From positions 1 to 40,391 of the forward strand of contig CAMAVH010000007.1 of the NCBI GenBank assembly GCA_945861615.1: a DNA stretch of 40,391 nucleotides. The letters run 5' to 3'. Below the pieces are notes generated by a model, which worked only from the letters and a program-made list of their open reading frames with translations, searched no databases and was not told the origin of the DNA. Of the stretch, positions 1-40,391 are shown one piece after another; position 1 is the stretch's first letter; each line of letters begins with the position of its first letter. The stretch is from Rhizobium sp. Q54. Its GTDB lineage: Bacteria; Pseudomonadota; Alphaproteobacteria; SMXQ01. A program made the position numbers and the translations under genes.

Positions 1-383
1 GTTCGGGCCGCACCGGCCTTGGCGAGGTGGTGCTGGTGGTCTTCGACCCCAAGGTCCTGTCCTACGGCGACCTGCTCAAGGCCTTCTGGGAGAGCCACGA
101 TCCGACCCAAGGGATGCGTCAGGGCAACGACGTCGGCACCCAATACCGCTCGGGCATCTACACGACGTCGCCGGAGCAGAAGCGGCTCGCGGAAGCCTCC
201 AAGGCGGCATATGAGGCCGCGTTGAAGCAGGCCGGCCATCGTGCCATCACCACCGAGATCCTCGAGGCCCCGACCTTCTATTATGCCGAGGCCTATCATC
301 AGCAATATCTCGGCAAGAATCCGAACGGCTACTGCAACCTCGGCGGCGTCGGCGTGAGCTGCGCCATGCCGGCGCAAAAATAG
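1..383 (+). CDS. msrA: Peptide-methionine (S)-S-oxide reductase MsrA, 3' part only
   Basis: This is the C-terminal part of MsrA, which reduces methionine-S-sulfoxide in proteins and free methionine. The gene begins before the window; the first complete codon is at base 3 and 126 residues are visible before the TAG at 381. Family features seen are [10 protein letters not shown] near the visible start, the segment FWESHDPTQ, the block [13 protein letters not shown], and a C-terminal GYC...GVSC pair. In MsrA these two late cysteines are the usual resolving residues. The catalytic GCFW motif lies upstream and cannot be checked. An internal ATG at 27 is not a plausible start because conserved MsrA sequence continues in frame before it. 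Confidence 0.93.
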
Positions 384-477
384 TTCCGCTGCCGCGTAAT
401 CCCGCTGTCACGAAGCGCGGAGACAATCGGCTTGCGGGCATTCGCTCGCGAGCTGGGGTCAAGCGGGAGAGCGGAAG

Positions 478-1653
478 ATGAGAACGCGGGATTTCATTCG
501 TATCGGGGCGATCTGCGCGGGGTTGGCTCTGAGCAGCGGTGCAAGCGCGGCCATGGCACAGTACAACACGTTGAACGGCGAGCGCCCTGTGATCGCTGGC
601 CATCGTGGCGCAGCCGGTTATTTGCCGGACCATACGCTCGAAGGCTACAAGCTGGCGATCGAGATGGGCGCCGACTTCATCGAGCCCGATTTGGTGGCGA
701 CCAAGGACGGCGTGCTGATCGCGCGGCACGAGCCGATGATCGGCGAAACGACGGATGTCGCGGAGCGGCCCGAATTTGCCGCGCGCAAATCGACACGCGT
801 GCTTGACGGCGTCGAGGTCAGCGATTGGTTCGTCAGCGATTTCACGCTGGCCGAGATCAAGACCTTGCGCGCCAAGCAGCCGCTGGCAGAACGCGATCAA
901 TCGCCGAACGGCAAGTTCATGGTGCCGACGCTGCAGGAGGTCATCGATCTCGCGAAGGCGGAATCGGCGCGGCTGGGCCGCGTCATCGGCATCTACCCCG
1001 AGACCAAGCATCCGACCTACCATCAGTCCATCCGGTTGCCGTTGGAGGATCGCCTGCTCATTACCCTTGAACAGGCCGGCTGGACGCAAAAGACGTCGCC
1101 GGTGATCATTCAGAGCTTCGAAGTCGCCAACCTCAAATATCTGCGCGGCAAGACCCAGGTGCGCATCGCGCAATTGGTGGACGGTGGCGGCTTGTCGCCC
1201 GAGGGCGAGATGCTATCGCGCCCGCCATCGGCGCAGCCTTACGATTTCGTCGTCGCGGGCGACGCGCGCACCAACAAAGATTTGCTGACGCCGATGGGCC
1301 TCGCGGAGATTGCGACCTATGCCGACATCGTCGCGCCGTGGAAGGCCTATCTCATCCCCTCGCGCCAGATCGACCGGGATGGCGACGGCAAGATGGACGA
1401 TTTCAATGGCGACGGGGCGATGGACGAACGCGACCGCGTCCTGATGCCGCCGACCGATATCATCAAGAACGCCCATGCGGCCGGCCTCATGGTGCATAGC
1501 TGGACCTTCCGCAACGAGCCGCGCCGATTGGCGTCCGATTTCGCCGGCGATCCGCTCGCCGAATATAAAGCCTTCTTCGCGGCCGGGCTCGACGGGTTGT
1601 TCAGCGATTTTCCAGACACGGCGGTGAAAGCGCGGAACCTGATCTCACGGTAA
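478..1653 (+). CDS. glpQ: Secreted glycerophosphodiester phosphodiesterase (GlpQ-like)
   Basis: The product (391 aa) should hydrolyse glycerophosphodiesters from phospholipid turnover to glycerol-3-phosphate and an alcohol. A signal peptide covers roughly residues 1-28 (hydrophobic core, then ASAAMAQ), so it acts in the periplasm. The GDPD catalytic motifs are intact: HRG at 42-44, E69 and D71 in FIEPDLV, and H84 in ARHEP. PETKHP and the C-terminal SWTFRNE block also fit GlpQ rather than the short cytoplasmic UgpQ type. Residues 299-319 contain two DxDGDG-like loops that resemble EF-hand calcium loops, an unusual insert. The ATG has a GGAG about 9 nt upstream. No glp transporter gene is adjacent. 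A terminator hairpin follows immediately. The exact gene symbol is by similarity only. Confidence 0.9.
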
Positions 1654-1655
1654 GC

Positions 1656-1676
1656 AAACGGCCAGACGGCCGTTTT
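1656..1676 (+). terminator. Rho-independent terminator after the phosphodiesterase gene
   Basis: A perfect 8-bp stem (AAACGGCC / GGCCGTTT) with a 4-nt loop starts just after the stop codon and ends in four T residues. It is well placed to end transcription of the phosphodiesterase gene. Confidence 0.7.
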
Positions 1677-1704
1677 GTGCGACGAAAGAAACGATGCTGA
1701 GCGG

Positions 1705-1733
1705 GAAGGGGCATCATTCCGTGATGCCCCTTC
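1705..1733. terminator. Second perfect hairpin, possible backup terminator
   Basis: A perfect 12-bp inverted repeat (GAAGGGGCATCA / TGATGCCCCTTC) with a 5-nt loop lies 29 nt after the first hairpin. It has no long T-run, so it may be a backup terminator, an mRNA-stabilising structure or a repeat element. It lies before the MFS gene. Confidence 0.45.
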
Positions 1734-1816
1734 GTCGTTCGCGGAGTATGATTTGCCGCATTCGACAATGACAAGAAAAACGCCGCCCTCCTGAAGGGCC
1801 GCGAGAGGGAGGAGTT

Positions 1817-3079
1817 TTGCTGGGCGGTTTGATGAGCGGCGGGATCGCCCGCGCCCTGCGCTATCCGCAGTATCGCAATTTCGCCCTCGGCGACGTGACG
1901 TCGCTCATCGGCACCTGGGTGCAGCGCGTCGCCATCGGCTGGCTGACATGGGAACTCACCGAATCGGGCGCCTGGCTCGGCATCGTCGCCTTCGCCGAAC
2001 TTGGCCCTTCCATCCTGTTCAGCCCGATCGGCGGCGCCCATGCCGACCGTTTCGAGCGCCGGCTGATGGCAATGAGCACGGAAATCCTGCTCATGCTGCA
2101 ATCGCTGGCCTTCGTCCTGCTGGTCTTCACCGGCTGGATCGATATCTGGTGGGTGGTGGCGCTGACAGGCTTGCGCGGCGCGCTTAACAGCTGGAGCCAT
2201 CCGGCGCGTCAATCGCTGATCTCCAGCCTGGTGCCGCGCGACCAATTGCCGACCGCGGTGTCGATGAACGCCGTGCTGTTCAACATCGCCCGCTTCATCG
2301 GCCCGGCGGTCGCCGGCCTCATCATCGTCGAATGGGGTATCGGCTACGCGTTCCTGGTCAATACCGCGAGCTTCGTCCTCTTCATCTGGGTGCTCTACAG
2401 ATTGCGGCCGGCCTATGCCGATAAGATCGAACGCAAGCGCCAGCCGCTGATGACCCAGCTGCTCGAAGGCTATGGCTACGTCATCCGCCATCCGGGCATC
2501 GGGCCGATCATGCTGATGCTGCTGCTCACCGCGCTGTTCGGCCGGCCGATCGCCGAGCTGCTGCCCGGCTTCGCCGGCGCGGTCTATCAGAACGGCGCCC
2601 AGGGACTCGCCTGGATGACGTCGAGCATGGGCGTCGGCGCCATGATCGGCGGATTCATCATCGCCCAACGCGGCCATGTGGCGGGCCTGACCCGGGTGGT
2701 GATGGCGATGACCTGCCTCATGGGCTTGTCGCTGCTGGTCTTTTCGATCGTGCCGTGGTTTCCCGCCGCATTGCTTGCCATCTCGCTGGCGAGTTGCGCC
2801 ATCGCGACGATGTCGATCTCCTGCCAGTCGCTGATTCAGACCCAGGTGGACGGCGCCCTGCGCGGCCGCGTGATCAGCGTCTACGGCATGATCTTCCGCA
2901 TGGGCCCGGCCCTCGGGGCCCTGATCATGGGCGGCCTGGTCGATAATCTCGGCTGGCGCTGGCCGATCGCCGGCGGCGCGGTCGTCTGTCTGGCCACCTG
3001 GTGGTGGGGCCAGAGCCGCGCCTCGCGTATCGGCGCCGTCATGGAAAAGCCGGCTTCAGAAAAGCCGGCTTCGCTCTAA
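1817..3079 (+). CDS. MFS transporter, MFS_3/EntS-like exporter
   Basis: A 420-residue inner-membrane protein with about 12 hydrophobic segments. The N-terminal block LRYPQYRNFALGDVTSLIGTWVQRVAIGWL and the loop GGAHADRFERR are typical of the MFS_3 (EntS-like) exporters; substrates in this group include siderophores and drugs, and none can be assigned here. The ORF opens with TTG at 1817, only 2 nt after GGAG; an in-frame ATG at 1832 is a reasonable alternative. The gene stands 52 nt before dusB in the same direction and may be co-transcribed with it. Its last residues come from a 15-bp tandem duplication (3044-3073), giving EKPASEKPASL, so the extreme C-terminus is probably dispensable. Confidence 0.85.
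   Translation: MLGGLMSGGIARALRYPQYRNFALGDVTSLIGTWVQRVAIGWLTWELTESGAWLGIVAFAELGPSILFSPIGGAHADRFERRLMAMSTEILLMLQSLAFVLLVFTGWIDIWWVVALTGLRGALNSWSHPARQSLISSLVPRDQLPTAVSMNAVLFNIARFIGPAVAGLIIVEWGIGYAFLVNTASFVLFIWVLYRLRPAYADKIERKRQPLMTQLLEGYGYVIRHPGIGPIMLMLLLTALFGRPIAELLPGFAGAVYQNGAQGLAWMTSSMGVGAMIGGFIIAQRGHVAGLTRVVMAMTCLMGLSLLVFSIVPWFPAALLAISLASCAIATMSISCQSLIQTQVDGALRGRVISVYGMIFRMGPALGALIMGGLVDNLGWRWPIAGGAVVCLATWWWGQSRASRIGAVMEKPASEKPASL
3044..3073. repeat. 15-bp tandem duplication at the 3' end of the MFS gene
   Basis: Two adjacent 15-bp units, GAAAAGCCGGCTTCA and GAAAAGCCGGCTTCG, differ at one base. They are in frame and encode EKPAS twice at the protein's end. Each contains the palindrome AGCCGGCT. 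Confidence 0.85.
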
Positions 3080-3131
3080 GGCTTGCGCCGACAGCCTGTC
3101 CTTTGCGGGCTCTTCCGTGTAAAGAAACCTC

Positions 3132-4133
3132 ATGAATTCGCGATCTTTCAGCATCGGCGGCGTCGCGATCGGCGGCCGCGTCCTGACCGCGCCGATGACC
3201 GGCGTGTCGGACCTGCCGTTCCGTCGCGCCGCATCGAAGCTCGGCGCGCCCTATGTCGCGACCGAGATGGTCGCCTGCGACATGTTCGCGCGCGGCCGCG
3301 CCGATGTGCTGCGCCGCGCCGCCGTCGGCGATGGGCTGCCCTTGATGGTCATCCAGCTCGTCGGCCGCGAGGCGCAGTGGCTCGCCAAGGGCGCGGCGCT
3401 GGCCGAGGCGGCGGGCGCCGAGATCATCGACATCAACATGGGCTGCCCGGCCAAGGAAGTGACCGGTGCTCTGTCGGGTTCGGCGCTGATGCGCGATCTC
3501 GATCAGGCCGAGCGGCTGATCGCCGCCACCGTGGCGGCGACGAGGCGTCCCGTCACGCTCAAGATGCGCCTCGGCTGGGACGACGCCATGCGCAACGCAC
3601 CGGAGCTGGCGCAACGCGCCGAACGCGCCGGCGTACAGGCCATCACCGTTCATGGCCGCACGCGCCAGCAGTTTTATAAAGGCAACGCCGACTGGCGCGC
3701 CGTCGCGTTGGTCAAGCAGGCGGTGACGATTCCGGTGATCGTCAACGGCGACATCGTCGATGCGGCGAGCGCGCGGGTGGCGCTGGCGCAGTCGGGCGCC
3801 GACGCGGTGATGATCGGGCGCGGGGCCTATGGCCGTCCATGGATCGCCGCCGCCATCGACGCGGCGCTGGACGGCGGCGCGTTCGCCGAGCCGAACATGC
3901 CGTCGCGCCTCGCGATCGCCCTCGATCATCTGGCCGACAGCATCGGCTTCTACGGCGACGAGCATGGCCTCAAGATCTTCCGCAAGCATCTTGGCTGGTA
4001 TGTCGAGTTCGCGCCGGTCGGCGACGCTGAATCGCGCCGCGCGGCCAAGTCGCGGCTGTGCCGTTTGCAGAGCGCGCGCGAGGTTGAAGCGGCCCTGACG
4101 GCTCTGTGGGCCGCGCCGGCCGTCGCCGCTTAA
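3132..4133 (+). CDS. dusB: tRNA-dihydrouridine synthase, DusB/NifR3 type
   Basis: This FMN-dependent enzyme (333 aa) reduces specific uridines of tRNA to dihydrouridine, using NADPH, in the cytoplasm. The N-terminus has the family motif APMTGVSDLPFR. The catalytic cysteine sits in DINMGCPAKEVTG, and LKMRLGW, VHGRTRQQFYKG, VNGDI and MIGRGAYGRPW form the FMN- and tRNA-binding barrel. The spacing and MGCPAK form match DusB rather than DusA. In many alphaproteobacteria dusB lies beside ntrBC, but no ntr gene is present here, so this may be a second paralogue. Start ATG 3132 has only a weak purine-rich site upstream (AAAGAAA). Confidence 0.9.
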   Translation: MNSRSFSIGGVAIGGRVLTAPMTGVSDLPFRRAASKLGAPYVATEMVACDMFARGRADVLRRAAVGDGLPLMVIQLVGREAQWLAKGAALAEAAGAEIIDINMGCPAKEVTGALSGSALMRDLDQAERLIAATVAATRRPVTLKMRLGWDDAMRNAPELAQRAERAGVQAITVHGRTRQQFYKGNADWRAVALVKQAVTIPVIVNGDIVDAASARVALAQSGADAVMIGRGAYGRPWIAAAIDAALDGGAFAEPNMPSRLAIALDHLADSIGFYGDEHGLKIFRKHLGWYVEFAPVGDAESRRAAKSRLCRLQSAREVEAALTALWAAPAVAA

Positions 4134-4505
4134 GCTAGCTTCCATCTCATGCCATGCGGCTGCGCGTTTCGCGCCGCGCCGCCATTTTGCGCATTGCGCG
4201 GCAGCGACTGCCCCATTTTCCGCCAATTATACGAATATTGGGAATTCGTGTTTATTTTTGAACATATGTCGCGATCCAGCCTTTGCGCGCGCATGGGCTG
4301 CTTCGCGCAGCATCGAAACGGGAAGCGCCCCGCCGACGCAATATCCTTCTTAACGGATCAGCTGTTAGCCCGGACTGAAACGGTGAGTTGACGGCAATTC
4401 ACCGATGCGAAACGCGACATGGCTGCCATCGGGCTGGCACATAGCTTGCAAAAAATCCACTATCGCCCTTCCGCGCTCTCTTTCATCGAGTCTATGAGGT
4501 TACCC
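4134..4505. other. Intergenic region upstream of the first Bug receptor
   Basis: About 370 bp between dusB and the receptor gene. The middle (about 4220-4270) is notably AT-rich for this window and contains an inverted repeat with 6-bp arms, ACGAAT (4231-4236) and ATTCGT (4244-4249). It probably carries the receptor gene's promoter, though I cannot place -35/-10 boxes with confidence. Short open frames here lack a ribosome-binding site and resemble nothing. Confidence 0.4.
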
Positions 4506-5528
4506 ATGCATCGCTTCTTCCATCGCAACGCAGCTTGTTTGATCGGCGTCGCCGCCGCACTGCTTGCCACGCCTGCAAGCGCGCAAAGCGCCGCCGCGTT
4601 TTACAAAGGTAAGACGCTGAGCGTCGTCGTCGGCAGCAGCCCCGGCGGCGGCTACGACACTTACAGCAGGGCGCTGGCGCGCTATCTCGCGCCGCACGTT
4701 CCCGGCGTGTCCAACATCATCGTCCGCAACATGCCGGGCGCCGGCAGCTTGACCGCCGTGATGCATCTCAACACCACGGCGGAGAAGGACGGCACCGTGA
4801 TGACCGCCTTCAACAGCGGCCTGTTCAACGATTCGATCGGCGCCGGCGATAAGGCGAAAGTGAAATTCACCGATTACGCCTTCGTCGGCAGCGTCACCAG
4901 CGACTTCCGCGTCTGCTATAGCTGGGGCGCCAAGAACATCAAGAATTGGGACAATTTCTCCAAGCGCGGCGAAACCGTTTTCGGCGCCACCGGCATCAAC
5001 TCGAACTCTTACAACGGCGGCGCGATGATCAAGAACATCTTCGGCTTGCCGATGAAGATCATCCACGCCTATCCGGGCAACGCCGAAGTGTTCCTCGCGG
5101 TCGAGCGCGGCGAATTGGACGGCTCCTGCCTGTCTTGGACGTCGCTGCCCGACGAATGGATCACGTCGAAGAAGATCGACATTCTTCTGCGTCTCGGCAC
5201 CGGCACGCGCCCGGGCATTCCCGACGGCGTGCCGTTCATCGGCGATGTCGCCAAGACGCAAGAGCAGAAGGACGTGATCGACGTGCTGCTGGCGTCGGGC
5301 GAATTGGGTCGTCCTTACGTCATGTCGAAAGACGTTCCGGCCGACCGCCTGGCGGTGATGCGCGCCGGCTTCATGGCGACGATGAAGGATGCGGCGTTCC
5401 TCGCGGAAGCCAAGAAGTTGGGACTCGAGGTCGATCCGACCGACGGCGCGACGGCGCAGACCGTTGTCGCCAAGCTTTATACCTTTCCGCCGGAGACGGT
5501 GGCGAAGGCGCAAGCAGCCCTGAAATAA
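4506..5528 (+). CDS. Bug/TctC-like periplasmic solute-binding protein (TTT family)
   Basis: A 340-residue secreted receptor of the tripartite tricarboxylate transporter class. A signal peptide spans about residues 1-27 (ending TPASAQ). The mature N-terminus FYKGKTLSVVVGSSPGGGYDTYSRALARYL and the following NMPGAGSLTA are hallmark Bug sequences. I chose ATG 4506 because GAGG lies 6 nt upstream and the signal peptide begins there; the frame is open back to 4419. Bug proteins bind carboxylates or other small organic anions, and the ligand here is unknown. No TctA/TctB membrane genes are nearby, which is common for orphan Bug receptors. The next gene, an M20-type hydrolase, is separated from it by a strong terminator. 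Confidence 0.88.
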   Translation: MHRFFHRNAACLIGVAAALLATPASAQSAAAFYKGKTLSVVVGSSPGGGYDTYSRALARYLAPHVPGVSNIIVRNMPGAGSLTAVMHLNTTAEKDGTVMTAFNSGLFNDSIGAGDKAKVKFTDYAFVGSVTSDFRVCYSWGAKNIKNWDNFSKRGETVFGATGINSNSYNGGAMIKNIFGLPMKIIHAYPGNAEVFLAVERGELDGSCLSWTSLPDEWITSKKIDILLRLGTGTRPGIPDGVPFIGDVAKTQEQKDVIDVLLASGELGRPYVMSKDVPADRLAVMRAGFMATMKDAAFLAEAKKLGLEVDPTDGATAQTVVAKLYTFPPETVAKAQAALK

Positions 5529-5553
5529 AACGCGCGTTTCGCAGCGTGATCCC

Positions 5554-5584
5554 AACGGGGCGCGGTTCATCCGCGCCCCGTTTT
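5554..5584 (+). terminator. Rho-independent terminator after the Bug receptor gene
   Basis: A perfect 12-bp GC-rich stem (AACGGGGCGCGG / CCGCGCCCCGTT) with a 5-nt loop, ending in TTTT. It starts 25 nt after the receptor stop codon and separates that gene from the M20-type gene. Confidence 0.85.
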
Positions 5585-5647
5585 GACGCATAATGCCTCG
5601 CCGTTCGCCCGGCGATTTCAACGTGACTCTCGGAGAGGATTCCCCCC

Positions 5648-6928
5648 ATGGCTTTGGATAAAGACGCCGCGAAAAAAGTTCTGGCGCAGATCGACCGCAA
5701 CGAACTGGCGCAGCTCGGCTGCGACCTTGCCAACATCCCGAGCCCGACGGGCCTGGAAAAGGGCATGGCGGATTTCATTCTCGATTGGTTCGCCGCCAAC
5801 GGCTTGAAAGGCGTGCGCCAGGAGGTTGAGGTCGGCCGGCCCAACGCCGTCGGCATCCTGAAGGGCGACGGCACCGGCCTCAGCCTTGGCTTCAATGGTC
5901 ATACCGATACCAGCTTCACCGGAACTAGCGCCGATGCGCGCATGACGACGCTGACCGAATCGGCGGAAGACCTGCGCGGCCGCATCGTCGGCGACAAGGT
6001 GCATGGTCTCGGCATCTCCAACATGAAGGGCGGCGTCGCCGCTTTCATGATGGCCGGCAAGGCGCTGAAGAACAGCGGCATCCAGCTCAAGGGCGACGTG
6101 GTGCTCGCCGCCGTGGTCGGCGAAATCTCGCGCAGCCCGATCGGCCAGTTCCAAAGCCAGGAATATCGCGGCGAGGGCGCCGGTACGCGCCATTTGCTGA
6201 CCCACGGCATGCATACCGACTACGCGGTGGTGGCCGACGGCTCCGACCTCAACATCGTCTGGACGCAGATGGGCGTCGTGCAGGTCAAGATCACCTGCTT
6301 CGGCAAGGCGCAGGCCGCCTGGGGCAGCAAGCGTTCGATCAAGCCGATGGACGAGTTCAACGCCATCATCAAGATGACCAAGATCATCGCCGCCATCGAA
6401 AAATGGGGCGCGGCCTTCGAGGAGAAATATATCTACGAATCGCCGACCGGCCCGCTGTGGCCGAAGGTCAACATCGGCGCAATCGAGGGCGGCGCGCCCT
6501 ATCGCCCAAATTATTTCCCCGGCGTCTGCACGCTCTATGTCGACGTCCGCATGCCGCCGCAGGTCCGCCCCGTGCAGATCAAGCATGAGATGGAGCAGGC
6601 GCTCAACGCGCTCGGCGTGCAGTACGATCTCGAGCTTTATAAGTCTCTGCTCGGCTACGAGGGCAAGAAGGTCGATCCGCTGGTCGATAGCGCCAACGAG
6701 GTGCACCAGTTCTTGTTCGGCGACAAGATCAAGACCGAATCGGTCGAACGCGCCAGCATCTGGACAGACACCAATATCTATAACGAGCTGGGCATTCCGG
6801 CGGTCAAGATCGGCCCGCGCGGCCGGCGCAGCGGCCGCATGGAGGAGATCGATATCGACGTGATGCTGCGTGCGGCGCAGATCTACGCGCTGATGGCGCT
6901 CGATATCTGCAGTCGGCCGCGCGACTGA
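5648..6928 (+). CDS. M20-fold metallopeptidase/deacylase with atypical metal site
   Basis: The 426-residue protein has the M20 (ArgE/DapE/CPG2) layout: a catalytic domain, an inserted dimerisation domain at about 205-320, then the end of the catalytic domain. GHTD is present (H85, D87). The usual bridging aspartate is asparagine (GLGISNMKGG, N125). The usual EE pair is GEI (E159, I160). The dimerisation-domain histidine is absent (FGKAQAAWG), and the final zinc histidine is not seen in GPRGRRSGRMEE. It may be a divergent enzyme with altered metal use or a non-hydrolytic homologue. ATG 5648 follows a strong GGAGAGGA site. It ends 6 nt before convergent rlpA. Substrate unknown. Confidence 0.82.
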   Translation: MALDKDAAKKVLAQIDRNELAQLGCDLANIPSPTGLEKGMADFILDWFAANGLKGVRQEVEVGRPNAVGILKGDGTGLSLGFNGHTDTSFTGTSADARMTTLTESAEDLRGRIVGDKVHGLGISNMKGGVAAFMMAGKALKNSGIQLKGDVVLAAVVGEISRSPIGQFQSQEYRGEGAGTRHLLTHGMHTDYAVVADGSDLNIVWTQMGVVQVKITCFGKAQAAWGSKRSIKPMDEFNAIIKMTKIIAAIEKWGAAFEEKYIYESPTGPLWPKVNIGAIEGGAPYRPNYFPGVCTLYVDVRMPPQVRPVQIKHEMEQALNALGVQYDLELYKSLLGYEGKKVDPLVDSANEVHQFLFGDKIKTESVERASIWTDTNIYNELGIPAVKIGPRGRRSGRMEEIDIDVMLRAAQIYALMALDICSRPRD

Positions 6929-6934
6929 GCGGGC

Positions 6935-7384
6935 TTAGACGCCGCCGGCCGGCTGGTCGGCGGCGAATTGCTCGATCTTGACGCGGGCTGTGCCAATCTC
7001 TGTCATGCCGATGTCGCGCGCCGCCTGGGCGGAGAGGTCGATGATGCGGTTGCGCGCATAGGGGCCGCGGTCGTTGATCCGCACCTTGACCGTGCGTCCA
7101 TTATCGATTCGCGTCACGCGCACCACGCTGCCGAACGGCAACGTGCGGTGCGCCGCGGTCAAGCCGTTCATGTCATAGCTTTCGCCGTTGGCCGTCAGAC
7201 GGCCATGGTGGCTCTGGCCGTACCAGGAGGCGACGCCCTGTTGGGTAAAGCTCGGCGCGGGCGCCGGCGCGCTGAGGACGGGGGCGGGCGCCGGTGCGGG
7301 CGACGGCGCCGGCCGGGGGGCGGCGCAGGCCGCCAGACTCGCGGCCGAGGCCAGCGCGAGTAAAAGTTTCAGCCGTGTCGCCAT
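6935..7384 (-). CDS. rlpA: RlpA-like septal ring lytic transglycosylase lipoprotein
   Basis: A 149-residue lipoprotein related to RlpA, which cleaves denuded glycan strands of peptidoglycan near the septum. A lipobox LAAC places the lipidated cysteine at residue 20. A Pro/Ala-rich linker of about 35 residues follows, then a double-psi beta-barrel domain: GVASWYG, GESYD, LTAAHRTLPFG, VRINDRGPY and IDLSAQAARDIG. The Glu, His and Asp expected in the RlpA active cleft are all present. There is no SPOR domain, so this is a short form. I preferred ATG 7384 (GAGG upstream, good lipoprotein signal) over the in-frame GTG at 7423. Confidence 0.9.
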   Translation of the reverse strand: MATRLKLLLALASAASLAACAAPRPAPSPAPAPAPVLSAPAPAPSFTQQGVASWYGQSHHGRLTANGESYDMNGLTAAHRTLPFGSVVRVTRIDNGRTVKVRINDRGPYARNRIIDLSAQAARDIGMTEIGTARVKIEQFAADQPAGGV

Positions 7385-7466
7385 TGCGGAAAGCCTCTGT
7401 CGATCATCGACGGAAAAACGCACGAGGCCGGGCAGAGTTCCCGGCCGGCAGGACTAAAATCCGCCG

Positions 7467-8459
7467 TCAAATCCGCGACTGTTCCATGGTCGAGGCGGCG
7501 AATGCCTCTTCAATGGAAAGATGCTTCACCGACAGGCCCTGCTCATGGTGATAGCGCAGGAAGGCCTCGATGGTGACGCGGTTGGCATCGATGCCATAGG
7601 GCCAGAAATCGCGGCCGAACAGCGCTTCCATCTCGGCGGCGAGCGCGTCGCTCCACGGATGGGTGATTTTCGGGATCGTCACGTTGCGCATGTCGTCGAG
7701 CGCCATGTCCTTGGCCTTGTCGAACGCCTTATAGACGCTTGCGGCGAGCCAAGGATTGGCCTTCAGCTTGCTCTCGAGGATGCCGATGACATGCATGATC
7801 GGGTAGATCCCGGTGCGCTTGTAATAGTCCTTTTCCGTGGCAACGAAATCGGGGAACAGGCGTCCGACGTTCGCCACTTTTTTAATGAAGCAGCTTGGCG
7901 CGCGCGGCGCGATCAATGCGTCGATCTCGCCTTTCTCCAGCATGTCGCTGAGCGTGCGGCCGGCCGGGATCGACGTCAGCGACACGCCCTTGGGCGGCGT
8001 GAAGGAGACCTTCTCGGTGCGACCAGCTTGTTCGAGCCCGCCCGAATGCCAAGTGAAGTCGGTCGGTAGTACGCCGTATTCGTCTTTCAGCATGCCGCGT
8101 ACCCAGGCGACGGCGCTGACCTGATATTCCGGCGCGCCAACCTTTTTGCCCTTGAGATCGGCCGGCGTTTTGATGCCGCGGTCGGTGCGAACGTAGATCG
8201 CCGAATGGCGGAATTTGCGGCCGGGAAACACAGGGATAGCGATATAGGGGCAATCGCCGCGCGCGCGCATGCTGGTGTAATTCGAGAAGCTCAGCTCGGT
8301 GACGTCGAACTCCTGGTGATGCAATGCGCGGTGGAACATTTCCTCCGGCTCGAGGTCGAAGTAGCGCATGTCGCAACCCTCGATCGTCACGCGCCCATCG
8401 TAAAGCGGCAGGGTGCGGTCATAATTCCAGCAGGCGACGGTCAGGGGCAGAAGGCTCAC
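7467..8459 (-). CDS. 4,5-dihydroxyphthalate decarboxylase-like / substrate-binding-fold protein
   Basis: The 330-residue protein resembles the Pht5 group, annotated either as 4,5-dihydroxyphthalate decarboxylase or as an ABC substrate-binding protein. Typical segments are LPLYDGRVTIEGCDM, FDVTELSFSNYT, YIAIPVFPGRKFRHSAIYVR, the PBP2-style block GIKTPADLKGKKVGAPEYQ, and GIYPIMHVIGI. No signal peptide is seen, which favours a cytoplasmic enzyme over a periplasmic receptor. It lies alone between rlpA and the DUF3572 gene. A phthalate 4,5-dioxygenase-like Rieske gene lies 26 kb away, but a pathway link is only a guess. Confidence 0.75.
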   Translation of the reverse strand: MSLLPLTVACWNYDRTLPLYDGRVTIEGCDMRYFDLEPEEMFHRALHHQEFDVTELSFSNYTSMRARGDCPYIAIPVFPGRKFRHSAIYVRTDRGIKTPADLKGKKVGAPEYQVSAVAWVRGMLKDEYGVLPTDFTWHSGGLEQAGRTEKVSFTPPKGVSLTSIPAGRTLSDMLEKGEIDALIAPRAPSCFIKKVANVGRLFPDFVATEKDYYKRTGIYPIMHVIGILESKLKANPWLAASVYKAFDKAKDMALDDMRNVTIPKITHPWSDALAAEMEALFGRDFWPYGIDANRVTIEAFLRYHHEQGLSVKHLSIEEAFAASTMEQSRI

Positions 8460-8594
8460 GGGCGTGCTCCGGATGCGGGGAAAAGGCGGGAGACGCTACC
8501 GCCGAAACCCTTTGAGGTCAAAGGGACCGCGCGTCAAAGGGCCTGTCAGGCAAGGCCGAAGGGCGTTACCCTCGCGGCGCAACAGGAGCGGCAA

Positions 8595-8900
8595 ATGCGC
8601 GACATGAAAGCCAAAGCCAAACGAATCGCCAATCGGGACGAAGCGGAAGCCTTCGCCATCCATGCGGTCGCGCATCTGGCCGGTCAAGAGGACGGCCTGG
8701 AGCGCTTCTCCGCCTTGTCGGGCATCGGCATCGACGAGATCAGGCAGCGTCTCGCCGATGCGGACTTCCTCGGCGCCGTGCTCGATTACGTCCTGTACGA
8801 CGACAAGCTGGTGATCGAGATCAGCGAAGCCGCGGCCATGCCGCCGGAGGCGGTGCTCCAGGCGCGCCGGCTGCTGCCGGGCTATTCGCCCGAGATGTGA
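8595..8900 (+). CDS. DUF3572 family protein
   Basis: A small (101 aa) cytoplasmic protein of the DUF3572 family, found mainly in alphaproteobacteria and of unknown function. The family pattern is visible: DEAEAFAIHAVAHLAGQED, then RFSALSGIGIDEIRQRLADADFLGAVLDYVLYDD, then AAAMPPEAVLQARRLLPG. ATG 8595 is preceded by AGGAG with 6-nt spacing; an ATG at 8604 is also possible. It is convergent with the LysR gene, with 28 nt between them. Confidence 0.8.
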   Translation: MRDMKAKAKRIANRDEAEAFAIHAVAHLAGQEDGLERFSALSGIGIDEIRQRLADADFLGAVLDYVLYDDKLVIEISEAAAMPPEAVLQARRLLPGYSPEM

Positions 8901-8928
8901 ACGGCGTTCAGGCTCGTCGCGTCATTTT

Positions 8929-9792
8929 CTAAAGCTTCGGCGTTTCGAGAGCGCGCACGATGTAGTCTGCGAGCCGCTCGGCCGGCTGGGACAGAGGCGA
9001 CGCCGTCATCAAGGCGATTTCGGTGTCGGAAAGGTCGGGCGCGCCTGACGGCGTGTCGATGATGAAGAAATCGTCGGGCACCATGTCTTTGGGAAGAACG
9101 GTGATGCCGAGCCCGGCGCGCACGGCGGCTTGCGCGCCGGCGAGGGACGTCGAGGTGTAGGCGACGCGCCAGGCGCGTCCGGCCTTGTCGAGCGTCTGCA
9201 TAGCGCGTTTGCGATAGACGCAGGGATGCGGCGAGACGACGAGCGGCAAGGTCGCGTCGGTGGCGAAGAAGTCGTCGCGGTTCGCGGCCCACACCAGCGG
9301 CTCGCGCCATACGCGCATTCCATTGATCGGCCCCATGGGCTCGCGCTTGATCAGCACCAGGTCGAACTCCCCGGCTTGAAAGCGGTCGATCAGATTGAGC
9401 GTCAGATCGGTGGTCACTTCCAGGGCGACATTGGGATGGGCTTGCGCGAAGCGCGACAGGACGTTCGACAGATGGGTCGTCGCGAAATCCTCGGGCGTGC
9501 CGAGACGCACGTTGCCTTTGACGCCGGGTTCGACGAGCCGCGCGACGGCCTCGTCGGAGAGCGTCAGGATGCGCCGCGCGTAGGACAGCAGCAGTTCGCC
9601 ATCGGCGTTCAGGCGCACCGCGCGCGGCGTGCGCTCCATCAGCTTGCGGCCGAGCTGATCTTCCAACCGCTTCATCTGTAGGCTCACGGTCGGCTGACTG
9701 AGCAACAGCCGCTCGCCGGCGCGAGTGAGGTTGCCGCTATCGGCGATGGCGACGAAGGTGCGCAGAAGGTCGAAATCCAGGCGGGGCAGCAT
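8929..9792 (-). CDS. LysR-family transcriptional regulator
   Basis: A 287-residue LysR-type regulator. The N-terminal winged helix-turn-helix covers about residues 5-65 (DLLRTFVAIADSGNLTRAGERLLLSQPTVSLQMKRLEDQLG), followed by a periplasmic-binding-like effector domain to the C-terminus. It is divergent from the isocitrate dehydrogenase gene with 105 bp between starts, the classical arrangement for a LysR protein controlling its neighbour and itself. The effector is unknown; isocitrate, citrate or 2-oxoglutarate would be reasonable guesses from context only. Confidence 0.93.
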   Translation of the reverse strand: MLPRLDFDLLRTFVAIADSGNLTRAGERLLLSQPTVSLQMKRLEDQLGRKLMERTPRAVRLNADGELLLSYARRILTLSDEAVARLVEPGVKGNVRLGTPEDFATTHLSNVLSRFAQAHPNVALEVTTDLTLNLIDRFQAGEFDLVLIKREPMGPINGMRVWREPLVWAANRDDFFATDATLPLVVSPHPCVYRKRAMQTLDKAGRAWRVAYTSTSLAGAQAAVRAGLGITVLPKDMVPDDFFIIDTPSGAPDLSDTEIALMTASPLSQPAERLADYIVRALETPKL

Positions 9793-9897
9793 GATGAGCC
9801 ATCATTTAATAATACAATGATAAGTAGACTAATAATTAATTTTTGAAATGTCTAGCCATCGGGCACAACAGCGCAACGCCAACCGCTGGAGGCTGCC
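9793..9897. promoter_or_regulatory. Divergent LysR / isocitrate dehydrogenase control region
   Basis: This gap is strikingly AT-rich at 9803-9846 compared with its surroundings. A perfect inverted repeat ATGATG-AGC-CATCAT (9791-9805) overlaps the LysR start codon, and TAATAAT occurs twice. These could be LysR binding sites, but I cannot identify a single convincing T-N11-A box or -10/-35 pair. Confidence 0.45.
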
Positions 9898-11382
9898 ATG
9901 ACTGTCCTGCCTGCCGAAAAGACCTTGGTTTCCCAAGACGCGATCACTCCCATCACGGTCGCGCGGGGAGACGGGATCGGGCCCGAAATCATGGAGGCGG
10001 CCCTCCGAGTTCTCGACGCCGGCGGCGCGAGGCTCGCCGTGGAGGAGATCGTGATCGGCGAACGGCTCTATCGCCAGGGCGTCAGCGCCGGCATCACCGC
10101 CGAGGCCTGGGACAGCCTGCGCCGCACCGGCGTGTTCTTCAAAGCACCGATCACGACGCCGCAGGGCGGCGGGTTCAAAAGCCTCAATGTCACGATCCGC
10201 AAGGGCCTTGGCCTGTTCGCCAACGTGCGCCCCTGCCGCGCCTATGCGCCCTATGTCGCGACGCATTATCCGGCCATGGACGTAGTGATCATCCGCGAGA
10301 ACGAAGAGGACCTTTACGCCGGGATCGAGCATCGTCAGACCGACGAGGTCTATCAGTGCCTCAAGCTCATCACCCGGCCGGGCACGGAACGGATCGTCCG
10401 CTATGCCTTCGATTACGCGCGGAGCGTCGGCCGCCGCAAGGTGACCTGCTTCAGCAAGGACAACATCATGAAGATGACGGATGGCCTGTTCCATCAGATC
10501 TTCGACAGCATCGGCGCCGAATATCCCGAAATCGAGAAGGAGCATATGATCGTCGATATCGGGGCCGCCAAGCTGGCGGTCGCGCCCGAACGCTTCGACG
10601 TCATTGTCGCTCCCAATCTCTACGGCGATATCGTCTCGGATATCGCGGCGGAAGTGGCGGGATCGATCGGCCTCGCCGGCTCGGCGAATATCGGCGACCA
10701 CGGCGCCATGTTCGAGGCCATCCACGGCTCGGCGCCGGACATCGCCGGTCAGGACATCGCCAATCCCTCCGGCCTGATCAAGGCCGGCGTGCAGATGCTG
10801 CTGCATATCGGCCAGCCCGAGGCCGCCGAGCGCATCCATAACGCCTGGGCTTTGACGCTCGAAGACGGCGTCCATACGGCCGATATCTACAATTCCGGCA
10901 TCTCGCGCCGGAAAGTCGGCACACGCGACTTCGCCAGCGCGGTCATCGCCAGGTTCGGCGAGCGGCCGCGGAAATTGAAGGCCGCGCGCTATCGCGCCGG
11001 CTCGCTCGGCGTTCCGCTGCCCAAATATGTGCGGCCGGAGCCGCAGGACAAAAACTTGGTCGGCATCGACGTGTTCGTCGAGTGGCGCGGCGGCAATGTC
11101 GAGGCCCTGGCACGGCGGATGCAGTCGGCGCAAAACGGCGTTTTCGAGCTAAAATTGATCACCAATCGCGGCGTCAAGGTCTGGCCCAACGGGCTGCCTG
11201 AAACCTTCTGCACCGACCACTGGCGCTGCCGCTACGAGGCGAAAGCCGGCAAGCAACTCAACAAAGCGATGATCGCCGAATTGTTCGGTAGGCTCGCGCA
11301 GAGCGGCATCGAGTACGTCAAGTCGGAGCATCTCTACACCTTCGACGGCAAGCCCGGCTTCTCGCTCGGGCAGGGACAATAG
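9898..11382 (+). CDS. icd: Long (Thermus-type) isocitrate dehydrogenase, predicted NAD-dependent
   Basis: Oxidative decarboxylation of isocitrate to 2-oxoglutarate is the predicted reaction. The 494-residue length and the C-terminal domain of about 140 residues (from about 350) match the Thermus-type long form rather than the 416-residue E. coli enzyme. Substrate residues are visible in KSLNVTIRKGLGLFANVRP (S95, N97, R101, R111) and R133. Catalytic aspartates lie in NLYGDIVSD. In the cofactor loop HGSAPDIAGQDIANP, D281, I282 and A288 stand where NADP enzymes have Lys, Tyr and Val, so NAD is the likely cofactor. TGGAGG lies 5 nt before ATG 9898. Likely controlled by the divergent LysR gene. 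A related beta-decarboxylating dehydrogenase activity remains possible. Confidence 0.87.
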   Translation: MTVLPAEKTLVSQDAITPITVARGDGIGPEIMEAALRVLDAGGARLAVEEIVIGERLYRQGVSAGITAEAWDSLRRTGVFFKAPITTPQGGGFKSLNVTIRKGLGLFANVRPCRAYAPYVATHYPAMDVVIIRENEEDLYAGIEHRQTDEVYQCLKLITRPGTERIVRYAFDYARSVGRRKVTCFSKDNIMKMTDGLFHQIFDSIGAEYPEIEKEHMIVDIGAAKLAVAPERFDVIVAPNLYGDIVSDIAAEVAGSIGLAGSANIGDHGAMFEAIHGSAPDIAGQDIANPSGLIKAGVQMLLHIGQPEAAERIHNAWALTLEDGVHTADIYNSGISRRKVGTRDFASAVIARFGERPRKLKAARYRAGSLGVPLPKYVRPEPQDKNLVGIDVFVEWRGGNVEALARRMQSAQNGVFELKLITNRGVKVWPNGLPETFCTDHWRCRYEAKAGKQLNKAMIAELFGRLAQSGIEYVKSEHLYTFDGKPGFSLGQGQ

Positions 11383-11447
11383 GAGGCGCGCAGAACAAAT
11401 AGAGGTTTCGTCAAAAATTTTTTCGATCGGTTGCCGGGCCCCTCTGG

Positions 11448-11463
11448 CGAGCCGCGTGGCTCG
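11448..11463 (+). promoter_or_regulatory. Small hairpin in the TerC leader
   Basis: A perfect 6-bp stem (CGAGCC / GGCTCG) with a 4-nt loop lies 45 nt before the TerC-family start. TerC genes are often preceded by a manganese (yybP-ykoY) riboswitch, but I do not see its conserved core in the 125-nt gap. Confidence 0.25.
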
Positions 11464-11507
11464 TGATGTCGGAACCACCTTCTTGACATTGTCCGGAGCC
11501 AGACATC

Positions 11508-12503
11508 ATGCCCGAATTCCTATTTGCCGATTTCCTCGGCAAGCCCGCCTGGATGTGGATTGCTTTCCACGCGATCGTTTTTTTGTTGCTCGCATTCGAT
11601 CTCGGCGTTCTCCATCGAGATGCCGAAAAAGAGATCGGCGTCCGCGAGAGTCTCATGCTATCGGCCTTCTATATCACGCTCGGCCTGCTGTTCGGCGGCT
11701 GGCTGTGGTGGTCGCTCGGCGCGCAGTCGGGAGAGGAATATCTGACGGGCTTCATCATCGAGAAATCTCTCTCGATGGACAATGTCTTCGTCATCGCCAT
11801 GATCTTCGGCTTCTTCGGCATCCCGCGCGCTTACCAATATCGGGTGCTGTTCTGGGGCATTCTCGCGGTCATCCTGTTGCGCGGGTTGATGATCGGCGTC
11901 GGCGCCGCCCTGATCGCGGAATTCGCCTGGATCCTGTGGCTGTTCGCGGCCTTCCTGGTGATCACCGGCATCAAGATGATTTGGGCTGCCGACAAGGAAT
12001 ATGACGTCGGCTCCAATCCGCTCGTCAATTTTCTCCGTCGCAGAACGCGCATCACTGACGAGCTGCACGGTCAGCGCTTCTTCGTCCGACTGCCGGATCC
12101 GAAAAGCGGCAAGCAGGTCATATGGCTGACGCCGCTGTTCCTGGTTCTGGTGCTCGTCAACGTCGCGGATGTCATCTTCGCGGTGGACTCGGTGCCGGCG
12201 ATCTTCGCAATCACCACCGACACCTTCATCGTCTACACGTCGAACATCTTCGCCATTCTCGGCTTGCGAGCGCTCTACTTCGCCTTGGCCGCGATGGTGG
12301 ATCGCTTCAAGTATCTCAAGTATGCGCTCGCCGTGATCCTGATCTTTATCGGCAGCAAGATATTCGTCGCCGATATGCTCGGCCTGGCCAAGATCCCGGC
12401 GTCGATATCGCTCGGGGTGACGGTGACGATCTTGGCGGCGGGCATCGCCTATAGCCTATGGGCGACACGCAAGCAGCGGAGCGATATAGCCGCGGCCGAA
12501 TAA
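11508..12503 (+). CDS. TerC/Alx-family integral membrane protein
   Basis: A 331-residue inner-membrane protein of the TerC family, whose members are linked to manganese export (Alx, MntP-like role) and tellurite resistance. Eight or nine hydrophobic segments are visible. The family's acidic motifs are intact: AFDLGVLHRDAEKEIGVRESL, FIIEKSLSMDNVFVIAMIF and NVADVIFAVDSVPAIFAITTDTFIVYTSNIFAILGLRALYF. These carry the conserved acidic residues within membrane segments that are thought to bind metal. GGAG lies upstream of ATG 11508. No ter operon genes are nearby. It is convergent with the acyltransferase, with 25 nt between them. Confidence 0.92.
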   Translation: MPEFLFADFLGKPAWMWIAFHAIVFLLLAFDLGVLHRDAEKEIGVRESLMLSAFYITLGLLFGGWLWWSLGAQSGEEYLTGFIIEKSLSMDNVFVIAMIFGFFGIPRAYQYRVLFWGILAVILLRGLMIGVGAALIAEFAWILWLFAAFLVITGIKMIWAADKEYDVGSNPLVNFLRRRTRITDELHGQRFFVRLPDPKSGKQVIWLTPLFLVLVLVNVADVIFAVDSVPAIFAITTDTFIVYTSNIFAILGLRALYFALAAMVDRFKYLKYALAVILIFIGSKIFVADMLGLAKIPASISLGVTVTILAAGIAYSLWATRKQRSDIAAAE

Positions 12504-12528
12504 CGCTTTCAAGCCGCAGGACGGCAGA

Positions 12529-13746
12529 TTATGCCGCTCCAGTATCGATGCTCACTTTTTGGCGCACTGTCTTTGGATTCGGCTTTTTAAGAGCCGTTTT
12601 CAAAGACAGCGGCCGTTCGATCAGCAGATAGATCGGTAGGCTGGCGGCGAAACCGGCGACGATCCCGGCCGGCAGCCAGAGCAGGAACGTGCCGAGGCCG
12701 CCCGCCTTCAATAGGCCGAGCTTGCCGAGCAGCATGAACAAGGCTTGCAGGCCGAGCCCGTGCATCAGGTAGAACGAATAGCTCATGTTGCCGAGCCAGC
12801 GCAGCGGCGTCCAGGAGAAGGCCCGCGCGGCGGGACCGTCGGTAAAGACGCTGCGATAGACCAGCAGCACGAAGGCGATGTTGATAAGCACGATGCGGGT
12901 GACGGGCGGCAGGGCGCCGTTGAGAGCGCTCGGCACGGCGACGGGGTTGATCGCCAGCAACACATAAAGCGTGAAGGCGCCGCAGACGATCGCCAGGATC
13001 GTTGCGTCGGAGAGCGCGCTGGTCTTTCGCCGCTCGGCGGGAATCATCGAGATGATCTCGTACAGCATCATGCCGCCGAGGAACGTGGAGAGGCGAAAAC
13101 GCCCCCCGAGTCCGGCCAATTCGACGGCGATCATCGCCGCATAAAGCGCGAGGAAGAACACCAGCCGTTGCGGCGGCGTCCACTGCCGCATGCGGAGGAA
13201 AACGATGGCAAGCGGGACCGGCAGATAATAGAAGGCCTCGTAGCTGAGCGACCAGGCAACGGTCATCATCGGCTCGATCGGCAGCATGCCGGGGAGCAGG
13301 AAGATGTTGGCGAGCACATATGTGATTTGCGCGCCGAGACCTTCGGGCAGCTTGCTCGCGCCGGGCATCAGCAGCATGAGCGCGAGGTAGATGCTGAGGG
13401 CCGCCAGAAAGGCCGGATAGATCCGTTCGATTCGGCGATAGGCATATAAGCGGAAGGTAATCGGCCGCTGGATGCACGCCTTGTAAATCAGAAAGCCGCT
13501 CAGGACGAAAAAGAGATCGACGCCGACATTGCCGACTTCATGCAAGGCCGCGAGCCAATTGGCGTCATTGCGGTCGTCCAGAAAGCTGGCGTAATGGACG
13601 AGAAAGACGAGGCCGACGGCAAAGCCGCGCAAGCCTTCCATCGGCAACCATCGTGCCGTCGCGGCGTCCTGCACCTCGAAAAGCGCGCTGACGCGGCGCA
13701 GCTTGGTTCTTGTTTCCCCGGCTTTGCGTGGCGGGGAACCCGTCAC
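12529..13746 (-). CDS. Acyltransferase 3 family membrane protein (EPS O-acylation likely)
   Basis: A 405-residue multi-spanning membrane acyltransferase (OafA/ExoZ type) that would transfer an acetyl or similar group to a sugar. The family motif LRGFAVGLVFLVHYASF includes the conserved R and H. Later come VGVDLFFVLSGFLI, RRIERIYPAFL, WSLSYEAFYYLPV and LGNMSYSFYLMHGLGL. The ORF starts with GTG 13746, 3 nt after the stop of the response-regulator gene, so the two are probably translated from one mRNA. The first ~35 residues are hydrophilic, so the exact start is unsure. Placement at the edge of the EPS locus suggests it decorates that polymer. Confidence 0.88.
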   Translation of the reverse strand: MTGSPPRKAGETRTKLRRVSALFEVQDAATARWLPMEGLRGFAVGLVFLVHYASFLDDRNDANWLAALHEVGNVGVDLFFVLSGFLIYKACIQRPITFRLYAYRRIERIYPAFLAALSIYLALMLLMPGASKLPEGLGAQITYVLANIFLLPGMLPIEPMMTVAWSLSYEAFYYLPVPLAIVFLRMRQWTPPQRLVFFLALYAAMIAVELAGLGGRFRLSTFLGGMMLYEIISMIPAERRKTSALSDATILAIVCGAFTLYVLLAINPVAVPSALNGALPPVTRIVLINIAFVLLVYRSVFTDGPAARAFSWTPLRWLGNMSYSFYLMHGLGLQALFMLLGKLGLLKAGGLGTFLLWLPAGIVAGFAASLPIYLLIERPLSLKTALKKPNPKTVRQKVSIDTGAA

Positions 13747-13749
13747 GCG

Positions 13750-14502
13750 CTATTCGCCCAGCCAGCGATAGCCGAAGCCGGAGTAGGTGGCGATCCGGTT
13801 GAAGTCGGGATCGACTTCGCAGAACTTTTGCCGAATGCGCTTGATGAAGGTGCGGACGTTCGAGCGATAGCCGTCCGCCCCGTCGCCGGCGATGAAGCCC
13901 TCGCCGCGCACCGTGTCGTAGATCTTACGGTGCGACAGATCATGGTCGGCGTTGGAGGCCATCTGCTGCACGATGCGGAATTCCGCCAGGGTGAGGTTCA
14001 CCAGCTGATTGCGCCAGAAGGCGCGGTTCGACGTCGTGTCGAGCTCCAGGCTGCCGATGCGCAGCATGGTCGGCTGGGGCGGCGTCGTCGTCCGGATCAT
14101 GCCGCTGTTGCTGTTCAGCGCGGAATTGATGCGGCTGAGCAGGATGGTGAAGCTGCGGGTCTTGTCGATGAAATCGGCCGCGCCGTTCTTGAGCGCGGTC
14201 TCCTCGTACACAGAACCGCTCAGCGAGGTTAGGAATATAGTCGGAATTTCGATGTTTTCCTGGCGCAGGATGCGGAACAGCTCCATGCCGGAAATCGTCG
14301 GCAGCTTCCAGTCGAGCAGCGCCAATTGGGCGGTGCCGCCGTCGCGGATGTATTTGAGGGCCGTCACGCCACGGTCGAAACCGATCACGTTGAAGCCTGA
14401 ATCACGCAGATTCTGCGTGGTAATTTCGCGAAAGAAATCATCATCTTCGACGAAAAGAATATGGGTGTCGGGAGCGTTGGAGTCGTCGCGTTTGGCTTCC
14501 AT
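13750..14502 (-). CDS. OmpR/PhoB-type response regulator, orphan
   Basis: A 250-residue two-component regulator. The receiver domain (about 14-135) keeps the acidic pocket E19/D20, the phospho-acceptor D64 in LLDWKLP, T92 and K114. A winged-helix DNA-binding domain occupies about 145-250 (LTLAEFRIVQQM, YRSNVRTFIKRIRQKF, GFGYRWLG). No histidine kinase is in the window, so the cognate sensor is elsewhere. It heads a pair with the acyltransferase and is divergent from the EPS outer-membrane gene across a 460-bp AT-rich gap. Regulation of EPS genes is likely from position, not shown by sequence. Confidence 0.9.
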   Translation of the reverse strand: MEAKRDDSNAPDTHILFVEDDDFFREITTQNLRDSGFNVIGFDRGVTALKYIRDGGTAQLALLDWKLPTISGMELFRILRQENIEIPTIFLTSLSGSVYEETALKNGAADFIDKTRSFTILLSRINSALNSNSGMIRTTTPPQPTMLRIGSLELDTTSNRAFWRNQLVNLTLAEFRIVQQMASNADHDLSHRKIYDTVRGEGFIAGDGADGYRSNVRTFIKRIRQKFCEVDPDFNRIATYSGFGYRWLGE

Positions 14503-14713
14503 GTCTCGTCATCCTGCATCATGGGAATTTGCGTCATGGGTATCTCGCCTACTCTCCGGCCGGACATTCCATGTGTGTCTTTTGGCCCTTTGCAGCACTC
14601 CCAGAACGGCCAGCCTCCCACAACCGGCCGATTTGCTCAGAGTTCCCTTCCGTGGCTTGCAGCATCATAACTTTGTTTTTTTTCAATTTACTCAGGCTCT
14701 TATGGGTGATTTG

Positions 14714-14749
14714 TGGCAATTTCGGCACTTCAATTGGCAATTTTGGCGC
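14714..14749. promoter_or_regulatory. Direct repeat, possible response-regulator operator
   Basis: TGGCAATTTCGGCAC (14714-14728) and TGGCAATTTTGGCGC (14735-14749) match at 13 of 15 positions and start 21 bp apart, two helical turns. OmpR-family regulators typically bind direct repeats, and the repeat sits about halfway between the divergent start codons. That the adjacent regulator binds it is inference. Confidence 0.4.
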
Positions 14750-14880
14750 TCCCGCTAAAAATTTGGGGCCAAACCCAGCTACTTCTGCCGAAATAACGTT
14801 GCCGACGAGAATTGGTGCCTTACGAAATGCTCACGCGAATCATCCAATACTTTCGCCTGAGTTGATAATAGTAACGACGC

Positions 14881-14898
14881 AATTTCCGATTGGAAATT
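14881..14898. promoter_or_regulatory. Palindrome upstream of the outer-membrane protein gene
   Basis: A perfect 7-bp inverted repeat AATTTCC-GATT-GGAAATT lies 64 nt before ATG 14963. Position and symmetry suggest an operator for a dimeric regulator. Confidence 0.35.
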
Positions 14899-14962
14899 CA
14901 ATGTGATCGCGCCATAAATTTGTCACGAGCGGATCCATCTATTGCGAAGAGAATCTTTTCAC

Positions 14963-16303
14963 ATGAGCCCCTCTCTCCAGTTTCGCGGTCACACTCATCG
15001 GTGGCTCTCCGTTCCCCTTGGCACAGGTCTATTGCTGAATGTGGTTGTGATGACCCAGTCGGCTTGGGCGCAGGAACCGGCGAAAGTCGACGCTGTCCCC
15101 GCGACGGTCACAGAAGTCGATAATCGCAATGCTGGACGCGGCGAAGACGTGCTGGAGCGCTTCCGTGTGACGGAGCTGCCGCCGGCCGGTTCGCGCATCG
15201 GCGCCTTCGTCGCCCATCCCAAGGTCGGCGCGAGTCTCGTCTATGACGACAACATCTACGCCGCCAACCGCAACAAGCAGGAAGACTTCATCGGCACGGT
15301 GAATCTCGGCGGCCGCATCGATTCGGATTTTCCTGAGCATAAGCTCGGCGCGCGCGCCAACCTAGATATCAACCGCTATCTCGAAAACACCTCGGAAAAC
15401 AATTGGCAGGGCGAGCTCGGCACCACGGGCACCTACGATTTCGACCGGGACAACAAGCTCGGCGCCGATCTGAGCGTGCGGCGCGCCGTCGAGCCGCGTG
15501 GCGATCCGGACGATCTCGGCGCGACGTCGCCGACCGTCTATCGCGCCTATCGCGGCGCGAGCTATTTCGAAAACACGACCGGCGCTTACGTCTCGCGCCT
15601 CGAAGGCGGTCTGGAACGTCTGGAATACGACAATCTGGTCAATGCCAACGGCGCCACCGTTTTCGCCAGCGACCGCGACCGCTACGAGCCTTTCGTCGGC
15701 GGCCAACTCGGTTACCGCTATTTCGGCGCCCAGCAGGTCTATCTGCGCGCGCAAGGCAACCAGCGCCAATATGACCGCAATGTCGATAGCGGCGGTTTTC
15801 GCCGGGAATCCGACGGCTATCGCGCCGAGGTCGGCGGCACGGCGGATCTCGGCGGCCTGGTTTTCGCCGACGTTTCCGTCGGTTTCCAGGAGCAGTCGTA
15901 CGACGATGCACGATTTGGCTCGCCCTCCAGCCCGATCGGTAAAGTCAATCTGCTGTGGAACCCGGACCGGGTGACGAGCGTTCGTCTGGAGAGTTCTTAT
16001 GAATTCGTGGAGAGTTTCGACAGCGGTAGCCCAGGTTATTGGCGCAGTTTGTCGACGCTCCGCGTCGCCCACGAAATCGCCTACGACTGGTTGGCCATCG
16101 GCCGGCTCGTCTATCAGGATCGGGACTTCGAAAAGAGATCGCGTAACGATGATATTTACGGTTTTGACCTAGGCTTAAGTTATCGAATCGACCGGGGATT
16201 GTTCTTGGATGCCGAGTACCGCCACCGCGAGCAGGAGTCGTCGACTGCGAACTCCGACTATGAGCGGAACATGGTGCTCTTACAAATAAGGAGAACTTTC
16301 TGA
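14963..16303 (+). CDS. Outer-membrane beta-barrel protein of the EPS locus (BBP2-like)
   Basis: A 446-residue secreted protein. A signal peptide runs to about residue 35 (LLLNVVVMTQSAWAQ). The rest is rich in alternating aromatic and polar strands, such as VGASLVYDDNIYAANRN, LGYRYFGAQQVYLRAQGNQRQYDRN and YGFDLGLSYRIDRGLFLDAEYRHREQ. It ends in RRTF with the C-terminal Phe expected for barrel assembly. This fits the putative beta-barrel porin 2 group often encoded next to Wza/Wzc in alphaproteobacteria. It may help polymer cross the outer membrane. I chose ATG 14963; the frame is open from a TTG at 14942. Its TGA overlaps the next gene's ATG. Confidence 0.82.
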   Translation: MSPSLQFRGHTHRWLSVPLGTGLLLNVVVMTQSAWAQEPAKVDAVPATVTEVDNRNAGRGEDVLERFRVTELPPAGSRIGAFVAHPKVGASLVYDDNIYAANRNKQEDFIGTVNLGGRIDSDFPEHKLGARANLDINRYLENTSENNWQGELGTTGTYDFDRDNKLGADLSVRRAVEPRGDPDDLGATSPTVYRAYRGASYFENTTGAYVSRLEGGLERLEYDNLVNANGATVFASDRDRYEPFVGGQLGYRYFGAQQVYLRAQGNQRQYDRNVDSGGFRRESDGYRAEVGGTADLGGLVFADVSVGFQEQSYDDARFGSPSSPIGKVNLLWNPDRVTSVRLESSYEFVESFDSGSPGYWRSLSTLRVAHEIAYDWLAIGRLVYQDRDFEKRSRNDDIYGFDLGLSYRIDRGLFLDAEYRHREQESSTANSDYERNMVLLQIRRTF

Positions 16304-16884
16304 TGGCGACGACCTCTTCCACCGCTTTGCGTCATGCCTTGTTGGCCGTTACTGCGGTCGTACTGCTGGGTTTGGCTGCGTGCGCTGGCAACAGCCCGAA
16401 CCAAGGGGCGCTCGAATCGTCTCCGCTGCAGGCCTATCGCCTCGGCGCCGGCGACAAGATCGCCGTTAACGTTTACGGCGAGCAATCCATCGCCGGCGAA
16501 TATGAAGTCGACGACGCGGGCACCGTGTCTCTGCCGCTCGCCGGCCGCGTCAGCGTTAAGGACATGACCGCGCCGCAAGCCGAATCCGCTCTGCAGGCCA
16601 AACTGAAGAGCAGCCTCGAGAATCCTCAGGTCAATGTCAGCGTCGTTGAGTATCGCGACATCTATATCCTCGGCGAAGTGGCCAAGCCGGGCGCCTATCC
16701 CTATCGTGCGGGCGCCACTGTGCTGAACGCTGTCGCTCTCGCCGGCGGCTACACTTACCGCGCCAAGTCGACCGATATTTCGGTCATGCGTCCGGAAGCC
16801 GGTAAGTCCGATGCCATGCACGCCCAGCAGGATGCCTATCTCCACCCGGGCGATATCGTGATCGTCCCGGCGCGCTGGTTCTAA
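16303..16884 (+). CDS. Short Wza-like polysaccharide export lipoprotein
   Basis: A 193-residue lipoprotein (lipobox LAAC, lipid cysteine at 27) of the polysaccharide export family. The Poly_export domain is visible at about 42-115 (YRLGAGDKIAVNVYGEQ, VDDAGTVSLPLAGRV, NPQVNVSVVEYRD) and one SLBB domain at about 116-185 (IYILGEVAKPGAYPYRAGATVLNAVALAGGYT, LHPGDIVIVP). E. coli Wza is about twice as long and has a C-terminal helix that forms the outer-membrane pore; that part is missing here. The preceding beta-barrel protein could supply the pore. ATG overlaps the upstream TGA (TGATG) and has an AGGAG site, so translation is coupled. Confidence 0.92.
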   Translation: MATTSSTALRHALLAVTAVVLLGLAACAGNSPNQGALESSPLQAYRLGAGDKIAVNVYGEQSIAGEYEVDDAGTVSLPLAGRVSVKDMTAPQAESALQAKLKSSLENPQVNVSVVEYRDIYILGEVAKPGAYPYRAGATVLNAVALAGGYTYRAKSTDISVMRPEAGKSDAMHAQQDAYLHPGDIVIVPARWF

Positions 16885-16906
16885 GGCGTCATTTAACGGC
16901 ACGACC

Positions 16907-18250
16907 ATGACGATGAGCGTCGGCCGGTCCTCTCGGTGGCGAAGCCTCCGCCGAGAGCCGGCGGCGCCGTCGCGGCGCGCCGATCCCGTCGTCATGGCGG
17001 GGCTTGCCGCCATCATTTTCGGCTGTATTTTTCTACAGCGTCTCGCCGTTCCGGTTGGGGCGATCCAGCTCTCCCTCAGTTTCCTGATCGGCTATGGCGG
17101 CTTGGCCTATCTGCTGCTGCGCGGCCGGATTGCCCTGAGCTTTCCGCTCTGCATCTTCTTCTTCGTGGTCATGGCGGCTCTGACCATGTCGATCCTGCAT
17201 TCGGGGTCGTCGGCATCTCTGATGTCGTTCTTTTATCTGTTCAGCATCTATAGCCTCTATCTGTTCAAGATACGGGGGGACGGCCAGGCAGCCTCCGAAG
17301 AGATCCAGAATCTCTATCAAAGGTTCATGCTGATCGCGGCGGCGGGCGGCATCATCCAGTTTTGCCTGCAGTTCGTGCTGCCCTTCGAGCTGCTGTTCCC
17401 GCTCGAGACCTTCGTGCCGGCGCAATTCCTGTTCGGAGAGGTCTACAACGTCATCATCCCGCTGACGTACGGCTCGCCGATCATCAAGAGCAACGGCTTC
17501 ATCTTTCTCGAGCCGTCATTCTTTTCGCAGTTTCTCGCCCTGGCTTTCATTCTCGAGCTTATGGGGCGTCAGCGCGCTTCGCGGCTGGCGCTGCTCGCCG
17601 GCGGCCTGCTGGTCGCCTATTCCGGCACCGGCCTGCTGCTGATCGCGCTATTTCTGCCCTACCTGATGCTGCGGCGGGGCAACCTCTATCTGCTGCTGTT
17701 CGCGATCGGCGGCCTGATTATTCTCGGCTTCAGCGCGACTGCGCTCAATCTCGACATTTTCCTCGGCCGCGTCGGCGAGTTCAATTCGCCGGAATCGAGC
17801 GGTTTTGCGCGCTTCGTTTCGCCGTTCTATCTCTTCCGCGATTTCATGGGGACGCCGGGCGCCTTTCTGCTCGGGCTCGGACCGGGCTCGATCGACGAGG
17901 TGATGCGCGAGGCGAGCTACCGCGGCTACATTTCTCACGATCCCACTTGGATCAAGGCGGTGCTGGAATATGGCGTGATCGCCGGCCTGCTGCTGCTCGG
18001 CTACGTCGTGGCGGCCTTTTTCGCCGGCTCGCGCAGCAAAGTGCTTTCGGCGGTTCTACTCTGCCTGTTTCTCTTCCTCGGCGGTTATCTGCTGAACCCG
18101 ATCATGCATTTCTTGTTCGCGGCGCTGCTCGCCTGGTCGAACGCCGAAACGGCGGCAGTTCAGGCGACGCGGGCGCGATCGCCGGCGCCAGCGGGGATTG
18201 GGGCCGGTGCGGTCCAGCCGGCGCGGCGCGATTCGCTGAGACTGCCGTAA
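16907..18250 (+). CDS. Wzy-like polysaccharide polymerase / O-antigen ligase-type membrane protein
   Basis: A 447-residue protein with about 11-12 hydrophobic segments and a larger loop at about 275-360, the general shape of Wzy polymerases. GLGPGSIDEVM and SHDPTWIKAVLEYGVIAGLLLLGYV resemble the late loop of O-antigen polymerase-type proteins, where conserved Arg/His residues contact polyprenyl-linked glycan. The role, joining repeat units in the periplasm, is inferred from topology and neighbours because the family is poorly conserved. Start ATG 16907 has no clear Shine-Dalgarno; ATG 16913 is an alternative. Its last 91 nt overlap the 3' end of the oppositely transcribed GT4 gene. Confidence 0.8.
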   Translation: MTMSVGRSSRWRSLRREPAAPSRRADPVVMAGLAAIIFGCIFLQRLAVPVGAIQLSLSFLIGYGGLAYLLLRGRIALSFPLCIFFFVVMAALTMSILHSGSSASLMSFFYLFSIYSLYLFKIRGDGQAASEEIQNLYQRFMLIAAAGGIIQFCLQFVLPFELLFPLETFVPAQFLFGEVYNVIIPLTYGSPIIKSNGFIFLEPSFFSQFLALAFILELMGRQRASRLALLAGGLLVAYSGTGLLLIALFLPYLMLRRGNLYLLLFAIGGLIILGFSATALNLDIFLGRVGEFNSPESSGFARFVSPFYLFRDFMGTPGAFLLGLGPGSIDEVMREASYRGYISHDPTWIKAVLEYGVIAGLLLLGYVVAAFFAGSRSKVLSAVLLCLFLFLGGYLLNPIMHFLFAALLAWSNAETAAVQATRARSPAPAGIGAGAVQPARRDSLRLP

Positions 18251-19377
18251 AGTCCGGCGGTTTGGCGGGCGATGTCGGCCCAGGTCGGGATCGAATCACG
18301 CAAACGCATCATCCCGGCGGACATGCGCAGGCGGTTTTCCGGTTGCAGAATCATCATGCCGAGCGCGGCGGCCAAGGCCTGATCGTCGCCCGGCGCCACC
18401 AGAAGACCGTTCTCGCCGTCGGCGATCAGCTCGCCGAAGGCGCCCAGGCGCGAGGCGATCAGCGGACGCCCGTGAGCGATGGTCGCCATCAGCACGCCGC
18501 TTGCCTCGATCTCGCGATAGGGGAAGAGCAGGGCATCGGCATCCGCCATCATCTTGGCGACTTCCGCATCCGGGATGAAGCGCAAGTCGAAGATCAGGCT
18601 GTCCTCGACGCCAAGCTCCTTGGCGAGGCGCAGCAGCGGCGCCATGTCCATATAAGGCTTGCCGGCGATGCGTACGCGGCAGCGGCTACGTAAATCTTCG
18701 GACATGCGAGCGAGGGCGCGGATCACGACATCGACGCCCTTATAGGGCTTGATCTGGCCGAACAGCAGAAACTCGACTGGCGCGCCGGCTGGCCGCGCGG
18801 CGGGGGCGGTGGGTGCCTGCTCGGCATGCAGCAGCCCATGGGCGACGCGGACGATGCGGCCGCCTTCGATGCCTTGCTCGCGCAAGCGCTCCTCGCCTTG
18901 GCGGGTATGGACGATGAGGCGGTCGAAAGCGCGCCAGATGTCGCGCGCGCCCAAGTTCTGCAAGATCGAGCCGGGGGTGCCGTTGAACGGCAGGGTGTCG
19001 TGGACGGTCAGCATCAGCGGCGCAATCGCGCGAAAGCGCGCAAGGAAGCGGGCGTCGATCATCGGCAAGGGCAGCCATTGGAAATGAATCACGTCCGGCC
19101 GCCAAACGGTCAGTTCGTCGAGCAGACGGCGAAGCGAGCCGACGTGGGAGACGCCTTTCCAGATACGCGTAGCGACCCGCGGCAGGCGCGCGAGAATCGG
19201 CGAGGCGAGCGAGGCGTAGAAGCTCGGCGCATAGAGGGGATCGGCCATGCGCGGATCGTCCGCCATCAGAGCCTTGCCGAAAATGCGCGGTTCGTGCCCG
19301 AGATCGGCCAAGGCGCCGGCGAGGGCGCGGTCGTAAGGCCAGGTGAAGAGCGAGGGATCAATCAGCGCGACCTTCAT
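18160..19377 (-). CDS. Glycosyltransferase family 4 (GT-B fold)
   Basis: A 405-residue glycosyltransferase for EPS repeat-unit assembly. The N-terminal domain starts MKVALIDPSLFTWPYD, with VIHFQWLPLP and LTVHDTLPFNGT. The C-terminal nucleotide-sugar domain has FLLFGQIKPYKGVDVVIRAL, LIFDLRFIPDAEVAKMMADADALLFPYREIEASGVL, and RPLIASRLGAFGELIADGENGLLVAPGD, all typical of GT4. ATG 19377 has AGGAG at good spacing and defines the domain start, although the frame stays open upstream through the 15-bp repeats to 19629. It follows the ExoY-like gene and is probably co-transcribed. The 3' end overlaps wzy tail-to-tail. Confidence 0.9.
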   Translation of the reverse strand: MKVALIDPSLFTWPYDRALAGALADLGHEPRIFGKALMADDPRMADPLYAPSFYASLASPILARLPRVATRIWKGVSHVGSLRRLLDELTVWRPDVIHFQWLPLPMIDARFLARFRAIAPLMLTVHDTLPFNGTPGSILQNLGARDIWRAFDRLIVHTRQGEERLREQGIEGGRIVRVAHGLLHAEQAPTAPAARPAGAPVEFLLFGQIKPYKGVDVVIRALARMSEDLRSRCRVRIAGKPYMDMAPLLRLAKELGVEDSLIFDLRFIPDAEVAKMMADADALLFPYREIEASGVLMATIAHGRPLIASRLGAFGELIADGENGLLVAPGDDQALAAALGMMILQPENRLRMSAGMMRLRDSIPTWADIARQTAGLYGSLSESRRAGWTAPAPIPAGAGDRARVA

Positions 19378-19411
19378 GGCGGGCTGCTCCTTGTCGCGAT
19401 TGATGGGCCTA

Positions 19412-19471
19412 GCTAATAAGCGCCGGGCTAATAAGCGCCGGGCTAATAAGCGCCGGGCTAATAAGCGCCGG
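19412..19471. repeat. Four-copy 15-bp tandem repeat between ExoY-like and GT4 genes
   Basis: GCTAATAAGCGCCGG is repeated four times without error. On the minus strand each unit reads CCGGCGCTTATTAGC and reproduces the final codons of the ExoY-like gene (Gly-Ala-Tyr-stop). The unit nearest the gene supplies its real stop; the others follow in frame. Confidence 0.95.
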
Positions 19472-20351
19472 AGCGGCGAAACACGACGGCGACGGTGCGG
19501 ATCAGAATGAACAGATCTTTCGTCATGCTCCAACGGGCCGCGTAGAAACTGTCGAGCCGCACGCGGGCGCGATAGCTGATGTCGTTGCGGCCGCTGACCT
19601 GCCACAGGCCGGTAATGCCCGGACGGCAATTGCGATAGGCGACGAAACGCTCGCCATAGCGCGCCACTTCATCGGCGACGATGGGGCGCGGGCCGACCAG
19701 GCTCATGTCGCCGCGGAGCACATTGAACAGCTGGGGCAGTTCGTCCAGGCTGGTGCGGCGAAGCAATTGGCCGAGCTTGGTGACGCGCGGGTCATCCTTT
19801 AGCTTGAAATCCTTGTCCCATTCGGCGCGGGCCTCGGGATTATTGGCCAAATGCTCCTGCAGCTTGCGTTCCGCATCGACGCACATGGAGCGGAATTTCA
19901 AGCAGAGGAAGGTCTTGCCGTCCGAGCCGATGCGGCGATGGCCGAAGATCGCCGGGCCGCCGTCGCGACGGACGAGAATGACGAGAGAGATCATCACCGG
20001 CGCCAAGGCCATCAGGCATAGCGATCCGACAAGAATATCGAACAAGCGCTTGGTGCGCGAGGTGGCGGGACGCAAGGCCACCTTCAGGGCGCCGGCTGCC
20101 GCCGTCGCCGTCATGGTCGCGGCATCGATGCCATGCGTCTCGGGCGATTGAGGCATGACCGGCGTCGAGCCCGGCTTGGCTTTGGCTAGGCGAATCTTTT
20201 CGCGAATACGGTCGCTGGCGAGTTTCTTGCGCGCCGCCTTGGCGGCTTTGCGACCGCTTTCGGGCGTCGGAACCTTTGCGGGCAAGAAAGGGGCCGGAGA
20301 CGGGGCCCGCTCATAGACAGGTTCGCTGTTGCGAGCGAGTAGATGACGCAT
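19458..20351 (-). CDS. ExoY-like priming sugar-phosphate transferase
   Basis: A 297-residue polyprenyl-phosphate hexose-1-phosphate transferase that would load the first sugar onto undecaprenyl phosphate at the inner membrane. The catalytic domain is complete: KRLFDILVGSLCLMALAPVMISLVIL (membrane helix, about 101-126), FGHRRIGSDGKTFLCLKFRSM, LRRTSLDELPQLFNVLRGDMSLVGPRPIV (about 197-224), and CRPGITGLWQVSGRNDISYR. One N-terminal membrane helix makes it ExoY/WbaP-core type rather than the five-helix WcaJ type. Residues 1-95 are an unusual extension rich in Pro, Ala, Lys and Arg. The stop codon lies in the first unit of a 15-bp repeat array. It is upstream of the GT4 gene. Confidence 0.93.
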   Translation of the reverse strand: MRHLLARNSEPVYERAPSPAPFLPAKVPTPESGRKAAKAARKKLASDRIREKIRLAKAKPGSTPVMPQSPETHGIDAATMTATAAAGALKVALRPATSRTKRLFDILVGSLCLMALAPVMISLVILVRRDGGPAIFGHRRIGSDGKTFLCLKFRSMCVDAERKLQEHLANNPEARAEWDKDFKLKDDPRVTKLGQLLRRTSLDELPQLFNVLRGDMSLVGPRPIVADEVARYGERFVAYRNCRPGITGLWQVSGRNDISYRARVRLDSFYAARWSMTKDLFILIRTVAVVFRRSGAY

Positions 20352-20517
20352 GTGACCTCCGTGGCATGAACAACGTCGATCGAACGCCCCTTAAATTCAC
20401 CGACCGATGCATCATGCGTGGCCTCGTGAATGATGTGCAGTGTGCGTATCGTGGACTTTTTGTGTGCGCTGCGGCATAGGCGCCGATGGAACCCTGAATA
20501 GATAATAAAATCAGATG

Positions 20518-20543
20518 TTTGGACGATTGGCCGATTGTCCAAA
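20518..20543. promoter_or_regulatory. Inverted repeat in the gap upstream of the ExoY-like gene
   Basis: Perfect 7-bp arms TTTGGAC and GTCCAAA flank a 12-bp centre that contains GATT twice. The repeat lies 38 nt before the small membrane-protein gene and 167 bp from the divergent ExoY-like start. It could be an operator for either gene; no regulator can be named. Confidence 0.4.
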
Positions 20544-20580
20544 TTTTGCTCTCGTGATCTATTCGCAAGAGAGGGGGCGC

Positions 20581-20730
20581 ATGGCCGAAACAACTATGTC
20601 AAACAGCCGAGAGCAAGTTCCGCAGAACGACGGACAACATTCAGGCCCGGGGTCCGCCATCGTCGTTGTCCTTGGCGTGGTGGCCGTTGTCTCGATGACG
20701 TTCGGATTTCTGCTCGGCCTGTTGTTCTAG
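20581..20730 (+). CDS. Small single-pass membrane protein (49 aa)
   Basis: The predicted protein has a polar N-terminus of about 25 residues (Asn, Gln, Ser, Gly-rich) followed by one hydrophobic segment, SAIVVVLGVVAVVSMTFGFLLGLLF, ending at the stop. ATG 20581 is preceded by GAGAGGGGG, a strong ribosome-binding site, which is the main reason to believe in it. It is divergent from the ExoY-like gene and lies 64 nt before the flippase gene in the same direction. I do not recognise a family. A role in the EPS membrane complex is possible from position only. Confidence 0.5.
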   Translation: MAETTMSNSREQVPQNDGQHSGPGSAIVVVLGVVAVVSMTFGFLLGLLF

Positions 20731-20794
20731 CCTCGCCGCCTATGTCACAGGCTGGTTTCTTGTTTTTACGCGGGACCGGGCGATAAATTGCGCC

Positions 20795-22261
20795 ATGACT
20801 GAAACCATCGGGAAACCTCACGCCGGCCGCTCGCTGATATGGGCGCTGATCGAAAGCGGCGGCCTCTCGGTGCTGTCGCTGCTCGTCCTGTTCGTCGTCG
20901 CCCGCCTCGTCGGGCCGGCCGAGTTGGGCTTGGTGTCCCTGGCGCTCGGCGTCGTCCAGGTGTTGGCGGTGATGATCGAAACCAGCCTGCATGACGCCCT
21001 CGTTCAACGCCAAGATCTGCAGGACGACCATCTGCAGACGGCCTTCTGGTTCTGCCTCGGACTGAGCCTGTTGTTCGTGATCGGCTGTTGGTTCGGCGCG
21101 CCCTATCTGGCGCAGCTATTCGACACGCCCGCGCTGACCGATCTTTTGCGCGTGATGTCATTCGGGCTGGCCATGACAGGGGTCGGCGCTGTGCCGATCG
21201 CCGTCTTGCGGCGCAACTTCCTCTTCAAGCAGCTTGCCGTGCGGTCGCTCTACGCGCGCGTCGCCGGCGCCGTGGCTGGCATCGGCCTGGCCATTCTTGG
21301 CTACGGCATCTGGGCGCTGGTCGTGCAATATCTGCTGCAAGCTACCTTTAATGGCTTGCTCGTGTGGCCGTCCTGCCCGTTCCGCCCGAAAGGACGCTTC
21401 GTGCCCGCCCGCCTGCGCGAACTGATCAGTTACGGGGCGCTGTCGGTGGGTAGTCGGATCGTCTGGATCAGCAGCGTGCGCCTGTTCACCTTGCTGGTCG
21501 GCTATTTCCTTGGCGTGACCGCGGTCGGCTACCTCAATATCGCCCAACGCGTCGTCGACACGCTTTACGACCTCTTGGGCGGCGCGGCCTACAACCTCGC
21601 GTTTCCGTTCTTTGCGCGCCGTCAGCATGACCGCGCGCAGATGCACCGCGCCTTCTACGCCACCAACGAATTCGCCGCCCTGTCGGTGCCGCCGATCTTC
21701 GCCGGCCTCGCGGTCTGCGCCGCGCCCGTCGTGCTGCTGATGCTCGGCGAACAATGGATGCCGGCCGTGCCGCTGATTCAGGTGCTGGCGAGCGCCGCGT
21801 CTCTGCAATTCATCCTGCTCTTTGCCAATGCGGCGATCATGGCCTCGGGCCGTCCGGGCGTGCTGTTCTGCCTCAGCCTGGTCACGTTCGTGTTCGCCAT
21901 CGGCGGGCTGTTCTTGCTGCAGCCCGGCGATGCGCTGGGCGCGGCGCTCCTGTGGGCCTGCCGCATTGCCGTCACCGGGCCCATCGTCATCACGCTGGCT
22001 TGGCGCTTTCTCGGCATTTCCGTGCCGAAGCTGTTGCGCAGCGTGATCATGCCGTTCTGCGCCACGGTCGTGATGGCGGGGGCCTTGGGCTGGCTCTGGC
22101 ACGCCCATCTCCAGCATTACAGCGCGATCGAAGCGTTGCTGATCATGGTGCCGCTTGGCGTGACGATCTATGCCGCCATCGTCCTGGCGACCCATCGGGC
22201 CGCATTGTTCCGCCTCTTTGGGTTCATGCTGGCCGGTCTGCGCGGCGCGCGGCCGTCCTAA
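20795..22261 (+). CDS. Wzx-type polysaccharide flippase (MOP superfamily)
   Basis: A 488-residue protein with about 12-14 hydrophobic segments. The N-terminal pattern GRSLIWALIESGGLSVLSLLVLFVVARLVGPAELGLVSLALGVVQVLAVMIETSLHDALVQR is typical of the WzxC/polysaccharide transporter group, as are YLNIAQRVVDTLYDLLGGAAYNLAFPFFARRQ and MLGEQWMPAVPLIQVLA. It should flip lipid-linked repeat units to the periplasmic face of the inner membrane. The start at ATG 20795 has a weak ribosome-binding site. The gene ends at a strong bidirectional terminator shared with the convergent kinase gene. Confidence 0.92.
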   Translation: MTETIGKPHAGRSLIWALIESGGLSVLSLLVLFVVARLVGPAELGLVSLALGVVQVLAVMIETSLHDALVQRQDLQDDHLQTAFWFCLGLSLLFVIGCWFGAPYLAQLFDTPALTDLLRVMSFGLAMTGVGAVPIAVLRRNFLFKQLAVRSLYARVAGAVAGIGLAILGYGIWALVVQYLLQATFNGLLVWPSCPFRPKGRFVPARLRELISYGALSVGSRIVWISSVRLFTLLVGYFLGVTAVGYLNIAQRVVDTLYDLLGGAAYNLAFPFFARRQHDRAQMHRAFYATNEFAALSVPPIFAGLAVCAAPVVLLMLGEQWMPAVPLIQVLASAASLQFILLFANAAIMASGRPGVLFCLSLVTFVFAIGGLFLLQPGDALGAALLWACRIAVTGPIVITLAWRFLGISVPKLLRSVIMPFCATVVMAGALGWLWHAHLQHYSAIEALLIMVPLGVTIYAAIVLATHRAALFRLFGFMLAGLRGARPS

Positions 22262-22279
22262 GACCGATTCGGGCAAGCA

Positions 22280-22312
22280 AAAGGGCCGAAGCCTTGACGG
22301 CTTCGGCCCTTT
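22280..22312. terminator. Bidirectional terminator between flippase and tyrosine kinase genes
   Basis: A perfect 14-bp stem (AAAGGGCCGAAGCC / GGCTTCGGCCCTTT) with a 5-nt loop sits between two converging genes. A-rich and T-rich flanks on both sides make it suitable for both strands. Confidence 0.8.
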
Positions 22313-22339
22313 GCCGAAACGGTGGTTGCGGGCCGAGCT

Positions 22340-24676
22340 CTAGGCCGAGGCGTAGCCGCTATAGTAGCTATGTTTGGTCTGCAGCGACGGTACCTTGGAC
22401 AGCACGATGCCAGCCACTTGGCGGCCGCTGGTGGCGAAGCGCTTGAGCGCCTCCTCGACGGTGCGGCGGCGCGTTGAGCCGTGGGCGATGACGAAAATCG
22501 CCGTGTCGACGTGATCGGCCAGCGTCAATGCGTCGGCGACATGCATCACCGGCGGCGAGTCGAGAATGATCAGGTCGTAGCTGCTGCGCGCCTGCTGCAG
22601 GAAGGTCGCCCAATGGGCCGAGCTCAACAACTCGACCGGATGCTCGACGTTCTGCATGGTCAGGCAATGGGCGCCGGATTCGGGGTCGGTCCGCACCACG
22701 CTGGCGAGATCCTGACCGTGCAACACTTCGTTGAGCGCCGGGCCCGGCTCTGCCCGCAACATGCGGTGAAACTGCGGCCGGCGGAGGTCGGAATCGACGA
22801 TCAGCACGCGCAGGCCGTCTTGCGCGGCGACCGCGCCGAGCGAACTGGTAAAGGTCGTCTTGCCTTCGCCCGGCTCGGAGGAGGTGACGAGCAGCACCTT
22901 GGCGCGCGGCGTGCTGCTCGCGCGGCGGCAGCCGAGTGCGATGCGGATACCGCGCAGTGTCTCGGCAATGACCGATTCATGCGGCTGGCCGACGAAGGAC
23001 TGCGACAGGCCAAGGCCGGCTTTACGATGACGGCGTAGCAGCGGCAGGGCGCCGAGAACCGGCAATCCGAGCACATTCTCGATGTCCTCGGTACTTTCGA
23101 AGCCTCGGCGACGCTCGCCGAGCAGCAGGACCGCCGCCGAGATCATGAAGAATCCGATCAGCATGCTGCCCAGCACGATCAATTTCTTGTTCGGGCTGGA
23201 CGGCATCACGGGGAGGGGGGCTGCGGAGACGATGCGAGCGTTGGCCTGGTTGATGCGCGGCTGTTCCGCCGTTTGCTGCGCGGTGGCGAGGAAGCTCTGA
23301 TAGACATTGCGTTTGGTTTCGGCTTCCTGCTCAAGCTGGCGTAGCTCGATTTCGTTGGAGGCCATGCTGGTGGCGCGACCTTCCAGACCGGTCAATTGGC
23401 GCGTCAGGGAATCGACGCGCGAACGGGCGATATCGACCTGGCTTTTGAGGGATGACAAAAGTTTGCCGATTTCGCGATCGATCTGGCCGCGGACGGAAAC
23501 CAACTCCTGAGCCACCGCCTTGCGCTGCGGGTGCGCCGGCGCGAGGCGCGTTGCCATTTCGGCCTGTCGTTGCGAGGCTTCAGCCTCCCGTTCGCGCAGG
23601 CGTTGGACGAGCGGCGAGGAGAGCACTTCCGTCGCCGTCGAGCCGGAGGCGCCGCGTCCGCCTTCGCTTTGGGCCTGACGATACCGGGCCTCAGCTTGCG
23701 AGAGATCTGCACGCGCCGTGCTCAACTGAGTGTTGATTTCATTAACCTGCTGAGCGCTGACGCTGCCGGCGCGCGTTTCGACCATATTGTTGGCGATCCG
23801 GTAGGCCTGCACTTTCTTATTGGCTTCCTCCACGTCCTTCAGCAGTTCGACGGAGCGCTGCTTGATCCAGCTATTGGCATCCATCAGCGTGCTGTTGGAA
23901 TTCTCGATCTGGCTGGTGATGAACGCCTGCATCAGGCCATTGGAGACAGCGGCGCTGATCTCGGGTTTCTCGCTTTCAAAGCTGACGTAGATCGCATAAC
24001 TGCGTCCGTCCGTGCCGATCGTCAGATTTTCCAGCACGCTGTCTACGACGGCGGACCAGACGGCCTCTTCGCTGGGGCCAGGGGCTGTACGGCCGATACC
24101 GATATCCGCCAGCATGCCGCGGACTGCGCCGGAGATGCGCGAAAACACCGTGGGCTCGACGGCATAGGGATTTAGATCCGGCTCGCGGTCGAGATTAAGC
24201 TTGCGGGCGACGGTTTCGACCAGATCGCGCGAGCGCAGAACCTGCACTTCCGTGCGGGGAATCGACACGTCCGGCGCCCAGGGCTGCGGCTGCACGCCGA
24301 TCTGCGGAATGAACAGCGGGCGCGTTTCGACGGCGAGCATGCCGCCGGCGCTATAGCGCGGCGCCATGGACGAGGCGACGATATAAGCGATCACCCCGCA
24401 GACCATCATGCCGGCGAAGATCGTCCATTTGCGGCGCCAGAGATTGCGGAATATTTCCCCAAGACTGCGTTCCTGAGCGGGCGGTTGGCCGCCATATCCG
24501 CCGCCGGATGCAAAGCCGCCCGGGCCACCGGGGCCATAGCCCCCGCCGCCCTGATAGCGCGGATCGTAGCGAGGATCGTAATCCGGCACGTATGGGGCCG
24601 CGTCATGACGGGCCGCGTCATGCTCCACCAGGGAGTAACGCCAGGGTCTACCGTCGTGAGAATGGGGATCGCGCAT
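22340..24676 (-). CDS. Wzc-like polysaccharide co-polymerase with tyrosine autokinase
   Basis: A 778-residue inner-membrane protein controlling EPS chain length and export. Residues 1-70 are a Gly/Tyr/Pro-rich cytoplasmic extension. A Wzz domain follows: a membrane helix at about 85-107, a long periplasmic coiled-coil region to about 510, and PLPVMPSSPNKKLIVLGSMLIGF leading into the second helix. The cytoplasmic BY-kinase has Walker A SSEPGEGKTT (about 599-608), Walker A' LIVDSDLRRP (about 625-634) and Walker B LIILDSPP (about 702-709). The C-terminal tail KHSYYSGYASA holds only three tyrosines (771, 772, 775) as autophosphorylation sites. GAGG precedes ATG 24676. Divergent from the GT2 block. 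Confidence 0.94.
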   Translation of the reverse strand: MRDPHSHDGRPWRYSLVEHDAARHDAAPYVPDYDPRYDPRYQGGGGYGPGGPGGFASGGGYGGQPPAQERSLGEIFRNLWRRKWTIFAGMMVCGVIAYIVASSMAPRYSAGGMLAVETRPLFIPQIGVQPQPWAPDVSIPRTEVQVLRSRDLVETVARKLNLDREPDLNPYAVEPTVFSRISGAVRGMLADIGIGRTAPGPSEEAVWSAVVDSVLENLTIGTDGRSYAIYVSFESEKPEISAAVSNGLMQAFITSQIENSNSTLMDANSWIKQRSVELLKDVEEANKKVQAYRIANNMVETRAGSVSAQQVNEINTQLSTARADLSQAEARYRQAQSEGGRGASGSTATEVLSSPLVQRLREREAEASQRQAEMATRLAPAHPQRKAVAQELVSVRGQIDREIGKLLSSLKSQVDIARSRVDSLTRQLTGLEGRATSMASNEIELRQLEQEAETKRNVYQSFLATAQQTAEQPRINQANARIVSAAPLPVMPSSPNKKLIVLGSMLIGFFMISAAVLLLGERRRGFESTEDIENVLGLPVLGALPLLRRHRKAGLGLSQSFVGQPHESVIAETLRGIRIALGCRRASSTPRAKVLLVTSSEPGEGKTTFTSSLGAVAAQDGLRVLIVDSDLRRPQFHRMLRAEPGPALNEVLHGQDLASVVRTDPESGAHCLTMQNVEHPVELLSSAHWATFLQQARSSYDLIILDSPPVMHVADALTLADHVDTAIFVIAHGSTRRRTVEEALKRFATSGRQVAGIVLSKVPSLQTKHSYYSGYASA

Positions 24677-24799
24677 GGCTCATGCCTCGGAAAAATTGCT
24701 GCAGCTGCACATGATGAAAAGAGAGGACGTAACCTACTAAGACGCAAGGAGGATCGATTGGTTCCACGTCCGCTTAATCTCATCTAATTGTCACGCCTA

Positions 24800-24815
24800 A
24801 GCGCGAGATCGCGCT
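24800..24815. promoter_or_regulatory. Palindrome in the kinase / GT2 divergent gap
   Basis: AGCGCGA-GA-TCGCGCT is a perfect 7-bp inverted repeat with a 2-bp spacer in the 209-bp gap between divergent start codons. It may be an operator, although GC-rich palindromes also arise by chance in this genome. Confidence 0.3.
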
Positions 24816-24885
24816 CGCATATTTGGTCGCCGGCATCGTTCACAGATACGGGCCCATCAATGCGAGCGTGAAGGAGTGCAAGGCT

Positions 24886-26061
24886 ATGGCGGAAATCCTC
24901 GTCGTTTGGACCGTGCTCTTCTGCCTGCTCTGCGTGCATCCCTTCATCATCTATCCATGGACGTTGAAACTGGCGCGGCGCTGGAACAATTCCCCGCTGC
25001 GCCCGTCATATGCGCAAAATCCTGGAACGGCGCGGCCGGAGGAACTCACCTTTGCCATCTGCCTATGCGCCTATAATGAGGCGGCGATCATCGAGCAGAC
25101 GATCGAGAGCTTGCTTAAGCTCCGCCGCAGCAGTGGAAACCTGCAAATCCTGCTTTACGTGGATGGCGCGACCGATGGCACGGCCGAGATCGCCGGGCGC
25201 TATGCCGGCGAGATCGAACTTATCGTCTCGCCGGAACGTCACGGCAAGTCGCATGGGCTCAATCGCTTGGCGCAGCAGGTGCGGGCCCCGATCATGGTGC
25301 TGGCCGACGCCAATGTGCGGATCGCCGAAGATGCTCTGATCAACATGAAGAAATATTTCCATGACGAGGATGTCGGCTGCGTCTGCGGCCATCTCGTCTA
25401 TTCCAACGGCGACGAAAGCGTCACGGCGAAAACCGGTTCGCTCTATTGGCGCCTGGAAGAGAAGATCAAGCGTTTGGAGAGCGAAACAGGCTCGGTGATG
25501 GGCGCCGACGGTTCGCTCTACGCCATGCGCAGCGAGCTTTATCATCCGATCCCGGAGGGCGTTGCCGACGACATGTATCTGTCGCTTGCCGTGCTGTGCG
25601 ACGGCTATCGCGTCATCCGCGCCGAAGATGTGCGGGTCTTCGAGGCTGCCGGCGTCAATTCCAAAGATGAATTCCGCCGCAAGATCCGCATTGCCTGCCA
25701 GGCTTTCAGCACGCACCGTGCCTTGTGGTCGCAGCTCCGCCAACTCGACGGATTTTCGATCTATAAATACGTTTCGCACAAATTGCTGCGCTGGTTCACC
25801 GTTTTCACCTTTGCGGCCACCGCGCTCACCGCTTTCGCGGCATTGTCTGTCGTGGTCGGCTTCGGCTGGGCGGCGGCGCTCACGGTGTCCGCACTTGGCC
25901 TGTTGTGGCTCGCCTTGCGCCTGCATATCCGCCCGCTACCCATGGTGCTCGACATGCTGCGGTCCTTCGCCGCCACGGGTATCGGCGTCATCCATTCGCT
26001 GCGCGGCGCCAATGTGCGCACCTGGGAGCCGGCTCGCGCGCCAGCGCGGCAGGAGAAGTGA
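24886..26061 (+). CDS. Membrane-anchored glycosyltransferase family 2
   Basis: A 391-residue inverting GT-A glycosyltransferase with a membrane helix at the N-terminus (about 3-25) and two or three near the C-terminus (about 300-350). Catalytic features are FAICLCAYNEAAIIEQTIESLL, VDGATDGT (92-99), the metal-binding ADAN (140-143), GADGSLYAMR and the acidic base region GVADDMYLSL, with a late RKIRIACQAF close to the QxxRW-type acceptor motif of processive GT2 enzymes. AGGAG lies upstream of ATG 24886; the frame is open from 24823. It is the first of three GT2 genes; AGGAG and the next start follow closely, so they form an operon. Sugar specificity unknown. Confidence 0.9.
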   Translation: MAEILVVWTVLFCLLCVHPFIIYPWTLKLARRWNNSPLRPSYAQNPGTARPEELTFAICLCAYNEAAIIEQTIESLLKLRRSSGNLQILLYVDGATDGTAEIAGRYAGEIELIVSPERHGKSHGLNRLAQQVRAPIMVLADANVRIAEDALINMKKYFHDEDVGCVCGHLVYSNGDESVTAKTGSLYWRLEEKIKRLESETGSVMGADGSLYAMRSELYHPIPEGVADDMYLSLAVLCDGYRVIRAEDVRVFEAAGVNSKDEFRRKIRIACQAFSTHRALWSQLRQLDGFSIYKYVSHKLLRWFTVFTFAATALTAFAALSVVVGFGWAAALTVSALGLLWLALRLHIRPLPMVLDMLRSFAATGIGVIHSLRGANVRTWEPARAPARQEK

Positions 26062-26063
26062 TC

Positions 26064-27029
26064 ATGTCCCCGCGAATCGACGTCATCATTCTATCTTGGG
26101 ATCGTACCGCCGAAACCATCGCTGCCATCGACAGCGCCGCATCACAGATCGGTGTTGAAAAGCGGATATGGATCGTCGATCAGGGCAGCAAGCCGGAAAA
26201 TCTCGCGGCTTTGCACCGGGCCATCGACGGACGGCCGGAAATCCATCTGCATGAGCTCGGCAAGAATGTCGGCGTGGCGGAGGGCCGCAATATCGCCAGC
26301 GCATTGGGCAGCGCTCCTTATATCGTGGCGCTCGACAATGATGCGGTGTTCAAGGACGACACGACCCTCGCCGAGGTTGCGCGCCGCATGGACAGCGAAC
26401 CCCGCCTCGGCGCGGTGGCCTTTCGCATTCTCAATTTCTTTACCGGGCGCGACGATGCGATGTGCTGGGACTATCCCGGCGTGCCGCGCGCCATGGCCGA
26501 TCGCGAATTCATGACCACGCGCTTCATCGGCGCCGGGCATGCCCTGCGCCGTAACGCCTTCGAGGCTGCCGGCGGCTATGACGCCGCTTTATTCTTCGCC
26601 GGCGAAGAGCGGGATCTGAGCTACCGAATTCTCAATCTCGGCTACATGGTTTGCTATAGCCCGGACTTTACCGTACTGCATAAAGTGGACCCGACGGCGC
26701 GCGTGAATTGGAAGTCCGGGCGTTTCTACTTCACCGTTCGCAACGTGCTCTACTCCGACTTCAAATACGGCGTGCCCTTTTGGCGCCTCGTGCGTAGCGC
26801 CGGCGCCTTGACCTTGAAGGGCTTCCGCAATGGCTGCACCGGTCAGGCGCTGCGCGGCATCAAGGATGGGGCGCTGATGGCTTGGCGCTTCGCCCGCAAG
26901 GGCCGGCCGGCCGTCTATCGTCTCAATAGCGAAGTGCGCGACTACATCCGCACCTGCGAGCACCGCGACGACACGCCGTTCATGGTTCGCCTGCGCCGTC
27001 AGTTCGACAGGCTGCCGGAACAGGTCTGA
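26064..27029 (+). CDS. Glycosyltransferase family 2 (rhamnosyltransferase-like)
   Basis: A 321-residue soluble GT-A enzyme. RIDVIILSWDRTAETIAAIDSA opens the fold, GKNVGVAEGRNIASAL is the nucleotide-binding loop, and ALDNDA (89-94) is the metal-binding DxD. FIGAGHALRRNAFEAAGGYDAALFFAGEERDLSYRI is the acceptor and base segment seen in rhamnosyl/galactosyl transferases of the WcaE/WbbL style. The start lies 2 nt after the previous stop and has AGGAG 8 nt upstream, indicating coupled translation. It should add one sugar to the EPS repeat unit. Confidence 0.9.
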   Translation: MSPRIDVIILSWDRTAETIAAIDSAASQIGVEKRIWIVDQGSKPENLAALHRAIDGRPEIHLHELGKNVGVAEGRNIASALGSAPYIVALDNDAVFKDDTTLAEVARRMDSEPRLGAVAFRILNFFTGRDDAMCWDYPGVPRAMADREFMTTRFIGAGHALRRNAFEAAGGYDAALFFAGEERDLSYRILNLGYMVCYSPDFTVLHKVDPTARVNWKSGRFYFTVRNVLYSDFKYGVPFWRLVRSAGALTLKGFRNGCTGQALRGIKDGALMAWRFARKGRPAVYRLNSEVRDYIRTCEHRDDTPFMVRLRRQFDRLPEQV

Positions 27030-27077
27030 GCCTTTGCATCCCTTTGATCGCGCCCATAACCGGAAAGAAGACCGCCC

Positions 27078-28007
27078 ATGATCACCCTGATCATACCGAC
27101 GCGAAACCGCGCGCATACATTGTCGTTGATCGGCGAGAGCTTCTATCGTCTGCAACTCGTCGACGAAATCATCTTCGTCGATGACGAGGGCTCCGACAAT
27201 TCGGCGGAGGTGATTGATGCCCTCGCGGCCCGTCATCCGCAGATCGCCACGAAAATCCTGCGCAACGAACGGCGTCTCGGCGCGTCAGGGAGTCGCATCA
27301 GGGGCTATAAGGCGGCGAAGAACGACTACATCATGTATTCGGACGACGACGTTTATGTGCAGCCCAACTATGCGGCAGTCTGTCTTAAGAAGCTGCGCCT
27401 GACCGGCGCCGGCATCGTTTCGGGCCGCATCGTGCGCATGCGCGTCGATCAGACGCCGGAACAGGCCATCGCCGCCTTCGGCAACGGCATGTCGGATAAG
27501 CCGCCCTTCCGCAAACTGGTGTGCGAGACGCGCGGCGAAGCGAAGACCGATGGCGACGTTCGCTTGCCGCTCACCGGGCCGGTGATCGTCACGACGAAGG
27601 CTCTGCTCGAGGAGCTTAGCTACGATCCGTTTTATTCGCGCGGCAACGGCTTTCGCGAGGAGACGGATTTTCAGATGCATGCCTTCGTCACGGGCCGCGA
27701 TATCCTGATGACGAACGAAACCTATTGCGCCGAGCTCAGCCGCATCGAAAGCAAGGTCGGCGGCCAGCGCACGCCGCGGCTCAAGACGCTGTATTGGTCG
27801 ATTTATTACAACGCTTATTTCTTCGGGAAATATTGGGACCGTTATGCCGCCCGCACAGGCGTGACGATGAGCCGCCGCTCGGCCACGGCCTTGTTCGCGG
27901 TCTATCAACTCTATGCGCTGTTCGTGCGTCCGTTCGGCTACAAGTACCAACGCTGGGCCGCGCGTCAGCGCGAGCGCCGGGCGGCGTCCCGTCCGGCTTT
28001 TCAATAA
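27078..28007 (+). CDS. Glycosyltransferase family 2
   Basis: A 309-residue GT-A enzyme and third member of the GT2 operon. MITLIIPTRNRAHTLSL, FVDDEGSDNSAEV (34-46) and MYSDDDVYVQPNY (DxD-like at 88-91) define the nucleotide-sugar site; LPLTGPVIVTTKALLEEL and GNGFREETDFQMHAF provide the acceptor side and likely catalytic base. The C-terminus (about 235-309) is aromatic and basic and may lie on the membrane. Start ATG 27078 has GAAAGAAG upstream. It ends 3 nt before the end of the convergent pyruvyl transferase gene. Confidence 0.9.
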   Translation: MITLIIPTRNRAHTLSLIGESFYRLQLVDEIIFVDDEGSDNSAEVIDALAARHPQIATKILRNERRLGASGSRIRGYKAAKNDYIMYSDDDVYVQPNYAAVCLKKLRLTGAGIVSGRIVRMRVDQTPEQAIAAFGNGMSDKPPFRKLVCETRGEAKTDGDVRLPLTGPVIVTTKALLEELSYDPFYSRGNGFREETDFQMHAFVTGRDILMTNETYCAELSRIESKVGGQRTPRLKTLYWSIYYNAYFFGKYWDRYAARTGVTMSRRSATALFAVYQLYALFVRPFGYKYQRWAARQRERRAASRPAFQ

Positions 28008-28010
28008 GCC

Positions 28011-29018
28011 TTACGCAGACATTTGCGCGTCGGACATGCCGCTGAGCCAGGCGGCGTGATAATTCGACAGCTTTCCGTAGCTGTTGTCCGCCATGGTCAC
28101 GTGGCGACCGAGCAGCAGGCCGAGCAGCCCCATGTGCAGCCGATCGGTGACGATCGTCTCGTAATCGGCGAGGAAGCGGACGCCTTTGGCAATCAGGCGG
28201 TTGCGGAAGAGTCGCCACAGCGGATGCAGCGAAAAAACTCCGCCGCTGGGGCCACGGCGGCAATGCAGATTGAGCAAAGTATAATAGGCCGCCTTGTCTT
28301 CGTAGCCGATCAGATCGCTCCAATCGAGGCCGCGTTGCGGTGTGGACGGGCCGGGCATGGAGATGAGCCGGCTTTCCTTGTCCTGGCGGGCGAATAGCAG
28401 AGTGGCATTGCCATGAGGTCTGGCGCGGGCCGCTGCCAGCGGCTCCCACAGGAGATGCGCCATGTCGGGGACGAGGTGGGACGGATTGCGGAAATGCTGA
28501 CGTGCCGTCCGCATCGATATTTCATCGCGCAGACAGAGATGCAGGTCCGGATGCCGTCCGTAGCTTTCGGCGCAGGCCGCAAGGGCGACCGGCGAATTGA
28601 AGTGCAGCGTCTGCGGTAGCATGACGATGCGGTGCCTGGGGTAAGCGGCAATGACATAGTCGCGAAACTTTTGGTGCAATGGATAAAGGTCGCCGAAATT
28701 CCCTCCGCCGTGGAGCAGGATGGTGCAATTCGCCGGCACTTTGCGCTGCGCGATCGTGCCGAAATCATAGGCCGAACGACGCCCGATGACTTTGTAACCT
28801 AGCCGCTTGAAAAATTGGTCCGTGCCGGCCTCGATCAGCGAATCGCCGATATTCAGATGCACCGGATAGTCGAGATAGACGACGGGGCGCTCCGGCGGTG
28901 CCAGCTGGGCGAGTTGTTCGACGCGCTTGGCCAAGCTCTGCATAATGTCGGACGTATCGCCACTCGGCGGTGCGGAGTGCGGAATGGGATCGGGCGTGAC
29001 GGGAATCATGCGCGGCAC
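28011..29018 (-). CDS. Polysaccharide pyruvyl transferase family protein
   Basis: A 335-residue enzyme of the ExoV/GumL/PssM family, which attaches a pyruvate ketal from phosphoenolpyruvate to a sugar of the repeat unit and gives the polymer acidic charge. Family features are YLDYPVHLNIGDSLIEAG, ILLHGGGNFGDLYPLHQKFRD, IVMLPQTLHF, LRDEISMRTA and the C-terminal TDRLHMGLLGLLLGRHVTMADNSYGKLSNYHAAW. The ORF opens with GTG 29018; ATG 29009 is equally likely. It is the last gene of the EPS locus and is convergent with the GT2 operon. Pyruvylation of this EPS is inference. Confidence 0.92.
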   Translation of the reverse strand: MPRMIPVTPDPIPHSAPPSGDTSDIMQSLAKRVEQLAQLAPPERPVVYLDYPVHLNIGDSLIEAGTDQFFKRLGYKVIGRRSAYDFGTIAQRKVPANCTILLHGGGNFGDLYPLHQKFRDYVIAAYPRHRIVMLPQTLHFNSPVALAACAESYGRHPDLHLCLRDEISMRTARQHFRNPSHLVPDMAHLLWEPLAAARARPHGNATLLFARQDKESRLISMPGPSTPQRGLDWSDLIGYEDKAAYYTLLNLHCRRGPSGGVFSLHPLWRLFRNRLIAKGVRFLADYETIVTDRLHMGLLGLLLGRHVTMADNSYGKLSNYHAAWLSGMSDAQMSA

Positions 29019-29256
29019 TTTCGCCGTTGGGCTGCATTTCGGCTCGGGTCAATATTGTGTCCCGCAATTCCTAGGCATTTTTAGGCGCTGCGACATGACT
29101 ATGGGTTTGCATAAATAGTTCCGCTGGCGCACTATTCACAAAATTGTATTTATACCAAATTAAACACAAAGCGAGAGGCTCCAAGTTGCGTCACCCGAGG
29201 CTGTTGAGAGTGCGGCGCGCCGTTATGGTCCTTGTCGCTTCGTCGGCGGCGTTGAC

Positions 29257-31551
29257 ATGACCGTTGGCGCCTCCGTCACACGCATCGAGGATCCGCCGCT
29301 GGTCACCGGCGCCGCGCGCTTCGTTGCCGACCTCAACTTCGCCCGCCAATTGCACATGCGCGTGGTGCGCGCCCAGCAGGCGCACGGCAAGATCGTTTCG
29401 ATCGACGCGGCCGAAGCCCTGGCGCTGCCGGGCGTCGTCGCCGTCTGGACGGCAGCGGATATCAGTGAACTCCCGCCGATCGATTTTCGCGAGGGGCCGA
29501 TCCCCGAACTGGCGGTATTCCGCCAGCCGGTGCTGGCGAAAGAGCGGGTACGCTATGTCGGCGAGCCGGTTGCCGTGGTCTTCGCCGACAGCGACTATGT
29601 CGCCGAGGATGCCGCCGATCTGATCCTGGTCGAGATCGACGAATTGCCGGTGCTGCTCGACGCCGCCGCAGCGCCCGCCGCTTTCCCTGGCGCCGCCTCT
29701 AGCGAGGCGACGGTCATCACCCAGGGCTATGGCGATGTCGATGCCGTCTTCGCGACAGCGCCCCATATCGTCGCGCTCGATCTCTCGGTCGGCCGCCATA
29801 CCGGCGTGCCGCTGGAAACGCGCGGCGCCATTGGCGTTTATGATGCGGCGCGCGACGTGCTGCAGCTCCATGGCGCGGCCAAGGTGCCGCATAAGAATCG
29901 CGAGGCTTTGGCGCGGCTGTTCGGGCGCAGCCTGCAGGCCATGCATCTCTTCGAATATCACGTCGGCGGCGGATTCGGCGTGCGCGGCGAGATTTATCCC
30001 GAGGACATTCTCGTCTGCCTGGCGGCGATGCGCCTCGGGCGGCCGGTCAAATGGATCGAGGATCGCCGCGAGCATCTGATGGCGACCAACCACTCGCGCC
30101 AGCAGCGTCATCAGATCCGCGCCGCCGTCGATGGCGAAGGCCGCATCCTCGCCATGGACGATAATTTCTTCCACGATCAGGGCGCGTATCTGCGCACGCA
30201 TGGCGTACGCGTACCCCATATGACTGCCGGCATCCTGCCGGGTCCGTACCGAATTCCCGCCTATCGCGCGACGGCCCGTGTGCGGCTGACCAACAAGACG
30301 CCCTGCGCGACCTATCGCGGCCCCGGACGCTACGAGAGCACCTTCGTGCGCGAGCGGCTGATCGACGCGGTAGCCATGCAGCTTGGCCTCGATCCGGTCG
30401 AGGTGCGCCGGCGCAACATGATCACCTCGGCCGAGATGCCTTATGACCGGCCGTTGCAGGCGCTCGGCGAGGAGATCAGCTACGACAGCGGCGATTACGC
30501 CGGCCTGATGGACAAGGTGCTGGCCAAGGCCGGCTGGCCGGCGATGAAGGCCGAGACCGCGCGCCGCCGCGCGGCCGGCGAGATGGTCGGCGTCGGCATC
30601 GCTATGTTCGTGGAAAAGGCCGGTCTCGGCCCGACGGACGGCGTGAAGATCGCCGTTGAGCCCGGTGGCCATGTCGAGGTCATCACCGGCGGCGCTTCGG
30701 TCGGCCAGGGCTTCGAGACGGTGATCGCCCAGATCTGCGCCGGCGCGCTCGGCGTCGATTACCAAAAAGTCCGCGTCGTGCACGGCCAAACCAACCGCAT
30801 CGAACATGGCATCGGCGCCCATGCCTCGCGCGCCACCGTCATGACCGGTTCTGCGACCCATGTCGGCGCGCTCAAAGTGCGCGCCAAGGCCTTGGCCGCC
30901 GCCGCCAAGCTGCTGCAAAAGACGCCTGATGAACTGGATATCGTCGCCGGCGTGATCGTCCAGCGCGGCAATCCGGCCGGGCCGTCGATCTCGCTCGGCG
31001 ACATCGCCAAGCGGCTCGGGCCGGGCTCCAAGCTGCTCGAGCCGGGGCAGAATCCGGGTCTCGCCGAGGAGGGCTGGTTCAACGTCGACCACCAGGTCTA
31101 TCCCTACGGCATGCATATCGCCCAGGTGCGGGTCGATGGCGCGACCGGGGGAGTCCATATCGAGCGCTATGTCGCCGCCTTCGATATCGGCCGGGCCGTC
31201 AATCCCATGCTGGTCGAAGGGCAGATCGTCGGCAGCTTCACGCAGGGTCTCGGCGGCGCCTTGCTCGAGGAATTCCGCTATAGCGAAACCGGCGAGCCGC
31301 TCGCCGTCACCTTCGCCGACTACTTGCTGCCCAGCCTGCATGATGTGCCGCAGGTCGAGGTCCAGCTTTACGAGGATGCGCCGAGCCCGCGCAATCCGCT
31401 CGGCATCAAGGGCGGCGGCGAGAGCGGCATCACCGGCGTCGGCGCGGCCTTGGCGGCGGCGGTCGACGACGCCTTGCAACGGCCCGGCGCGATCACCGAA
31501 TTGCCGATCACGCCACAGCGCCTGAAAGATATCCTGAACGCGGCGACTTGA
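29257..31551 (+). CDS. Xanthine dehydrogenase-family molybdopterin-binding large subunit, orphan
   Basis: A 764-residue molybdenum hydroxylase large subunit that would hydroxylate an aldehyde, heterocycle or aromatic at the molybdenum-cytosine-dinucleotide centre. Seen are HVGGGFGVRG (GGGFG at 237-241), TYRGPGR (352-358), GGASVGQGFETVIAQI, GAHASRATVMTGSA and the catalytic glutamate in GIKGGGESGITG (E722). The CO-dehydrogenase signature AYxCSFR is absent, so it is not a form I CoxL. The FAD and 2Fe-2S subunits normally encoded beside it are missing on both sides. ATG 29257 has no strong ribosome-binding site. The 238-bp upstream gap is AT-rich near 29120-29175. It is convergent with the GntR gene. 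Confidence 0.9.
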   Translation: MTVGASVTRIEDPPLVTGAARFVADLNFARQLHMRVVRAQQAHGKIVSIDAAEALALPGVVAVWTAADISELPPIDFREGPIPELAVFRQPVLAKERVRYVGEPVAVVFADSDYVAEDAADLILVEIDELPVLLDAAAAPAAFPGAASSEATVITQGYGDVDAVFATAPHIVALDLSVGRHTGVPLETRGAIGVYDAARDVLQLHGAAKVPHKNREALARLFGRSLQAMHLFEYHVGGGFGVRGEIYPEDILVCLAAMRLGRPVKWIEDRREHLMATNHSRQQRHQIRAAVDGEGRILAMDDNFFHDQGAYLRTHGVRVPHMTAGILPGPYRIPAYRATARVRLTNKTPCATYRGPGRYESTFVRERLIDAVAMQLGLDPVEVRRRNMITSAEMPYDRPLQALGEEISYDSGDYAGLMDKVLAKAGWPAMKAETARRRAAGEMVGVGIAMFVEKAGLGPTDGVKIAVEPGGHVEVITGGASVGQGFETVIAQICAGALGVDYQKVRVVHGQTNRIEHGIGAHASRATVMTGSATHVGALKVRAKALAAAAKLLQKTPDELDIVAGVIVQRGNPAGPSISLGDIAKRLGPGSKLLEPGQNPGLAEEGWFNVDHQVYPYGMHIAQVRVDGATGGVHIERYVAAFDIGRAVNPMLVEGQIVGSFTQGLGGALLEEFRYSETGEPLAVTFADYLLPSLHDVPQVEVQLYEDAPSPRNPLGIKGGGESGITGVGAALAAAVDDALQRPGAITELPITPQRLKDILNAAT

Positions 31552-31578
31552 TCGTCTGCCGCGGCGCGCAAGACAGCG

Positions 31579-32316
31579 CTAGCGCGAGGCTTTTTTTGCC
31601 GCTTGTTCGCTGAAGATGGCCGTTTCCGCCACCTCGGCAATTTTGCTGATATGAAGCAGCAAGAGCTGGCAGGCCTCGTCCGCGTCGCGTTTGAGCGTGG
31701 CTTGCACGATCTTCTTGTGATCGTTACTCAATCCCGAACGGGGGAATGGGCGCCGCAGGGTCGTACGATATCTGTAGCGCAGCGATTGATCGTAAAGCTG
31801 CTGGGTAAAAAGCACGAGACGCCGCGTGGGGCAGGCGGAGATCAGCTCCATATGGAAATCGCGATTGGCGTTTTCCCATGTGATCACGGCGTCAGCCGAT
31901 TCCTTCGTCAGGCTCACTTCCAGGCGTTCGAGGGCATGGCGGGCCGCCACGACCCGCATTTCCCAGACGATGTCGCCATGCGTGATCGCTTGCCGAAGCG
32001 CTTCCACTTCCACGAGCTTGCGCGCCTCCGTGATGTCGCGAAGGTCTTGCGGAGAGATTTGAGAGACCCAAAAGCCGCGCTGCGACACCGACTCGACAAG
32101 GCCGTCCGACAAGAGACGCGACAAGGCTTCTCGAACGGCGCTGGCGCCATATCCGAAGGTCGCGGTCAAATGCTGGATGCGAAGCTTTTCGCCCGGCTCC
32201 AAACGGCCCGAGAGGATTTCTTGCCGGAGACGCCAATAGGCTTTCTCGATGTCCGAGCTCGGCCGCGTTTTGATATCTGAAACAGCCATAGGGGTACGAG
32301 GTCTCGTTTTGCTCAT
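31579..32316 (-). CDS. GntR/FadR-family (FCD) transcriptional regulator
   Basis: A 245-residue GntR-family repressor or activator. The winged helix-turn-helix lies at about 24-90 (AYWRLRQEILSGRLEPGEKLRIQHLTATFGYGASAVREALSRLLSDGLVE) and the FCD ligand domain at about 95-225, with helices carrying ARKLVEVEALRQAI, NANRDFHMELISAC and HKKIVQATLKRDADEACQLLLLHI. FCD domains usually bind carboxylates, often with a metal. It is divergent from the TauD-type dioxygenase gene, whose promoter contains an inverted repeat, and convergent with the molybdenum hydroxylase gene. ATG 32289 is an alternative start. Control of the dioxygenase gene is the natural inference. Confidence 0.92.
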   Translation of the reverse strand: MSKTRPRTPMAVSDIKTRPSSDIEKAYWRLRQEILSGRLEPGEKLRIQHLTATFGYGASAVREALSRLLSDGLVESVSQRGFWVSQISPQDLRDITEARKLVEVEALRQAITHGDIVWEMRVVAARHALERLEVSLTKESADAVITWENANRDFHMELISACPTRRLVLFTQQLYDQSLRYRYRTTLRRPFPRSGLSNDHKKIVQATLKRDADEACQLLLLHISKIAEVAETAIFSEQAAKKASR

Positions 32317-32379
32317 TTGATGCCGACCGCGGCCATTATGCTAGCCGGCTTCGGGGAGTCCTAGATGGATTAGCGTTAA

Positions 32380-32408
32380 TTGACAAAAAAACTTTTTTTT
32401 CGTATTTT
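32380..32408 (+). promoter_or_regulatory. Near-consensus sigma-70 promoter of the TauD-type gene
   Basis: TTGACA (32380-32385) and TATTTT (32403-32408) are separated by exactly 17 nt, and the start codon lies 36 nt downstream. This is the best promoter in the window. Confidence 0.7.
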
Positions 32409-32412
32409 GTCA
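32381..32412. promoter_or_regulatory. Inverted repeat overlapping the promoter, likely GntR operator
   Basis: TGACAAAA (32381-32388) and TTTTGTCA (32405-32412) are perfect complements separated by 16 bp of mostly T/A sequence. The arms cover the -35 and -10 boxes, so a protein bound there would block RNA polymerase. The divergent GntR protein is the obvious candidate, but the wide spacing differs from compact FadR-type sites. Confidence 0.5.
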
Positions 32413-32444
32413 CTAGCGCGAATTGATCCTGGAGGGATGTAAAG

Positions 32445-33314
32445 ATGGCGACCATTCAAGCAGAAAAGCCCAAAGCGAAGACGGCTTATGAAACCATTAC
32501 CGTCACGCAGCTGTCGCCGCATGTCGGCGCGGAAATCGGTAATATCGATCTGACCAAGCCGCTCAATCCCACCCAGGTGAAGGAAGTGCGCGCCGCGATC
32601 ACCGCGCACGGCGTTATTTTCTTCCGCGAGCAGCCGATCAGCTTCGAAGACCACGACCGCTTCGTGCGCTACTTCGGCGAGCCGCATGAGCATATCGGCG
32701 GCGATTACACGGCCTCCAAGCGCGTTCCCAATTATCCCGGCATCCGCCAGCAATATTTCGACGGCAATTCCAAGCGCGTCGCCGGTGAAGACTGGCACTC
32801 GGACCAGAGCTACGGCGACAAGCCGCCGACCTACAGCATCCTGCACCAGGAGATCGTCCCGACGGACGGCGGCGGCGACACGATGTTCATGTCCTGCTCC
32901 AAGGCCTATGACGAGCTCAGCGACACGATGAAGGACTATCTGCGGGGCAAGACCGTCACCCACATGGGCGGCAAGTCCTTCGACGCCGAGGGCGCCGGAA
33001 AGCGTCCGGAGGTGGTCCATCCGGCCGTCACGGTCCATCCCGAAAGCGGCCGCAAGGTCCTGTTCGTCAATCCCAGCTTCACGAGCCACATCAACGGCGT
33101 GCCGAAGGCCGAGAGCAAGGCCGTGCTGGCATATCTCTACGAGCACATGCGCAAGCCCAATTGGCACATGCGCTTCCACTGGCGGAACCACTCGATCGCT
33201 ATGTGGGACAACCGTGCCGTCCAGCATATGGCGATTTGGGACTACTGGCCGCAAGTGCGCTCGGGCTACCGCATGTTCTTGAAAAACGACGATGCCCCGG
33301 TGATGGCCGACTAA
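32445..33314 (+). CDS. TauD/TfdA-family Fe(II)/2-oxoglutarate dioxygenase
   Basis: A 289-residue non-haem iron dioxygenase that couples 2-oxoglutarate decarboxylation to hydroxylation, often releasing sulfite from sulfonates or cleaving aryl ethers. The facial triad is visible: H118 and D120 in DWHSDQSY, and H261 in NRAVQHMAIWDYW. R272 or R276 in VRSGYR should bind 2-oxoglutarate. LSPHVGAEIGNIDLTKPL is the typical N-terminus. GGAGGG lies before ATG 32445. It is followed within 30 nt by an alpha/beta hydrolase gene and is probably controlled by the divergent GntR regulator. Taurine as substrate is not supported, since no tau transporter genes are present. Confidence 0.9.
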   Translation: MATIQAEKPKAKTAYETITVTQLSPHVGAEIGNIDLTKPLNPTQVKEVRAAITAHGVIFFREQPISFEDHDRFVRYFGEPHEHIGGDYTASKRVPNYPGIRQQYFDGNSKRVAGEDWHSDQSYGDKPPTYSILHQEIVPTDGGGDTMFMSCSKAYDELSDTMKDYLRGKTVTHMGGKSFDAEGAGKRPEVVHPAVTVHPESGRKVLFVNPSFTSHINGVPKAESKAVLAYLYEHMRKPNWHMRFHWRNHSIAMWDNRAVQHMAIWDYWPQVRSGYRMFLKNDDAPVMAD

Positions 33315-33343
33315 AACGCCAGGCCGCCCACGATAGGAGCGGC

Positions 33344-34177
33344 TTGATCTTGGCCTTCACGGCGCAAGACATCGTCTACCACCGCCCCGCCGGCATCGCC
33401 TTGACAGCGACGCTCTACATGCCGGCGGGTGCGGGGCCCTTTGCGGCGGTGGTGGACGCCCATGGCGGGCGCTGGTGCTCGGAAACGCGCATGACCAACC
33501 GCGTGATCGACGAAGCGCTGGCGGCGGCCGGCATCGTCGTCATGGCGCTCGATTTCCGCATGCCGCCCGACGCGCAATATCCCCTGCCGGTGGCGGACAT
33601 CAATTTCGCCATCCGCTGGCTGCACGCCCATGCGGCCGCCTACGGCATCAATCCGGCATGGATCGGCGGCGTCGGCACGTCGAGCGGCGGACATCAACTC
33701 GCCCTGACCGCGATGAATCCGGACGATCCGAAATATCGCCAGGACCATACGCCGGAGATGGACGGCGCCAGCGCCAAGATCGCCTACATGATCCTCTGCT
33801 GGCCGGTGTCCGATCCGCCGGCGCGCTATCGCTATGCCATCGCCAACAAGATGGACATCCACATCCAAAGCCATGAGCGCTATTGGCCGAGCGAGGCGTC
33901 GATGGCGGAAGGCAGTCCGCAACGCATCGTGACGGATGGCGAGGCGGCGGCATTGCCGCCGGCGCTGCTCATCCAGGGCACCAACGACACGATTCTTTCG
34001 CCCGGCATGTCGGAGCGCTTCGCCGAAAGCTATGCGTCTGCCGGCGGCGACATGACGCTGATCCATTATCCTGGCGAGAAGCATACCTTCATCACCAACA
34101 CGCCCGACACGGATGCTTCGCGCAAGGCGCTCGCTGACATGATCGCCTTCATCCGCCGTGAGGCGGTACAGAGCTAA
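33344..34177 (+). CDS. Alpha/beta hydrolase (carboxylesterase-like)
   Basis: About 277 residues with the alpha/beta-hydrolase fold. The nucleophile S113 lies in GVGTSSGG, the acid is probably the Asp of IQGTNDTILSP, and the base the His of GEKHTFI. VVDAHGGRW resembles the oxyanion HGG motif of esterases. The conserved sequence begins just after the dioxygenase stop, so I place the start at TTG 33344 or 33350 behind AGGAG (33335-33339); the frame is open further upstream inside the dioxygenase gene but that is unlikely to be used. It probably forms an operon with the dioxygenase and may hydrolyse an ester or lactone in the same pathway. Confidence 0.85.
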   Translation: MILAFTAQDIVYHRPAGIALTATLYMPAGAGPFAAVVDAHGGRWCSETRMTNRVIDEALAAAGIVVMALDFRMPPDAQYPLPVADINFAIRWLHAHAAAYGINPAWIGGVGTSSGGHQLALTAMNPDDPKYRQDHTPEMDGASAKIAYMILCWPVSDPPARYRYAIANKMDIHIQSHERYWPSEASMAEGSPQRIVTDGEAAALPPALLIQGTNDTILSPGMSERFAESYASAGGDMTLIHYPGEKHTFITNTPDTDASRKALADMIAFIRREAVQS

Positions 34178-34796
34178 CCCGCGGCGCGTCGAGAGGCTGC
34201 ACAAATTCTGGCCATGCGCAGCGCATTCGTTGATCGCCGGCCTCGTCTGAGTTCCGCTTTTGCCGAAGCGACGGCGGAAAACTCATGGCTGCGCGGAGCT
34301 TGCGCGGCGACCCTCGCCAGATTGCCGGTCGGCCTGTCGGCCGGGACGCTTGGCACTAACAGCAAAGCGCCTTAACGCCGTGAGAACACACGAAATCCCT
34401 CAACTATGAGTGCGCTAAATAAGTCGTCCCCTTGCAATGAATAAAGCTTCTGCCGCAGGCTTCGGTCGGGAGGGCACATATCCTGCAAGGCTTTGAAAGG
34501 CTTGGAACGAGAGCCGGACGATCGTGCTGACCGTCGAGCGTGGAGCGAACGGCTGAACCAGGATGCGCTTGCTCGTAAATCTCATGCGCCCGCTGTGCAA
34601 ATGTGGTTTGTCCGCCGTTTTTCTGCAGGAGTATCCTGGCCCAGTTGCGAGGCTATCCGCTCGAAACATCCGACTGCGATGCCAGCCAGTGACGTATGTC
34701 AAACCGTTGCGCTCGTGGTGCCGGTACAGTGCCTAAATGCCGAGATGCCGGTTTCTCAGCATCTCCCAGACATCGAGTTAGACATGGAGATCGACA
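34178..34796. other. 619-bp gap upstream of the Rieske oxygenase gene
   Basis: I find no convincing gene here. Short open frames on both strands lack ribosome-binding sites and match nothing I know. A possible operator lies near the 3' end (inverted repeat 34742-34765). The stretch could hold the Rieske promoter, a small RNA or decayed sequence; I cannot decide by eye. Confidence 0.4.
34742..34765. promoter_or_regulatory. Inverted repeat upstream of the Rieske oxygenase gene
   Basis: GAGATGC (34742-34748) and GCATCTC (34759-34765) are perfect complements with a 10-nt centre, ending 31 nt before ATG 34797. It could be an operator or an mRNA leader hairpin. Confidence 0.35.
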
Positions 34797-36077
34797 ATGT
34801 TTACCGCTGAGCAAAATGAGGTTCTGACCCGCGTTGGCCCGGGCACGCCGATGGGCGACCTGTTTCGCAGCTTCTGGATTCCCTTCCTGCTGAGTTCGGA
34901 GTTGGAAGTGGACGGTCCGCCCAAGCGCGTGACCTTGCTCGGCGAAAACCTCGTGGCTTACCGCGACACGCAGAACCGCGTCGGACTGCTCGATCGCCAT
35001 TGCGCTCATCGCCGCGCCGATCTGTTTTTCGGCCGCAACGAAGACTGCGGCTTGCGCTGCACCTATCACGGCTGGAAGTTCGACATTACCGGCCAGGCTT
35101 CGGAACTGCCGGCCGAGCCGGAAGGCACGCCGCTGATCAAGGACGCGAAGATCAAAGCCTATCCGACCCGCGAGTCCGGCGACGTGATCTGGACCTACAT
35201 GGGCCCAAAAGAAAAAGAGCCTAAGGACATCCCGTTGCTCGATTGGACGGCGGTGCCGCCGACCCACCGCGCCGCGACCAAGCGCCTGCAGGAAAACAAT
35301 TGGGCGCAGGCCGTCGAAGGCGGCCTCGATTCGAGCCACGTTTCCTTCCTGCATCGCGCCTTCACCCAGGTCCAGGCCGCGACGACGACCAAGGAAGGCC
35401 ATCTCGTCCAGCGCCCGATCTACATGGTCAAGGACACCCGCCCGACCTTCCACATCCACAAGACCGATTACGGCTTCGCCATCGGCGCGCGCCGCAATGC
35501 CAGCGATACCGAATACTACTGGCGCCTGTCGCAGTTCCTGATGCCGGCTTTCACCATCATCCCGACGGCCGAAGGCCGTCCGCTGACCGGCCACTTCTGG
35601 GTGCCGATCGACGATTACAACTGCTGGGCCTACACCTTCTCGTGGCACCCGCAGCGTCCGTTGACGGACGAGGAGTGGGAAGAGTACGGCAGCGGCGCGC
35701 AGATTCACGCCGCCGTGGACGAGAATTTCCGTCCGCTCGCCAACAAGGATAACACCTACAAGCTGGATCGCGAGATGCAGCGCAAGGAGAACTACACCGG
35801 CATCGTCGGCGTCGGTATCCAGGATATGAGCGTCCAGGAAAGCATGGGCGCCATCACGGATCGTTCGAAGGAGCTGCTCGGCGCATCGGACGCCGCCATC
35901 GTCTATTGGCGCCGCTTGATGATCGACCAGGCTCTGCAACTGAAGGAAAAGGGCAAGGCGCCGCTCGGCGTCGAAACGCCCAAGGCCTACCAGGTGCGCA
36001 GCGGCGCGGTGTTGCTGCCCAAGGAAGCCGATCCGTTCAAGGCCATGGCGCAGAGCATTTTCCTGCAGCCCGCGTAA
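34797..36077 (+). CDS. Rieske aromatic-ring oxygenase alpha subunit (phthalate 4,5-dioxygenase-like)
   Basis: A 426-residue terminal oxygenase. The Rieske [2Fe-2S] ligands are C69 and H71 (RHCAHRRADL) and C88 and H91 (CTYHGWKF). The mononuclear iron site is in NNWAQAVEGGLDSSHVSFLHR, with H181 and H186; the third ligand should be a later Asp. The late segment SMGAITDRSKELLGASDAAIVYWRRLM is characteristic of phthalate 4,5-dioxygenase/vanillate demethylase-like enzymes (homo-oligomeric alpha only). No reductase or ferredoxin gene is adjacent, so electrons must come from a protein encoded elsewhere. GGAG precedes ATG 34797. A VOC-family gene follows in the same direction. Confidence 0.92.
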   Translation: MFTAEQNEVLTRVGPGTPMGDLFRSFWIPFLLSSELEVDGPPKRVTLLGENLVAYRDTQNRVGLLDRHCAHRRADLFFGRNEDCGLRCTYHGWKFDITGQASELPAEPEGTPLIKDAKIKAYPTRESGDVIWTYMGPKEKEPKDIPLLDWTAVPPTHRAATKRLQENNWAQAVEGGLDSSHVSFLHRAFTQVQAATTTKEGHLVQRPIYMVKDTRPTFHIHKTDYGFAIGARRNASDTEYYWRLSQFLMPAFTIIPTAEGRPLTGHFWVPIDDYNCWAYTFSWHPQRPLTDEEWEEYGSGAQIHAAVDENFRPLANKDNTYKLDREMQRKENYTGIVGVGIQDMSVQESMGAITDRSKELLGASDAAIVYWRRLMIDQALQLKEKGKAPLGVETPKAYQVRSGAVLLPKEADPFKAMAQSIFLQPA

Positions 36078-36099
36078 GGCAGGACCACGACGGTCAGAC

Positions 36100-36124
36100 G
36101 GCGGGGCGGGCTTTCCGCCCCGCC
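36100..36124 (+). terminator. Hairpin between Rieske and VOC genes
   Basis: A perfect 10-bp stem (GGCGGGGCGG / CCGCCCCGCC) with a 5-nt loop, followed by ACATTT rather than a true T-run. It may be a partial terminator that lowers VOC expression or stabilises the oxygenase mRNA. Confidence 0.5.
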
Positions 36125-36145
36125 ACATTTCAGAGGGAGCGAGCC

Positions 36146-36688
36146 ATGGACCAGCCGGTCGGCCAATTACGCCACTTCGCGATGTCGGTGCCGGATCCCT
36201 GGGCGACCGCCGAATTCTACATCCATTCCTTCGGCTTCAAGTTCGTCGGCGAGACCGACTCGCGCTTGGCCGAAGGCTGCTACATCTCCGATGGCGTCAT
36301 CAACATCGCCTTGCTGAAATACAAATCCGACGAAGTGTCGCAAGGCACGGGTAAGGATTTCGTCGGGATCCATCACATCGGCATCTGGGTCGACGATGTC
36401 GAGGAAACCCGCAAGAAGGTCGAGGCGGCCGGCGGCAAATGGATCATGGGCGAGCCCGATCCGGTCGGCGGCAGCTTCTACGAGGTGAAGTTCACCGATC
36501 CCAACGGCGTGATTTTCGATCTCACGCACAATGGCTGGGGCGGTTCGCAGCGCTATCCCGGTACGCCGGGCAGCGAATCGACGCTGCCGCGCAAACTGGT
36601 CGAGCGCTTCAGCGAGCGCCGTGCCAAGGCGCGTGACGACATGGCGAAGAAGACCGGCAAAGCCGAGCTGGCGAAGACCGAAAAATAG
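36146..36688 (+). CDS. VOC (glyoxalase/extradiol dioxygenase-fold) protein
   Basis: A 180-residue vicinal-oxygen-chelate protein. Two beta-alpha-beta-beta-beta modules are seen: LRHFAMSVPDPWATAEFYIHSFGFKFVGETDSR and GIHHIGIWVDDVEETRKKVEAAGGKWIMGE. H10 and the HH pair of the second module, with the Glu of FYEVKFTDPNGVIFDL, are possible metal ligands. A lysine-rich tail of about 40 residues follows. GAGGGAG lies 6 nt before ATG 36146. Its place behind the Rieske gene suggests a ring-cleavage, isomerase or lyase step in the same pathway, but VOC proteins are too varied to assign a reaction. Confidence 0.87.
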   Translation: MDQPVGQLRHFAMSVPDPWATAEFYIHSFGFKFVGETDSRLAEGCYISDGVINIALLKYKSDEVSQGTGKDFVGIHHIGIWVDDVEETRKKVEAAGGKWIMGEPDPVGGSFYEVKFTDPNGVIFDLTHNGWGGSQRYPGTPGSESTLPRKLVERFSERRAKARDDMAKKTGKAELAKTEK

Positions 36689-36701
36689 TCAGTCTTCCCG
36701 G

Positions 36702-37406
36702 TCAAGCCGGCATCATCTGCTTCAGGAATTTGAAGGCTTTTTCCCACGAGTCCTTCGCGGCGGCCTGTTCCTCCGGCGATCCGTGCGCCGGATTCTGAAA
36801 GCCGTGCCCGACGTCCGGATAAAGATGGAAATCATGCTTCACGCCGTGCTTCTTCAGTTCGGCTGAAATCTGCTGCATATGCTCTGGCGATGGATTCTTG
36901 TCCTGACCGCCGGAGAAACCGATGACCGGGCAGCGGATATTCTTGAGCAAATCGAAAGGCGTTTGCGGCCCGTCGCCCCACGGCAACAACACGCCGCCGC
37001 CGTAGAACACGACGAGAGCGCTGAAGCCTGGGATAGCGCCGCCGCCGAGAAAGGCCATGCGGCCGCCCATGCAATGCCCCATCAGGGTGATGCTGCCGCC
37101 GAGCACCTCGGGCCGGCCTTTGAGGAATTCGTAGCCGGCCTTCATGTCGGCGATGACTTCCGCATCTTTGAAATATTGTTTGCGGTCCTTCATCGGCACG
37201 TCGCGCGAGGTGCGGTGAGACACGTCAGGGACAGCGACCCGGTAGCCGGCATCCACGAGGGTCTTGACGACGAGCTTGGTGAAATCGTCGAAGCCGCCAC
37301 GATGATACATCAGCAAGATGCCCGGACGCACCTTGCTGTCGGCCGGGCCGTCATAGAGAACGTCCATTGGGCTGCCGCCCACGACGATAGTTTCCATCTT
37401 CGACAT
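36702..37406 (-). CDS. Dienelactone hydrolase family protein
   Basis: A 234-residue alpha/beta hydrolase of the dienelactone hydrolase family, which opens lactones made in aromatic-ring degradation. The catalytic triad is C112 in LMGHCMGGRMA, D169 in FSGGQDKNPSP and H201 in YPDVGHGFQNP; a cysteine nucleophile is the family hallmark. HRGGFDDF near residue 35 lies where the family has its oxyanion and substrate-binding loop. It is the last gene of the probable PrpD - cyclodeaminase - Bug - DLH operon, 30 nt after the Bug gene, and converges with the VOC gene. Confidence 0.92.
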   Translation of the reverse strand: MSKMETIVVGGSPMDVLYDGPADSKVRPGILLMYHRGGFDDFTKLVVKTLVDAGYRVAVPDVSHRTSRDVPMKDRKQYFKDAEVIADMKAGYEFLKGRPEVLGGSITLMGHCMGGRMAFLGGGAIPGFSALVVFYGGGVLLPWGDGPQTPFDLLKNIRCPVIGFSGGQDKNPSPEHMQQISAELKKHGVKHDFHLYPDVGHGFQNPAHGSPEEQAAAKDSWEKAFKFLKQMMPA

Positions 37407-37436
37407 GTTCGTTTCCGTTCGTTCGGTTGACGCCGA

Positions 37437-38450
37437 TCAGCTTTTGGCGGCAGCGCGCGCACGCGCGATCAGGGCCTCGGGAAAATCGCCGGCGCCGGTA
37501 ATCGCCTTCTGCAACTCTTCTCCGGACATCGGATCGAGTTCCAGTTTGGCTTTCTTCACGTCGGCGAGCAGGAGCGGATCGCGGATCGCCGCCATGAATC
37601 CTTTGCGCAACTCGGCGATGCGTTCGGCCGGCAGTCCCGGCGGCGCGACGACGGAGCGGCCGATGGTCGAGGGCGAGGAAAACAGTTCCATCAGTTGGCG
37701 ATCGGCATCGGTCTTCGCCAAATCGATCATGCGCGGCACGTTCGGAAGTTCGGGATGCTTGTCGGCGCCGGTCTGCAGCAGCAGATTGATCTTCTTGCTC
37801 GCCAACCATTCGGCGCCGTCGTTCTTCAGCAGCGACCATGGCATGCTGAGGGCATCGACCTCGCGCCGTTCCATCGCCAGGCGGCTTTCGTTGCTTCCGC
37901 TATAGCCGGTGATGATCTTGAACTTGGTGCCGAGCACGTTGTTCATCACCGTCCAGTTCAGCTTTGACGCCGCGCCGGTGGTGGAAATGATCAATTCGTG
38001 CTTGAAGGCGTCGTCGGCGGTCTTGACCTCGGCGGTGTGCCAGGAAAAGAGCACTGCGCTGTTGGAGAGGATGCGGCCGATCCAATTGTAGTTGCGCGCG
38101 TCGGCCTTCAGCTCCGGCGCGCCGAGGATTTGATTGAGGTAGAGCGCCTGATCGACCATGCCGATGGCGGTGCCGTCCTTTGCCGCGATGTTATAGAGAT
38201 GATTGGCGGCACGAATGCTGCCGGCTCCCGGCATATTTTGCGCCACGACCGTCGGCTTGCCCGGCAGGTGGCGGCCGATATGGGTGGCGATCAGGCGACT
38301 ATAGGTGTCGTAGCCGCCGCCGGCAGCGGAGCCGATGAAGAAATTGACCGTCTTGCCTTTATAAAAATCCTCGGCCTGGACGGCGGCGGGCAGGATAGTG
38401 GCGGCCGACAGCAAAGCGCCGGCGGCGAGCAGTTTGAGCGTCGTTTTCAT
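37437..38450 (-). CDS. Bug/TctC-like periplasmic solute-binding protein (second copy)
   Basis: A 337-residue secreted receptor of the TTT class. The signal peptide is residues 1-25 (MKTTLKLLAAGALLSAATILPAAVQA). The mature protein starts EDFYKGKTVNFFIGSAAGGGYDTYSRLIATHI with NMPGAGSIRAANHLYNIAAKDGT, closely paralleling the copy at 4506. GGAGG precedes ATG 38450. It sits in the catabolic operon between the cyclodeaminase-family and dienelactone hydrolase genes, so its ligand may be the substrate of that pathway. TctA/TctB partners are not in the window. Confidence 0.9.
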   Translation of the reverse strand: MKTTLKLLAAGALLSAATILPAAVQAEDFYKGKTVNFFIGSAAGGGYDTYSRLIATHIGRHLPGKPTVVAQNMPGAGSIRAANHLYNIAAKDGTAIGMVDQALYLNQILGAPELKADARNYNWIGRILSNSAVLFSWHTAEVKTADDAFKHELIISTTGAASKLNWTVMNNVLGTKFKIITGYSGSNESRLAMERREVDALSMPWSLLKNDGAEWLASKKINLLLQTGADKHPELPNVPRMIDLAKTDADRQLMELFSSPSTIGRSVVAPPGLPAERIAELRKGFMAAIRDPLLLADVKKAKLELDPMSGEELQKAITGAGDFPEALIARARAAAKS

Positions 38451-38524
38451 CTTAGCCTCCCTAGAGTGCCGGCTTATGCGCCGGTCACGGTGTCTCATGC
38501 GTTGATAGGAACTCTCGCTCTCTC

Positions 38525-39598
38525 CTATGACGGCAGGGCGCTGGTCAGCCAGTCGGTGTCGATGCGACGCCCGATGCCGGTCTCCTGCGCCTTCTTGTAG
38601 ATGGCATAGCCGGTTGCGGCGAACTGGTAGCCGAGCCCGGAATAATTGAGAAACATGCTGATGTCGGCGGGCGACCGGCGGCCCGGCGTGCGGCCGAGCA
38701 GCAACTCCGACAATTCCGGCAGGCTATCCTGCTTGAGGGCGGAACTGAGCGCCGCCTTCTGATGCTCGGTATCTTTGGCGAGGTCCGCGCCTTCGCCGCG
38801 CAGGATGTGAGAGATCGCTTTGCGGATGTGGGTGACGACGACATCGGCGCGGCCCACCGCGCTGGCGTCCAACTCGAGGCGCTTGAGGCTGCTGACATGC
38901 ATGCCCGGAGCGAGAAGTTCGGCGGGCAGAACCGGCTGCATGCTGTTGGTGGCGCACATCACGACATCGGCGCCGTCGACCGCTTCGCTGAGGCTCGCCG
39001 CCGCGACCGTCTCGATCTTAAGCAGATGCCGCATCTCTTCGGCGAAGGCCGCGCGGCTGGCGGGATTGGGGCTGTAGCAGCGTAGGCGCTTGATCGGCCG
39101 CACGGCGCATATCGCCATGGCCTGGCCGCTCGCCTGATGGCCCGAGCCGATGATGGCGGCTTCGCTGGCGTCCGCCCGGGCCATGTATTTCGCGGCGAGC
39201 CCGCAGGTGGCGCCAACCCGCATGCGCTGCACTTCGCCGTCCGGGTAGATGGCCAGGGGCTCGCCGGTTTCCGTACTGAACAGCAGGACGAGGCCGACAT
39301 AGCGCTGGTTGGGCGCTGCCGGCACCTTGACGCGGCGCAGGCCGGCGTCGGACTTCGGCCAGGTCAGGATGTCGGAATTGATACGGACCGCGCCGATGCC
39401 GAATTTCGGGATCACGCCATCCATGGTCAGCAGGGAATAGAGCGCGTCGTCGCGCGCGGTGGCGGTGAGGATTTCCGAGCGCACGCCGTTGACACCATGA
39501 GCCGTGCCCAACTCCTTATAGGCGATCTCCATGGCGTCGAGGCAGTCGGGCATCGTCAGGATCGCGGCGATGTCCTCGTTGGAGAGCAGCATCGTCAT
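38525..39598 (-). CDS. Ornithine cyclodeaminase / mu-crystallin family dehydrogenase
   Basis: A 357-residue NAD(P)-binding protein. Family features are the N-terminal LLSNEDI, the segment GEVQRMRVGATCGLAAKYMA with R127, and the Rossmann motif IIGSGHQASGQAM (151-154 GSGH). Members include ornithine cyclodeaminase, alanine dehydrogenase and ketimine reductase; the substrate cannot be told. ATG 39598 overlaps the TGA of the upstream PrpD-family gene by two bases (ATGA), a sign of coupled translation. A start at ATG 39592 is also possible. Confidence 0.9.
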   Translation of the reverse strand: MTMLLSNEDIAAILTMPDCLDAMEIAYKELGTAHGVNGVRSEILTATARDDALYSLLTMDGVIPKFGIGAVRINSDILTWPKSDAGLRRVKVPAAPNQRYVGLVLLFSTETGEPLAIYPDGEVQRMRVGATCGLAAKYMARADASEAAIIGSGHQASGQAMAICAVRPIKRLRCYSPNPASRAAFAEEMRHLLKIETVAAASLSEAVDGADVVMCATNSMQPVLPAELLAPGMHVSSLKRLELDASAVGRADVVVTHIRKAISHILRGEGADLAKDTEHQKAALSSALKQDSLPELSELLLGRTPGRRSPADISMFLNYSGLGYQFAATGYAIYKKAQETGIGRRIDTDWLTSALPS

Positions 39599-40391
39599 GG
39601 CGCGGCCCTGCGCTGCGGCGCGGCCGCGAGGGGCTGCCACAAGGCGCGCAATTCCCGCATGCTCGCGCGCGTTTCCAGGCCGCGCAGCGCCTCGATCAGC
39701 CTGGCGCAGGCGCTGGCGCCCAGAATCGGCGCCATCAGGTCCTGCGCCTTGTCTTCGATCTCGGCGCGCGACATGGGGTTGTCGGCAGTGCCGCGCACGG
39801 CGATGGCGCGGCGCGAGATATGCACCCCGTCGCGCGTCGTCACATCGACGATGGCTTGGCGCCGCGGGCGGGCCTGCATCAGCTCTTCGCTCGGCTGTAT
39901 TTTCATGCGATTGCGCAGCGCCAGCACCGCGGGATCCTTCATGCGGGCATGGTCATGCACCGACTCGAAGGTCAGCTTGCCGTCGATCAGCAGAACGGCG
40001 AGCAGATGCTGCACGTTGACGTCGGGCATCGGCGCGCCGTCTACCGTGCGGGCCGAGCGCGTCGGCAGGTGAATGGTGACCTTGTCGACATCTGCGCCAG
40101 TCAAGCCGATGGCGTCGACGATCTGCGTCATGGCGTCGAGCGCCGATTGCGCCGGCGAGCCGACGCACCATTTCTTGATATTGGTACCGAGAATTTCATA
40201 GCGCGTGCCGAGGCCGTCCATCAGTTGGGCGGGATCCGGTTTCGCCGAATAGGCCTCGAAGAAATTGCGTTCGCCGCTGAACACGTCAGCGACGCCGGTG
40301 AAGCCGGCGGCGACCATGGCCGCCGCCGTCGCGCCATTGCGCGCCGGCATGCCGCCGAAGTCGAAGGCCTTCTCGATATGTTCCGAATCTC
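39595..40391 (-). CDS. MmgE/PrpD family protein, 3' part only
   Basis: The visible 264 residues are the C-terminal part of an MmgE/PrpD-family protein (2-methylcitrate dehydratase-like, also iminodisuccinate epimerase-like). The frame runs off the window end; DSEHIEKAFDFGGMPARNGATAAAM continues the family motif before the internal ATG at 40350, so that ATG is not the start. Further matches are FSGERNFFEAYS, IKKWCVGSPAQSALDA and MSRAEIEDKAQDLM. It is followed by the cyclodeaminase-family gene in an ATGA overlap. No methylcitrate-cycle genes are adjacent in the window. Confidence 0.9.
   Translation of the reverse strand, partial: DSEHIEKAFDFGGMPARNGATAAAMVAAGFTGVADVFSGERNFFEAYSAKPDPAQLMDGLGTRYEILGTNIKKWCVGSPAQSALDAMTQIVDAIGLTGADVDKVTIHLPTRSARTVDGAPMPDVNVQHLLAVLLIDGKLTFESVHDHARMKDPAVLALRNRMKIQPSEELMQARPRRQAIVDVTTRDGVHISRRAIAVRGTADNPMSRAEIEDKAQDLMAPILGASACARLIEALRGLETRASMRELRALWQPLAAAPQRRAAP

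Follow-up and report, generated by a model that had tools for sequence, protein, structure and literature searches.

A long isocitrate dehydrogenase gene with a divergent LysR neighbor

The window, by which we mean the whole stretch of 40,391 nucleotides that was analysed, carries a gene for a long isocitrate dehydrogenase, icd, and on the opposite strand a gene for a LysR-family regulator. The open reading frame of icd begins at the ATG at 9898 and ends with the stop codon at 11380–11382. The divergent LysR gene, which the original prediction had placed next to it, lies 105 bp away. The features of the locus are the following, in window positions, with the basis of each in brackets.

8929–9792, minus strand: LysR-family regulator, 287 aa, divergent from icd (open reading frame and models)
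9793–9897, no strand: LysR–icd intergenic region with divergent promoters, 105 bp (sequence)
9835–9847, no strand: candidate regulator site AT[CT]AATT[AT]N(3-5)AA (aligned divergent regions)
9888–9892, plus strand: probable ribosome-binding site GGAGG (direct reading)
9898–11382, plus strand: icd, subfamily IV (long) isocitrate dehydrogenase with NAD-type loop, 494 aa (open reading frame, models and alignment)
9952–10944, plus strand: isocitrate/isopropylmalate dehydrogenase catalytic domain, residues 19–349 (PF00180)
10723–10767, plus strand: cofactor-discriminating loop, residues 276–290, HGSAPDIAGQDIANP (E. coli alignment)
10879–10893, plus strand: second cofactor segment, residues 328–332 (E. 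coli alignment)
11050–11379, plus strand: C-terminal domain, residues 385–494 (PF18324, 148.2 bits)

On the same strand as icd and 125 bp 3' of it is a gene for a TerC/Alx-type membrane protein (11508–12503; TIGR03718, 401.8 bits), and the neighborhoods of the other long icd genes examined yielded no TerC/Alx gene. An exopolysaccharide cluster (14942–28004) lies beside the icd region and encodes an EpsL-like outer membrane protein, a WbaP-type transferase, a flippase, a Wzc-like tyrosine kinase, and glycosyltransferases. Farther along, 29257–31551 encodes a large molybdenum hydroxylase subunit, a relative of aerobic CO dehydrogenase/glyceraldehyde dehydrogenase that scores below the cut-off of every model listed.

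Family and structure of the long enzyme

The protein scores 759.7 bits against the NCBIfam model PRK09222 (cut-off 509) and 702.8 bits against TIGR02924 (cut-off 561.35), which places it in that family, and only 27 bits against the type II model PRK08299. Its 494 residues and its PF18324 domain fit an architecture of 480–500 residues with an additional C-terminal part of about 100. By sequence and by comparison of the AlphaFold model (pLDDT 89.7), the closest solved relative is the Thermus thermophilus enzyme 2d1c (Z 48.1, rmsd 2.2 over 480 residues). The original description of a Thermus-type long enzyme is therefore upheld by the PRK09222 and TIGR02924 scores and by 2d1c as the best solved relative, and the long C-terminal domain that it named is the PF18324 domain at 385–494. 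It should be noted that "Thermus-type" here refers to architecture and not to cofactor, because Lys-Tyr, the NADP-type pair, is what the Thermus enzyme carries. Passages of the literature name the long group "subfamily IV" (Vinekar and colleagues, 2012; PMC3521221) or place it within type I (Wang and colleagues; PMC4360740). The window gene adds one more member to the published subfamily IV, and its cofactor preference is a prediction.

A clasp-like structure is described for the subfamily IV C-terminal domain in passages of PMC3521221. In our model the domain matches residues 377–495 of 2d1c (Z 17.1, rmsd 1.7, 117 residues); its predicted fold is ferredoxin-like (beta-alpha-beta-beta-alpha-beta), and an N-R-G-x-K motif is strongly conserved in this domain of the long enzymes. 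An ACT-type sensor was considered, but the matches beyond 2d1c (S6, homoserine dehydrogenase, and an acetohydroxyacid synthase subunit) reach a Z of 7.6 at most, and we therefore claim no function for the domain.

Active site and cofactor pocket

Residues were mapped onto E. coli K-12 Icd, the sequence of which was taken from the genome record. The catalytic, isocitrate-binding, and metal-binding positions S95, N97, R101, R111, R133, Y140, K187, D220, D244, and D248 are all conserved (10/10; E. coli S113, N115, R119, R129, R153, Y160, K230, D283, D307, and D311), in agreement with the Ser-Asn-Arg isocitrate-binding set noted beforehand. The loop HGSAPDIAGQDIANP aligns with E. coli HGTAPKYAGQDKVNP without a gap, and so is in register with E. 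coli 344–351, with no shift that would undo the residue assignments. D281, I282, and A288 stand opposite K344, Y345, and V351, exactly as predicted from the sequence, and in the second segment A328 and N332 stand opposite Y391 and R395. The pocket thus has the NAD-type pattern, with Asp-Ile where E. coli has Lys344-Tyr345, Ala at position 351, and a residue other than Tyr at 391; the basic residue that serves the 2'-phosphate at position 344 in the NADP type is absent, and Asp281 is found instead.

The cofactor determinants of the E. coli enzyme are given as Lys344, Tyr345, Val351, and Tyr391 in passages of PMC10574006, which also describe a Pseudomonas aeruginosa type I enzyme in which the residues matching 344 and 391 contact the cofactor phosphate and in which Asp at the 344-equivalent leaves less than 1.2% of the NADP affinity. 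According to passages of PMC3521221, the E. coli enzyme was made NAD-specific by K344D/Y345I, Asp-Ile being the NAD-type pair. Based on these E. coli rules (PMC10574006, PMC3521221), we predict that the window enzyme is of the NAD type, despite the name "NADP-dependent" that NCBIfam attaches to PRK09222. The NAD-type signature proposed at the outset is strengthened by Ala328 at the Tyr391 position and by the family-wide pattern described below. Open-access full texts, with subscription papers mostly outside that scope, yielded no kinetic data for long enzymes with Asp-Ile or Arg-Arg and zero papers for the family-model names and accessions.

A second isocitrate dehydrogenase in the same genome

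A PF00180 scan of the genome gave two genes only, the window icd and a stronger match elsewhere that we take as LeuB. The reading that there is no second icd is ruled out by the type II model: the whole-domain scan misses the type II gene because an assembly gap splits it. Scanning the genome with PRK08299 detected the N-terminus of a type II enzyme as 26 codons at the end of contig C160 (G000:C160:4804-4881) and the C-terminus within a 78-codon open frame at the end of contig C157 (G000:C157:5159-5383). In a genome of the same genus, G001, the type II gene is intact (406 aa, Arg-His pair); one side of its surroundings matches C160 and the other side C157, and the 904 bp missing here are intragenic. 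Arg-His is the pair of NADP enzymes in subfamily II in passages of PMC3521221. Since C160 and C157 match the flanks and the ends of the intact gene, an ordinary NADP type II enzyme is very probably present in this genome also, hidden by a gap in a draft assembly of 191 contigs (92.3% complete), although the gene is known here from its two end fragments in the draft assembly, and its middle may have been truly deleted. The second icd gene, which had been suspected and for which a genome search had been suggested, is thus found as two contig-end fragments. The scan of the ten genomes G001–G010 with the type II model found the gene complete in seven and in two pieces in G002, and did not find it in G003 and G007. 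A monomeric enzyme was dismissed, the single PF03971 match falling below the cut-off and containing two internal stops.

Presence and absence within the genus

Window 1707–8887 lines up in order with G001:C59, with 82% of nucleotides identical. On this side DusB shares 91% identity with its G001 counterpart and the M20 protein 98%, from which we conclude that the contig is native. The match breaks off at 8887, some 40 bp short of the LysR gene, and no match to window 8890–16300 was obtained in G001 (30 of 218 candidates scored). PF18324 was not found in G001, and no TIGR02924 match above the cut-off was found among G001–G010. Because the collinearity ends before the LysR gene and the stretch beyond was not found in G001, LysR and icd lie in a stretch that was gained or lost within the genus. 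The start of the exopolysaccharide cluster (to 16300) is within that same stretch; the substrate-binding-like protein encoded at 7467–8459 (PF12974 and NMT1 matches) is shared with G001.

Conservation of the LysR–icd pair

LysR genes were sought in the flanks of 135 long icd loci, 55 from the window's class and 80 named loci that are the best 80 of 586, come from several phyla, and form a non-random sample. The wide flanks cover all but 10 of the other 64 class genomes with PF18324, and 125 of 136 loci (the 135 and the LeuB-like L110, G001:C39) have at least 900 bp upstream. Because the search profile derives from the LysR of the window and 15 neighboring LysR genes, the total of 31 LysR genes in 30 of the 135 loci may under-count distant family members located elsewhere in the flanks. 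Twenty-six of the 31 are directly upstream and divergent, which corresponds to 26 of 135 loci (8 class, 18 named); the flanks of the LeuB-like L110 gave no LysR match. In seven relatives (L111, L115, L119, and L120 of the class; L127, L128, and L130 of the named loci) the regulator is 54–61% identical to that of the window. The same arrangement with a distant divergent LysR, 21–25% identical, occurs at L140, L142, L146, L147, L148, L158, L172, and L174, eight loci that we take to be from Bacteroidota.

The pairing spans Arg-Arg (L111, L127, L128), Asp-Ile (window, L119, L130), and Thr-Ile (L115) loops and so is not confined to a single loop type. The nearest relative of the window enzyme, L130 from a Hyphomicrobiales MAG (70% identity), has an Asp-Ile loop, a divergent LysR 61% identical to that of the window, and a type II gene. 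The candidate site occurs in 8/8 aligned divergent regions, including that of the window, compared with a mean of 0.12 and a maximum of 2/8 in 2000 shuffles, a test that is optimistic because the pattern was picked after the alignment had been viewed. The suggestion that the divergent LysR gene is a sign of regulation is supported by the conserved pair together with the conserved candidate intergenic site. LysR alone does not mark a second enzyme, because the pair is also found in G383, in which type II was not found. In the literature on isocitrate dehydrogenase with LysR and divergent as search terms, the terms were absent from titles and abstracts among the matches listed.

Loop types and repeated switching among long enzymes

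In the window's class, 65 of the 385 genomes have PF18324. Across 145 aligned rows of long enzymes, position 344 is Arg in 51, the pair is Asp-Ile in 49 and Lys-Tyr in 16 (Thermus included), 27 have another residue at 344 or Leu at 345, and 2 are odd; the 49 and the 27 together make up the 76 rows of the Asp/other-Ile group, with Ile or Leu at 345. Tyr391 accompanies Arg344 in 49/51 rows and is present in 0/94 of the others, while the tree-aware test of this association has only four supported pairs, with an agreement of 3.9 on average (p 0.125). Two positions separated by 47 residues change in concert, as one would expect of a cofactor switch. Rows with intermediate loops (L131, L184, L193, L194, L174, and G223) show RR with Asp391, RI or RH with Tyr391, RL with Asp391, KM, and KL, and these resemble transitional forms between the main types. 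In the main text of PMC3521221, no mention of the Arg-Arg/Tyr391 relatives was found. Two further rows deserve mention: L015/L118 (G045:C76:869-2283) is a long icd in two frames, either a frameshift or a broken gene, with a Met-Ile loop, and genome G300 has two long icd matches (L082, L086) on separate contigs, both Asp-Ile, one of them a fragment near a contig start.

The 145-row tree excludes EcIDH and two fragments (G160, G300a), and a careful tree of 142 rows excludes G213, G045, and G016 as well and omits the loop columns. The window enzyme is sister to L130 (98/81), followed by G270 and G173 (96/81), all with Asp-Ile. Within the 112-row clade to which it belongs, the best tree implies 14 switches between Arg and non-Arg, of which at least 11 are still needed after branches with less than 80% bootstrap support have been collapsed. 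When the tree is rooted on the Thermus clade, a non-Arg root costs fewer changes (14 vs 16), which gives 2–3 gains of Arg and 11–12 losses; these switching rates are not general, since the named loci are the best-matching 80 out of 586. The long icd of L132 (Tepidiforma MAG) falls among rows of the window's class, a poor fit to its title, and that of L138 (Nitrososphaerota MAG) beside Micromonospora and Mycobacterium rows; binning errors or transfers are possible in both.

We put forward, as a proposal that we judge to be evenly poised, that subfamily IV is a natural cofactor-switching series, in which, besides the Lys-Tyr enzymes, a widespread NADP-type pocket of Arg344-Arg345 with Tyr391 would have evolved from an NAD-type ancestor on two or three occasions and been lost again to the NAD type about 11 times, including in the window lineage, with a divergent LysR in several phyla whichever the type. 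The Arg-Arg/Tyr391 signature and the repeated switching are the new part, and the window gene is of a known kind. If Arg-Arg is not an NADP pair the switching reading fails, and the reading of the window Asp-Ile pair is unaffected.

Association with type II enzymes and isocitrate lyase

The type II scan found no type II gene in 33 of the 65 long-icd genomes of the class. The six Arg rows of the class all have one, as do 11 of the 25 named Arg-type genomes that were tested, so that an Arg-type enzyme does not simply replace a type II one. In class rows, type II is present with Lys-Tyr in 0/15 and with other loops in 32/49 (Fisher p 7e-6), although the Lys-Tyr rows all fall within a single deep clade that includes Ile-type rows as well, and a test that takes the tree into account had only three pairs and was uninformative.

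A glyoxylate rule was also considered, in which NAD-type enzymes are expected where isocitrate lyase is lacking and type II is the icd alternative that is counted. Genomes counted as having the lyase include 14 with two long pieces and three with weaker forms of about 530 aa (G132, G235, G173), and the count omits short weaker matches (about 300 aa, 40–65 bits) that pass the Pfam cut-off. Ten of the 27 Asp-Ile class rows are without type II, and none of these 10 has the lyase; all 8 rows that do have the lyase also carry type II. Contrary to the rule, G383 (Thr-Ile, type II not found) has the lyase, and 15/15 Lys-Tyr rows lack it although they are NADP-type in look. In 50 of the 80 named genomes the lyase is present in 2/25 R-type and 6/25 non-R genomes, and 0/6 of the latter have type II. 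A consistent link between loop type and isocitrate lyase that would explain cofactor choice was found neither in the class rows nor in these 50 named genomes.

Proposed role of the window enzyme and alternatives

We now propose, as the probable explanation of the locus, that the window gene encodes an NAD+-preferring accessory isozyme of subfamily IV that is controlled by LysR and works beside a type II NADP enzyme. The Ser/Asn/Arg/Tyr/Lys/Asp site, assigned by alignment, would oxidize and decarboxylate isocitrate to 2-oxoglutarate. By analogy with characterised enzymes, Asp281, in place of the lysine that grips the 2'-phosphate of NADP, would favor the free 2'-hydroxyl of NAD, and Ile282 and Ala328 would take the place of two phosphate-contacting tyrosines. 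The conservation of the gene pair suggests that binding of LysR to the 105-bp intergenic region sets the expression of icd, and synteny with one genome of the same genus shows that the isozyme and its LysR were acquired or lost as a unit within the genus. The advantage would probably be that isocitrate flux through the long enzyme supplies NADH for respiration, with NADPH coming from type II. The initial observation is thus confirmed and its interpretation largely, though not wholly, borne out, the conditional expression and catabolic role that it suggested being conjectural.

It is possible, although we think it rather unlikely, that the roles are reversed, such that the long enzyme is the main and constant enzyme of the TCA cycle, type II is a minor source of NADPH, and LysR is a fine-tuner rather than a switch. 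The many class genomes with a long icd in which type II was not found would fit this, as would the LysR pairing in G383. Against it, the gene is dispensable in the genus and family, given the negative PF18324 and TIGR02924 searches of G001 and G001–G010, respectively, and type II was detected in most of the latter, G003 and G007 being the exceptions.

A less probable alternative, which we regard as improbable, is that NADP+ is used, or both cofactors about equally, with residues outside the loop deciding specificity in subfamily IV. The name of the best NCBIfam model points in this direction; so does 2d1c (Lys-Tyr), which is the only solved long member among the 60 of 79 matches listed, none of which is an Asp-Ile or Arg-Arg long structure, and which is described in the literature as NADP-dependent. 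Dual-specificity isocitrate dehydrogenases are also known in other groups, according to passages of PMC10380307 and PMC5397045. Nevertheless, Thermus has Lys-Tyr where the window enzyme has Asp-Ile, Asp at 344 nearly abolishes NADP affinity in the characterised enzymes covered by passages of PMC10574006 and PMC3521221, and the phosphate-binding tyrosine is missing at 391 as well.

That the substrate is instead a related compound (homoisocitrate, isopropylmalate, or tartrate) is very improbable: the enzyme belongs to the wider dehydrogenase superfamily and related-substrate models do match it, but far under their cut-offs (LEU3_arch, 287.9 vs 409.8 bits) where PRK09222 and TIGR02924 are far exceeded, the substrate segment S95-L-N97-x-x-x-R101 is of the isocitrate dehydrogenase type, and a separate gene elsewhere in the genome, with a much stronger PF00180 match, is taken as LeuB. 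Least credible of all is a binning error that brought in the gene of another organism, which the failure to find it in the ten nearest genomes searched might suggest and which is ruled out by the ordered match of 1707–8887 to G001:C59 with its DusB and M20 proteins.

The change from NAD to NADP in isocitrate dehydrogenase is a textbook case and is presented as an ancient adaptation in passages of the papers cited here. If the switching series is real, it would run counter to this usual one-way and ancient picture, and the apparent switches, at least 11 among fairly close long enzymes, would provide many natural before-and-after pairs. The family also shows that the database name "NADP-dependent" is spread over members with differing cofactor pockets. 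For the organism itself, the accessory-isozyme proposal predicts two isozymes that split NADH and NADPH output at a single metabolic junction, with a dedicated regulator for one of the two.

Comparison with known isocitrate dehydrogenases

The window enzyme shares its length, the C-terminal domain of about 100 residues, and the active-site set with the other enzymes of subfamily IV, namely those of T. thermophilus (2D1C) and the Rickettsia group. It differs from 2D1C in that the latter has Lys-Tyr (NADP), and in that the window gene, paired with a divergent LysR, would encode an additional isozyme alongside type II. Passages of PMC3521221 treat the Rickettsia type as NAD-dependent and report Asp-Ile pairs in all four subfamilies. 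With the type I NADP enzyme of E. coli the window enzyme has the fold (Z 42) and the loop register in common, although the E. coli enzyme is without the C-terminal domain, and its 239–275 region is very short in subfamily IV (PMC3521221, in the same passages); the K344D/Y345I changes of the engineered NAD-specific E. coli mutant 1ISO are natural in the window enzyme. The Asp-Ile loop is also found in the enzymes of Methylococcus capsulatus and Xanthomonas (6lky, 6m3s), which are about 45% identical to the window catalytic domain, and in mitochondrial IDH3 and yeast IDH2, but all of these are about 340 residues in length and are without the C-terminal domain. The type II NADP enzyme (PRK08299), present as fragments in the same genome, catalyzes the same reaction and belongs to another subfamily, with an Arg-His loop in G001.
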